From Verrucomicrobiales bacterium (lineage in GTDB: Bacteria > Verrucomicrobiota > Verrucomicrobiia > Verrucomicrobiales > DEV007), in contig JARGPH010000039.1 of the NCBI GenBank assembly GCA_029213065.1, positions 1,717-48,863 of the forward strand: 47,147 nt of DNA. The letters are read 5' to 3'. The notes under the pieces were generated by a model that saw only the letters and a list, made by a program, of their open reading frames with translations, was not told the origin of the DNA and searched no databases. The position numbers and the translations under genes were made by a program. How positions within the stretch are numbered: position 1 is the first letter of the stretch; each line of letters begins with the position of its first letter. Below, one piece after another: positions 1 to 47,147 of the stretch.

Positions 1-49
1 ATGAGTGGTTCGTAGTCCATGATGTGGGGAAATCGCCGGGGTTCGGCTT

Positions 50-85
50 GAGATTAAGAGCAAGATTAGGAAAAAGAAAAAGAGC
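50..85. repeat. Solitary copy of purine-rich repeat core
   Basis: An AG-rich stretch (gattaag, then agattagg, then two aaaaag runs) closely matches the purine-rich core inside each of the three tandem units at 2001-2615 (2081-2114, 2286-2319, 2489-2528). The flanking parts of the long unit are not recognisable here, so this is a partial or degenerate copy. It lies beyond the end of the L31 gene and its terminator. Nothing else is recognisable in bases 1-104. Confidence 0.6.
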
Positions 86-104
86 TGAAAGAGAGAAATG
101 GGCA

Positions 105-146
105 CAAAAAACGGTGACGCCCCCTTTAACAGGAACCATCACCGTT
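105..146 (-). terminator. Intrinsic terminator of rpmE
   Basis: Read on the minus strand, arms AACGGTGA and TCACCGTT (139-146 and 110-117) form an 8 bp perfect stem with a 21 nt loop. The closing side runs into a T tract (the A run at 105-111). It lies about 40 bases past the L31 stop. A second GC-rich hairpin without a T tract (156-162 with 172-178, ccccgtc/gacgggg) sits between them. Confidence 0.65.
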
Positions 147-187
147 CGCGATTACCCCCGTCTTTCTATAGGACGGGGATGAAGGAG

Positions 188-433
188 CTAAGCGCTCAGA
201 TCAGAAAGCTTCGGCTTCTTGCGGCGTGCGCCACCTTTTTCGCCGAAACGCTTCTGGAACTTATCAACACGACCTGCCGTATCGACAAAGCGTTGCTCAC
301 CAGTGAAGAACGGGTGGCAGGCAGAGCAAATACCGACGTGCAAATCCTGCACCGTCGAGCGAGTCTGGATGACGTTGCCACAAGTGCACTGAATCGTTGC
401 TTCGTTGTATTCTGGATGGATATCCGCTTTCAT
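188..433 (-). CDS. rpmE: 50S ribosomal protein L31
   Basis: Small protein of the large ribosomal subunit that helps bridge the 50S and 30S subunits. The 81-residue product starts MKADIHP and carries C16-x-C18 and C36-x-x-C39, the zinc-binding cysteines of the 'C+' type of L31, with the family signature [12 protein letters not shown]. The basic C-terminal tail (GGARRKKPK) extends slightly beyond the common ~70 residue form. The gene appears monocistronic: a terminator hairpin follows and the next gene is on the other strand. Having all four cysteines suggests the zinc-replete paralogue rather than the zinc-starvation form. Identification is firm. Confidence 0.96.
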
Positions 434-573
434 GATCGTATCTGGAAAAAGTAAAAGGGGCCGAAATTAGTCGCGATGATCCCTGCAATCAAGCGGAATT
501 TTACCACCTTTGAGAATCACGGCGAACTCAATATTGCTTGAATTAAGTCACTCCTCTCAGACGCTCCCCCCGA

Positions 574-1215
574 ATGAATCCTTACGCGTCTGATTCCAAA
601 ATCAAATCACTCAGTTCATCCGGTGCCTTTTTGATCGCAGCGAACCTGATTCCCCTGATTGGAGCCTTCTTTTTCAACTGGGACGTGCTCGACATCGTTC
701 TGGTCTATTGGGGTGAGAATTTCGTTGTAGGCTTCTTCACCATTCTGCGAATTCTCACCGTTAAAAAGGGCGCAGTCGAAACGAGTGGTTTCGCAGCCAA
801 CATTTTCTTCGCCTGCTTTTTCTTCATTCACTACGGCGGTTTCTGCGCGGGCCACGGAGTCTTTGTCCTCAGCTTTTTCGCTCCGGAGGTCGTCGGCACT
901 CAGGAGGCCATGCTGCTGCTCACCGGCGGGATGAAGTGGACCCTGCCGGCGCTGTTCATCAGCCATGGGTATTCCTTTTATCACAATTACCTCGGCTCGG
1001 GGGAGAACACCCGCACCCGACTCGGAGACGAGATGTTTGCGCCCTACCCACGCCTGATGGTGCTTCATGTCGCCGTCATCATTGGTGGATTCGGGGTGCA
1101 GGCGGCAGGGCAACCGTTGTATTTGCTTCTCATCCTCGTCCTCGGAAAGACCTACTTCGACTGGAAGCTGCACCTCAAAGAGCATAAGAAGAGAGCGCAG
1201 GCTGCCGCTGACTGA
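574..1215 (+). CDS. DUF6498-like integral membrane protein (copy 1)
   Basis: A 213-residue polytopic membrane protein with about five or six hydrophobic segments. Its N-terminal region (FLIAANLIPLIGAFFF, then WDVLDIVLVYWGEN) has the look of the DUF6498 family, whose function is unknown. It ends in a lysine-rich cytoplasmic-type tail (HLKEHKKRAQ). The ATG at 574 has no good Shine-Dalgarno sequence in front, as with many genes here. The next gene, 80 bases downstream, encodes a clear paralogue in the same orientation, so the pair arose by tandem duplication. Family assignment is from memory of the motif; no function is inferred. Confidence 0.75.
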   Translation: MNPYASDSKIKSLSSSGAFLIAANLIPLIGAFFFNWDVLDIVLVYWGENFVVGFFTILRILTVKKGAVETSGFAANIFFACFFFIHYGGFCAGHGVFVLSFFAPEVVGTQEAMLLLTGGMKWTLPALFISHGYSFYHNYLGSGENTRTRLGDEMFAPYPRLMVLHVAVIIGGFGVQAAGQPLYLLLILVLGKTYFDWKLHLKEHKKRAQAAAD

Positions 1216-1295
1216 GAGAATAACCCAACCGGGAGCAGAATTGCAGGACCTCAAAACTGCTTGAAATTGCCCCTTCAAACAGGACGATTGGCATC

Positions 1296-1982
1296 GTGGA
1301 CAGCAACCCAACAGCTCAGGAATCTCACTCGGCGAGGTCGTCAGCGACATTTCTCATCGTCGCCAATCTCGTTCCCCTCATTGGCGCGATCTTTTTCGCC
1401 TGGGACGTGCTCGATATCATTCTCATCTACTGGGCTGAGAATTTAGTCGTCGGAGGCTTTTCGATCCTGCGCATCCTCAACGTGAAACAGGGAAACCCCG
1501 GCGGAAAGATCGCCACAGCGGGCTTTTTCACGATCCACTACGGGATCTTCTGCCTCGTCCACGGCGTTTTCGTTATCAGCTTTCTGGGAGATTCCATCAT
1601 TGGAGGCGCCTTCAAAGAAGCGGCATCACGACTCTCGGGCGATCTGAAGTGGGCGGTTTTAGGACTCATCATCAGCCACGGATACTCATTCTTTCGAAAC
1701 TACATCGGCCGCAGCGAGAACGCCCGGACCTCAGTGGCCCTGGAAATGGCAGCGCCCTACCCCCGCATGCTCGCGCTCCACGTAGCGATTGTGTTTGGTG
1801 GATTCGCGATTCAAGCGCTGGGGCAGCCCGTCTTTTTGCTCATCATTCTCGTAGTCGCGAAAACGATCGCCGATTGGAAGCTCCACCTCAAAGCCCACGA
1901 GAAAGCTGCCGATCCCGCGATCAAGACCAACCGCGATATCCTCGCCGCCGCTTCCCGGGAGTGGGCGAATCGCGGGCGGTAG
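1296..1982 (+). CDS. DUF6498-like integral membrane protein (copy 2, tandem paralogue)
   Basis: A 228-residue protein with the same topology and near-identical motifs as the gene upstream: FLIVANLVPLIGAIFF, WDVLDIILIYWAEN, ISHGYSFFRNYIG and a closing DWKLHLKAHEK. The start is GTG at 1296, the first start codon that keeps the whole homologous region. Its C-terminal tail is about 20 residues longer than that of copy 1. It is probably co-transcribed with copy 1. It is followed immediately by the 203 bp tandem repeat array. Function unknown. Confidence 0.75.
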   Translation: MDSNPTAQESHSARSSATFLIVANLVPLIGAIFFAWDVLDIILIYWAENLVVGGFSILRILNVKQGNPGGKIATAGFFTIHYGIFCLVHGVFVISFLGDSIIGGAFKEAASRLSGDLKWAVLGLIISHGYSFFRNYIGRSENARTSVALEMAAPYPRMLALHVAIVFGGFAIQALGQPVFLLIILVVAKTIADWKLHLKAHEKAADPAIKTNRDILAAASREWANRGR

Positions 1983-2000
1983 CATGATGAGACACTCTGG

Positions 2001-2615
2001 TAGCCGCGTTTCCAAAAACGTGGCACGGAGCCCAAGCGCTCTTCGCAAAAGCCCCGATCGCTTTCGAATCCGAGCCGCAGAGATTAAGATCAGGATTAAG
2101 AAAAAGAAAAAGAGTGCCTGCGAAGCTGGGCGGCGGCACGCCTAATCACCCCCGACGCGGTGCGCCGCCTATCGAATCCGTTCTCCCATTCTGTCAGCTC
2201 TGGTAGCCGCGTTTCCAAAAAAGCGTGGCACGGAGCCCAACCGTTCTTCGCAAAAGCCCCGATCGCCTTCGGATCCAAGCCGCAGAGATTAAGAGTAGGA
2301 TTTAGAAAAAGAAAAAGAATGCCCGCTAAGACGGGCTGCGCCGCGCCTGTTCATCTCCGACGTGGTGCGCCGCCTATAGAATCCGCTTTCCCGTTTGTTC
2401 AGCTTCAGTAGCCGCGTTTCCAAAAACGTGGTCCGGAGCCCAAGCGCTCTTCGCAAAAGCACCGATCGCTTTCGAATCCGAGCAGCAGCGATTAAGAGCA
2501 GGATTAAGAAAAAAAAAAAGAAAAAGAATGCCCGCCAGGCCATGCCGCGTCGCAGCGCACTTCCTCCGAGGCGGTGCGCCCCCCCTATTGAACCCTTTCT
2601 CCCATTTTTTCACCG
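2001..2615. repeat. Three tandem ~203 bp intergenic repeat units with variable cores
   Basis: Units start at 2001, 2204 and 2409 (periods 203 and 205), each opening with tagccgcgtttccaaaaa. Each has a conserved left half (ggagcccaa, cttcgcaaaagc, cgatcgc), a purine-rich core (gattaag, then aaaaagaaaaag), a poorly conserved GC-rich segment of about 40 bases, and a conserved right end (ggtgcgccgcctat, then tctcccat). Unit 3 ends near 2615. Short reading frames run through the units on both strands but shift between units, so I regard the array as non-coding. This stretch, 1983-2658, contains no gene. Confidence 0.85.
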
Positions 2616-2658
2616 ATTGTGTCACAAACAGTAGGTCGATTGGCGAATAGATGGTTGA

Positions 2659-3222
2659 ATGAGTGAGTCCCCCACCCCGAATCCCGGTGAACTAAGGCAG
2701 AGATTTTCTGTGCGGATGCGAGAACACCATCGCGAACTACTCGTCTTCGCAGCGGCCGCATCAGGTTCGCGGGAGTCGGCCAAAGACATCGTTCAGGAGT
2801 CCTTCGTCTCCGCGTGGAAGAGCTTCGAACGGTTCGACGAGTCACGGGACTTCGGTGCCTGGATGCGGGGAATCGTGCGCAACAAAACGAAAGACTGGTT
2901 CCGGCGCCAGCAGCGGGATCCCATTTTCGACATCGAACTACTCGACCGCGAAATCGGAGCCTGGCAGACCGCGAAGGAATCGGGAAATTCCATTTTTGAA
3001 ATCGTGACCGCCTGCGTTGGCAAACTCCCCTCTAATTACCAAACCGCAGTTCAGGCATTTTACTTTGAAGACCGCGAAGGCAACGAAGCTTCCGAATCAC
3101 TTAAGATCTCACCCGCCAATCTACGAAAACGCCTCCAACGGGCCCGCGCGCTACTCCACGACTGCATTTCCTCTCAAATCTCAACTCAAACGGAACTCCA
3201 CCCCGAAAGCTCCCATGTTTAA
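2659..3222 (+). CDS. ECF-type sigma-70 family RNA polymerase sigma factor
   Basis: A 187-residue alternative sigma factor with region 2 (residues ~20-90: AKDIVQESFVSAWKSFERFD, then GAWMRGIVRNK) and region 4 (~115-170: KLPSNYQTAVQAFYF, then LKISPANLRKRLQRAR), and no regions 1 or 3. It should recruit core polymerase to a dedicated promoter set. An 11 bp palindrome TTGTG-T-CACAA (2617-2627) lies 32 bases before the ATG and could be an operator, which is inference. The stop overlaps the start of the following membrane VWA gene, so the two are translationally coupled. That neighbour takes the usual place of an anti-sigma factor. Confidence 0.88.
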   Translation: MSESPTPNPGELRQRFSVRMREHHRELLVFAAAASGSRESAKDIVQESFVSAWKSFERFDESRDFGAWMRGIVRNKTKDWFRRQQRDPIFDIELLDREIGAWQTAKESGNSIFEIVTACVGKLPSNYQTAVQAFYFEDREGNEASESLKISPANLRKRLQRARALLHDCISSQISTQTELHPESSHV

Positions 3223-5260
3223 TTTTCCCCCACTCGAATCAGATAGGAACGAAAGTGATGTGATCGTTGATGCATTGCTCAGCGAAGTCGCCGAAAATGA
3301 GAATGGCGATGACCTTGCTTTTCTAGAGGCAATGGAGGCAGCAATTAATGAGGCTGATGTGGTTCCGATGCCTTCGCCAGCCGAAAAAATTTATCGGAGA
3401 ATTTTATGGTCATCAGGTGTTGCGGCAACATTGATCCTGGGAGCCGGGGTCTGGTTCGCCGGAATTCAAACCAATACAATTAACCAGCCAATCTCTGCCC
3501 AAATTGTGGCGTCACCTCCCTCAACGGACAATATTGAGGCAGTCCTCAAGAATACCCACCAGAATCAGCTATCAACGACTCCCACTACAATTAACGGGGC
3601 AGGTAGCACCATTGACACCATTAAATCGTCGGCCTTTTCAAATTTCAGCGCCCATTCTTTGAGCGACTCATCCGTGACTGACGTTCAAGGCATGAGCTCA
3701 AATCCTTCACTCTCCATGGTCGGCTTCGGACAAAGTCTCAGCGAAGACTACAGCCACACTATCGACAAAGTCACCCGGCGCCCGATCCCGCAGCAACCCG
3801 GAGATCGATCACACATCTCTATCCAATTGCATGAAACCGTCACGCAATCGCAAAACAACGCCCTGATCGACAATCCCTGGGCGTCGCCCCTCGCGGAGCC
3901 ACTCTCGACCTTCTCCACCGACGTTGACACTGCCTCATGGACGAATCTGCGTGCCATGATTCGCGACGGCGCCACCCTCGAATCGATTCCGAATGATGCC
4001 GTTCGGATCGAGGAGATGATCAACTACTTTGACTGGAACTACCCGCAACCGAAAGGTGGAGAGCCCTTTTCGATTCAGCTGGAGGCCGCGCCCTGCCCCT
4101 GGAACGAAGAACACCAGCTCTTGCGGATCGGCCTGCAAGGCAGGGAAATTCCCCGCACCGATCGTCCCGCCGCAAACCTGGTCTTTCTCCTCGATGTTTC
4201 CGGCTCAATGAATGAACCGAACAAGCTCCCGCTTCTAAAAGAGGCCATCGCGATACTCGTCGAAGAACTCAACGCCGAAGATCAGGTCACCATCGTGGTC
4301 TACGCAGGATCAGAAGGCGTTGCTCTTACACCCACTTCGGGCGGCGATCAGAAAACGATTCTCAATGCCCTCGCGAACCTTGAGTCCGGCGGATCCACCA
4401 ACGGGGGCGCGGGCATCAAACTCGCCTACCGCCTCGCGAAGGAGCAGTTTGTCTCAAACGGAATCAATCGAGTCATACTCTGCACGGATGGAGATTTCAA
4501 TGTAGGCCTCACCGGGACCAAAGAACTCGTCAGCCTCGCTGAAAAGGAAGCGGAAAGCGGAACTTACCTCAGCGTCCTCGGATTCGGACAGGGCAACCTG
4601 AACGACGCGATGCTCGAGGAAGTGACGAATCGCGGAAACGGGAACTACTTTCACATCGACGGCATCAGAGAAGCCCGGAAAGTGTTCCTGAGCGATCTCA
4701 TGGGAACGCTCGTGACGATCGCCAAAGACGTTAAGATCCAGGTGGAATTCAATCCGGCCCGGGTCGCTCAATACCGGCTCATCGGCTACGCGAACCGGAA
4801 GCTCGCACCGGAGGACTTCGCGAACGATGAAATCGACGCAGGGGAAATAGGATCGGGCCATACGGTGACCGCGCTTTACGAGATTATTCCCGGCAAAGCG
4901 GAGCCCGAAGCCCCCGAACTCCGCTATCAGAACAAGGGCGAACCCGCCAGAGAGATAAAACTGATCCCGAGCGAAGAGCTCGCTCTTATCAAACTTCGCT
5001 ACAAGAAACCTGATGAGGACAGATCCATTCTCATGACCGAAACGATCCTTCCTCCCAATATGATCGATTCTCTCACCTCCCGTGATCAACAGTTCGCCGC
5101 AGCTGTCGCGCTCTTCGGAATGATTTTGCGGAACAACGACGACCTGAAAGACGCCACCTTGAACGATGTCCTGGCCCTCGCAGAACGATCAGCCCGTCGC
5201 GATCCCCACGGCTATCGCGCCGAATTTGTTGAACTGGTCAAAAAACTTTCCCTAAACTGA
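3215..5260 (+). CDS. Membrane-anchored YfbK-like von Willebrand factor A domain protein
   Basis: The 681-residue product starts at ATG 3215, inside the last codons of the sigma gene (8-base overlap). An acidic cytoplasmic N-terminus (1-60) precedes one membrane span (~63-84), a Ser/Thr/Asn-rich linker (~90-215), the YfbK-type N-terminal domain (~225-310, FSTDVDTASW), a VWA domain with MIDAS motif DVSGSM at 327-332 and CTDGD at 423-427, and a C-terminal DUF3520-like region. An in-frame extension upstream to 3017 exists but would lie wholly within the sigma gene. By position the N-terminal segment may bind the sigma factor and let an external ligand of the VWA domain control it; this is inference. 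The 3240-3700 stretch looks more AT-rich than its surroundings. Confidence 0.9.
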   Translation: MFNFPPLESDRNESDVIVDALLSEVAENENGDDLAFLEAMEAAINEADVVPMPSPAEKIYRRILWSSGVAATLILGAGVWFAGIQTNTINQPISAQIVASPPSTDNIEAVLKNTHQNQLSTTPTTINGAGSTIDTIKSSAFSNFSAHSLSDSSVTDVQGMSSNPSLSMVGFGQSLSEDYSHTIDKVTRRPIPQQPGDRSHISIQLHETVTQSQNNALIDNPWASPLAEPLSTFSTDVDTASWTNLRAMIRDGATLESIPNDAVRIEEMINYFDWNYPQPKGGEPFSIQLEAAPCPWNEEHQLLRIGLQGREIPRTDRPAANLVFLLDVSGSMNEPNKLPLLKEAIAILVEELNAEDQVTIVVYAGSEGVALTPTSGGDQKTILNALANLESGGSTNGGAGIKLAYRLAKEQFVSNGINRVILCTDGDFNVGLTGTKELVSLAEKEAESGTYLSVLGFGQGNLNDAMLEEVTNRGNGNYFHIDGIREARKVFLSDLMGTLVTIAKDVKIQVEFNPARVAQYRLIGYANRKLAPEDFANDEIDAGEIGSGHTVTALYEIIPGKAEPEAPELRYQNKGEPAREIKLIPSEELALIKLRYKKPDEDRSILMTETILPPNMIDSLTSRDQQFAAAVALFGMILRNNDDLKDATLNDVLALAERSARRDPHGYRAEFVELVKKLSLN

Positions 5261-5753
5261 TCCCCGGGGACAGGGCGTGCCCGCCTCGCGAAAGAAGCGT
5301 CATCGAAAAAGATTCGGGGGATTCTCTCAAGCTCCTTTGCCAAATCAGCACAATTTGCGCCGATTTTTGGCTGAATCGAGCATAACGCGCTCACCTCCGA
5401 AAAATTGCAAACTATTTTCTTGCTTAAAAACTTGAAATTCCATAAAGATGAACCAAGTAGAGTCGCTCATTTATATTTGTTGTATTTTTATTGAACAGAT
5501 CTAAGGAGCGACTGACAAACACTAGACGTGTTGGAAGCAAAATTGAGGCATTATTCAATTGGCAATTACGTTACTAAAAGATAAAAGGTCCGATTACTCT
5601 CGGAGAAGGACCTTTGCATAAGCCATCCTCATTTTTTTTCGACACCACTCAACAGCAAATTCAAACGAGGAAAGCAAAAGACATGGAACGTCTTTTGCTT
5701 AGACCAGTTGGAGGCGCAAGTAACGACTACCACTCAACTTTAGAAGAATACCA
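5261..5753 (+). other. Long structured intergenic leader upstream of rpoD
   Basis: No gene is seen in these 493 bases. The segment from 5400 is AT-rich and likely holds the rpoD promoter; a weak candidate is TTGCTT (5420-5425), 15 bases, CATAAA (5441-5446). Three inverted repeats follow: agtcgctc/gagcgact (5461-5468 with 5506-5513), aaaggtcc/ggaccttt (5584-5591 with 5608-5615), and a stronger 11 bp stem listed separately. A small RNA or structured 5' leader is possible but unproven. Confidence 0.5.
5672..5700 (+). promoter_or_regulatory. 11 bp perfect hairpin in rpoD leader with ATG in its loop
   Basis: Arms AAGCAAAAGAC (5672-5682) and GTCTTTTGCTT (5690-5700) are perfectly complementary around the 7-base loop atggaac. 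No T tract follows, so it is not a typical terminator. The loop ATG (5683) opens an out-of-frame reading frame that runs past the rpoD start codon to about 5892. A role in translational control is speculative. Confidence 0.5.
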
Positions 5754-6662
5754 ATGGCTAATTTGGAAATGGACGGCGGCATTAAGATCTACCTTCGGGA
5801 GATCGGGAAGACCGCTCTGCTTACTCGCGAAGAAGAGGTGCAGCTGGCTGATCGCATTAAAAACGGCGATAAGGAAGCTCGTGCTCACATGATCAAGGCG
5901 AACCTTCGTCTCGTTGTGAAGATCGCGCAGGACTACGCAAACTACGGGCTGCCACTCCTCGATCTCATTTCCGAAGGGAACATTGGCTTGATGAAAGCGG
6001 TTGAACGTTTCGACCCGAACAAAGGGGGTAAGCTTTCGACCTACGCTGCCTGGTGGATCAAGCAGTCCATCAAACGCGCTCTCGCGAACCAGAGTAAGAC
6101 AATTCGTCTTCCCGTCCACATGGTCGACAAGATTTCTAAAATGCGCCGCGTTGCCATGGTTCTCTCCGAAGAACTCGGTCGTGAGCCCACCGATGAAGAA
6201 TTGGCCGAGGAAATCGGTATCGACCGCGCCAAACTTTCGCATCTGAAATCGGCGGCACTTCGCCCCGCTTCGCTTGATGCGCCCATTAGCGACGACGACA
6301 ACACCGAATTCGGTGAGATCATCGGTGATGAGAAAGCACAGACGCCGCTGGAGCTTCTGAGCCACAAAAATATGCACATGCAGCTCGACGATCTCCTTGA
6401 GGTCCTCGACGAGCGTGAGCGTAAAATTATCGATGCCCGTTTCGGCCTCGCTGGGCAGAAACCGAAGACCCTCGAGGAAGTCGGCCAGGAATTCGGCGTC
6501 ACCCGCGAACGTATTCGTCAGTTGCAGAACATTGCACTGAAAAAGCTCCGCCGCGCCCTCCAGAAGAAAGAGGACCCCGGTCCACGCCCCCTTCGCAAGC
6601 CGGGCGACACCAGCGACGACGATTTTTTCCGTGACGAGGAAGAGGCCGCTCTCGCGATCTAG
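5754..6662 (+). CDS. rpoD: Primary-type RNA polymerase sigma factor (RpoD/SigA, short form)
   Basis: A 302-residue sigma-70 factor with regions 1.2 (IKIYLREIGKTALLTREEEV), 2 (NLRLVVKIAQDYANYGLPLLDLI; STYAAWWIKQSIKRALANQS), 3 (GREPTDEELAEEIG) and 4 (LDERERKIIDARFGL; TLEEVGQEFGVTRERIRQL). The long acidic region 1.1 of E. coli RpoD is absent, so it resembles the compact primary factors of some other phyla, or a group 2 factor. An acidic tail (DTSDDDFFRDEEEAAL) closes the protein. An in-frame stop at 5721 rules out an earlier start. The gene stands alone, with a strong terminator after it. Without genome context, primary versus group 2 cannot be settled. Confidence 0.92.
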   Translation: MANLEMDGGIKIYLREIGKTALLTREEEVQLADRIKNGDKEARAHMIKANLRLVVKIAQDYANYGLPLLDLISEGNIGLMKAVERFDPNKGGKLSTYAAWWIKQSIKRALANQSKTIRLPVHMVDKISKMRRVAMVLSEELGREPTDEELAEEIGIDRAKLSHLKSAALRPASLDAPISDDDNTEFGEIIGDEKAQTPLELLSHKNMHMQLDDLLEVLDERERKIIDARFGLAGQKPKTLEEVGQEFGVTRERIRQLQNIALKKLRRALQKKEDPGPRPLRKPGDTSDDDFFRDEEEAALAI

Positions 6663-6689
6663 ATCCGGCAGCAAACCAGCTTATTCGAG

Positions 6690-6720
6690 AAAGCCGCGTC
6701 ATTTCGATGCGGCTTTTTTC
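6690..6720 (+). terminator. Intrinsic terminator of rpoD
   Basis: AAAGCCGC (6690-6697) pairs with GCGGCTTT (6709-6716) around an 11-base loop, and the T tract continues to 6719. It starts 28 bases after the stop codon. Confidence 0.85.
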
Positions 6721-7025
6721 GTGTTTAGGATCTTGGATTTTGGCTCTCCTTTTACCGGGTCCGATGAGACCGGAGCCTAACAGATCCGGGTCAATCCATC
6801 TCCAATCCTTTTCACTCTGTGCGTAAAACTCAGTGCATGAGAATTTAAACACCGATTGCCCACTCGTTCCGGAAACCCGACTAATCCCGGGTCTTAATCG
6901 ACGGGAAGACGACCTTTTCCGCCCAATACGCCACCGGACCGAAGAGCAAGAGGACTCGACGCTGAGTCTGCACCTCTTTCGAACTCTCAGCCGGCGGCGC
7001 GCCGGGCTGATAATCCGCCGAAGCG
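6721..7025. other. Intergenic region between convergent rpoD and fabF
   Basis: I see no gene here. Reading frames on the plus strand continue antisense into fabF and have no recognisable protein character. A GC-rich inverted repeat at 6988-7009 (cagccggcg ... cgccgggctg, one bulge) lies just past the fabF stop and could end that transcript, but no T tract follows it on the minus strand. Confidence 0.5.
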
Positions 7026-8285
7026 CTACCCGTTGTAGCGCTCTACGAGCAGTGAAGCGTTGTGCCCACCGAACCCGAAGGAATTTGTCAGGGCACGATC
7101 CACTTTCATTTCACGCGCCGCATTGGGAACGTAATCGAGATCGCACTCAGGATCAGGATTGTCGAGATTGATCGTAGGAGCCACGATGCCCTCGTTGATC
7201 GACTTCACACAAGCCGCAAGCTCAACCCCGCCGGCAGCACCGAGAAGGTGCCCTGTCATCGATTTCGTCGAGCTTACGGTGAGTCCATTTTTGGCGTAGT
7301 CGCCGAAGACAGATTTGATCGCTTTCGTTTCGCCGACATCGCCCAAACCGGTAGAAGTTCCGTGAGCATTGACGTAATCCACCTGCTCAGGATTCAACTT
7401 CGCGTGCCTCAGAGCCATCTCCATACAGCGGCGCGCGCCGTCACCGTCCTTATGAGGAGAGGTAAGGTGATAAGCGTCAGAAGAGATCCCGTATCCGGTG
7501 AGCTCTGCGTAAATTTGGGCTCCACGCGCCTTTGCGTGCTCAAGCTCCTCAATCACACAGACGCCGGCGCCCTCTCCCATGACAAAACCATCACGGTCGG
7601 TATCAAACGGACGTGAAGCACGCTCGGGATCGTCGTTTCGCATACTAAGCGCCTTCATGTTGCCGAATCCGGCAAGACCCATCGGGCAAATCGTCGATTC
7701 GGAACCGCCTGCGACAAAGGCATCAGCATCACCGAATTTGATCATTCTCCACGCTTCACCAATGCTGTGAGTGGCAGTCGCACAGGCCGTTACGATACAC
7801 ATGTTCGGGCCGCGAAGGTCGAACTCGATCGAGACCATGCCGCTGGCGATATTCGCGATCATCATCGGAATCGTGAACGGAGAGACACGTGAGGGGGATT
7901 TCTCCAAGAGGTTCACGTGCTGTTCCTCAAGGGTTCCGAGACCGCCGATACCGCTCCCGACCATGCATCCAAAGCGATCTTTATCCACTTTGTCGAAATC
8001 GATCCCTGAATCCTGAATCGCCATCACCGATGCGGCCATCCCAAGTTGGGCGAAACGGTCAGCGCGACGGGCGTCCTTATACTCTTTGAAGAAAGGTTTG
8101 GCATCAAAATCCTTCACCATCCCCGCTATCTGGCAGTCATACTGCGCTAACTCAGGTTTGTTGATATTGGTGATACCACTCTTTCCAGCGACAAGATTTG
8201 CCCAGAAGTCCTCCACATTGTTTCCAACCGGAGAGACAACACCCATTCCTGTAATGACGACACGACGTTCCATTTCTGATACCAT
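7026..8285 (-). CDS. fabF: Beta-ketoacyl-ACP synthase II
   Basis: Condensing enzyme that elongates acyl-ACP with malonyl-ACP in type II fatty acid synthesis. The 419-residue thiolase-fold protein shows the full catalytic triad: C168 (in TACATATHSIGEA), H308 (NAHGTSTGLGD) and H346 (SMTGHLLGAAGG), with the glycine-rich end NSFGFGGHNASL. ATG 8285 gives MVSEMERRVVITG; the inner ATG at 8273 (MERRVVITGMG) matches the usual family start and is equally likely. It is the last gene of a long minus-strand cluster. Unusually, no acyl carrier protein gene adjoins it here. Confidence 0.96.
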   Translation of the reverse strand: MVSEMERRVVITGMGVVSPVGNNVEDFWANLVAGKSGITNINKPELAQYDCQIAGMVKDFDAKPFFKEYKDARRADRFAQLGMAASVMAIQDSGIDFDKVDKDRFGCMVGSGIGGLGTLEEQHVNLLEKSPSRVSPFTIPMMIANIASGMVSIEFDLRGPNMCIVTACATATHSIGEAWRMIKFGDADAFVAGGSESTICPMGLAGFGNMKALSMRNDDPERASRPFDTDRDGFVMGEGAGVCVIEELEHAKARGAQIYAELTGYGISSDAYHLTSPHKDGDGARRCMEMALRHAKLNPEQVDYVNAHGTSTGLGDVGETKAIKSVFGDYAKNGLTVSSTKSMTGHLLGAAGGVELAACVKSINEGIVAPTINLDNPDPECDLDYVPNAAREMKVDRALTNSFGFGGHNASLLVERYNG

Positions 8286-8336
8286 TTTGAGTGCCTAAAC
8301 TCTACTGGCATGAGATTCAATGCAAGACGATTTCGC

Positions 8337-8576
8337 CTATATCTCAATGATCCGCTCCCTTTCGTTCATCGCTCCGCAACGGGGGCATTCCGCCAAATCC
8401 CGCTCAGAAAGATCCTCGAAGACATGATCGCAGATTCCACAGATCACAAAATGCTTCCGGCGCCTGTTCTCACGGCCTTTCCGAAAGATCTCAGCCGCGA
8501 GCCAGGCAAAGAAAAGGGCGCAGAGAATCACCACTAAATACACGGCAATCATGCCATCTAAGGTTACGTGAAACAT
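8337..8576 (-). CDS. Small membrane protein with C-terminal zinc ribbon
   Basis: A 79-residue protein with one N-terminal membrane span (~10-28, MIAVYLVVILCALFFAWLAA), a basic stretch (RKGRENRRRKH) and a zinc-ribbon-like four-cysteine set (CGIC ... CPRC) before the closing MNERERIIEI. The basic patch next to the span suggests the ribbon faces the cytoplasm. It lies 51 bases before fabF and 75 after the TonB-like gene, on the same strand. No function can be assigned. It could belong to either the fabF or the ExbBD group. Confidence 0.65.
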   Translation of the reverse strand: MFHVTLDGMIAVYLVVILCALFFAWLAAEIFRKGRENRRRKHFVICGICDHVFEDLSERDLAECPRCGAMNERERIIEI

Positions 8577-8651
8577 CGGAATATAAAAGCTTCAGCCCCT
8601 GCTGCCCGGGCCCCTTGGTTTAAACCACTCTCCAACGGAGCTCAGGAAAAA

Positions 8652-9374
8652 TCAACCATCGACAAAAATCTCCATCGAACCGGTTTCAGGCTCACTCCCG
8701 GGATTAAACCGCAAAGTGGACTCAACGAGCGCCCTGAGCGCCTCTTCTTCCTCGACTTCCAACTCGGATTCGATACTTGCGATCTTCACATTCCCTTCCG
8801 GAGAGACCTCCACCTTGAATTGAAGGCTGGGAAGCGCCTCAGCCATCTCAAAGTAGTCTTTCATGATCGACCACGGAGCAATACCCCGCTCCCTCAGCGT
8901 TTCACTCAACCGCACCGTGAGCCTTCCGGAAACCAGCCTGCCGCTTGCAGGCCCATCGCCTTCTGAATGGCTCAGCGGCGCTATCATTCCGGGAACCGAC
9001 CAATGGTAGCGCAAAGGCTCCAGAGAAATCTCAGCTTCCTGAAAGGCCGGAGTAAAACGAACAGGATTATCCTTCAATCGGACCCGGACATCAGCGCTCA
9101 TTGACGCAGGCTTAAGATAGATCGTCCGGTCGCTGACTCGCTGAAGAATCGTTCTCACCGAGGGATTTGAGGTGTCGAGAATCCCGATTTTCTCGGGATC
9201 GGACTCCTTCCGCACCGGGCTCGGGTAGACCACTTGAAAGAGATAAAACCCCGATCCATGGATAAGGATTGAAACGACGAAAAAAGCGGTGACGTAAAAC
9301 CAGAGCCCCCGTTCCCGGGCCCAGTAAAAGGTCCGTCCCCGTTCGTCTTCCTCTTCCCCTGAATCGATCGCCAT
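8652..9374 (-). CDS. TonB/TolA-like energy transducer
   Basis: A 240-residue protein with an acidic N-terminus, one membrane span (~24-50) and a periplasmic remainder. The span carries S35-x-x-x-H39 (VSILIHGSG), matching the S-x-x-x-H motif that TonB needs to couple to ExbB/ExbD. The last ~75 residues (FKVEVSPEGNVKIASIE, then ALVESTLRFNPG) have the pattern of a TonB-type C-terminal domain. No proline-rich spacer is present, so its reach would differ from classical TonB. It starts 14 bases after the exbD stop. With ExbB and ExbD it should form a proton-motive-force-driven inner membrane complex; the outer membrane target is unknown. Confidence 0.75.
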   Translation of the reverse strand: MAIDSGEEEDERGRTFYWARERGLWFYVTAFFVVSILIHGSGFYLFQVVYPSPVRKESDPEKIGILDTSNPSVRTILQRVSDRTIYLKPASMSADVRVRLKDNPVRFTPAFQEAEISLEPLRYHWSVPGMIAPLSHSEGDGPASGRLVSGRLTVRLSETLRERGIAPWSIMKDYFEMAEALPSLQFKVEVSPEGNVKIASIESELEVEEEEALRALVESTLRFNPGSEPETGSMEIFVDG

Positions 9375-9388
9375 TTCAGAGTGCGGGG

Positions 9389-9793
9389 TTAAGGAATCTC
9401 CTGCTGTGTCGCGAAGGATAGCTCGAACCCCTGCTTGATTACCAGACTTGCGATTTTCATCACCGAACCATAATCAACTTCCTCGTCTCCCAGAAGGATC
9501 ACCTCATGCGAACGCTTTTTCGACTCATCGAGGGCAGCCGGCAATTCCTCAAGAGTGATCCACTCATCATTGAAATAGAACTTCGAGGACTCACCGGGAA
9601 TCACCGTAATAATGTGCGCGTCCTCCGCGGACGGCAGTGACGCGGTCGAGGTGGGAAGATTGATCTCAAATCCGGATTTTAAGACAAGGTTGGAGCCAAA
9701 CAGAAAAAAGATGATCAGCATCAGGATCACATCAATCAGCGGGGCTGTATAAAGAGCCCCCCCGCGATCACTCAATGTGGATTCCAGTTTCAA
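9389..9793 (-). CDS. exbD: ExbD/TolR-family biopolymer transport protein
   Basis: A 134-residue protein with one membrane span (~17-38, APLIDVILMLIIFFLFGSN) carrying D21, the counterpart of the essential proton-carrying aspartate, and a periplasmic ExbD/TolR domain. The TTG start at 9793 is forced: an in-frame TGA lies four codons upstream and the next ATG falls inside the span. It lies 19 bases after exbB and 14 before the TonB-like gene, the classical exbB-exbD-tonB order. It should act as the stator partner of ExbB in harnessing the proton gradient. Confidence 0.9.
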   Translation of the reverse strand: MKLESTLSDRGGALYTAPLIDVILMLIIFFLFGSNLVLKSGFEINLPTSTASLPSAEDAHIITVIPGESSKFYFNDEWITLEELPAALDESKKRSHEVILLGDEEVDYGSVMKIASLVIKQGFELSFATQQEIP

Positions 9794-9812
9794 ATCTCGG
9801 ATTCAATCGAAG

Positions 9813-10508
9813 TTATTGATCAAGAGCCTCTTTCGAGGGTCCGTCATCGGCAGCTGTGCCGGGAGGCGAATCAGGACGCATCGAGATGATGTCGTCAGTG
9901 TGTGTCCGGAGATCACAAATCGTATTTACGATCTCAATTCCGGCACTCTCCATATCGTGCATTAAATTCTTGGCGTATGCCTTGAGGTGAGAATAGAAAA
10001 CGAAGGATGGAATCGCCACCATCAGGCCCGCTGCTGACGTAATCAACGCCTCGTAGACGCCCTGGGAGATCTCGGCCACCCGCACAAACCCACCGACGGC
10101 ACTGATCTGCACGAAGGTATCGACAAGACCGAGAACGGATCCCAGCAAACCGATCAACGGCGCGATGTAAGCCACCGTGAGAAGAACCGAAAGGTGTTTT
10201 TCAAGCTTCGGCACTTCAAGTTGGCCACTCTCCTGCACGATCTCCTTCAGCTCGCTTCGCGGCATCGAGTAGCGGCGAATCGCGGACTGAATCACCCGGG
10301 CCGCAGGTCCGGGCGTCGAGACACATTCCGAGAGAGCCTCTGAGTAGGCCTTGTTTTTAATGAGATTTCGCAATCCAAACAGCAAATCACCGACATCAAT
10401 TCGAGCTCGATGAAAATAGAAAAGTCTTTCCAGAAAAATGGCGATTGCGATCACCGAACAGCCTAAAAGGAGCCACATGAGGGGCCCGCCTTTTGTAATA
10501 AGATCCAT
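9813..10508 (-). CDS. exbB: ExbB/TolQ/MotA-family proton channel protein
   Basis: A 231-residue protein with three membrane spans (~5-25; ~106-135, TVAYIAPLIGLLGSVLGLVDTF; ~148-172, YEALITSAAGLMVAIPSFVFY), the standard ExbB/TolQ layout. The GLLGSVLGLVDTF motif is diagnostic of the family. The ATG at 10508 follows a long T run on the coding strand. It is the first of the exbB-exbD-tonB trio, and the gene just upstream encodes a roadblock protein of a GTPase cassette. Among ExbB, TolQ and AglR the exact subfamily cannot be decided by eye. Confidence 0.92.
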   Translation of the reverse strand: MDLITKGGPLMWLLLGCSVIAIAIFLERLFYFHRARIDVGDLLFGLRNLIKNKAYSEALSECVSTPGPAARVIQSAIRRYSMPRSELKEIVQESGQLEVPKLEKHLSVLLTVAYIAPLIGLLGSVLGLVDTFVQISAVGGFVRVAEISQGVYEALITSAAGLMVAIPSFVFYSHLKAYAKNLMHDMESAGIEIVNTICDLRTHTDDIISMRPDSPPGTAADDGPSKEALDQ

Positions 10509-10601
10509 AAAAAAACAAGACGGAGCTATCTTCCCCGAAGCTCAATCATAAGCACAATCCAGTCAACGGGCAAAGACATTCCCATTCATCAGAACGGTAG
10601 A

Positions 10602-12032
<1,431 letters not shown>

Positions 12033-12098
12033 TAACTCTCAAATTTCCCATTGGTGGAATTCGTATCCACCACAGCCGCCCGATCACACATTCCGTTT

Positions 12099-12749
12099 CT
12101 AATTCTCAGAAGAAACCGGCACGCCCGATTTCGCCCTGCTGCCACCTATACTACCCTCTTTTCTAACGGCTTGGGAATGAAATCCTTTAATCACTTGTTT
12201 AGTGAGGTCATCGAGAGTCGCAAACACCTGGTATCCGGAAGTGGCACAGGCAAGAAATGATGCGCGTCTCACCCCGAACATCTCATCGAAAAGATCGGGA
12301 CAGGTCGCATCAGCACGATCTCGTTTGTTGTATTGAAACGAAATCGGAAGACGGTCAGGATCGATACGGTTTTCACGGAGTGCCTCGCGGCAATTGTTGA
12401 AGGCGCTCAAGTTGGCTCCCAGTCTCGAAGGCGTCGAATCGGCCACGAAAACGACACCGTCAGCCCCCGCGAGAACGTTCTTGCGGGTCTCCGAAAGGAC
12501 ATCCTGTCCGGGAACGGTGTAGAGCTGAAACCGGGTTTGGTACCCCTCAATTTCCGTGGTGTGAATGGGCAGGAAATCAAAACTGATCGTTCGATTCTGA
12601 TCCGTCGCCACTGAGATCAAATCGCCGCGCAAATAGGAATCGAGGCGACGGTGGATGTAATGGAGATTCGTCGTCTTGCCACCTTCAGGAGGTCCACAAT
12701 AGACCAGTTTAAACTGAACTTCCTGAGTGTCATGTCGGACGAGTGCCAT
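12099..12749 (-). CDS. MglA-like Ras/Arf-type small GTPase
   Basis: A 216-residue cytoplasmic GTPase. Motifs seen are P-loop G19-PPEGGKTTN, switch-I threonine T54 (NRTISFDF), switch-II TVPGQ (78-82, with the Pro-Gly-Gln of MglA in place of DxxGQ) and base-recognition NKRD (141-144). Phe58 and Asp-Phe in FDFLP also fit the MglA group. MglA sets cell polarity and switches motility machinery in Myxococcus, acting with the roadblock protein MglB. Here the gene begins 6 bases after one roadblock gene and is followed by another, with an ExbB/ExbD/TonB-like trio beyond. GTPase identity is firm; the output is unknown. Confidence 0.85.
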   Translation of the reverse strand: MALVRHDTQEVQFKLVYCGPPEGGKTTNLHYIHRRLDSYLRGDLISVATDQNRTISFDFLPIHTTEIEGYQTRFQLYTVPGQDVLSETRKNVLAGADGVVFVADSTPSRLGANLSAFNNCREALRENRIDPDRLPISFQYNKRDRADATCPDLFDEMFGVRRASFLACATSGYQVFATLDDLTKQVIKGFHSQAVRKEGSIGGSRAKSGVPVSSEN

Positions 12750-12755
12750 GGTTTC

Positions 12756-14834
12756 CTATTTTTCGAGTTTCTCCAAATTCCGGGAAATGAGGATCAATTT
12801 CTCACGGGTCCCGGGTTCAAATTCTGCAACTTCATGATGAACAGTGAGGCAACATTCACCGTCCAGAAAAATACTGACGATCCCCTTGTCGGTATGCAGA
12901 GTGAAGGATTGAGCATCGGGAAGCCCGGTCAGTTTGGCGAGATTTCTAATCGTCTGCACCATTTCCTTCGCTTCATCCCCAATGCGGCTTTCTTCATTCC
13001 GCGACGCCTGAACGAGGCGTCCCGGTGTCGCGAGGGCACAACTGGAAATACCCGGCAAAGCAACCACTCGTCTCGCCACAGATCGCAATGTAAAAGGATC
13101 GTTAGTTGAGAAAATAGCTCTCAGTTCGAGATCCCGAATCTCATTGGAATGAGAAAGGCCGGGAAGACCGACATTCGTGGCAACCGGAGCGGGCGCGGGC
13201 GCTGCGATTGTTTCCATTTCCGGCTCTGGCTCCGGCTCAACCTTCGCAACCGGTTGAGGCGTCGCAACCGGCTCAGGAACCGACTGTTCCTCCGGCTCGA
13301 CGGACACTGCCGGCTGAGGCTGCGACTGCGGCAGCGCCGAGGGGAAGGAGCTCCCCGAAAAGGCTGATCCCTGCGCCCTCGCCGCAGACTCATCAGCAGG
13401 AGCGGGTGTGGACGCCGGTGCCTCCACAGGCGGCTCACTTTTCGTCTCGGAAAATCCTTTTGGAATCGACTGCGTAGCGGCCTCGAATCCAAAAGAAGGT
13501 CTATTCGGTTCCTCCTCTTTGGAAACTTCGACGGTTTCTTCCGACGTTTCCACTTCAGGAGCGGAAGCAGCTGGGTCAGCCGACTGGAAAACCGATGGAA
13601 GCTCATGCTCCTCATTAACCGGAGGAAGAAAGAGCCCGTAATCATCATCGTCATCATCAGGACTCCCGAAAGCATTGCCACCGGACGATGATGGAGATCC
13701 TGAGTTCGGAGAATCGGGAGCTTCAGGTGCTTTAGAACTTCCCGGAATTAAATTCCCGATACTTTCAAAACCCTTGCTGATCGCATCGGAGCCGGAGTCA
13801 CCATCGGGATCGGCTTTGGCATCAAACATCGTGCCCCAGGTGCCATCCGGGCTGTCCCCGGGCGTTGGCTTCGCCTTCGCTGAATCGACCGGCTTAGCTG
13901 ACGGAGAAGGAAATGGAATTTCCGCATCCTCTTCAGCCTGGGTCGAGAAAAGTGTCGAATATCCCTCGTCGCTTTCAAAAGGGTTCCCGGAAAACTGAGA
14001 CGAGGGCGCCGGTTTCTCCTCGTGAGGTGGTTTCTCTTTGTCAGAGGGAGCCTTTTGCTCAAAAGGATTTGAGGCTGCCGGCGCGGAGAATCCGTTGGGA
14101 ACGGCATCCTGCGCGGACGGCTGCGTTCCCGATTTCTTGACTTCCGCATCACCTGAATTGAATGGCGAGGGCGAGGGGTTTTTCATCTGAGGCTTCTCAA
14201 AACCTCCCAAACCTTGTGGTGTTTTTCCCTCGGCACTGTTGGAGGCAGCTCGAGGCTGGGAGTGGGGTTCGCTCATATCATTCAAGGGCTGCTGTTTGTT
14301 CTCAGGTGCCTTTTCGTCCTCTTCAGGAGACCAGAAAGGATTCGACTTCTCCGAACCGGTCGAAGCGGAAGACGCGTTCTGCGCCGGTTTGGGAGAAGAT
14401 GCGGCCATTCCCGGCGGCTTCGAAAAGGCAGCTCCGGGTGTAAACGGTGAATTGGATCCGGGAGTCGGTTCGGGAGGGCTGCTCAATTTCGCAGGAAGCG
14501 TCACCGTGGATTCGTTCAGCGGGGTGATTTCCGCAGCGAAGAGCTCAGGGCACACCTCATAAATAGTCGAAAGAAGGACGTCGTTTGAACCATCTGCCGA
14601 TAGAGGGATATCAACCTCCTTAGTCATCGGAATGCCCGTCTGAGCCGCGATAGCCGGCGGAATGAACGGCAACAACTCGCTCACCTGAAACGTCTGGTGC
14701 GGGATCGACTTTCTTCCAGCTCCTTCCGGCGCAGAAAACGGCGACTGATGCCTCGAATCACCACCTGCCTGAAAGGGCGACCCTTCTGACTCCCCGTCTT
14801 CCGGGTTGAAGATATTTCGAAATGAGAATGACAT
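12756..14834 (-). CDS. Large disordered protein with C-terminal roadblock-like domain
   Basis: A 692-residue protein. The first ~120 residues hold a short folded-looking segment (VSELLPFIPPAIAAQTGIP, then IYEVCPELFAAEITPLNES). Residues ~120-560 are rich in Pro, Ser, Glu and Asn with repeated 'NPF' and 'SPF' tripeptides, and are probably disordered. The last ~125 residues (LRSVARRVVALPGISSCALA, MVQTIRNLAKLTGL, IVSIFLDGECCLTVHHE) have the alternating pattern of a roadblock/LC7 domain. It is the first gene of the cluster and ends 6 bases before the GTPase start, so it is a probable partner. The roadblock call for this gene is less certain than for 10602-12032. Confidence 0.65.
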   Translation of the reverse strand: MSFSFRNIFNPEDGESEGSPFQAGGDSRHQSPFSAPEGAGRKSIPHQTFQVSELLPFIPPAIAAQTGIPMTKEVDIPLSADGSNDVLLSTIYEVCPELFAAEITPLNESTVTLPAKLSSPPEPTPGSNSPFTPGAAFSKPPGMAASSPKPAQNASSASTGSEKSNPFWSPEEDEKAPENKQQPLNDMSEPHSQPRAASNSAEGKTPQGLGGFEKPQMKNPSPSPFNSGDAEVKKSGTQPSAQDAVPNGFSAPAASNPFEQKAPSDKEKPPHEEKPAPSSQFSGNPFESDEGYSTLFSTQAEEDAEIPFPSPSAKPVDSAKAKPTPGDSPDGTWGTMFDAKADPDGDSGSDAISKGFESIGNLIPGSSKAPEAPDSPNSGSPSSSGGNAFGSPDDDDDDYGLFLPPVNEEHELPSVFQSADPAASAPEVETSEETVEVSKEEEPNRPSFGFEAATQSIPKGFSETKSEPPVEAPASTPAPADESAARAQGSAFSGSSFPSALPQSQPQPAVSVEPEEQSVPEPVATPQPVAKVEPEPEPEMETIAAPAPAPVATNVGLPGLSHSNEIRDLELRAIFSTNDPFTLRSVARRVVALPGISSCALATPGRLVQASRNEESRIGDEAKEMVQTIRNLAKLTGLPDAQSFTLHTDKGIVSIFLDGECCLTVHHEVAEFEPGTREKLILISRNLEKLEK

Positions 14835-15042
14835 AAAGCCAGTTAAAGGAATGAGGGAGCTACCACTGAACTCATACTCAAAAGAGCGATTTTAATAGAA
14901 TGACCCTAAAAGTATGAATATTTTAGTAAATTGAGATTAAAGTGGTAAAATCAATTTATCAAGATGTTTTTACTATTAAGATAAATTAATTAAAATTCCA
15001 CTCGTGACTATTCAGTAGAATTTACCAGCGGTACACGCCGGC
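14835..15042 (-). promoter_or_regulatory. AT-rich promoter region of the roadblock-GTPase-ExbBD cluster
   Basis: A markedly AT-rich block (about 14880-15000) sits just upstream of the first gene of the cluster. On the minus strand a weak sigma-70-like pair is TTGATA (14962-14957), 15 bases, TTTAAT (14941-14936); other pairings are possible. No gene is present between 14835 and 15075. Confidence 0.35.
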
Positions 15043-15065
15043 CCCTTTTCACCTTCTGAAAAGGG
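15043..15065 (-). terminator. Hairpin just past the CPBP protease gene
   Basis: CCCTTTTCA and TGAAAAGGG (15043-15051 and 15057-15065) form a 9 bp perfect stem with a 5-base loop, starting 10 bases after the stop. No T tract follows on the minus strand, so termination efficiency is uncertain. Confidence 0.45.
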
Positions 15066-15075
15066 AACGTTTCGT

Positions 15076-16455
15076 TCAGAGAGTCGCCCAAAGGGCAAAA
15101 ACGAGCACCCCATTGTTGATCGCGTGGGCCACCATCGGAGCGATCAGAGAATCCCTCCACTCGCGAATCAGAGCAAAGCCCACCCCCATCGCGGCCAGCG
15201 CCGGAACCGCATAAAAACCCTGTGGATGGAGGACCGCGAAAATCAACCCGCCGATCAAAGCGGAGAGTAAAAACGCGAACCGCCCCCTCAAGTAGCGATG
15301 AAACATCCCCCGAAAGAAGGTCTCTTCGAAAAAAGGAGCGAAAACAGCGGCCAGAAAAAGACAGCCCAATTTCACAAGAATACTGCCCTCAAAGATCCAG
15401 CCGACAATGGGATGAGGCTCCGGCCCCGGCGCAACGGCTCCCTGGGGATCATCTCCATACAGTTTGGAAAGAAACATCAGGACGGCCGTGATTGTTATTC
15501 CGATTGAAGCGATCGAGAGCACACCGAAATAACCGACAATCCCCGCCCCGACCTCACGCAAAAATCCTTCTCCCCGATGCCACCCGATATTTTGTCGAAA
15601 CACTTTCCAGCTGATCTTTCGAAAAATAGGCCATGCGAGCGGCACGATCACAGCACCCACGAAAGCGACCATTGCGAGCGCGGGATGAAAAAGCGCCGCC
15701 CCGAGCGAACCGAAAGACATTACCCCCAGATAGAGAGCGAAGCACTCCAAATAAACACCGTCCTGTGCGCGCTCGATCTTCAGTGCATTGACACTCATGC
15801 CGCGATTCATTCGATTCGCGTGAATGATGACGAGAACGCCCCCCGCCAGCAGTCCTGCTAAAGCGCAGAGAAAACAAACTGAGCCGACCATGAATATGAC
15901 AATCGAGCGGGTTCGAATCGATCCTGCCGAGGGTGACTCCTCACCACCTTCACCCGGGGCGAGACTGGCAAACCATTCACCGATCACCTCCTCAAGTTGA
16001 GCTCTCTCCCCGTCATTCAGCCCCGATTCGATGGCTTTCTCAACCAGCTTCGCCGCGATCGGCATCCTCTCAGCCGGCAGCGTCTTCACCGTCTCGGCGG
16101 CACGGTCGCTATCCGGCAAAACGAACTTCTCAATCAATGCAAGTCCGGCGACAGCTCCGGGACTTTCCGCCAGTTCGGAAAGATCTTCGAGCATCGGCTC
16201 TATTTTTCCCGGCTCAAATTTCTGAGAGGCGATGACCACCTGGGCCTGCATTTTCAGAATCGCAAGCTCAGCAGGATCCACCGCAACCACCGTTTCAGCA
16301 GGCGCTGCGTCCCCACCTCCCGGAAGCTTCTCCAAAAGTAATCCGAGAGGAACAATCGAAAACAGAATCAGCGGCCACGACCACCAGGCAGCTTTCCGCG
16401 GCACCTTCGGCGGAGTCGCTAAAGGGCCGTCCTCAGGCTCGCCGGAAGCATCCAT
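15076..16455 (-). CDS. CPBP-family intramembrane metalloprotease
   Basis: A ~459-residue polytopic membrane protein ending in an Abi/CPBP domain: FFEETFFRGMFHRYL (the EExxxR motif), IFAVLHPQGF and MVAHAINNGV supply the glutamate, arginine and histidine residues of this family, which includes CAAX prenyl endopeptidases. About seven or eight membrane spans. Between the first span (~30-48) and the second lies a soluble helical region (~60-175). The TTG at 16473 would add six residues but falls within a hairpin arm; ATG 16455 is preferred. Substrate unknown. It lies 78 bases after the PQQ-like propeller gene on the same strand. Confidence 0.88.
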   Translation of the reverse strand: MDASGEPEDGPLATPPKVPRKAAWWSWPLILFSIVPLGLLLEKLPGGGDAAPAETVVAVDPAELAILKMQAQVVIASQKFEPGKIEPMLEDLSELAESPGAVAGLALIEKFVLPDSDRAAETVKTLPAERMPIAAKLVEKAIESGLNDGERAQLEEVIGEWFASLAPGEGGEESPSAGSIRTRSIVIFMVGSVCFLCALAGLLAGGVLVIIHANRMNRGMSVNALKIERAQDGVYLECFALYLGVMSFGSLGAALFHPALAMVAFVGAVIVPLAWPIFRKISWKVFRQNIGWHRGEGFLREVGAGIVGYFGVLSIASIGITITAVLMFLSKLYGDDPQGAVAPGPEPHPIVGWIFEGSILVKLGCLFLAAVFAPFFEETFFRGMFHRYLRGRFAFLLSALIGGLIFAVLHPQGFYAVPALAAMGVGFALIREWRDSLIAPMVAHAINNGVLVFALWATL

Positions 16456-16470
16456 TAACTTTGACAGACC

Positions 16471-16503
16471 CAACAGGGTTGAATCAGTGACCTAACCCTG
16501 TTG
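16471..16503 (-). promoter_or_regulatory. 10 bp perfect inverted repeat before the CPBP gene
   Basis: CAACAGGGTT (16471-16480) and AACCCTGTTG (16494-16503) enclose 13 bases. It lies between the propeller gene stop (16534) and the CPBP ATG (16455). No T tract follows on either strand, so it may be a regulatory or mRNA-processing hairpin, an operator, or a weak terminator. Confidence 0.45.
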
Positions 16504-16533
16504 AATGTGCTGAAATCGGGAATCCAAGCGGAT

Positions 16534-17976
16534 CTAGTTACCGCTCACGTCGTAAGCGACGATATACTCCTGGTCCCGCAGGTAGAGCGTTCCGCCGATC
16601 ACGAGAGGATGCGTCCAGACCTTGCCTTTCGTGTTTCGGTTCGGACTCTGAGGGTCCAGTTTGAACTGCCCCTTCTGGTTGAAGCCTTTCGGGGAAACCT
16701 CAACGAGGAGAACCGTTCCATCATCCTCGTTCAAAGTGTATAAATGACCGTCAGCTACGTGAACGGAGCCTTTCGAAGTGAACTGGCCTTTTTCATTCCA
16801 AACCATCTCACCGGAATCCCACTCCTGACAAATCAACCCGGCACCATCTGAAAAACCGTAAAGATAATCGCCGACCTTTACGACTCCCCCGTGGTGATTC
16901 TTCATCTCTTTGTTCTCCCAGACATCTTCCGTTGACCAGTCCGAGTTCACTTTCACCAGCTTGCAACCGACACCATAACCGGAGGTTATGTAAATCTCAT
17001 CGCCATCGACAATCGGGGTTGGAATCACCGCCGTCTTACCTCCCCAGGGTGAGCTCCAGAGAAGCTCGCCATCCTCGGCTGAAACGCCAACCAGTTCCTT
17101 TTCGAAAAGTCTCACGTACTGCTTTTTCCCGTGAATCTCCGTTGAGATGATGGTGGCATACTCAGCCTTGCCGGGCTTCAAGTCCTCAGCTTTCCAGATC
17201 GTCTTTCCTGTTTCCTTGTCGAGAGCGACCATACCGGCTTCATTACCACCGGGGGCGAGAATAAGATGATCTCCATCGACCAGCGGAGAAGCGGAAAATC
17301 CCCATCCTCCTGCCTTACCGTCAAAGTCGTCAACGAGATGCTTCGACCAGACTTCACTTCCGGTATCAGCGCTCAAACAGGCTATGGTTCCTTTCGGCCC
17401 CAACGCATATATATGCCCATCTGAAAAGGTAGGTGTGCTTCTCGGACCGTTCCCCCAGCCCGTGTTGTAACCTTGTTGATCGTCCTCTCCGATCTTCGTT
17501 GACCACACTTTTTTACCCGTCGCGGTATCCACTGCCGTTACCGTGACGTCCTCCCCCTGAGTTCCCATGGTGTAGAGAACGCCACCGACAACACTGAATC
17601 CCGAGTATCCCATACCGGCATCCTCGAACACCCAGAGCTTGTCCGGGCCACCCTCCGGCCATTCTTTCAGCAAACCGGTGTCAGGGGAAATGTCATCACC
17701 TTTCGGTCCGCGGAAGGCAGGCCAGGAAGCGCCTCCGGAAGCAGCAGACTTGGCTTCGAGAGAAGAGAGATACTCCTGATCATCCAAACTCAATGAAATG
17801 ACATCGACCTGTCCAACTCCTCCGTTCGGAAGTTTCAAATGAGCGACCCCGCTTTCGACTTTGATAAGCTCCGCTTCGATCTTTTTTCCCGAGCCGGCCT
17901 GAGTCCAGGTTCTTGCTACGGCCATTTGACTAAGCCCGGAAACGGCGATTAAAGCGATCAAGAAGTGTCTCATCAT
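16534..17976 (-). CDS. Secreted SHD1 plus PQQ-like beta-propeller protein
   Basis: A 480-residue exported protein. ATG 17976 gives a clean signal peptide (MMRHFLIALIAVSGLSQMAVA); a longer frame to 18036 would bury it. Residues ~22-75 (WTQAGSGKKIEAELIKVESG, then QVDVISLSLDDQEYL) resemble an SHD1 domain, common in planctomycetes and verrucomicrobia. The rest is a repeated-blade PQQ-like propeller (TAVDTATGKKVWS, CLSADTGSEVWSK, VALDKETGKTIWK). No heme motif or clear PQQ-dehydrogenase catalytic residues were seen, so it may be a BamB-like or scaffold propeller rather than an enzyme. Confidence 0.85.
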   Translation of the reverse strand: MMRHFLIALIAVSGLSQMAVARTWTQAGSGKKIEAELIKVESGVAHLKLPNGGVGQVDVISLSLDDQEYLSSLEAKSAASGGASWPAFRGPKGDDISPDTGLLKEWPEGGPDKLWVFEDAGMGYSGFSVVGGVLYTMGTQGEDVTVTAVDTATGKKVWSTKIGEDDQQGYNTGWGNGPRSTPTFSDGHIYALGPKGTIACLSADTGSEVWSKHLVDDFDGKAGGWGFSASPLVDGDHLILAPGGNEAGMVALDKETGKTIWKAEDLKPGKAEYATIISTEIHGKKQYVRLFEKELVGVSAEDGELLWSSPWGGKTAVIPTPIVDGDEIYITSGYGVGCKLVKVNSDWSTEDVWENKEMKNHHGGVVKVGDYLYGFSDGAGLICQEWDSGEMVWNEKGQFTSKGSVHVADGHLYTLNEDDGTVLLVEVSPKGFNQKGQFKLDPQSPNRNTKGKVWTHPLVIGGTLYLRDQEYIVAYDVSGN

Positions 17977-18064
17977 GGCGCAAAGTCTGATCTCATTTTC
18001 ATAAAAAGGCAAGTCACGTAAAGCATGGAGGCGCATTTACGAAAAACGGTCAGCCCGGTACAGC

Positions 18065-18096
18065 AAAAGGCCGAACGGTTTCCCATCCGGCCTTTT
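18065..18096 (-). terminator. Intrinsic terminator of the outer-membrane barrel gene
   Basis: AAAAGGCCG (18065-18073) and CGGCCTTTT (18088-18096) form a 9 bp stem with a 14-base loop, 24 bases past the barrel gene stop at 18121. The stem ends in four A or T bases on each side, so it could work in both directions. Confidence 0.7.
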
Positions 18097-18120
18097 AAAG
18101 TGTTTCTGAAGTGGTGTTTC

Positions 18121-18828
18121 CTAGAAGTGGAAACGTGCTCCGAGCGTCAGCGCTGAATCGATGCCGTCAAACTCACCGGCAACTTTGAATCCAAGGCGCT
18201 CGTTGAGGTGAAGAATCACACCGGGAGTGAAAACCCAGCCACCATCGTAGGCTTGCTCAAGATAGACGCTTTCCTCAGCAAGGTAGCTCTGGCGCTTGTC
18301 ACCTTCGCGATCCGTGTAGAGAGCCTTTGCAAAGAACTCGAAACGTCCGGCGCGAGCGCGGATGCCGGGACCGAAGTAGTAAGCCCATGAGTCGTAGTCA
18401 CGGTGGCTGTAATCGCGGCCGTATTCTGAATCCATGTGATCAAATCCACCCTCGAAAGTGAGGTCAACGCACTCGGCGATTTCATGACGAACACCAACAC
18501 CCATACGATAGCGACGCGTATCTACATCCACGATGTTGTCGCCCCAGCTGTGATCATAACCACCGGTGTGGATCGAACCGTTGATGAAAAGCAGCGACCC
18601 GAGAGACTTCGAGAAACCAAGTCCATAAGAGTTACCGTTGTCAAAGAAGCGGCTTCCGTAATCATCGAATGAGTATTCGAGATCAACGTAGTCATAGGAG
18701 AGACATGACCCGGTAATCGGAGCGGCAAGAGGTGCGAGACCTTTAGCCGGACGGCTCCAATCTCCAGCCTCTGCCATTCCTGCTACGAGGAAGGACGCAA
18801 TAGCTAATGTAAGCACTGTTTTTTTCAT
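18121..18828 (-). CDS. Predicted outer-membrane beta-barrel protein
   Basis: A 235-residue protein with a classical signal peptide (MKKTVLTLAIASFLVAGMAEA) and a body of alternating aromatic and polar residues typical of amphipathic strands (YDYVDLEYSF, RYRMGVGVRHEI, WAYYFGPGIRARAG, FEFFAKALYTD). It ends in aromatic RFHF, the C-terminal signature for outer membrane insertion. Two cysteines (C42 and one in AECVDL) could pair. It appears monocistronic with its own terminator and a 255-base AT-rich upstream region. Pore or ligand unknown; no specific porin family recognised. Confidence 0.75.
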   Translation of the reverse strand: MKKTVLTLAIASFLVAGMAEAGDWSRPAKGLAPLAAPITGSCLSYDYVDLEYSFDDYGSRFFDNGNSYGLGFSKSLGSLLFINGSIHTGGYDHSWGDNIVDVDTRRYRMGVGVRHEIAECVDLTFEGGFDHMDSEYGRDYSHRDYDSWAYYFGPGIRARAGRFEFFAKALYTDREGDKRQSYLAEESVYLEQAYDGGWVFTPGVILHLNERLGFKVAGEFDGIDSALTLGARFHF

Positions 18829-19083
18829 AATTTTTTGGCGGTATTTTAGAAACTGGGAAACTGAGCGGCCTCAGAATCAGCAAGTTTTTAAAACTTTATC
18901 CTAAATTTTATAAATAGTAAAGAAAAATTAGAATTACTGGAAATATTTTTGTTAAAACCTCATTAAGATCAACCTGCCTCAACCTTGACCTTTCCGCCCA
19001 TTCATGAACAAATCTCTCAATGACCGCATGCCCATCTGGTCTTTGCGCCCAAATCCCGCAGGAACCCCCACCTCTAATCTATC

Positions 19084-20565
19084 TTGAAGAAGCAAATTCC
19101 TATCTCTCTCCTAATTACCGCTTTTGGAATTCTAATCAGCGCCTTGATGTTCCTTGGCTTAAAGGAAAAACTCAGAGTTCCCTACTTCTCTTCTCCTGCA
19201 GTTAAAAGAGAGCGAGACCGGGAGGCTTTTGAGAAAGTCACGATTCAGAGAACTGCTAGCCTCCCTTCATTTCCCAATATCGCTGAAGTAGGAACCGCGC
19301 CTGAATTCACAACGAAAACGAATGCAGATGGAGGGCTCAGTGTAGAGTATTCCTACGTCGAGAGTCATCCCGGTAACGATGCATTGGCTGATGTGTTTGT
19401 AGCGGACATCAACAACGAAGTCGTTCTTCCCACAGGCGTGCGGCTGAAACTAACCGGGATGGCACTCACGTTGCCCGAAGATTCACCCGGAACCAACAAT
19501 GTCAGGTATCCGGAAGTTGATACGAGTGGGCAATGGCTCGATCCGCTCACGCTTGAGCCCAGGCAAAAAGATCCCTGGTTACCTGACTCTGGAAACAACT
19601 GTGGATCACCGACGCTTCATTTGAGTGTCAAAAGTGAAGGTGGCCCACCCGTTCGATGGCTCCCGCCCGTTCTTCACGACGGACAGACCATGACAAGAGC
19701 CAGTGGGCAAAGCTGGTATGCTACGATCGGGCAAGGCGGTTTGCTCCAATGCCGGTTGGACTCTTGGCATTCTACCCAGCTGATCGTCTCGATTCTCGTA
19801 GCCTACGGGGAACCGGAAACTCGTGAACTGACCTTAAAAATAAATGAACAGGTCGAATTTGGAACAGGCGCATTTATCAAGGTGGTCACTGATATCCCAG
19901 CTCATCTAAGATTCAGCGGTAGCGGCAGCGGCAGCACGTATCGGGTTTTAGGTGAAACACAATTTCATGCCGACTATCGAAATCGCTCCCCGGGAGGGCG
20001 ACGGAAACAGCCGAAAAAGCCCAAAGAATTTGGCCTCTTTATCCGGCCTAAACAGTTCGTCTATACCACGTCTTACCAAACGCCGGTGATGAAATCACCC
20101 AGCTATCTCAGGGCCGCAGAAGGAGGCTATTTACCGACTGAGGTTGATCTCGCAGATTGGAAAGAAGGCGCCCCCAACATCCAATTGACGCAGCTTCCCA
20201 AAATGGCTCGTGTGGTTTTCCGAATCCCTAAACTGCCGCGTCTTCCCGAATCGGACAACCTCTTCTCGACCCCGATTCGGAAAGCGGTCATTGAATCGCC
20301 TTCCAATTTTGATGATTTAATCTCAGGCGCAATACAGTCGCGAAACCAAATCTACCCCCTGAACAGAGACCTCAACCCGGATGATTTCCCGATGACTTTT
20401 GAAAATACGACGCCGCTGGAATTGCTTCGCGAATTCGAAAGACTCACGTCCACTGCCATCTATTTTGACGAAAGCGAAATGGCACTTACGACTCAGCGCC
20501 CCTTACTCTTTTGGGAACGATGGGAATCCGAAGTAAAGACTTTGTGGAAACGCTATTTTCCATGA
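19084..20565 (+). CDS. Membrane-anchored protein of unknown function
   Basis: A 493-residue protein whose TTG start gives a basic N-terminus and one membrane span (~7-26, LLITAFGILISALMFLGL), the rest being extracytoplasmic. The next in-frame ATG (codon 22) would cut the span, so TTG is preferred. No family was recognised. The middle is rich in Pro and aromatic residues, with a Gly-Ser-rich patch near 280 (SGSGSGS); the end (LELLREFERLTSTAIYFDE) resembles short secretin or TonB short-N-terminal-type segments, which is only a guess. A 27-codon frame (19004-19087) overlaps the start as TTGA. The last 13 bases overlap the convergent GH16 gene. Confidence 0.65.
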   Translation: MKKQIPISLLITAFGILISALMFLGLKEKLRVPYFSSPAVKRERDREAFEKVTIQRTASLPSFPNIAEVGTAPEFTTKTNADGGLSVEYSYVESHPGNDALADVFVADINNEVVLPTGVRLKLTGMALTLPEDSPGTNNVRYPEVDTSGQWLDPLTLEPRQKDPWLPDSGNNCGSPTLHLSVKSEGGPPVRWLPPVLHDGQTMTRASGQSWYATIGQGGLLQCRLDSWHSTQLIVSILVAYGEPETRELTLKINEQVEFGTGAFIKVVTDIPAHLRFSGSGSGSTYRVLGETQFHADYRNRSPGGRRKQPKKPKEFGLFIRPKQFVYTTSYQTPVMKSPSYLRAAEGGYLPTEVDLADWKEGAPNIQLTQLPKMARVVFRIPKLPRLPESDNLFSTPIRKAVIESPSNFDDLISGAIQSRNQIYPLNRDLNPDDFPMTFENTTPLELLREFERLTSTAIYFDESEMALTTQRPLLFWERWESEVKTLWKRYFP

Positions 20566-21353
20566 GAGGGCCGCTTCCAGACCTTCACGTAGTCCACCTC
20601 GAAATCGGCGGGGAAAACGGTGTCCTCATTCGGAGCTTTCGCCCAGCCGCCCACCGCGAGATTGACGAGCATATACATCGGCTCCTGCGGAATACCCTCC
20701 TTACTGGAATGCCGCTGAACCCCGTCGACATACCACCTGATCTCGTCCGTTTCCCACTCCACCGCAAAAACGTGGAAGGCTTCGGAAAAATCAGGACCTT
20801 CAAAATGAGCCGTATTCGAATCTGATTCCCCGGTTGGATTCGAAGGCTTCGGCCAGTGATTCGTCATGTGAAGTTTATCAGGCTCCTCACAGATAATCTC
20901 GAGCACATCGATTTCCGGAGGCCATCCCATTGATTCAGGAAGAAGCCAGAATGCCGGCCAGAGTCCCTGCCCTTTCGGAACCCGGCAGCGAATCTCGAAG
21001 CGACCGAACTGTTGGTTGAAGGTCCGGTTCGTCGCCATCATCCCGGAGCGATACTCCCGCTTCTTCCCGTCGTAAAAGGCGTCCTCTTTCTCACAGCAGA
21101 TCTTCAGGATTCCGTCCTCAGGGTGAAATGCTTTGATCCAATATCCCTGCAGCTCGTTATTGCGCTCTACTCCCCAGGGATCTTTAGGAATCCACTTGTT
21201 ATAGTCGAGACGCTCGCCATCAAACTCATCGACAAAAGTCAAAGACCATCCCCGCGACTCAGGTGTGCCCTCCTGCGACACGGGCTCCTCCGCATTGAGC
21301 AAGAAAAGCCCGGCGAAGAGCAGCGCAGAACAAACAAGAATCCGGTATGCCAT
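20553..21353 (-). CDS. Secreted glycoside hydrolase family 16 (beta-glucanase/laminarinase type)
   Basis: A 266-residue exported enzyme with an N-terminal signal peptide (LVCSALLFAGLFLLNAEE) and a jelly-roll GH16 domain from about residue 36 (WSLTFVDEFDGERLDYNKW). The catalytic motif E147-I-D149-V-L-E152 provides nucleophile and acid/base; GRFEIRCRVPKGQGLWPAFWLLP and the closing FEVDYVKVW are typical. The regular ExDxxE spacing found here is usual in laminarinases, but agarase or other algal-glucan specificity cannot be excluded. Likely a polysaccharide-degrading role in a marine or algal niche. Its 3' end overlaps the convergent gene by 13 bases. Confidence 0.9.
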   Translation of the reverse strand: MAYRILVCSALLFAGLFLLNAEEPVSQEGTPESRGWSLTFVDEFDGERLDYNKWIPKDPWGVERNNELQGYWIKAFHPEDGILKICCEKEDAFYDGKKREYRSGMMATNRTFNQQFGRFEIRCRVPKGQGLWPAFWLLPESMGWPPEIDVLEIICEEPDKLHMTNHWPKPSNPTGESDSNTAHFEGPDFSEAFHVFAVEWETDEIRWYVDGVQRHSSKEGIPQEPMYMLVNLAVGGWAKAPNEDTVFPADFEVDYVKVWKRPSHGK

Positions 21354-21388
21354 GGCTCAACTATTAAACTTTAACGAAAAGGAGAATC

Positions 21389-22282
21389 CTAATAGTCATA
21401 CTCGCGCCAGGAGATCAATCGAGGGTCCTGAGGATCGTCCCGGGGCATTTCGAGGAACTTGTATTCTTCGAGAAAGGCGTCGATTTCAATGAGACAGGCT
21501 TCGTAGGAAATCGGATCGAAGTTCATATTGAAGAAACTGTGATCACGGCCCTCAAACTCGACGAGCTTGCAGGGAGCTTTTATCTTCTCCAACTTCTGAA
21601 CAAATTCGAACACATCTTCGAAGGGAATGAGCCGGTCCTCGGTCCCATGGAGAATAAGAGTCGGAGGAAGCTTTCTCTCGATACGCTTCGAGAGACAGGC
21701 CAGTTTCGTGGAAATATCAGGACCAAATTGATCATACCCGTAGCGATCTTTATACACGTCGATGATAGGGCTGAAGAGTATCAATCCATTCGGCTTGCAA
21801 CTGAGCGCGGTAATCTCATCATCCCCCGGTTTCACTTTCTTCCTCGATTTACTGAGCGCCGCCGAAGCTGCCATATTGGCACCGGCTGCCGCCCCTACAG
21901 CAATCACCTTGTCAGGGTCGATACGCATCCGCTCCGCATGATGCCGGACAAACTGAATCGCGAGACGGCAATCAGCAAAGGCATCCAGTGGCGTCGAATC
22001 CGGAAACTCACGCTTATCGCGGTACTGAACGAGCCCGCAGACAGCTCCCCGCTCCACCAGATTGAGCGCATGAGGAGCAAACTGACTCACGCTCCCACGA
22101 TCCCAGGCACCGCCGTTAAAAAAAAGGAATACAGGCCGCTTCTCCCCCTCTTTGATATCCTTCGGGATATACGAATGAATCCGGAGAACCTCGCCGGAAT
22201 CCAGGCGCGAATAAATAAGGGGCCTCGCGTTCTCCAGGAGAATCTTTTCACGGTCTTGCAGAAGATGGAGAGGCTTTCCCAT
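21389..22282 (-). CDS. Alpha/beta hydrolase-fold protein lacking the nucleophilic serine
   Basis: A ~297-residue cytoplasmic protein of the esterase/lipase-like alpha/beta hydrolase group: oxyanion-type FFNGGAW, elbow VGAAAGANMAAS, acid loop LILHGTEDRLIP and histidine GRDHSFF. The elbow reads G-A-A-A-G where G-x-S-x-G is expected, so the catalytic serine is alanine (codon GCA), while aspartate and histidine remain. It is therefore probably a non-catalytic binding or scaffold protein, or uses another residue. ATG 22282 is preferred to TTG 22297. It lies 35 bases before the GH16 gene start on the same strand, so the pair may be co-transcribed. Confidence 0.82.
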   Translation of the reverse strand: MGKPLHLLQDREKILLENARPLIYSRLDSGEVLRIHSYIPKDIKEGEKRPVFLFFNGGAWDRGSVSQFAPHALNLVERGAVCGLVQYRDKREFPDSTPLDAFADCRLAIQFVRHHAERMRIDPDKVIAVGAAAGANMAASAALSKSRKKVKPGDDEITALSCKPNGLILFSPIIDVYKDRYGYDQFGPDISTKLACLSKRIERKLPPTLILHGTEDRLIPFEDVFEFVQKLEKIKAPCKLVEFEGRDHSFFNMNFDPISYEACLIEIDAFLEEYKFLEMPRDDPQDPRLISWREYDY

Positions 22283-22383
22283 AGCTATTTGAGCCAAATA
22301 GAGACAGTATGATTTTGAAAACTTTTATCAAGCTTCAACTGGAAAGAGCACCCGAAAACTGGTTTGGTTGACGCCTCATACTC

Positions 22384-23268
22384 ATGATAAACTCTCGCAT
22401 GCGAATTTCCCTACTCCTTCTCACTCTGCTAATTGTCCCGATCCTGAATAACGCTCAGGGACAAACCGCTCAACCCGATCCCACCCTGCGCGTTACGCTC
22501 GAAAGCGCGTATGAAAATTGGAAGACGGCGATGACAACCGGCGACATCAAAAAGTGGGAAGCGACGACCGCGTTTTCGCGTCAACGGGAGATAGAGAATC
22601 GTATCATTTCACAGCGCCTCCCCTTTCCGCAGACCCTCTTTGAAGATCCGATGGACTCACCGCAACTCGGCGGCCTCGTTTCACTGGGGGTTCTCAGCAA
22701 CGGATTCGCAGCCACATCGACCTATTTCGGACGTGCCAATTTTGGCAACGCCACCGGAACCGAAATCCCGGACAACCTCCTTGTGCTGCATTTTTTGAAA
22801 GAGGATGGCATTTGGAAATTTGACAACCTGCGCCTCGTCCGTATCGGCGATGACGGGGAGATTCTTCTGCAAATCAGAAATACCGATTTCTCATTCCTCA
22901 ACGGAGCCGAGTTTCAGCCCGCCGAACAACTCCCCCCGATCGAGCAACCCGTGACCACTCCGGACATGATTGCTGAAGCCTGGATCGACGCGACCGGCTA
23001 CGAGGTGAAAGTCTACGTCAACAATCGTCTCACCGGCACCTTTTCAAATCTGAAAATCACAGAGCTCGTCAACGGAGGCGTCAACAAAGGCCAGAACCTC
23101 ATTCGAATTGAATCAAAGCCTCTCCCTGAGTCGAGCGGCGGCACACCGAAGGTGGAAGTGGCGATCTACGCGGCCGCAGATGCAGAGAGTCAGGCGAACC
23201 GCGTGTTTCACTACCGTCCCGCCGGAGCACCGGAAGCATCCGTCACTCACGGGTTCGACGTTCAGTAG
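22384..23268 (+). CDS. Secreted protein of unknown function
   Basis: A 294-residue protein with a signal peptide (MRISLLLLTLLIVPILNNAQG; ATG at 22399 may be the true start, ATG 22384 adds five residues). Residues ~30-150 (LESAYENWKTAMTTGDIKKWEATT, LLVLHFLKEDGIWKFDNLRL) recall NTF2/DUF4440-like folds, a weak impression. The C-terminal half (WIDATGYEVKVYVNNR, KITELVNGGVNKGQNLIRIE) looks like a beta-rich domain. It stands alone between two minus-strand genes. No function is assigned. Confidence 0.7.
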   Translation: MINSRMRISLLLLTLLIVPILNNAQGQTAQPDPTLRVTLESAYENWKTAMTTGDIKKWEATTAFSRQREIENRIISQRLPFPQTLFEDPMDSPQLGGLVSLGVLSNGFAATSTYFGRANFGNATGTEIPDNLLVLHFLKEDGIWKFDNLRLVRIGDDGEILLQIRNTDFSFLNGAEFQPAEQLPPIEQPVTTPDMIAEAWIDATGYEVKVYVNNRLTGTFSNLKITELVNGGVNKGQNLIRIESKPLPESSGGTPKVEVAIYAAADAESQANRVFHYRPAGAPEASVTHGFDVQ

Positions 23269-23318
23269 GTCGGAGACGGCGAGTCCGCTTCTCCCGGGAA
23301 ACCTCTTGCACGATTCGC

Positions 23319-23338
23319 CTTCCGGAAAGCTCCGGAAG
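23319..23338. terminator. Short perfect hairpin between convergent genes
   Basis: CTTCCGGA, a 4-base loop aagc, TCCGGAAG. It lies between the stop of the plus-strand gene (23268) and the stop of the PEGA gene (23357). There is no T tract on either strand. Its position suggests a shared transcription end. Confidence 0.4.
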
Positions 23339-23356
23339 CTTGGGGCACCGCTGCCA

Positions 23357-25441
23357 CTACCGTGCCCGCATGAGAACGACCCGGAACCCTACGTCGTAGC
23401 GGTCTTTCGCGGACGGGCCGGCTCCCATACGGTTACCGACTTTAAGATCGAACTGGGAAGACCGGTTCCAGGCTCCGCCACGCATTACCTTGCGGTCTGT
23501 GCCAACCCAACTCTCGTTGGGAGTGGCGCCTTCGTTACGCATCCGGTTCACTATCGTCTGGGAATACCAGTCTCCGACCCACTCCCAGACATTTCCGCGA
23601 ACGTCGTAGAGGCCGAATTCGTTGGGAGCAAGCGATCCGACCGGCGAGGTTGATTTCTGACGCTCGAAGAGACTTGAGACCGCGCCATCCAGTTTTTGAA
23701 CGCCCACGAAATGACTCCACTCCTGATCGGTAGGGAGTCGATAACGATAACCCTCGGGAAGGGTTCCACGGGCACTCTCTTCGCCGGTCAACGCTTCACA
23801 GAATTTCATCGCATCATACCAGGTTACACTGTCGACGGGATGATTCGGCGATTTGAAATAGCTGGGATTCGCACCCGTCGTTCTCTCGAACAGCTCCTGA
23901 GTCACCTCGTGCGCCCCAACCCAGCCATCGAGACGACCGAACCAAACCATCTCCTGTCCGAGACTGTTCGTAAAATTCCGCGTCATCACCGGAGCCGCAT
24001 CGAACTTCAAAGTCGCGGAAAAATCGAGAGAGCCTCCGGGCTCGACGACACCGGAAACTCTCGTGCTGCGGTGCTGCGGTTTCGTCAGCTCATAGGTGTA
24101 ACTTCCCGGAGGAACCACCGAAAGGGCCAGTGGAGTGCGCCCGATCGGAACACCGCCCGAAATCACAGCGGCCCCGGAGGGATTACTCTCAATAAATACT
24201 TTTCCGTAATCGAATTCAAAGTTCACCACATTCGATCCGGCACCGGAGTCGACGTAGGCCGTGGAATTCACTTCGTTCAAGCGATCGAACCGCGAGGAAA
24301 ATTGATACTCCCCTTCCGGCATCTCGAGCGAGAAAGGCGTCACTTCACTCCCGTTCCCCAATCGCCTGTCGTCTTGATAGACAACCGCCCCGGGCGGATC
24401 GCTTACAAACTTCACGAGGGCCCGCTCCCAGGCAAATTCGAGGTCCTGGGTCACTCCGTCACGAACCTCCACGGTCCGGCGAATCGGATCCCAATCGCCA
24501 TGTCGCAGCTCGAGGGTGTGCTTGCCAACCGGAAGATCGGCGAGACTCATCGGAGTCGTTCCCGCCTTGCGGGCATTCCCGTTACCACTTTGAATCCAGA
24601 GCTCAGCGCCGTTGGGATCGCTCGTAATATTGAGCCCCCCTTTCGCGAAAACCGCAGAAACCGACGTGTTCCGGTTGTTTTCAATGCGGACCATCTTGGA
24701 ATACTCCGGCCATCCTTCGACCGCCATGAGAATTTGATACTCTCCCGGATCGAGTTTCTCAATCCGCGCCGGAGTTTTGCCAATTTCGATGAGCTCCTTC
24801 GGCTCGTCCCCCACCTTTTTAATCAATTTAAAATCAGCTCCGACAGGTTCGCTAACCACGTCAATTCCGCCTGAGCTTTTCTTCAACTGAATCCCCGCGA
24901 GTTCAATCACCTTCTCGTTCTCAACCGTGACCGATCGTTCCACCGTTTCGTAACCCTCTTTCTTGATCCGAATCGTGTGGGTTCCCAGCGGGATTCCCGC
25001 AAAACGGGCCGGGGAGGTTTGCTCATCAATCCCCTTCAGCAAAATGACAGCTCCAGTCGGCACCGTGCTTACGGCGATAACGCCCTTGGCTTCATCGAGG
25101 CGTCGATCAATCAGGGGAAGCGATGCTATTGCAACAGGGTTCTCCGGATCGATTTCGATCACATCCTGAAAAAAGCGGCGGGCCTCAAGCCACTCCCCCT
25201 TGGCGACGGCTTCACGGGCTTCTGTAATCAACGCGGTCACCTTGGCGGGGCTGGCTCCCGACGGCTCTTCAACCCTTTCCACGACAGGATTCGCATTCCG
25301 CTTCCCAAAATAAAGACCACTGCCAACACCCACCGCAAGAGAGAAGAGCACAAGAACGACCCAGCCCCACCGGGGGACCTTCGATCCCGGTTTGACGCGT
25401 TGCCTCGGCGGCAAGTCGATTTTGGTTGTATGGCGCTCCAT
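23357..25441 (-). CDS. Membrane protein with PEGA repeats and C-terminal FGE/SUMF1-like domain
   Basis: A 694-residue protein: basic cytoplasmic N-terminus, one span (~26-46), a TPR-like helical pair (~65-108, EAVAKGEWLEARRFFQDVIEIDPENP), about five PEGA-type beta repeats (~118-475, each with patterns like TVPTGAVILLKG, SDPNGAELWIQS, SNPSGAAVISGG followed by P-x-G-x-Y/H-T) and an FGE-sulfatase domain (~485-694: GAHEVTQELFER, YRLPTDQEWSHF, VRGNVWEWVGDW, VMRGGAWN, GFRVV). PEGA repeats are seen in surface and cell-wall-facing proteins. The FGE-like fold often lacks the cysteines for sulfatase activation and may bind ligands. GTG 25444 is an alternative start. Confidence 0.85.
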   Translation of the reverse strand: MERHTTKIDLPPRQRVKPGSKVPRWGWVVLVLFSLAVGVGSGLYFGKRNANPVVERVEEPSGASPAKVTALITEAREAVAKGEWLEARRFFQDVIEIDPENPVAIASLPLIDRRLDEAKGVIAVSTVPTGAVILLKGIDEQTSPARFAGIPLGTHTIRIKKEGYETVERSVTVENEKVIELAGIQLKKSSGGIDVVSEPVGADFKLIKKVGDEPKELIEIGKTPARIEKLDPGEYQILMAVEGWPEYSKMVRIENNRNTSVSAVFAKGGLNITSDPNGAELWIQSGNGNARKAGTTPMSLADLPVGKHTLELRHGDWDPIRRTVEVRDGVTQDLEFAWERALVKFVSDPPGAVVYQDDRRLGNGSEVTPFSLEMPEGEYQFSSRFDRLNEVNSTAYVDSGAGSNVVNFEFDYGKVFIESNPSGAAVISGGVPIGRTPLALSVVPPGSYTYELTKPQHRSTRVSGVVEPGGSLDFSATLKFDAAPVMTRNFTNSLGQEMVWFGRLDGWVGAHEVTQELFERTTGANPSYFKSPNHPVDSVTWYDAMKFCEALTGEESARGTLPEGYRYRLPTDQEWSHFVGVQKLDGAVSSLFERQKSTSPVGSLAPNEFGLYDVRGNVWEWVGDWYSQTIVNRMRNEGATPNESWVGTDRKVMRGGAWNRSSQFDLKVGNRMGAGPSAKDRYDVGFRVVLMRAR

Positions 25442-25532
25442 CACTGGTTCAAAGACGGACGACTTGATCGCAGTCGCTATTCATATACACGATTTTGCAT
25501 CATTCCCCCACCCTGTATTATCGCCAAAGCAG

Positions 25533-25557
25533 TTTTTGTGACGTTTTATCACAAAAA
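25533..25557. promoter_or_regulatory. Perfect 9 bp palindrome TGTGA-N7-TCACA
   Basis: TTTTTGTGA (25533-25541) and TCACAAAAA (25549-25557) enclose 7 bases. The inner TGTGA/TCACA halves look like a CRP/FNR-type site, but with 7 rather than the usual 6 intervening bases. It lies 92 bases before the PEGA-FGE start and shares its A run with the rpsA terminator. It could be an operator or merely part of a terminator structure. Confidence 0.4.
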
Positions 25558-25583
25558 AAGGGGCAGAGAATGAACTCTGCCCC
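25553..25583 (-). terminator. Strong intrinsic terminator of rpsA
   Basis: On the minus strand GGGGCAGAG (25583-25575) pairs with CTCTGCCCC (25568-25560) around a 6-base loop and is followed by seven T (25559-25553). It lies 56 bases past the S1 stop. A smaller hairpin, agcggca/tgccgct (25601-25619), lies between. Confidence 0.9.
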
Positions 25584-25638
25584 CTTCTTAAAATGGGATC
25601 AGCGGCACATCATGCCGCTGCCTGTGTGGAGTAGACGA

Positions 25639-27357
25639 TTAATCTTCTGAATCGTCTTCGGTGTTTCCACCCGGACTCCAGTCCTCGGTTGCAAGGTTGA
25701 AAGCCTGCTCCAGTCCAACGAGGTCGGAACTTGGACGAAGGGCATCGAATGCCGCAGTTTCCTTCTTGAGCTGCTCTTCTGAGTATTCAGCTGCCTTGAT
25801 CGAAAGACCGATACGACGCTCGACTTTGTCGACCTTGATGACACGAGCCTCAACGTCGTCGCCGACTTTGATGACGTCTTTCACCTTGGCAACGTGATCT
25901 TCGCTAAGCTGCGAGATGTGAACGAGACCGTCGATGTCGTCTTCAAGCTGGATGAAAGCACCGAAGCTCGCGATCTTGGCAACGGTGCCTTTAACGAGGT
26001 CACCAACCGTGAAGCGGGTATCGATTTCGCTCCAAGGGTCACCTTCAAGCTGCTTGACGCCAAGACTGATCCGCTGATTCGTCTTGTCGATCTCGAGAAC
26101 GATTGCCTCGCACTCTTCGCCCTTCTTAACGACTTCGCTCGGATGGTTGATCTTACGTGTCCAACTGAGGTCGGAAACGTGAATCATACCGTCGATGCCA
26201 TCTTCAAGCTCAACAAACGCACCGTAAGGGGTGAGGTTGCGGATCTCGCCTTTGATCGTAGTACCGATTGGGTAGCGTGATTCGACTTCGTCCCATGGAT
26301 TGGGCTCGAGCTGACGAACACCGAGAGAAATCTTCTGCTCTTCCTTGTTAATTCCAAGAACAACCGCTTTCACTTCCTGATCCAGCTCAAGCACATCGCT
26401 CGGGCGGGTGATTCGCTTCGTCCAGGAAAGCTCGGAAACGTGGATAAGGCCTTCGACGCCCTTCTCGATCTCGACGAACGCTCCGTAAGGAACGAGCTTC
26501 GTGATTTTTCCACCAACCTCGGTGCCGATCGCGTATTTGGCTTCGATCGCCTCCCATGGGTTGTCCTGAAGTTGCTTGAGACCGAGTGAAACACGCTCTT
26601 TGTCTTTGTCGACGTCGAGAATGATAACGTGAACGGTCTGACCAATCGCAAGCATCTCGCTTGGGTGATTGATGCGTCCCCAGCTCATATCCGTGATGTG
26701 GAGAAGTCCGTCCATGCCCTGAAGGTCAACAAAAGCACCGAAATCGGTGATGTTCTTGACGACTCCGTCGACCTTGTCGCCGATCTTAACGGACTCAAGG
26801 AACTCAGCACGCTGCTCGGCACGCTCAGCTTCGATCACTTCACGACGGCTCAGAACGATGTTCTTGCGGATGTCGTTAACTTTAACGATTTTAAATTCGT
26901 AAACCTTGCCAACGTATTCGTTGAGGTCTTTTGGTGGAATGATGTCGATCTGTGATCCGGGAAGGAACGCTTCAACACCCACGTTGACCATGAGGCCACC
27001 TTTAACAACGGATTTGACCTTACCTTTAACAAGGCCGCCATCTTCGTAAACCTGGACGATTTTGTCCCAGTTCTGCTTGTGAGCTGCTTTCTCTTTCGAA
27101 AGGACAACCATGCCCTCGTCGTTTTCGAGTTTCTCAAGAAGCACTTCGATTTCATCGCCTACGGCGAATTCTTCGTCTTCAAATTCTGAAATCGGGATAA
27201 TTCCCTCGGATTTCGCGCTGATATCGACGACGACCACCTGTGGGCGCACCTCGATAATGGTTCCATGCACGATTGAATTCTCGCGATGGGTTGGAAAATT
27301 CCTCTCAATCAGAGCCATGAGCTCAGGATTGGAAGAGGTTGCTGTATCTACTGACAT
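25639..27357 (-). CDS. rpsA: 30S ribosomal protein S1
   Basis: A 572-residue protein made of six S1 (OB-fold) RNA-binding domains, roughly 29-95, 112-180, 195-265, 280-355, 367-440 and 454-525. The last four share GAFV/GAFI and 'DGLLHITDMSW', 'EGLIHVSELSW', 'DGMIHVSDLSW' and 'DGLVHISQLS' motifs. S1 brings mRNA to the 30S subunit, which matters in this genome where few genes show a clear Shine-Dalgarno sequence. The acidic end (TEDDSED) is usual. The gene is monocistronic with its own long upstream region (27358-27590 contains no other gene on this strand) and a strong terminator. Identification is firm. Confidence 0.97.
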   Translation of the reverse strand: MSVDTATSSNPELMALIERNFPTHRENSIVHGTIIEVRPQVVVVDISAKSEGIIPISEFEDEEFAVGDEIEVLLEKLENDEGMVVLSKEKAAHKQNWDKIVQVYEDGGLVKGKVKSVVKGGLMVNVGVEAFLPGSQIDIIPPKDLNEYVGKVYEFKIVKVNDIRKNIVLSRREVIEAERAEQRAEFLESVKIGDKVDGVVKNITDFGAFVDLQGMDGLLHITDMSWGRINHPSEMLAIGQTVHVIILDVDKDKERVSLGLKQLQDNPWEAIEAKYAIGTEVGGKITKLVPYGAFVEIEKGVEGLIHVSELSWTKRITRPSDVLELDQEVKAVVLGINKEEQKISLGVRQLEPNPWDEVESRYPIGTTIKGEIRNLTPYGAFVELEDGIDGMIHVSDLSWTRKINHPSEVVKKGEECEAIVLEIDKTNQRISLGVKQLEGDPWSEIDTRFTVGDLVKGTVAKIASFGAFIQLEDDIDGLVHISQLSEDHVAKVKDVIKVGDDVEARVIKVDKVERRIGLSIKAAEYSEEQLKKETAAFDALRPSSDLVGLEQAFNLATEDWSPGGNTEDDSED

Positions 27358-27590
27358 GTTAGTTTGGGTTGAGTTAGTTACCTGGTTAATTAGGACTTCC
27401 TGCTTTGCTCCAATGTTAACTTCGCATGCCCGTGGAGCACCTGCGGCAGACGAAGGGCGGCAAATCTAGGTGAAATTCCCGATATGACAAAGGATTTTTC
27501 CGCCCGCGATCGTTATCGTTCCTCAAAGGAGATGGCAAATCCGCCCACGCCAGCTACGGTGTTTCGCGCACAAAAAGCCTCAAAAACCTC

Positions 27591-27773
27591 ATGGAAATCG
27601 ACGAAGTGATCTGCCCGACCTGTTTCGAGAGCTTCAGCGTGCCCCTCCCCGGGATCACTGAAGTGCCCGCTGAAGTCGATTACGACTGCGAAATCTGCTG
27701 CCGCCCCATGATCGTGAGCTTTGATTCCGACGGGGAGGAAGTCTTCGCGAGTGCGCGCGGGATTCACGATTGA
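27591..27773 (+). CDS. CPXCG motif-containing cysteine-rich protein
   Basis: A 60-residue acidic protein with a CPTC pair near the start (VICPTCFESF) and a DCEICCRP pair at residues ~32-39, separated by IPG-like hydrophobic residues and followed by a strand ending FASARGIHD. This matches the small 'Cys_rich_CPXG' family, conserved in many bacteria and presumed to bind a metal, with no known function. The ATG at 27591 gives the usual family length. It is divergent from rpsA and precedes the DoxDA-like gene. Confidence 0.85.
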   Translation: MEIDEVICPTCFESFSVPLPGITEVPAEVDYDCEICCRPMIVSFDSDGEEVFASARGIHD

Positions 27774-27846
27774 GCGCAGTCCCGTTTGTAAGATAAAACT
27801 CCGGGCAACAGGGACATCAGCCATACAGGAAAACCCTTTTCAAATT

Positions 27847-27864
27847 AATAATCAAACGATTATT
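27847..27864 (+). promoter_or_regulatory. Palindromic operator candidate for the ArsR-rhodanese operon
   Basis: AATAATC (27847-27853), aaac, GATTATT (27858-27864): a perfect 7-4-7 inverted repeat directly abutting the -35 box of the DoxDA promoter. ArsR-family repressors commonly bind AT-rich palindromes overlapping their own promoters, and an ArsR-type gene is second in this operon. Direct evidence of binding is lacking. Confidence 0.55.
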
Positions 27865-27891
27865 TGACCATTTGATTTACGGTTGTATTTT
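27864..27891 (+). promoter_or_regulatory. Sigma-70-like promoter of the DoxDA/ArsR operon
   Basis: TTGACC (27864-27869), a 16-base spacer, TATTTT (27886-27891). Transcription would start near 27898, so the mRNA would begin at or almost at the ATG (27899), i.e. a leaderless or nearly leaderless transcript. Confidence 0.5.
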
Positions 27892-27898
27892 TGCAGCC

Positions 27899-28960
27899 AT
27901 GAATCATTCAAAATCCTCCTCTACCCCCCTCCCGGTCTCATCATCGATTACACAGTGGCTTCCCGGAGACTACCTGTTCCCCCTTCGCCTTGTGCTTGGC
28001 TGGACCTATTTTTCCGCGTTCTGGAGGAGGCTGATTCTTGAAAACAAACTCGATCCCGAAGGCGCCGGCTACATCGGTGAGAAATTCAATCATTTCCTGC
28101 CAAACGCGTTTCTAATTCGGCCTGTGATTGAATTTTTCGTTTCAAATCCGGAACTACTGCTCTGGAAACTGTGGGTCTTTACCATTGTCGAAGGCATCGT
28201 CGGCTTATTGTTAATGCTCGGTCTCATGACCCGCTGGATGGGCCTTGCAACATCCATGTTGGCGTTCGGTATACTGCTCGGAGCGGGTTGGCTGGGGACC
28301 ACTTGCCTCGATGAATGGCAAATCGGCGTTCTCGGTGTTTCCGGGGGACTCGTATTCGCCTTCGCCGGAGGCGGACGTCTTTCACTCGATCATCGGTTGA
28401 TATCCAAATACAACTGCGGCGGTGAAAAACGGCGCCCCTGGATTAATCGACTCTTCGGCTCGGGAATGGCCCTGCCAAAATCATGGGTGATCATCCCGGG
28501 ATTGGCCATGCTTGGCCTGACTCTCTTGACCAATCAGGTTTTTCACAACGGGGTCTGGGGCAAGCTCCACAACAAATCGGTGAAGCCAATCGTGGAGGTC
28601 TCTGACGCTCGTATTTCCGGTGAAAACTTAAGATTTACCGCGTTTCGCGTCGAAGGCGCGGATGTCTATGGGGCGTTTCTGATTTCCGTCCGCCTCGTCG
28701 ATCCTGCCACTGAAAATGCAGTCGTGAATTGGACGGCAACCGATTTGGTGAAACTCTCTGCGGAATCGATTCAAAACAGCTATGTCGCAAAAATTAAACC
28801 CGGGGTAAACAGCCTCATTTTACCTCTGGGCGCGAAAGCAGAGATTCAGTTGAAAAACAAATCACTTCAAACTTTGCCGAAACAGGATTATACGCTCGAA
28901 TTGGAAGATATCAGCGGAGCCGTCTGGACGGCACCCGTTACGTTCCCGACGAATCCATGA
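27899..28960 (+). CDS. DoxD/DoxA-like (thiosulfate:quinone oxidoreductase-type) membrane protein
   Basis: A 353-residue protein with a four-helix DoxD-type membrane domain (~25-180: PLRLVLGWTYFSAFWRR, FTIVEGIVGLLLMLGLMTRW, GAGWLGTTCLDEWQ) followed by another span (~200-218) and a soluble DoxA-like C-terminal half (NQVFHNGVWGKLHNKSVKP). In Acidianus DoxD and DoxA are separate subunits that oxidise thiosulfate to tetrathionate and reduce quinone; here they appear fused. ATG 27899 is chosen because the candidate promoter just precedes it. It overlaps the ArsR-rhodanese gene by ATGA, supporting a role in sulfur chemistry. Enzymatic activity is not proven by sequence. Confidence 0.78.
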   Translation: MNHSKSSSTPLPVSSSITQWLPGDYLFPLRLVLGWTYFSAFWRRLILENKLDPEGAGYIGEKFNHFLPNAFLIRPVIEFFVSNPELLLWKLWVFTIVEGIVGLLLMLGLMTRWMGLATSMLAFGILLGAGWLGTTCLDEWQIGVLGVSGGLVFAFAGGGRLSLDHRLISKYNCGGEKRRPWINRLFGSGMALPKSWVIIPGLAMLGLTLLTNQVFHNGVWGKLHNKSVKPIVEVSDARISGENLRFTAFRVEGADVYGAFLISVRLVDPATENAVVNWTATDLVKLSAESIQNSYVAKIKPGVNSLILPLGAKAEIQLKNKSLQTLPKQDYTLELEDISGAVWTAPVTFPTNP

Positions 28961-29637
28961 AAGACGACATCGCATCGAAGCAGAAGGCAATCTATACCCT
29001 GCTCTCCAAATTTGGCGACGCCTTCTCGAGTCCTCAGCGCATCAAGCTGATCAGCCTGCTCAGCCAGGGCCCGAAATCAGTGGATCAGCTTGCGGCGATG
29101 ACACAGCAGTCCAAAGCAGCCGCGAGCGCCCACCTCAAAGTGCTCCGCGGCTCCGGACTCGTCATCGGGGAAAAAAGCGGCCGTCATGTCTGGTGTCGGC
29201 TCGCCAATGACAATGTCGGATTGCTCTGGCTCGCGATGCGAAATCTCGGTGAGGAATTACTCCCGGAAGTTCGCGAGATTGTCCGGGATTATTTCGAGGC
29301 CCCCGAAAGCTCCAGTGATCTCTCAGTTGTTGCCGCAAAAGAGGAGCTTAATTCGGATCGTTCCTATCTGATTGATCTTCGCACCGCCCTTGAATATGAA
29401 ACGGGGCACATTCCCTCGGCGCTGAACTTCCCCCTCGGAAACCTCGAAAATTCGATTGAGCAAATTCCACCAGACCGGGACATTTTCACTTATTGTCGGG
29501 GCCCCTATTGCCTCGGGGCACTGGAAGGTACCGAACTCCTCAGAAATCGAGGCCTTCCCGCGAAGCGCCTTCGCTTTGGGCTGCCAGAGTGGAAAGCTTC
29601 AGGATTGGCAGTCGAGAAGTCGGAGCCGATTGAGTAA
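28957..29637 (+). CDS. ArsR-type winged-helix regulator fused to rhodanese domain
   Basis: A 226-residue cytoplasmic regulator. Residues ~10-100 form an ArsR-like winged helix (FGDAFSSPQRIKLISLLSQG; recognition region QSKAAASAHLKVLRGSGLV), and ~120-220 a rhodanese domain (LIDLRTALEYETGHIPSALNFP) with active-site loop C180-RGPY-C185. The rhodanese cysteine can carry a persulfide, so the protein probably senses reactive sulfur and controls its own operon. The ArsR part lacks an obvious CxC metal site (only C80). The start overlaps the DoxDA stop by 4 bases. The domain order matches known 'ArsR-rhodanese' proteins. Confidence 0.88.
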   Translation: MKDDIASKQKAIYTLLSKFGDAFSSPQRIKLISLLSQGPKSVDQLAAMTQQSKAAASAHLKVLRGSGLVIGEKSGRHVWCRLANDNVGLLWLAMRNLGEELLPEVREIVRDYFEAPESSSDLSVVAAKEELNSDRSYLIDLRTALEYETGHIPSALNFPLGNLENSIEQIPPDRDIFTYCRGPYCLGALEGTELLRNRGLPAKRLRFGLPEWKASGLAVEKSEPIE

Positions 29638-29699
29638 TTGTCTCATCGCGAACTCATCGACACCGAGACCGGACTGCGACCAAAACGTCGGCTGAAAAC

Positions 29700-30476
29700 T
29701 CAAAGCCCACCCAGCTCCTCCGCGATCACCCCGTTCATCGTAACTTCCAGCTCTTCAAGGATTTCAGCAATATACCAGCCGTCCATGAGCCGGTGATCAT
29801 AGGCGATCGTGACACGGCACTTCCCGTTCTCATCAAACGGCCCGTAGGTCATCGTCGAAGTGAGCATTCCCGGAGGTTCCTGAATCACAGCGCCGCGGCT
29901 TCCCACCGTGGTAAGACCAAAGGTTCCCATTTTCCGGGCCCGCCGATTGCCCATCCAGTTCAACCAGATCCACATCAGGGAACGTCTGATCCACGTCGGC
30001 AGATGGGCCGCTTTGTAGTGACGCCGGAAGACTTCCTCTACCGGTTCATTCCGATAGTTTTCAAGACGATGCTGCAACACATCCAGCGACTTTTCCTCGG
30101 GCTTATCAAATGAGGCAAAGAAGAGCCATTCCTCATTTTTATAAGACCGTTTCACGCCCAGCATCGCGACACTGTTAGGGTGCTTATAAAGAAACGGCCA
30201 CGGGAAGCGCATCCACGCCTGGCGAAGCGCGGGATGCTTCGCTGCCACTGTCGCGTAGGCTTTGATAAACAGAATCGGCCAGGCGACCTTCTCAGCGGCG
30301 CCTTCTCGACACTCAATGAGAGAACTGAGGTCGAACTCACGAAAATGGGAAACGGTGGGAAGCGACTTTTCCAGCTGAAGGAGATCACAAACGAGAGCCC
30401 TGCTTCGCGGAATCGAAAATCGGCGACGCGCGGGGTTCGCCTTCTCTTCTTCCTGTGAATGTTGAACCGAGCGCAA
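29700..30476 (-). CDS. Stand-alone E2-like (2-oxoacid dehydrogenase) acyltransferase domain protein
   Basis: A 258-residue protein resembling the catalytic domain of lipoate acyltransferases and chloramphenicol acetyltransferase: the end carries the catalytic H228-x-x-x-D232-G233 (AYDHRLMDG), preceded by a TFGLTTVGSRGA-type strand. The lipoyl and peripheral-subunit-binding domains of true E2 proteins are missing, and an inserted helical stretch (~125-180, Arg/Trp-rich) is present. It could therefore use another acyl donor, probably acyl-CoA. The TTG start at 30476 is forced by an upstream stop and absence of an early ATG. It follows the FGE chimera gene by 25 bases. Confidence 0.78.
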   Translation of the reverse strand: MRSVQHSQEEEKANPARRRFSIPRSRALVCDLLQLEKSLPTVSHFREFDLSSLIECREGAAEKVAWPILFIKAYATVAAKHPALRQAWMRFPWPFLYKHPNSVAMLGVKRSYKNEEWLFFASFDKPEEKSLDVLQHRLENYRNEPVEEVFRRHYKAAHLPTWIRRSLMWIWLNWMGNRRARKMGTFGLTTVGSRGAVIQEPPGMLTSTMTYGPFDENGKCRVTIAYDHRLMDGWYIAEILEELEVTMNGVIAEELGGL

Positions 30477-30501
30477 GAGATCAGGATCGGGTTACGGAAC
30501 G

Positions 30502-32754
30502 CTAATTGCCGGGAACGGGAGAGGCATCCGGCGTATCCTCGGGTGCGGCCGCTTCCTCAGTCACCGGAGGAGGTGTTGCGGGAGTCGCCTCCGCCCCCAT
30601 ATCAGTTTCCTCCTTCGCCTTTTGAGCGGCTTTTTTCTCAGCGTTCCCTTTCCCCTTGGCTGCTTTGCCACCCTGAGTCGGATTCTCCGTATCGGAGACA
30701 ATGCGAAAACCCGTCCAGAAATTCCGCTCACTCGCAGAATCAGCCGCTCTTCGCGCCGTCAATTCAAAGCCCGAGGTCGTTGCAAAAGAAGCACCGCGCT
30801 TCAGCGGAACCTGCTTGTCCGGTTGATCAGGGTGAGCGCCCCAGGTTCCGGTCCACTCACTGACATTTCCAGCCAAACCAAAGACTCCGTAACGACTCTC
30901 ATCGGCGGCAATCGCATCGACCGGGCACCAGTATTTGTATCCGTCAATCGATCCGGCTTCGGAACCGTCTTTGGACTCGTGATCGATTCCGCTGTTGAAA
31001 TTGGAGTTCACCTTTTCATCTCCCCAGGGAAATTTACTACCCGCTCTTCCACGGGCCGCTTTCTCCCACTCCTGCTCGGTGGGAAGGCGACCGCCACGCC
31101 ATTTCGCATAGGCATGAGCATCCCACCAGTCAACACCGACGACAGGGCAGTTCATGTCAATCTCGCCGCCGTAAAATTTACCCTCTTTCGTCGCAGCCTT
31201 GAGCACCTCAGCCCAGCGATCAGGCTCGTGGGTCAATTTCGATTCCGGTTGATCCGGATGCCTCAACGATACGACTTTGTTAGGATGCGCGTTGATGTCA
31301 TCAAGAAATTTGGCGTAGTCAGCAATCGTCACTTCATACTGACCAATCCAGAATTCCGGCACATCAATTTCCTCGCCGTCCTGAAAAGGAAACACGCCGG
31401 ACGGAATCTTCGTAAGCCCGTCCAACTTTCGAATAGTGGGCTCGGAACCGAGAAGCAAAAACGCGGCCAACCCGCCGAGAATGAGAATCCCCACCAAAGT
31501 GCCAATGACAAGGGCCTTTTGATTCGACTTTTTCTCAGACATCACCGCGATGTCCCGCTCGGTAAGCTCCTGCTCACCGGAAGCTGCAATCGCCGACTGC
31601 AGCGCCTTGATCGAATTGATTCCGTCAATTCGATCCGTTCCAAGGCGATCCACCAGCGAAAAAAGATCCCGATCGAGGCCGGGTTTCTGCACAAACGGGG
31701 CAAGCGCTTCTCCAAGCAGCTCCATCTGCTGACGCTCCTCCTGCGGAGTAATCACAACCCCCACGCCCTTAACCGGATTGGCGATTCGAGGCTCGGTCCC
31801 CTTCACCACGAGAATACTCTGAGCGGTAAAAAGACGATGAGACATCGCGTTTTCACGAAGATAGTTGAGGGCATCCGCACACGACTCGAGGACTTTCCAA
31901 ATCACGGCCTCTTCAAGATCGCTGCGACGGCGTGCGAGATCGCTCAAGCTCGGAGCATCAACCAGTTCCAGCGTGTAAAAATTCACGCCCAGCTCCTGGT
32001 CGCACTCATATACGAGCGAAATAGCGGGATGATTCACCGATGCCCGCGCGCTTGCCTCATTCACAAAGCCCTGCACCCAGTTGATATCTTTCCGGTGCTT
32101 TCGATAAAGTGTTTTTAACGCAACCCGTCTGCCGATCGAGGTCTGCTCAGCCTCATAAAGAGCAAAATTATCGTCCTCCTGAATTTCGCGAAGCAACTTG
32201 TAATCACCGAGGCGCATCCCGACTGGCAATGCATCATCGGGAAGCGAAACCGCTACAGACTCCACCTGGGGAATCGGTTCGAGCGGAGGTTCGCCACTTG
32301 GCGCAGTATCAATCTCCGGCGGCGGCGACCCCACCGGTTCTCTCGTCTCCGCAGTGCCAGCTTCACGGGCCTCGCCTTCAGGCGCCGCCTCATTGACACT
32401 GTACTCAAACCACTCGATCAGAGCACCGCGGTTGACCGGTTTAAAGAAGAGACGCTCATTGTCAAAAACACGCTCATAAAATTCAGTCATGTCCTCATGA
32501 CTGCTGAAAACGCAGGGAAATAGCCCGATCTCTCCCTGCAAGTGGTCCCGGAAATCGAGAACATCAGCGCCCTCATCCGCAGTAAGCCCGGCAATCATCA
32601 GCGAAACCTTTCCGACATTGCGCGTGAGCTCCCAGGCTTCCGCCGCGTTGCCGGCTTCTATAAAATGATCAACTCGTTCATCGAGAACTGACCGCACCGC
32701 AGCGCGATCCTCGGGAGAAGCATCAATAATAAGAACGGTTGTCTCTGTCGACAT
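30502..32754 (-). CDS. Receiver-like, pseudokinase and FGE-domain membrane chimera
   Basis: A 750-residue protein. Residues ~5-120 resemble a response-regulator receiver (VLIIDASPEDR; K105 in FFKPVNRG), but the phospho-acceptor position reads LMIAG with no Asp. Residues ~183-400 resemble a Ser/Thr kinase: VALK lysine 214 remains, while the glycine loop (EIQEDDNFALYEA), HRD (SHRL) and DFG (ANPVKG) motifs are lost. A span follows (~414-435), then an outward-facing FGE/SUMF1-like domain (~445-700: GRLPTEQEWEKAARGR, GNVSEWTG, GFRIV) and a charged tail. ATG 32754 is preferred to TTG 32766, which overlaps the preceding stop. It is probably a signalling scaffold rather than an enzyme. Confidence 0.85.
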   Translation of the reverse strand: MSTETTVLIIDASPEDRAAVRSVLDERVDHFIEAGNAAEAWELTRNVGKVSLMIAGLTADEGADVLDFRDHLQGEIGLFPCVFSSHEDMTEFYERVFDNERLFFKPVNRGALIEWFEYSVNEAAPEGEAREAGTAETREPVGSPPPEIDTAPSGEPPLEPIPQVESVAVSLPDDALPVGMRLGDYKLLREIQEDDNFALYEAEQTSIGRRVALKTLYRKHRKDINWVQGFVNEASARASVNHPAISLVYECDQELGVNFYTLELVDAPSLSDLARRRSDLEEAVIWKVLESCADALNYLRENAMSHRLFTAQSILVVKGTEPRIANPVKGVGVVITPQEERQQMELLGEALAPFVQKPGLDRDLFSLVDRLGTDRIDGINSIKALQSAIAASGEQELTERDIAVMSEKKSNQKALVIGTLVGILILGGLAAFLLLGSEPTIRKLDGLTKIPSGVFPFQDGEEIDVPEFWIGQYEVTIADYAKFLDDINAHPNKVVSLRHPDQPESKLTHEPDRWAEVLKAATKEGKFYGGEIDMNCPVVGVDWWDAHAYAKWRGGRLPTEQEWEKAARGRAGSKFPWGDEKVNSNFNSGIDHESKDGSEAGSIDGYKYWCPVDAIAADESRYGVFGLAGNVSEWTGTWGAHPDQPDKQVPLKRGASFATTSGFELTARRAADSASERNFWTGFRIVSDTENPTQGGKAAKGKGNAEKKAAQKAKEETDMGAEATPATPPPVTEEAAAPEDTPDASPVPGN

Positions 32755-32762
32755 AGGGCGAT

Positions 32763-34079
32763 TCAAGGGGTAAGCGGATCCGGAAACAAGGCGTTATCGG
32801 GCCCGAGAAAAATCGGAGCGGACTCTTCCTCTTCAGGTGTCTCCTGAATCCTCAGAGCTGCGATTTCCTCAGGCATCGTAACTTTGTCCTGCAATTGATC
32901 CCTGTAATAAAGCTCAATGGCGTAGCCATAATAGCGCCGCTCTCCAAGTTCTCTAGCCTGTTCTTCAGAAAACACCGGTTGATGGTAATTCACCACGATC
33001 TCCTCCGTTCCATCCACGGCCCAGTCGTATGGTTCGGTAGGATAAAGCTTCGAGGTATCGGCGGTCGAAGCCTCGATCGTCTGCCCGTCTACAATGTCAT
33101 AAAAATAAACCGCCAGAGCCAGATCGGAACCTGACGGGGAGCTCGCAGGGTTGGCATCGACAATGACACGCAGCGAAACTTTCTGCCCCTGATCATCCGG
33201 ACTCTTCTCGTTCACGATCACTTCCCCGATCTTCATCTGCTGAACCGTGGAACCCGCAAGCGGCACCTGATCCCCTTCGAGAACGCCGTTCGCAATCTTG
33301 AAATACTCACCGGATCGAACAGGCCCCAGATCGACGATGCGAGCCCAGTGAACCAATGCATCCGCTTCGCGTCCGAGCTGATTGTACGTCGCCGCGAGTT
33401 CCCCGAGAACCCGTGGATGATCAGGCAGTGCCGTCTCGACCTGCTTGAACGCATCGAGCGCTCCCATCAGATTCCCTCCCGCACGCAACTCCTCACCCGC
33501 AGCGATAAGGCGTTCGAGAACAGGGTCATCAATTTTCTCGACCGAAAGCTGAGCGGCGTTCAGCGATTCACTGAGAGACTGATCCTCACTTTGCGGCCCC
33601 GAAAAGGAAGGCTCCGGCAAAATTGAAGACGAAGCTAGCGAACGGCTCGCCGCGCCCCGATCGGAAAACTCCCCCCCGGCATTTCCCCCGGCATTTCCCC
33701 CGGCATTTCCTCCGATGTTCCCTCCGATGTTCCCCGGCAAAAGCGGCTTCATCCCACTAGCCAAATCGGGAGCCTCAGCCGGACTCACTCCGGTCGAACC
33801 GCCTCCCGCCCCGATTGCACCTTCCGCAAAAACCCCGGCGGGATCCGGAAAAGAACTTCCACTCTCAGCCCCGCCCTGACCGAATTCAGCTCCGGCTGAA
33901 GGGGCGTCATCCGCCGAAGCGACGCGGACACTATCAGACACAGATATCCCCGCAGGACGTCGTAACATCTCGAGCGCAGCCGCAAAAAAAAGCGTCGCGG
34001 CAAGCGTTCCAACCACCCACATCACCGAATTGAAGGTTCGACCATAATCCGATCGATCTGATAACAGGTTATCCGCCAT
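32763..34079 (-). CDS. Membrane-anchored TPR protein with Asn-Gly repeat linker
   Basis: A 438-residue protein with a short cytoplasmic N-terminus, one span (~17-38), a Gly/Ser/Ala-rich linker (~45-180) containing five N-(I/A)-G-G units at 117-136, two TPR-like helical pairs (~186-253: LIAAGEELRAGGNLMGALDAF, LGELAATYNQLGREADALVHW) and a beta-rich C-terminal domain (~265-415). No enzyme motif is seen. The stop codon is 8 bases before the ATG of the receiver-pseudokinase-FGE gene, so the two are translated together and probably act together at the membrane. The function is unknown. Confidence 0.75.
   Translation of the reverse strand: MADNLLSDRSDYGRTFNSVMWVVGTLAATLFFAAALEMLRRPAGISVSDSVRVASADDAPSAGAEFGQGGAESGSSFPDPAGVFAEGAIGAGGGSTGVSPAEAPDLASGMKPLLPGNIGGNIGGNAGGNAGGNAGGEFSDRGAASRSLASSSILPEPSFSGPQSEDQSLSESLNAAQLSVEKIDDPVLERLIAAGEELRAGGNLMGALDAFKQVETALPDHPRVLGELAATYNQLGREADALVHWARIVDLGPVRSGEYFKIANGVLEGDQVPLAGSTVQQMKIGEVIVNEKSPDDQGQKVSLRVIVDANPASSPSGSDLALAVYFYDIVDGQTIEASTADTSKLYPTEPYDWAVDGTEEIVVNYHQPVFSEEQARELGERRYYGYAIELYYRDQLQDKVTMPEEIAALRIQETPEEEESAPIFLGPDNALFPDPLTP
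33678..33737. repeat. Five tandem 12 bp in-frame repeats
   Basis: Units of 12 bases: three near-identical (ggcatttccccc, with tcc ending in the third) and two diverged (gatgttccctcc, gatgttccccgg). On the minus strand they encode N-I/A-G-G repeats in the linker of the TPR membrane protein. Copy-number change would alter linker length without a frameshift. Confidence 0.85.
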
Positions 34080-34268
34080 ACACTTTAAAACGTCACTCGC
34101 TCCGCGGAGTTTCCCGGAACAACTAAAACGCGTCGCCCACTATAGCGGGCGAATCCCTGAATTTCAACCAAGCGCAATCCTGGCGCCTTCTGCAGGAACT
34201 GAAAATTCACGAGAAATCGAAAAAAAGTCTCAACAGTGAGCTCATTTGACGTTACATTTGCCCCGTGA

Positions 34269-34652
34269 GTGAGGAAGACAGGCAAAAAGGCTTCGTCGGA
34301 TTTACCAAACAAAACGATTAACCGATTTCATACCGTGAGCAGTCATTTATCCAGCGACATCCAGATTGAAGGCGACCTTAACTGTTCGACCGACCTTATT
34401 TTTGATGGTTCCATTAAAGGAAACATCAACTCCAAGGGAAGCCTGACAATTGGTCAAAACGCCTCCGTATCCGGAGACCTCAAAGCCGACAAGGCTGTCA
34501 TCGAAGGAAAAGTTGCCGGCAACGGTGATTTCAACTCATGCCGACTTTCCCCCACTTCAGTCATCACCGGTTCCGTGAGCACGGTCAGCCTGCAGATGGA
34601 AGAAGGCGCCTCACTCGAAGGCCAATGCAAAGTGGGTAAGGCAAAAGCCTGA
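34269..34652 (+). CDS. Bactofilin family polymer-forming protein
   Basis: A 127-residue bactofilin: a basic, disordered N-terminus (~1-28) then the right-handed beta-helix core (~30-120) with repeated G/T-x-I/L pattern (DLIFDGSIKGNINSKGSLTIG, VSGDLKADKAVIEGKVAGN). Bactofilins self-assemble without nucleotide into filaments that position cell-wall enzymes or polar proteins at the membrane. The start is GTG at 34269. Typical length for the family. It is divergent from the TPR membrane gene (190 bases apart) and has its own terminator. Three cysteines (C39, C90 and C120) are somewhat unusual for this family. Confidence 0.93.
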   Translation: MRKTGKKASSDLPNKTINRFHTVSSHLSSDIQIEGDLNCSTDLIFDGSIKGNINSKGSLTIGQNASVSGDLKADKAVIEGKVAGNGDFNSCRLSPTSVITGSVSTVSLQMEEGASLEGQCKVGKAKA

Positions 34653-34703
34653 TAAGAACCTGATTCGATCACTTTCCTCAGTTTCCCCGAAAGGAAACGC
34701 ATC

Positions 34704-34737
34704 AAAAAGCGCCTCGCATTTTGCAGTCGCTTTTTTT
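34704..34737 (+). terminator. Intrinsic terminator of the bactofilin gene
   Basis: AAAAAGCG (34704-34711) and CGCTTTTT (34728-34735) form the stem base, the 16-base interior allows further partial pairing (gca/tgc), and the T run extends to 34737. A small hairpin gtttcc/ggaaac (34681-34698) precedes it. Confidence 0.75.
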
Positions 34738-34843
34738 GTGCCCAGCCATCTCAGCGACTGCACAAACCTGACAGGGTTACGCCATCGACCTTACCCTCTT
34801 AGGTCGTGACTTCATCGCGAATATCGTGACAGACTCGCTTCTC

Positions 34844-36139
34844 ATGAAGCATTTCTGCATTCCCGCCCTCTCAGCTCTCATCCTGCCACTAACCTGTCTT
34901 CAATCCGCCGGGCTGGAGAAAACCCACCTCAAGGTAGTCGACTTTCTACCGGCCGATTTTGTCACCGACGGTTCGGTCAGCTACGAAAAGGAACTGCAGG
35001 CTGCCATTGACGCGGTCCCGCCGGCTGGAGGCACTCTCACCTTCCCTGCGGTCACCTTTCTTCTCAACAGCCCCGCAGGTCTTCAACTTCGCTCGCATCT
35101 CTCTCTGGAAATGCGAGGCACCACCTTCCTCGCCCGCGAACAAATCAGTGAAGATGGCCAAATCTTCAAAGGGGAAGCAATCACGGATCTCTCTTTCAAC
35201 GGGGGAAAAATCGTGGGGAGGAACGACACATGGCCCGACGGAGTCAACATTCGCGGCATCTATCTCACCGGAGAATGCAAAGGCATCCGGATCAGCGGAA
35301 TGGAAATTCGCGACCTTTCGAGCAACGGGATCGGAGTCTTCGCGGAGGATGCAGAGCATCCCGCTACCGACGTTTGGATCACCGACACCATCATCGACAA
35401 TTGCTCGAACCAGTACGGCGACTACCGCGCCCCCGAAGGTGAACGTCGCGGCCCTGAGAAAGGTTCCGACAGGAAAGACCAGGGCGTCATCGCACTCTAT
35501 CATGTGCACGACTTCACGATTCGGGGCTGCCGATTCGAAGACTCCCGGTCAGACGGAACCCACTTCTTTTTCTGCGAACGCGGCCAAATCACCGACTGCA
35601 AAATCTACCGTGCTAAGATGGGAGGCTATTTCCTGGAGAGCTGCCAACAAATACTCGCCACCGGCAATGTAATTCGCGACAACGGCTCACGCGGCGTCAC
35701 GATTGAGCGTGGAAGCCAATTTTGCACCCTGACCGGAAACACGATCGAGGGAAGCGGACGAGAAGGGCTCTGGATTCCGGATTCGCTTCGATGCGTCGTT
35801 AGCGGAAACATCTTTTCCCTGAACGGGCGAAAAGAGAATGGCGACACCCTGAACACAATCTGGAACGCTAACATCACCATCAATCAAGCTCGCGGTGACA
35901 AGCTCAACACGCCGACAGCCCACTACCTCATCGCCGACAACATCATCGAAACCGATCACAGTCAGGTCGCCGCGATTCGCGTCGACACCCGCAACGAAAC
36001 CGGGAACATCACTATCTCCGGAAACATGCTCATCGGTGAGAACCGGAAAATCATCGTCGAAGGGCCCGATCAGGGCGCTGTCACCATCGGCGAAAACAGC
36101 GGAGCTGAAGTCGAACGGATCGAGGGCACCACCGAATAA
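34844..36139 (+). CDS. Secreted right-handed parallel beta-helix (pectate-lyase-like) protein
   Basis: About 431 residues with a signal peptide (MKHFCIPALSALILPLTCLQSAG; ATG 34844 preferred, GTG 34826 adds six residues). The N-terminal segment (ELQAAIDAVPPAGGTLTFPAV) and successive coils (IRGIYLTGECKGIRISGMEI, GVIALYHVHDFTIRGCRFED, GGYFLESCQQILATGNVI, GREGLWIPDSLRCVVSGNIF) are characteristic of parallel beta-helix polysaccharide-binding or lyase proteins such as pectate lyase superfamily and right-handed beta-helix proteins. No defined catalytic set could be assigned. The cell would export it; the carbohydrate target is unknown. It ends facing the RND gene and shares an intergenic hairpin. 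Confidence 0.85.
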   Translation: MKHFCIPALSALILPLTCLQSAGLEKTHLKVVDFLPADFVTDGSVSYEKELQAAIDAVPPAGGTLTFPAVTFLLNSPAGLQLRSHLSLEMRGTTFLAREQISEDGQIFKGEAITDLSFNGGKIVGRNDTWPDGVNIRGIYLTGECKGIRISGMEIRDLSSNGIGVFAEDAEHPATDVWITDTIIDNCSNQYGDYRAPEGERRGPEKGSDRKDQGVIALYHVHDFTIRGCRFEDSRSDGTHFFFCERGQITDCKIYRAKMGGYFLESCQQILATGNVIRDNGSRGVTIERGSQFCTLTGNTIEGSGREGLWIPDSLRCVVSGNIFSLNGRKENGDTLNTIWNANITINQARGDKLNTPTAHYLIADNIIETDHSQVAAIRVDTRNETGNITISGNMLIGENRKIIVEGPDQGAVTIGENSGAEVERIEGTTE

Positions 36140-36150
36140 GCCGATCCGGA

Positions 36151-36173
36151 AAAAACAGAGGCAAAAAAGCCTC
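36151..36173 (-). terminator. Intrinsic terminator of the RND pump operon
   Basis: Read on the minus strand, GAGGC and GCCTC form a 5 bp stem with a T6 loop, then TG and a T tract (A run 36151-36155 and before). It lies directly past the RND stop (36178). The convergent beta-helix gene ends at 36139, and its transcript may also use this hairpin. Confidence 0.6.
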
Positions 36174-36177
36174 CGGC

Positions 36178-39100
36178 CTATTCTGCATCAGCGACCGCGT
36201 TTTCCAACCGCTGGATGTGCTCGCCCGGACTCTTCGTTCCACGCGCCAGCAACTGATATCCCATAGGCACAATGATCAGAGTAAACAACGCTGAGAGCGC
36301 CACACCGAAGAGGATCACCACACCGATGACAACCCGGGTTTCCGCACCGGCTCCCGAAGTGACCACGAGCGGCACCGAACCCATCACGGTGGTAAGACCG
36401 GTCATGACGATCGGACGGAGGCGGCGGACCGAACCGTCGAGAACCGCTTCGCTGAATCCACGCCCCTCGTCACGAAGTTGATTGATAAACTCCACAATGA
36501 GAATCCCGTTCTTCGCGGCAAGACCGATCAGCATGATCGTCCCGATCTGAGTGTAAATGTTCTGCGCCAACCCGGTGAACCAGAGTCCTAACAAGCCACC
36601 TACTACCGCCACAGGAACCGCGAGCATAATCGTGACAGGCTGTATGAAACTTTCGAACTGCGCCGCGAGAACGAAATAAACCACGAGCAAGGCGAGCAAA
36701 AACACGAAGATCGCGGAACTGCCGGATTCTTTGAAATCGAGAGATTCCCCTTTGTAACTGATCACCGCCTCACCGGGAACGACCCGCTCCGCCGCCTCAT
36801 CCACATAGGCAAGGGCTTCACTCAGGCTGTAACCCTCCGCGAGACTCGCCTCGATTGTGATCGCACGAATCCGGTTGTAACGATTCAGGACCCCTGAATC
36901 AGCGACCTCTTCCAGCGTCACCAAATTGGAAAGCGGGACCAGTTCGTCCGTCACTTCCGAACGCACATAAATATTCGTGAGGTCGGCCGGAGTCCGCTTC
37001 CGATCATAGTCACTCTCGACAATCACATCGTATTCCTCACCGCGCTCCACGAAGGTCGTCACCGTTCTGGACCCTAACAAACTTTCCAAAGCACGGCCGA
37101 TATTCTGAATTGAGACCCCGAGATCCCCTGCCCGGTTCTGATTGATATTGACCCGCAACTGAGGCTTCGTTTCCTTGTAGTCGTAATCGACGCCAATGAG
37201 CTTGGGATTCTTCCGAATCTCCGCCAACATCGCATCACGCCAGACCGCGAGCTCTTCATACTCGGGACCGCCGAGAACAAATTGAACCGGCTTCTGCAAA
37301 CCACGGGTCAAGCCCTGACGCATCACCAAAGCATTCTTCACTCCGGGAATATCAGCAACCCGCTCCCGGACCTCGTCCATAATCTCCCACCCGCTGCGGC
37401 GGTTAGCCCAATCATTGAGAACCACAATTGTGATGCCCTGATTGAAGCTCGCAATATTTCCGAATCCCCGGGGAGCCCTCACGAGAACCCACATCGCCTC
37501 GCCGCTTTCGTTCAGATACATGAGCCGCTTCTCAACCTCTTCGACGGTTTCGACGATGGAACCGTAGCTCGTTCCCTCGGGCGCTTTCGTGATCACAAAA
37601 AAGACTCCCCGGTCCTCTTTAGGAGTGAATTCGCGGGGCAGTTCGTTGTAAAGAAACCAGCCTCCGGCCACAAATCCGCCAATGAGGAGAAGCACCAGAA
37701 CGGGAACCTTCAACAGGCCCGAGAGAAGACGACGATAAATATTTTCAAACTTCTGAAACACAGTGTTCACGAAGCGGGTCAGCCAGTTTCCCCGTGAAGT
37801 TTCCGCCTTGAGCACTTTCGAAGCGATCATCGGTGACAGTGTCAGAGCCACAAAACTGGAAAAGCACACCGCCACTGCGAGCGTGATCGCAAATTCGGTA
37901 AACAGTTTTCCAAGATCCCCCTCGAGAAAGGAAATCGGAACAAAGACCGCGACCAATACCAGGGTTGTCGCAATCACCGCAAAGGCGACCTGACGTGTTC
38001 CCAGAAATGCCGCGGCGAGAGGATTCTCACCGCTTTCAATCCGGTGGTACACATTTTCAAGGACGACAATGGCGTCATCCACCACCAGTCCGATCGCAAG
38101 AATCAGGGCGAGCAAGGTCAGTAGATTGATCGAAAACCCGAACGCATTCAGAACGATAAAGGCACTGATCAAAGAAACCGGAACCGTCACTGCCGGGATT
38201 AGGGTCGCCCGGGCCGAACCTAGAAACAAATAAATCACCGCAATGACAAGCCCGACTGAGATAAACAAGGTCGCGGCGACCTGCTTGAGCGATTCCGAGA
38301 TAAAAACCGAGGTATCGTAACTGGACTGGAGATCCATCCCCTCGGGCAAATGCGGCCGGATTCGATCCATCTCAACCGCTGCCGCTTTCGATACATCAAT
38401 CGTGTTGGCCTGGCTTTGCTTGATGATCCCGAGACCCACCCGAGGGACGCCGTTGCCGTGGAAAAACCGCCGCGACTCCTCTGCCCCCACTTCGACCCGC
38501 GCCACCTCACCGAGGCGAACGAGGAACCCGTCCTCCCCGCGGAAAACGACGAGGTTTTCAAAATCCTCCTCTGACAAAAACTCCCGTTTGATTCGCACCG
38601 TGAACTGCCGGTCACTCGACTGAATCGTTCCTGCGGGGAGCTCCACATTCTGGCGCCGCAAGGCGTCTTCGACATCACTGACCGTCAAATCACGGGCCGC
38701 GAGTGCCCGGCGATCCACCCAGACACGCATCGCATAACTGGACGCCCCCGAAATACGCACCCGCGCCACTCCCGGAAGGACCGAGAATCCGTCGACGAGA
38801 TACCGCTCCGCATAGTCAGCGAGCTCGACCGGAGTAAGTTGCTTGCTTGTCAGGCTCATCCACAGCATCACCTCCGTCGCCGAATCCTCCTTCGTAATTT
38901 CGGGCGGATCCGCTTCCACGGGCAATTCATCGAGAAGCCCGGAAATGGCCTCCCGTAAATCATTCGCCGCGGCATCAATATCCCGGTTAATATTGAACTC
39001 CACTGTGACCTGAGAGCGACCATCTTCACTGGAGGACTCAACTGACTTGATCGCCTCGACAATACTGATTCGATCTTCAATCAGCTGCGTAATGCGTCGC

Positions 39101-39279
39101 TCCACCACCGCCGCGGAGGCGCCGATGTAATTCGTTTCGATCGTTACGATAGGCGGATCAATATCCGGGAACTCACGCACCTGCAGCCGCAACAGGGCGA
39201 CGAGCCCGAAGGTGACGAGCAACAGGTTCATCACCGTCGCAAAAACGGGGCGGCGAATCGAGATATCCGAGAGAATCAT
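36178..39279 (-). CDS. RND-family efflux transporter permease (AcrB/MexB type)
   Basis: A 1033-residue inner-membrane proton-driven drug efflux pump subunit. The N-terminus MILSDISIRRPVFATVMNLLL, the periplasmic porter repeats, and TM4 motif LVVDDAIVVLENVYHRIE (the proton-relay Asp-Asp pair) are diagnostic; the second repeat has AAKNGILIVEFINQLRDEG. Length is normal for the HAE-1 group. It needs a periplasmic adaptor and an outer membrane TolC-type channel: the adaptor is encoded 18 bases upstream, but no TolC gene lies within this window. Substrates cannot be predicted. Confidence 0.95.
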   Translation of the reverse strand: MILSDISIRRPVFATVMNLLLVTFGLVALLRLQVREFPDIDPPIVTIETNYIGASAAVVERRITQLIEDRISIVEAIKSVESSSEDGRSQVTVEFNINRDIDAAANDLREAISGLLDELPVEADPPEITKEDSATEVMLWMSLTSKQLTPVELADYAERYLVDGFSVLPGVARVRISGASSYAMRVWVDRRALAARDLTVSDVEDALRRQNVELPAGTIQSSDRQFTVRIKREFLSEEDFENLVVFRGEDGFLVRLGEVARVEVGAEESRRFFHGNGVPRVGLGIIKQSQANTIDVSKAAAVEMDRIRPHLPEGMDLQSSYDTSVFISESLKQVAATLFISVGLVIAVIYLFLGSARATLIPAVTVPVSLISAFIVLNAFGFSINLLTLLALILAIGLVVDDAIVVLENVYHRIESGENPLAAAFLGTRQVAFAVIATTLVLVAVFVPISFLEGDLGKLFTEFAITLAVAVCFSSFVALTLSPMIASKVLKAETSRGNWLTRFVNTVFQKFENIYRRLLSGLLKVPVLVLLLIGGFVAGGWFLYNELPREFTPKEDRGVFFVITKAPEGTSYGSIVETVEEVEKRLMYLNESGEAMWVLVRAPRGFGNIASFNQGITIVVLNDWANRRSGWEIMDEVRERVADIPGVKNALVMRQGLTRGLQKPVQFVLGGPEYEELAVWRDAMLAEIRKNPKLIGVDYDYKETKPQLRVNINQNRAGDLGVSIQNIGRALESLLGSRTVTTFVERGEEYDVIVESDYDRKRTPADLTNIYVRSEVTDELVPLSNLVTLEEVADSGVLNRYNRIRAITIEASLAEGYSLSEALAYVDEAAERVVPGEAVISYKGESLDFKESGSSAIFVFLLALLVVYFVLAAQFESFIQPVTIMLAVPVAVVGGLLGLWFTGLAQNIYTQIGTIMLIGLAAKNGILIVEFINQLRDEGRGFSEAVLDGSVRRLRPIVMTGLTTVMGSVPLVVTSGAGAETRVVIGVVILFGVALSALFTLIIVPMGYQLLARGTKSPGEHIQRLENAVADAE

Positions 39280-39297
39280 ACCTTAACCGTTTGCTCT

Positions 39298-40425
39298 CTA
39301 TTGGTCAGAGGGTTGATACGGCTCGGCAGGCCCTTTAAATTCACCGGTCACCTTCACTTCCGCACCATCGACGAGGCCGATGAGACCGTCAGTTACGACA
39401 ACTGCGCCCTCTTCGACTCCATTGAGAATTTCAACGTATCCCGGCTGTCTGCGGCCCAGTTCAACCGAAGCTCGAACCACCGATGGAGGAGAGGTTTTTT
39501 CATCTAACACAAAAACAAAATGCGTCGATTGAACGGAGACCAGCGCCCGCTCGGGAACACTCACCGAATTCCTCGGGTTGTTCTCCAGGACGGTTGTCAT
39601 CAGCATACCGGGACGCAAGCGCTTGTCGGGATTCGGAATCTCGGCCCGGGCGGTGATTGAGCGCGTCACCGGATTCACACGGGTATCGAGCTGAACCACC
39701 TTACCTGAGAAATCATCACCCGGATACGCCTCGGTGTGCGCTTCGATTTGAAGCCCTTTCTTCAGGCTGCTCAGAAATGTCTCCGGGACAGTGAAGTCCA
39801 GTTTGATCGGGTCCAGCACATCGAAAGTCGCAATCAAATCCCCCGGCTCAACCAGAGCGCCCTGACTCACTCGTCTGAAACCGAGAACCCCGTCGAAAGG
39901 GGCTCTGATATTGCGATCGTCGATTTGCGCCTGCGCCTCTTCAACCCGGCGCGCCGCGATCTCCTGCTGCGTCTCGTATTCCTGAAGTCGAACCTGCGAT
40001 ACAGCGCCATTTGCAACCAACCCTCTCAGTCGCTCGATCTCCCGCTCCTGCTCGGTGAGGGTGGATTTCGCCGCTTCAAAGGCAGCCCTTTCCGCGGCAT
40101 CCTCAAGTCTTACCAGCAAATCCCCCTCTTTGGCGCTGTCCCCGTCTTCAAAAAACATCTCCGCAACCCGGTCTGTGACACTGGAAGTTAAATCAATCGC
40201 CTCGAGAGCCCTCACCGTTCCGAGCGCTTCGACCCGATCCGAGTAAAGCCGGCGAGCCGCCTTCGTCGTCTGAACATTGACAAGAGGCACCGCGGAAGCG
40301 GCTTTCGACTCGTTCTTCTCCCCTTCACACGAAACCATGCAAACAGCGGCCACCCCTGAGAAGAGGCTCAAATAAAATTGAAATCGGATCTGTTGTTGCG
40401 TCTTCAAAGGGAAAGCTAGAACCAC
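39298..40425 (-). CDS. RND efflux periplasmic adaptor (HlyD/MexA family), probable lipoprotein
   Basis: A 375-residue adaptor with an N-terminal export signal ending CMVSC, a lipobox-like cysteine at about residue 33 that would anchor it to the inner membrane. Barrel-sandwich halves (ALEAIDLTSSVTDRVAEMFFEDGD, DRNIRAPFDGVLGFRRVSQGALVEPGD), an alpha hairpin coiled coil (~115-165, LTEQEREIERLRGLVANGAVS) and a beta-barrel domain follow. The start is GTG at 40425; TTG 40407 gives an alternative with a shorter n-region. It precedes the RND gene by 18 bases in the usual order. Confidence 0.93.
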   Translation of the reverse strand: MVLAFPLKTQQQIRFQFYLSLFSGVAAVCMVSCEGEKNESKAASAVPLVNVQTTKAARRLYSDRVEALGTVRALEAIDLTSSVTDRVAEMFFEDGDSAKEGDLLVRLEDAAERAAFEAAKSTLTEQEREIERLRGLVANGAVSQVRLQEYETQQEIAARRVEEAQAQIDDRNIRAPFDGVLGFRRVSQGALVEPGDLIATFDVLDPIKLDFTVPETFLSSLKKGLQIEAHTEAYPGDDFSGKVVQLDTRVNPVTRSITARAEIPNPDKRLRPGMLMTTVLENNPRNSVSVPERALVSVQSTHFVFVLDEKTSPPSVVRASVELGRRQPGYVEILNGVEEGAVVVTDGLIGLVDGAEVKVTGEFKGPAEPYQPSDQ

Positions 40426-40503
40426 GTTCAGAAATTAGCAACTAACGGAAGCACGAAAATCTGTTCCGCGCCTGCCATCTATCGCAACGGGCCGCTACCT
40501 GCC

Positions 40504-42567
40504 TCACTTTGGCAGAGCAAAAGCAACAAGACTGCCACCTTTAGGTCGCCCCGATTTCCCGCCTCCAGCCGAGATGACGACATACTGCCGCCCGTCGACC
40601 ATGTAGGTGCTCGGCGTCGCATTTCCGCCAAAGGGCAACCCGGCACTCCAGAGAACCTCGCCGGTGTCCTTGTCAAAAACACGGAAGGTTTCATCGGCTG
40701 TCGCACCGATAAAAATCAGCCCGCCGGCAGTGACGAGCGGGCCGCCGTAATTCTCAGTGCCGGTCGGGGGAATCCCGCGGGCGGTAAGCTCGGGATACTC
40801 GCCCAGGGTGACCTTCCATTTAATCTCCCCGGTGTTGAGATCAACCGCGTTCAAAGTTCCCCAGGGCGGCTTGATCGCCGGGTAGCCTTCAGGGTCGAGC
40901 CAGCGCCGGAAACCGCCGAACGCATAATCGACCGGTTTCTCCGTCGCCGCAGCAGATTCGGGAATCCCCTCCTCTTTTCGCGACGCCGAAAGTTCTGACT
41001 TCTCGTTGAGAATGTAATCCAGGATCGCGGAACGCTTTGCCTCCGGCATCGTCGAGTAGGCTGGCATCCGCCCCCCACCCTGCCTCGTGATCTGCTCGAT
41101 CTCGGCACGGGACTTCCGCAAACCGATATCTACCAGTGAAGGAAACTCCGCCGCGGCATTCCCCTTCCGGTCGAGACCGTGACAGGCCCCGCAGAAAACC
41201 ATGTAATCTTTCTCCCCCGGCACGAGTGGCGTTCCGTCAGCACGCCGTGTCTCGACCATCTGCAATAGCCAGGGCATCTCGTTAACATTCACATAATAAA
41301 CGCCGTCGGGATCAGCAGCACCACCGCCCCACTCCATTCCACCATCAAAGCCCGGAAACATCACCGTCTCATTCAGGCTCGGCGCCGGAAAAGGACCAAA
41401 ATTTGGTGAAGCCCGGATTCGATCCAGGGTGAGTTGATGCACCTCGGGGGAAAGGTTCGAAACGTCCTCTTCGGTATATTTCTGACGCATCAAGGGCGCC
41501 GGCTTCGTCGGAAAGGGCTGCGTCGGCCAGGCCTCCTCCCCGACCAGATCAGACTGAGGCACGGGACGCTCCTCAATTGGCCAGAGCGGTTCACCTGTCA
41601 CTCTATCAAAGACAAAAAGCAACCCGTGCTTACTCCCCTGAGCGACTGCGTCGACCTGTTTCCCTTCATGATTCACCGTAAGAAGAACCGGCGGGCAGGG
41701 CAGGTCCTTATCGAGGAGATCATGGTGCACGATTTGAAAATGCCAGAGCCGTTCCCCCGTCGCGGCATTGAGCGCGAGAATGCAATTCGCAAAGAGGTTC
41801 TCCCCATGTCGACTCCCCCCGTAAAAATCCGGCTCGGCCGTTTTCGTCGCGATGTAGACGATCCCCCGTTCTTCATCGAGTGACTGCCCGCACCACGGCA
41901 TCAGTCCGCTCGCGGTTTCGTGAGCGCCCTCCGGCCAGGTGTCGACACCGACCTCTCCGGGTCGTGGTATGAGGTGAAAAATCCAGCGCCGCTCTCCCGT
42001 GATCACATCAAAAGCCCGCACCGCGCCCTGCCCCCCGACGCCGCCGAGAATGAGAAGGTTTTCATAGATCACCCCGGGAGTGTTGAGCCCCGAGCCGAGA
42101 TCAATCGATCCGTTTTCGCCGAAGCTTCGGATCACCTCACCCGTCTCCGGATCCAGCGCAAAAAGGAACCCGCCCACTCCGGTGAAGAGCCGCTTCCCAC
42201 CGCCCTTTTCATTTTCCCAGTAGCTCAGCCCGCGCTGCCGCCCACGCCCTTTGCCGGTGTGTTCGTTCGCGGGATCCCACTTCCACAGCTCTTTTCCCGT
42301 CGCCGCTTCAAGGGCAACCACTTCCCGCGTCTGCGTCGGGGTGAAAAGGACGCCACCGACAATGAGGTTATTCGCCTGATACTCGGCCTTGTGCCCCGTA
42401 TCGTAAGTCCACGCCACTTCGAGCTTCATCACGTTCTCGCGGTTGATCTGCTCAAGCTCGGAATAGAGGTTTCGCTCTTTGCCCCCGAGATACTCAGGCC
42501 AGTCAACATCCTGAGAATAAGCGGAACCTGCGAATAGGATTAGCGCAATGCCAGTGTGTAATTTCAT
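40504..42567 (-). CDS. PQQ-dependent quinoprotein dehydrogenase with cytochrome c domain
   Basis: A 687-residue exported enzyme: signal peptide (MKLHTGIALILFAGSAYS), eight-bladed PQQ-propeller with tryptophan-docking motifs (ALEAATGKELWKWDP, ALDPETGEVIRSFG, AFDVITGERRWIFHL, ALNAATGERLWHFQ) and an inserted cytochrome c domain with heme site C459-GAC-H463. This is the layout of membrane-bound glucose/alcohol-type dehydrogenases with a heme insert. Electrons from an alcohol or sugar would pass from PQQ to the heme and on to the respiratory chain. The substrate is unknown. PQQ synthesis genes are not present here. It begins 3 bases after the DUF2490 gene stop. Confidence 0.9.
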   Translation of the reverse strand: MKLHTGIALILFAGSAYSQDVDWPEYLGGKERNLYSELEQINRENVMKLEVAWTYDTGHKAEYQANNLIVGGVLFTPTQTREVVALEAATGKELWKWDPANEHTGKGRGRQRGLSYWENEKGGGKRLFTGVGGFLFALDPETGEVIRSFGENGSIDLGSGLNTPGVIYENLLILGGVGGQGAVRAFDVITGERRWIFHLIPRPGEVGVDTWPEGAHETASGLMPWCGQSLDEERGIVYIATKTAEPDFYGGSRHGENLFANCILALNAATGERLWHFQIVHHDLLDKDLPCPPVLLTVNHEGKQVDAVAQGSKHGLLFVFDRVTGEPLWPIEERPVPQSDLVGEEAWPTQPFPTKPAPLMRQKYTEEDVSNLSPEVHQLTLDRIRASPNFGPFPAPSLNETVMFPGFDGGMEWGGGAADPDGVYYVNVNEMPWLLQMVETRRADGTPLVPGEKDYMVFCGACHGLDRKGNAAAEFPSLVDIGLRKSRAEIEQITRQGGGRMPAYSTMPEAKRSAILDYILNEKSELSASRKEEGIPESAAATEKPVDYAFGGFRRWLDPEGYPAIKPPWGTLNAVDLNTGEIKWKVTLGEYPELTARGIPPTGTENYGGPLVTAGGLIFIGATADETFRVFDKDTGEVLWSAGLPFGGNATPSTYMVDGRQYVVISAGGGKSGRPKGGSLVAFALPK

Positions 42568-42570
42568 AGC

Positions 42571-43233
42571 CTAGAAGAAAAACAAAAGCCCGGTGACCAA
42601 TTGATGACGATGACTCCATTCGTCACCGTATTTGGCAGTCTGCCAGCGATACCCCATTTTAGCGACCACGCCATCGCGCACCTTCCACCGCAGACCTGTC
42701 GTGACCCAGTTGAAATTAAAACCGTCGTCGGTGAACTCGTAGAAGAACTCCTCTTCGATAAACCATCTCGCCTGCTTCGGCCCGAACTCCCACGGGGCGA
42801 TCAGTCGCGTCTCATTGCGATAGCGAAACCGCTCAGGTGCTCCGCTCCCGCTTTCGAAGACGCGGTATTCGAGGCGATGACGATTTGTAAATGACCAGTC
42901 GTTAAGATCCGTCTTATAGCTGAGAATCGCAGAGGGCCGGTATTCATCACGCCAGTCATTTCCAATCTCAAGCCAGGCATGGCGATATCCGAGTTCAGCC
43001 GCCCATTTCTCTCCGAGGGAATGCCCCACGTTCAGATCGAGGTAGCCGAAAAACAGATCCTCAATGCCATCCCGGGAAGTGAGGAGATTCCGCGACGAAA
43101 GATACCAGCCGTCCTTGAGGCCGTATTTGAAAATCAGATTGTGCGCCGTCCCCGTGTCGGTTTCCGCCCTCACGCTCATGACGGGCAGGAGCACGAGAAA
43201 AACAACGCTGAGAAGGATTCGAATCATTGCCAT
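42571..43233 (-). CDS. DUF2490-type outer-membrane beta-barrel protein
   Basis: About 220 residues with a signal peptide (MAMIRILLSVVFLVLLPVMSVRA; ATG 43233 preferred over TTG 43266). Aromatic amphipathic strands (WAAELGYRHAWLEIG, DWSFTNRHRLEYRVFE, RFRYRNETRLIAPWEFG, FNWVTTGLRWKV) and the closing LLFFF fit the DUF2490 barrel family, often annotated as an outer membrane protein of unknown role. It lies 3 bases before the PQQ dehydrogenase start, so the two form a tight operon. It may admit the substrate of that dehydrogenase, which is inference. Confidence 0.78.
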   Translation of the reverse strand: MAMIRILLSVVFLVLLPVMSVRAETDTGTAHNLIFKYGLKDGWYLSSRNLLTSRDGIEDLFFGYLDLNVGHSLGEKWAAELGYRHAWLEIGNDWRDEYRPSAILSYKTDLNDWSFTNRHRLEYRVFESGSGAPERFRYRNETRLIAPWEFGPKQARWFIEEEFFYEFTDDGFNFNWVTTGLRWKVRDGVVAKMGYRWQTAKYGDEWSHRHQLVTGLLFFF

Positions 43234-43302
43234 GATCCTGTCGCTAACGGTAAGAAGCGTCAACACCGCGTCACAGGGAACTCACCGGCATGAGGCCATG
43301 CC

Positions 43303-43698
43303 CTAATCGTAGGCAATCGCGATTGCATTCGCCGCGGCATGATTGTCGGCATGACTGAGACTGATCTGAATCTCGACGATGCCATTCCGATCCATGAATG
43401 CTTTTCCGGCTCCGGTTAAGTTCGCCCCCGGCTTCCCGTTCGCGTTGCGGAGAATCTCCATGTCCGTCCACGCGAGGTCGGCTCCAATACCCGTCCCCAA
43501 CGCCTTCGCAATAGCCTCCTTGGCGGCGAAACGCGCCGCATAATGACGCCCCGCAGCACTCATCGGTGCGCAGTAGGCTTTCTCGGCAGCCGTAAAAATC
43601 CGATCGATAAAACGATCACCAAACCGGTCTATCGATTCCTCAATTCGAGCGGTGTCGACGATGTCGATTCCGATTCCGTGGATGCGCATTGTCTTCAT
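43303..43698 (-). CDS. acpS: Holo-[acyl-carrier-protein] synthase
   Basis: A 131-residue phosphopantetheinyl transferase that adds the 4'-phosphopantetheine arm of CoA to the serine of apo-ACP, needed before FabF and its partners can act. The Mg-binding motifs are seen as GIGIDIVDTARIE (D12) and RFAAKEAIAKALGTG, and the family-typical closing ISLSHADNHAAANAIA. Either Met1 or Met4 may be the start. It lies one base after the zinc-ribbon gene stop, so it is the last gene of that operon. Confidence 0.93.
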   Translation of the reverse strand: MKTMRIHGIGIDIVDTARIEESIDRFGDRFIDRIFTAAEKAYCAPMSAAGRHYAARFAAKEAIAKALGTGIGADLAWTDMEILRNANGKPGANLTGAGKAFMDRNGIVEIQISLSHADNHAAANAIAIAYD

Positions 43699-43699
43699 G

Positions 43700-44320
43700 T
43701 CAGGACAGCCCCTCCGCGATCAAAGAAATCCAGATCACGAGAAGAGTTCCCCACCCCGCGATCCAGAGGATGGATAGAATCAAGGCAAACCACCATGTCA
43801 CGCCGGTTCGCGGCACAAACCCGGAGCGATCTTTCCGGTGTTTCACAAGTAGAAACAAGGCCAATGGAGCCGTAAAAAGAGTCAGCGGGGCAAGCAAGGT
43901 CACCAGAGCCAGAGCCCGCTTATCGTAAAGTTTCGAACTCGCCTTGAAGTCGGAGGTCGGCTCCACTTCGCGGAGGCGATGCAAACAGGGCAGGCAGTAT
44001 TTCTTTTCACTCCAGTGAATCGTGGCGCGCTCCGACATGAAACTACCGCAGGCATCGCAGATGTTCTCCGCCTTTAAATCAGGATAGAAGGTGCAAATCG
44101 CATCGTCCCCTTCAGAAGGTTGCGAGATATTCTCAAGCGAGACCTCGCGGAAAAGACGCGGGTAGATCGCCAGCGAGACCTCGGCCTGACAGACCGGACA
44201 TTTCTCATCCACCTTCGTGTTTCCGTCCTGCAGCATGAACATGCCACGGCAACGCGGACACTGCAGCGTGGCTGAATATGCGTCAGCGGTTGAGTCCGGA
44301 ATGGAAGTCGAATCAGCCAT
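43700..44320 (-). CDS. Zinc-ribbon and B-box-like membrane protein
   Basis: About 206 residues with two cysteine clusters: CPRC ... CPVC (residues ~20-45) and ICDAC ... YCLPC (~84-112, spaced like B-box or LIM-type knuckles), followed by two membrane spans (~140-160, ~175-200). The metal-binding part would be cytoplasmic. ATG 44320 is preferred; TTG 44326 adds two residues. It lies 12 bases after the RDD gene stop and one base before acpS. This combination (GYF_2/RDD protein plus zinc-ribbon membrane protein) looks like a conserved pair in this group, but the role is unknown. Confidence 0.75.
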   Translation of the reverse strand: MADSTSIPDSTADAYSATLQCPRCRGMFMLQDGNTKVDEKCPVCQAEVSLAIYPRLFREVSLENISQPSEGDDAICTFYPDLKAENICDACGSFMSERATIHWSEKKYCLPCLHRLREVEPTSDFKASSKLYDKRALALVTLLAPLTLFTAPLALFLLVKHRKDRSGFVPRTGVTWWFALILSILWIAGWGTLLVIWISLIAEGLS

Positions 44321-44332
44321 CGTCAAAAATCC

Positions 44333-45286
44333 CTACTTACGCACAACGCGGGTTCCGATCAATCGATCATGAAAGGCACGACGTTCCGAATCAAACGCCG
44401 CCATCCAGTAGATCCCCGCACAAAGACAGAGGAGCGCCACGTAGACGAACATTCCCGTGACCATCGCGAGAACAAAGGCCGACGATTCATCATCGCCTCC
44501 CAGATCGAGGGCCGCGAGCCCCCCGACCACCGCCGCAAAGCCCAGCGTCGATGGGAGAAAAAGAACCAGATAGTTCAGCGGTTTCTTCGCAAGCCAACGG
44601 AGAAAGGCCCGCTTGTAGGTAAGCCTCGATCCATCAGGATTGACGACTCTGGCACCGATGATCAGCTTTCCGAGAGTGCCCTGATACTTCCCGACCATCC
44701 AGGTTTCGTAAAAAATGCTCACCCCGAGTATCGCAAGCAAACCAAAGCCATAACAAACCATCATGACGACACTCCACCCCGCAAAAACATCATCAGGACT
44801 GTCTCCGGACATCGACATCCCGCCGGAAAAAGCCGCCACGTAATAGGGGATCATGCAGATCCACGAAGGGACCATTTTGATCATGTAATCGAGAACCGAA
44901 GAGAGAACCCGCCACCAGAACCCCACGTAATCAAACTTCTTCGCGGTGGCATCCTCAACCGCAATCGTCCCCGACTCCATCAGGGTCTGAACAAAAGCCT
45001 CCTTGTGCTCAGGCCCTATCAAAGCCTCCCCGTAGGGAATCATTTCCGACACGGGGTAAATCTGTCCCGAATGAGCACAGACGCCGATTTCCAGCGGCAC
45101 ATTGGACTCCGAATCCCGGTAGAGCCCCTCCGCGACGGAACGAAAGCTGGCCCATTCGGCCATGCCCTCCTGCCAGACAAGAGACCTTGAGTTGATCGCA
45201 CCACTGCGGTTCAACCCCAACAGGGCGGAGTCATCAACCGGCCCGAGTTGGATCGCATCTTTGTCTGTGTAAAACCAGCTAGCCAT
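44333..45286 (-). CDS. GYF_2-RDD family membrane protein
   Basis: A 317-residue protein with an N-terminal GYF_2-like domain (~2-50: SWFYTDKDAIQLGPVDDSALL, then LVWQEGMAEWASF), a small linker region with two cysteines, and an RDD membrane domain (~120-310) with about four spans and the 'GKLIIGARVVNPDG' and 'RAFHDRLIGTRVVRK' signatures. GYF_2 domains probably bind proline-rich peptides. RDD proteins are of uncertain function, some acting as Na+/H+ antiporters. It overlaps no gene, and its stop lies 12 bases before the zinc-ribbon protein, with which it is probably co-expressed. Confidence 0.88.
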   Translation of the reverse strand: MASWFYTDKDAIQLGPVDDSALLGLNRSGAINSRSLVWQEGMAEWASFRSVAEGLYRDSESNVPLEIGVCAHSGQIYPVSEMIPYGEALIGPEHKEAFVQTLMESGTIAVEDATAKKFDYVGFWWRVLSSVLDYMIKMVPSWICMIPYYVAAFSGGMSMSGDSPDDVFAGWSVVMMVCYGFGLLAILGVSIFYETWMVGKYQGTLGKLIIGARVVNPDGSRLTYKRAFLRWLAKKPLNYLVLFLPSTLGFAAVVGGLAALDLGGDDESSAFVLAMVTGMFVYVALLCLCAGIYWMAAFDSERRAFHDRLIGTRVVRK

Positions 45287-45366
45287 TCAGTGGGGACACC
45301 GTGCGAAAAAATTGAATCTCTGTAAACGTAAAATCACGAAATGCCCGATTTCAGAAGAGCATCATC

Positions 45367-45615
45367 TCAACCTCCCTGAACCGGCGGCATCAAAGCGACC
45401 TCGTCACCGTCCTTAATCATAAAATCACGATCCGAATACTCGCAATTCACGGCAATAAGCATTTTAGCGTCCCACTCCTTCATCGGGGGAAAACGGCCAT
45501 AAACCTCTTCGAGAAAGGCCGAAACCTCGATCTCAGTGGCATCGAATGACATTTCAAACTCGTCGCTCCCGCAGAGATCGCGGAACAGGGAAAACAGTAA
45601 CACCTTAACTTTCAT
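45367..45615 (-). CDS. moaD: MoaD/ThiS-family sulfur carrier protein
   Basis: An 82-residue beta-grasp protein ending in Gly-Gly (PPVQGG). Such carriers are adenylated and loaded with a terminal thiocarboxylate to donate sulfur, MoaD for molybdopterin synthesis. The pattern MKVKVLLFSLFRDLCG and DGDEVALMPPVQGG fits MoaD more closely than ThiS. The large subunit MoaE and the activating enzyme are not encoded next to it, so this may be an isolated or differently used member of the family. It follows hpt by 13 bases. Confidence 0.85.
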   Translation of the reverse strand: MKVKVLLFSLFRDLCGSDEFEMSFDATEIEVSAFLEEVYGRFPPMKEWDAKMLIAVNCEYSDRDFMIKDGDEVALMPPVQGG

Positions 45616-45628
45616 ACACCGGTCAGAT

Positions 45629-46195
45629 CTAAATTCTCCCGATCCACTCGTCTTTCAAAACCCCTATCATCGGCAGATTCCGATACTCATCCTGATAGTC
45701 GAGGCCATAACCAACCACGAATTCATTCCCGATTTCGAAACCGACATAGTCAGCCTCAAACTCGACCGATCGTTCAATTTTCTTGGAAAGCAGCACCGCC
45801 GTCCGAATCGACTTCGGATTGCACTCCTCGCGAAAACGGCTGCAAATCGCTGACAAGGTGCGGCCCGTATCGAGAATATCGTCCACCACGAGAACGTTCC
45901 GCCCTTCAATATTCGGCAGTTTCTCCTGCAAAAAAGTCACCTTTCCGGAACTCTCGGTCCCGCCGAGGTAACTCGAGACCGAAACCGCATCGATTCGGAG
46001 CGGCAAATGAATCTCCCGAATCAAATCCGCCATGAAAAGGGCACCGCCCTGGAGCACCGCCACGATCGTGAGCGGCTCCCCGTGAAAATCCTGTGCGATC
46101 CGCCCGCCCATACCGGCGATACACTCGCGAATCGTGCCCTGGTCGAAAAGCACCCTTTCGAGTCGCTCTCCGAGAATTGGTTCATTTTGCCCCAT
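45629..46195 (-). CDS. hpt: Hypoxanthine phosphoribosyltransferase
   Basis: A ~188-residue purine salvage enzyme (hypoxanthine or guanine plus PRPP to the nucleotide). The PRPP motif VLVVDDILDTGRTL is complete, and other family regions are VAVLQGGALFMADLIR and DAVSVSSYLGGTESSG. ATG 46195 gives MGQNEPILGERLERVLFDQ, the usual family length; a GTG at 46246 would add 17 residues without similarity. It is divergent from pdxH and followed by moaD on the same strand. Confidence 0.92.
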   Translation of the reverse strand: MGQNEPILGERLERVLFDQGTIRECIAGMGGRIAQDFHGEPLTIVAVLQGGALFMADLIREIHLPLRIDAVSVSSYLGGTESSGKVTFLQEKLPNIEGRNVLVVDDILDTGRTLSAICSRFREECNPKSIRTAVLLSKKIERSVEFEADYVGFEIGNEFVVGYGLDYQDEYRNLPMIGVLKDEWIGRI

Positions 46196-46240
46196 GCCCA
46201 ATGAGACATCGAACGCCACTGTCGGGCAACTGAATATTTT

Positions 46241-46270
46241 TTGCACGAACCCTGCAACGCGTCGTAATTA
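46241..46270 (+). promoter_or_regulatory. Weak candidate promoter for pdxH
   Basis: TTGCAC (46241-46246), 18 bases, TAATTA (46265-46270) in the short divergent hpt-pdxH gap, about 30 bases before the pdxH ATG. The match to consensus is poor; listed as the best candidate seen. Confidence 0.25.
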
Positions 46271-46300
46271 TGAGTGACAAATATCCCCCGCCCTTTTCCC

Positions 46301-46969
46301 ATGAGCGATTCTATCCACCAGAAAATCAGTGAACTGAGACAGGAATACCGCAAAGGCAGCCTCCTGCGTGCGAACCTGGAGGCGTGCCCCTTCAAGCAGT
46401 TTGAGAAATGGTTCACCGAGGCCGTTACCGCCAGCATTCCCGACGCCAACGCGATGACCCTTTCCACGATCGGACTCGATGGAATCCCCAACGCCCGAAC
46501 CGTCCTCATGAAAGAGTTCACCACCGGCGGCGTCACTTTTTTCACAAATCGCCACAGCAACAAAGGGAAAGAACTCGCCGCGTCCCCCGTCGCCGCACTC
46601 CTCTTTTTCTGGAAGGAACTCGAGCGTCAGGTTCACGTGCGAGGTGAGGTCGAGCAAACCACCCGCGAAGAGTCTCAAGCCTACTTTTTCTCACGCCCCT
46701 ACGACGCCCGCATCGGAGCCTGGGCTTCCCTCCAGAGCGAAGAAATCCCCAAACGCGAATGGCTCTCGGATCGGGTCAGCGAGTTTGAAGCCAAATTCCC
46801 CGACAACGGCGAACCGGACTGCGTCCCCCTCCCTGAGCACTGGGGCGGCTACCGCGTTATTCCAAACTCAATCGAATTCTGGCAGGGCCAACCCGGAAGG
46901 AAGCACGATCGCTTTCGGTATGGGAAAGGCGACGACGGCGAATGGCTCGCGAAACGAATAAGCCCCTAA
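46301..46969 (+). CDS. pdxH: Pyridoxamine/pyridoxine 5'-phosphate oxidase
   Basis: About 222 residues; an FMN enzyme that oxidises pyridoxamine or pyridoxine phosphate to pyridoxal phosphate. Family landmarks: MTLSTIGLDGIPNARTVLMKEF, GVTFFTNRHSNKGKEL, ALLFFWKELERQVHVRGEVE, SRPYDARIGAWAS and closing WGGYRVIPNSIEFWQGQPGRKHDR. Flavin-binding arginine and the RVHDR-like terminal motif (GRKHDRFRY) are recognisable. ATG 46301 (MSDSIHQKISELRQEY) is preferred over GTG 46274. It is divergent from hpt. Confidence 0.95.
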   Translation: MSDSIHQKISELRQEYRKGSLLRANLEACPFKQFEKWFTEAVTASIPDANAMTLSTIGLDGIPNARTVLMKEFTTGGVTFFTNRHSNKGKELAASPVAALLFFWKELERQVHVRGEVEQTTREESQAYFFSRPYDARIGAWASLQSEEIPKREWLSDRVSEFEAKFPDNGEPDCVPLPEHWGGYRVIPNSIEFWQGQPGRKHDRFRYGKGDDGEWLAKRISP

Positions 46970-46999
46970 CGGTGGGAGGTGCGGTTGCTCTGATGGGTT

Positions 47000-47028
47000 C
47001 TCGCACAAAGGCACCAAGCCACAAAGCG
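47000..47028. repeat. Cacaaag-type intergenic motif
   Basis: Two or three imperfect copies of gcacaaag/gcaccaag/ccacaaag. It resembles short intergenic repeats I associate with PVC genomes, but that link is from memory and not checked. No gene is present from 46970 to the end of the window. Confidence 0.35.
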
Positions 47029-47054
47029 AACAGGACTGCGATCTTTTCCTAAAA

Positions 47055-47142
47055 CGGAGACACCCCGTGTGGCGGCGAGCGCCCGGCGAGTGGAGTTCAC
47101 TGCCTACCGGCCACTCGTTTGGCACTCGCCGCCACACCTCCG
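47055..47142. repeat. Long imperfect palindrome at the window edge
   Basis: Nested inverted arms: cggag (47055-47059) with ctccg (47138-47142); gtgtggcggcgag (47067-47079) with ctcgccgccacac (47125-47137), 13 bases perfect; gcc (47081-47083) with ggc (47121-47123); cgagtgg (47087-47093) with ccactcg (47111-47117). The central loop is 17 bases. The size and GC-rich arms suggest a REP-like intergenic element. Confidence 0.65.
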
Positions 47143-47147
47143 AAGCA

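What the first reader, a model, noticed from the sequence alone, without database searches (positions are those of the whole stretch)
8652..14834. Candidate GTPase-gated proton-driven envelope motor: MglA-like GTPase and two roadblock proteins in one run with ExbB-ExbD-TonB
Six consecutive minus-strand genes encode a roadblock protein, an MglA-like GTPase (GPPEGGKTTN, TVPGQ, NKRD), a second roadblock protein, ExbB, ExbD (D21) and a TonB-like protein with the S35-x-x-x-H39 motif. Gaps are 6, 66, 93, 19 and 14 bases. In Myxococcus, MglA and the roadblock protein MglB control the Agl gliding motor built from TolQ/TolR-type subunits, which are encoded at other loci there. A compact locus pairing switch and motor is, as far as I know, undescribed. 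It could drive motility, polarity or regulated outer-membrane energy coupling.
Basis: partly seen in the sequence, partly recalled or inferred. Interest (0 to 1): 0.78.

Follow-up and report, generated by a model that had tools for sequence, protein, structure and literature searches.

The report
MglA switch genes beside a TonB motor
In this bacterium's lineage, genes for an MglA-type polarity switch sit right beside genes for a proton-driven envelope motor; the pairing looks old rather than accidental, but the two sets look like separate units, so direct control of the motor by the switch is unproven.

Summary
All six genes are present where stated, with the stated gaps. The GTPase is a true MglA (profile E 3e-72 to M. 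xanthus MglA) with the Group 1 signature TVPGQ plus R53-T54. The downstream roadblock protein is MglB-like. The upstream one seems to end in a divergent roadblock domain (weak model). MotA_ExbB and ExbD domains are solid, TonB is weaker.

The neighbourhood is unlikely to be chance: it recurs in the genus and in three other families. Against a gated motor: (i) a promoter-like motif before exbB is conserved in linked and unlinked genomes (13 of 19; pattern chosen after seeing the alignment); (ii) rbB and exbB are not neighbours in 6 of 18 judgeable genus genomes; (iii) no intact mglA was found in three lineages while ExbB stays at 76-100% identity; (iv) outside the home family ExbB lies near mglA in 5 of 48 families, a PilB/GspE-type ATPase in 13 of 48.

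Best reading: an MglA/MglB polarity cassette with an older link to type IV pilus or type II secretion machinery, beside a separate ExbB-ExbD-TonB unit. Unexpected: the roadblock pair outlives its GTPase, still beside exbB.

The parts
12756..14834 (-). rbA: 692 aa; conserved N-terminal domain (about aa 1-110), long Pro/Ala/acidic linker, C-terminal roadblock-like domain (about aa 560-692)
   Evidence: ORF; no Pfam hit; alpha-beta-beta-alpha-beta-beta-beta model of low confidence and Foldseek hits to MglB/HBXIP/LAMTOR/MglC; similar architecture in other families read by eye
12099..12749 (-). mglA: 216 aa MglA-family small GTPase, Group 1 signature (R53-T54, T78-V-P-G-Q82, N141-K-R-D)
10602..12032 (-). 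rbB: 476 aa; N-terminal MglB-like roadblock domain plus about 300-aa acidic/Pro-rich tail
   Evidence: Pfam Robl_LC7 3.6e-7; profile to M. xanthus MglB 6.7e-29
10545..10573 (-). promoter-like site before exbB: TTGCCC-17-TATGAT here; extended -10 form TTKG...TRTGNTA in relatives
   Evidence: consensus and conservation only, not measured; by itself one of 7 promoter-like sites in 8200-15200 against 2.9 (sd 1.6) in shuffles
9813..10508 (-). exbB: MotA/TolQ/ExbB proton-channel subunit, 231 aa
   Evidence: Pfam 2.3e-27; 76-100% identical in 17 of 18 genus genomes
9389..9793 (-). exbD: ExbD/TolR subunit, 134 aa, TTG start, D21
   Evidence: Pfam 1.4e-18
8652..9374 (-). tonB-like: 240 aa, one TM with S35-x-x-x-H39, C-terminal TonB-like domain
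   Evidence: TonB C-terminal domains are the top Foldseek hits, E 0.02, weak; no Pfam hit; the equivalent protein of f116 (L138) reaches TonB_C at 1.7e-4, just below cut-off
7026..8285 (-). fabF: beta-ketoacyl-ACP synthase, conserved downstream neighbour of exbBD-tonB
   Evidence: Pfam 1.9e-65; synteny
15076..16473 (-). Rce1-like CAAX protease family membrane protein, conserved upstream neighbour of the cassette in the genus
   Evidence: Pfam 2.8e-17; synteny

Best explanation
Two neighbouring modules. Module 1 (rbA-mglA-rbB) is a Group 1 MglA switch with an MglB-like GAP (rbB) and a long scaffold protein ending in a second roadblock domain (rbA, in the role of MglC or RomR rather than a second GAP). 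By analogy with Myxococcus it would switch between GTP and GDP states to set where in the cell an envelope machine works. Its commoner, and probably older, neighbour is a PilB/GspE-type ATPase of a type IV pilus or type II secretion system. Module 2 (exbB-exbD-tonB, then fabF) is the lineage's standing proton-driven energy coupler, read from its own promoter in the 93-base gap. The two have long been neighbours in several families of this class, but the motor does not depend on the GTPase. Shown here: identities, conservation of the promoter-like motif, loss of the rbB-exbB junction in some genomes, GTPase losses, recurrent neighbours. Inferred: promoter activity, polarity function, pilus or secretion target, scaffold role of rbA.
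For: MglA profile E 3e-72, MglB profile 6.7e-29. exbB promoter motif in 13 of 19 upstream regions: 6 of 7 that the script labelled unlinked, 7 of 12 labelled linked; mean 0.03 in shuffles (the pattern was written after seeing the alignment, so this is optimistic). In G009 and G014 both sides of the break are visible: the cassette keeps its upstream neighbours but other genes follow rbB, and exbB-exbD-tonB-fabF has other genes before it. exbB orthologue in 17 of 18 genus genomes, 76-100% identical, whether or not mglA is there. No intact mglA found in G015, G010, G013. T2SSE within 9 kb of mglA in 13 of 48 families outside f1 (12 counting the same strand only) against ExbB in 5 of 48; T2SSE-rbA-mglA-rbB in one run in f10, f18, f71, f92, f98, f113 (Pfam T2SSE about 1e-140 on four examples).
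Against: exbB lies directly downstream, same strand, in four families (f1, f4, f18, f116), more than a neutral neighbour should do. In the home genus no T2SSE or T2SSF gene lies in the 25 f1 loci held, and the PilT model rings over its cut-off in 27 of 28 relatives with or without mglA, the PilB model in 28 of 28 but never over its cut-off, so the pilus link is not shown there. A promoter does not exclude read-through from rbB. The roadblocks stay beside exbB in all three lineages without an intact mglA.
Confidence: 0.6

Rival explanations
1. Functional coupling without co-transcription: MglA or the roadblock proteins position or tune the ExbB-ExbD-TonB complex in the envelope, and that is why the neighbourhood persists.
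For: rbB directly before exbB in 12 of 18 genus genomes where it can be judged, and mglA with exbB downstream in f4 (L092), f18 (L067) and f116 (L138, L147, where mglA is followed directly by exbB). The roadblocks stay beside exbB in the three lineages without intact mglA (L042, L045, L048).
Against: Junction absent in 6 of those 18; ExbB 76-100% identical when unlinked or without GTPase; 43 of 48 families outside f1 show no ExbB in the flanks read; promoter-like motif before exbB.
Confidence: 0.25
2. One reading: a single operon encoding a GTPase-gated proton-driven motor for gliding or uptake, an Agl-like machine in one locus.
For: Compact same-strand run with five gaps of at most 93 bases; the Myxococcus parallel MglA with AglRQS (passages of PMC3169522).
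Against: Promoter-like motif in the 93-base gap; one ExbD and a TonB-like protein instead of the two ExbD/TolR-type subunits of AglRQS; GTPase dispensable. Glt proteins were not looked for.
Confidence: 0.07
3. The roadblock pair has a GTPase-independent job, so rbA-rbB, not MglA, is the durable part of the locus, perhaps as an envelope scaffold.
For: Three lineages keep both roadblock genes without an intact mglA. Between L024 (intact mglA) and L042 (broken mglA) omega is 0.17 for the rbA roadblock domain and 0.19 for the rbB domain, against 0.58 for the mglA piece compared.
Against: One close pair; 124, 79 and 126 codons compared; whole rbA and rbB give higher omega (0.43, 0.28), and the loss may be recent. 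The rbA domain is strongly diverged in G015 (score 41 against about 220 in most). Orphan MglBs attributed to mglA loss are described in conservons (PMC4316618).
Confidence: 0.3
4. Pure chance juxtaposition in one genome.
For: Promoter-like sites before both halves; separable halves.
Against: Same order in many diverged genomes and in other families. Rough estimate by hand: even with 20 ExbB-like candidates per 5 Mb (the most), about 0.3 of 48 families would show exbB within 3 kb downstream on the same strand; three do, besides the home family. Shared ancestry makes these fewer than three independent cases.
Confidence: 0.03

Closest known systems
MglA/MglB polarity module of Myxococcus xanthus (with MglC, RomR)
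   Same: GTPase with R53-T54, T78VPGQ and NKxD; MglB-type roadblock next to it; a second roadblock protein (compare MglC, a paralogue said to have lost MglA binding, PMC7949163, passages)
   Different: The second roadblock is at the end of a 692-aa protein with a long linker; rbB has a long acidic tail; exbB-exbD-tonB adjoin; no role tested
AglRQS/Glt gliding machinery of Myxococcus
   Same: TolQ/ExbB-type proton channel and an MglA-family GTPase in the same system
   Different: AglRQS has one TolQ-type and two TolR-type subunits at its own locus (PMC3169522, passages); here one ExbD and a TonB-like protein; Glt proteins not looked for
ExbB-ExbD-TonB energy transducer
   Same: Pfam MotA_ExbB and ExbD; TM S-x-x-x-H; TonB-like C-terminal domain
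   Different: NCBIfam scores TolQ/TolR above ExbB/ExbD, all below cut-off; the TonB assignment rests on motif and weak fold match; lies in a conserved run with fabF (and an IMPDH-family gene in f10 and f116)
Group 1 to 5 MglA systems of Wuichet and Sogaard-Andersen 2014 (PMC4316618; sections 13, 15, 18 and passages read)
   Same: Fits Group 1 by G2/G3 motifs; roadblock coupling within four genes; orphan roadblocks after GTPase loss have a precedent in conservons
   Different: That survey lists Verrucomicrobia under Group 5, not under Group 1

Membership tests
MglA family, Group 1 | G3 motif TVPGQ instead of DxxGQ | tested here: met
   T78VPGQ82 in the window; of 100 mglA loci scanned 82 give YTVPGQ, 5 FTVPGQ, 1 CTVPGQ, 4 YAVPGQ, 3 other strings (at least one a wrong landing of the pattern), 5 no match
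MglA family, Group 1 | Intrinsic arginine finger next to the G2 threonine | tested here: met
   R53-T54 invariant in 16 of 16 rows of A1; criterion from PMC4316618 section 15
MglA family | Sequence homology to characterised MglA | tested here: met
   E 3.3e-72 to M. xanthus MglA, 3.3e-68 to the gliding protein mglA of 3t12
MglA family | Roadblock (MglB) gene within four genes | tested here: met
   rbB is the next gene; criterion from PMC4316618
MglA family | GTP hydrolysis stimulated by its MglB | not testable with these tools
   Needs biochemistry
MglB / Roadblock-LC7 (rbB) | Robl_LC7 domain and MglB homology | tested here: met
   Pfam 3.6e-7 over cut-off; 6.7e-29 to MglB; the NCBIfam MglB equivalog is matched below its cut-off (48.7 of 200 bits)
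Roadblock-LC7 (rbA C-terminal domain) | Roadblock fold | tested here: inconclusive
   No Pfam hit; hhalign to rbB not significant; model pLDDT 47 with fitting topology, listed Foldseek hits roadblock-type, best E 1.9e-3
ExbB-ExbD-TonB | MotA_ExbB and ExbD domains | tested here: met
ExbB-ExbD-TonB | ExbB/ExbD rather than TolQ/TolR by curated models | tested here: inconclusive
   All below cut-off; TolQ and TolR score higher
ExbB-ExbD-TonB | TonB with TM S-x-x-x-H and TonB C-terminal domain | tested here: inconclusive
   Motif present; no Pfam or meaningful PDB sequence match; TonB CTDs top the Foldseek list at E 0.02
AglRQS gliding motor | One TolQ-type with two TolR-type subunits | tested here: not met
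   One ExbD only at the locus
AglRQS/Glt gliding machinery | Glt core proteins in the genome | not tested
   No search made
Single MglA-ExbBD operon | One transcript over all six genes | tested here: inconclusive
   Conserved promoter-like motif before exbB argues against; RNA needed

The most novel reading that the evidence does not exclude
In this class of Verrucomicrobiota an MglA switch, its two roadblock proteins and an ExbB-ExbD-TonB motor form one functional envelope module, in which the roadblock proteins physically place or tune the ExbB/TonB complex and remain as its partners even where the GTPase has been lost; in f18 the same run also carries a PilB-type ATPase, so one switch could serve pilus or secretion and TonB motors together.
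Probability: 0.18. Interest if true: 0.75.

Novelty: new variant of a known kind. Interest (0 to 1): 0.48.

Why it matters
It puts Group 1 MglA switches, known for polarity in Myxococcus and Thermus, into a phylum for which the 2014 survey listed Group 5 only. It shows a recurrent neighbourhood with both PilB/GspE-type ATPases and an ExbBD-TonB motor. The repeated loss of the GTPase with both roadblock genes kept makes a direct test possible of what roadblock proteins do without their GTPase.

Tried and rejected
One-operon model: rejected as the default because a promoter-like motif in the rbB-exbB gap is conserved whether or not the cassette is there. The pattern was written after looking at the alignment of the same 19 sequences, so the shuffle comparison is optimistic. 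The window, L023, L033, L035, L047 and L048 lack the exact pattern; the window has a one-base variant read as TTGCCC-17-TATGAT. A slightly looser pattern found nothing before exbB of eight order relatives (L053-L060; their first possible start codon was used, which may not be the true one). L065, L066 and L067 were only read by eye: nothing clear in L065 and L067, a TATGTTA in L066. So it is a family-level feature.

T4P presence as a discriminator: the PilT model rings over its cut-off in 27 of 28 relatives; the PilB model matches 28 of 28, none over its cut-off; both ring in 13 of 14 control genomes at E 0.001. They cannot explain why mglA is in 19 of 28 (the G013 pseudogene included).

rbA as roadblock by sequence: failed. 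Alignment A2 contained one wrong-frame row (L067); A5 was made without it, but the comparison used A2. TonB by sequence: failed for the window protein.

Counts: the 18 genus genomes with a judgeable rbB-exbB junction are G000, G001, G003-G011, G013-G016, G544 and the named contigs L023 and L024. G002 and G012 are left out (too little DNA upstream of exbB; the tail of rbB is low-complexity), though the script had labelled both unlinked, and G017 (no exbB or mglA match). G005 is counted as linked from an rbB piece beside exbB on one contig and the rest of the cassette at the end of another. In G003 no mglA was found (53% complete); in G544 the exbB side was not looked for; in G001 and G016 the cassette ends at a contig end. 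Six mglA loci were dropped from the MglA tree as short or divergent (L100, L103, L105, L126, L127, L150). Of 86 loci, 52 reach 8 kb and 64 reach 5 kb on both sides of mglA, so neighbours can be missed. In f10 and f92 some T2SSE hits are antisense frames, but a same-strand hit is also there; in f107 only an opposite-strand hit was seen. Of the 97 class genomes with MglA 69 were read; of the 29 phylum genomes G204, G240, G244 and G273 were not.

Glt gliding proteins, RomR and TonB-dependent receptors were not searched for.
Full report
Observation. Pfam supports MotA_ExbB, ExbD and the Robl_LC7 domain of the 476-aa protein; the GTPase has only hits below cut-off, and the 692-aa and 240-aa proteins have none. 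NCBIfam equivalogs are all below cut-off, with TolQ and TolR scoring above ExbB and ExbD. With family profiles the GTPase matches solved M. xanthus MglA at 3.3e-72, and the 476-aa protein matches MglB at 6.7e-29. The 692-aa protein (rbA) has a C-terminal domain modelled with the roadblock order of helices and strands at low confidence (pLDDT 47); the 50 listed Foldseek hits are roadblock proteins or complexes that hold them, MglB first at E 1.9e-3, MglC also listed, none under 0.001. The TonB-like protein has S35-x-x-x-H39, and its model's best hits are TonB C-terminal domains, weakly (E 0.02); the equivalent protein of family f116 reaches Pfam TonB_C at 1.7e-4, just below cut-off.

Which MglA. 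The G2 arginine R53 beside T54 and the G3 motif TVPGQ are the features by which Wuichet and Sogaard-Andersen describe Group 1 (PMC4316618, section 15). Their section 13 lists Verrucomicrobia under Group 5 and not under Group 1. MglA was found in 29 of 288 sampled genomes of the phylum (E 1e-10 or better) and in 97 of 385 of the class (E 1e-30 or better). The tree of 88 MglAs broadly follows taxonomy.

Neighbourhood in the genus. The order PQQ-protein, CAAX protease, rbA, mglA, rbB, exbB, exbD, tonB, fabF (with the sigma factor gene beyond on the other strand in several) is conserved between genomes whose MglAs are 53-85% identical to the window's. Of 18 genomes in which the rbB-exbB junction can be judged, 12 have rbB directly before exbB (G000, the named contigs L023 and L024, G004-G008, G010, G011, G013, G015) and 6 do not (G001, G003, G009, G014, G016, G544). 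In G009 and G014 both sides are visible and each half keeps its own neighbours, so the break lies between rbB and exbB; in the other four only one side is visible. A tree of ExbB+ExbD+FabF places G001, G003, G009, G012 and G014 in one subclade (97%), with G016 and linked G007 in the next larger group (99%); deeper nodes of the genus are weak (28-64%), but the earliest branches (G015, and G008 with G005) are linked, so linkage is probably the older state.

exbB probably has its own promoter. Alignment of upstream regions shows TTKG, then 12-16 bases, then TRTGNTA, the latter 49-69 bases before the exbB start. The full pattern is present in 13 of 19 upstream regions (6 of 7 labelled unlinked, which include G002 and G012 that I otherwise leave undecided; 7 of 12 labelled linked); shuffled sequences give a mean of 0.03 and a maximum of 1. 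The pattern was chosen after seeing the alignment. The window carries the variant TTGCCC-17-TATGAT at 10573-10545. This is consensus and conservation, not a measured start site, and it does not exclude read-through.

The GTPase is dispensable, ExbB seems not to be. No mglA was found in G010 and G015, and G013 has it split over frames with stops. In G010 the first 18 codons after rbA resemble the start of mglA (44% identity to L024, E 0.003 against two short stretches), a probable relic. G015 is 77% complete, but its rbA and rbB ORFs abut with no gene between. The three are probably separate events: G013 is nested with intact L024, G010 is next to that pair, G015 is deep. Between L024 and G013 omega is 0.17 (rbA roadblock domain, 124 codons), 0.19 (rbB domain, 79 codons), 0.03 (exbB) and 0.58 (mglA, 126 codons of one frame); whole rbA gives 0.43 and whole rbB 0.28, their linkers evolving faster. 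In four genomes (G001, G009, G012, G014) the MglA hallmark T78 is alanine; in M. xanthus T78A is reported to complement only poorly and is described as abolishing activity (PMC3000849, passages). Of these four, G001, G009 and G014 are unlinked and G012 groups with them; unlinked G016 and G544 keep T78. ExbB is 76-100% identical in 17 of 18 genus genomes regardless.

Neighbourhood beyond the genus. I read 86 mglA loci in 49 families. Outside the home family f1 that is 85 loci in 48 families; 52 of the 86 reach 8 kb on both sides. ExbB lies within 9 kb in 8 of 85 loci and 5 of 48 families: f4 (1 of 7), f10 (3 of 5, convergent), f18 (1 of 1), f107 (1 of 1, upstream) and f116 (2 of 3). It is directly downstream on the same strand in f4, f18 and f116. 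A T2SSE-family ATPase (PilB/GspE type; Pfam about 1e-140 on four examples) lies within 9 kb in 21 of 85 loci and 13 of 48 families (20 loci and 12 families on the same strand), in six families as T2SSE-rbA-mglA-rbB. In f18 (L067) one run reads MshEN-domain protein, T2SSE, rbA, mglA, rbB, exbB, exbD, a tonB-like ORF and fabF; f10 and f116 have an IMPDH-family gene before fabF. So the cassette's commoner neighbour is a pilus or secretion ATPase, while the exbBD link is rarer. None of the 25 f1 loci held shows T2SSE or T2SSF. The PilT model rings over its cut-off in 27 of 28 near relatives, so presence of pilus genes does not decide the matter.

How it probably works. By analogy with Myxococcus, where MglA-GTP is said to stimulate both type IV pili and the gliding machine (PMC9481161, start of abstract in the listing and passages; PMC7519303, start of abstract in the listing), the MglA here would mark a cell site for an envelope machine, rbB would be its GAP, and rbA a long scaffold with a second roadblock domain. 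ExbB-ExbD-TonB is probably read from its own promoter and is kept without the GTPase. Regulated placement of the motor by the roadblocks remains possible but untested.

Literature. Full-text searches for MglA with roadblock and ExbB and for roadblock with Verrucomicrobia and ExbB found no paper; MglA with ExbD found 6, of which PMC3169522 was read in passages and describes Myxococcus AglRQS; the rest were seen as listings. A Methylacidiphilum MglA-MglB-like gene pair of unknown function has been noted (PMC4476040, passages). Most subscription papers are not in that library.

Noticed in passing
window 14505-14834 (rbA aa 1-110); L067 5645-8620; L065 9031-10953; L039 8809-11514: rbA carries a conserved N-terminal domain (LP..PP..., then IYxVCPxLF...) with no Pfam match; in class-level relatives similar stretches appear, by eye, once or twice before the roadblock domain. 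It may be a new domain.
   Followed up: partly
L025, L026, L027, L029 (G014, G012, G009, G001): MglA hallmark residue T78 is alanine in four genomes of the subclade where the cassette is detached from exbB.
   Followed up: partly
L042 8223-8912, L045 about 4510-4679, L048 5695-8300: Broken mglA, probable relic, and absence between rbA and rbB genes.
   Followed up: partly
L092 8883-12224 (G256, f4): A very divergent MglA with rbA, rbB, exbB, exbD and a further ORF in one run, in a family whose other six loci read show no exbB near mglA.
   Followed up: no
L138 1427-3942, L147 8997-11720 (f116): mglA followed directly by exbB-exbD-tonB-like with no rbB between; no MglB match in the flanks read.
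   Followed up: no
window 15076-18036: Rce1-like CAAX protease family protein and an SHD1 plus PQQ beta-propeller protein are conserved upstream neighbours of the cassette in the genus.
   Followed up: no
window 23357-25444 and 30502-32766: PEGA plus FGE-sulfatase protein, and a protein-kinase domain plus FGE-sulfatase protein.
   Followed up: no
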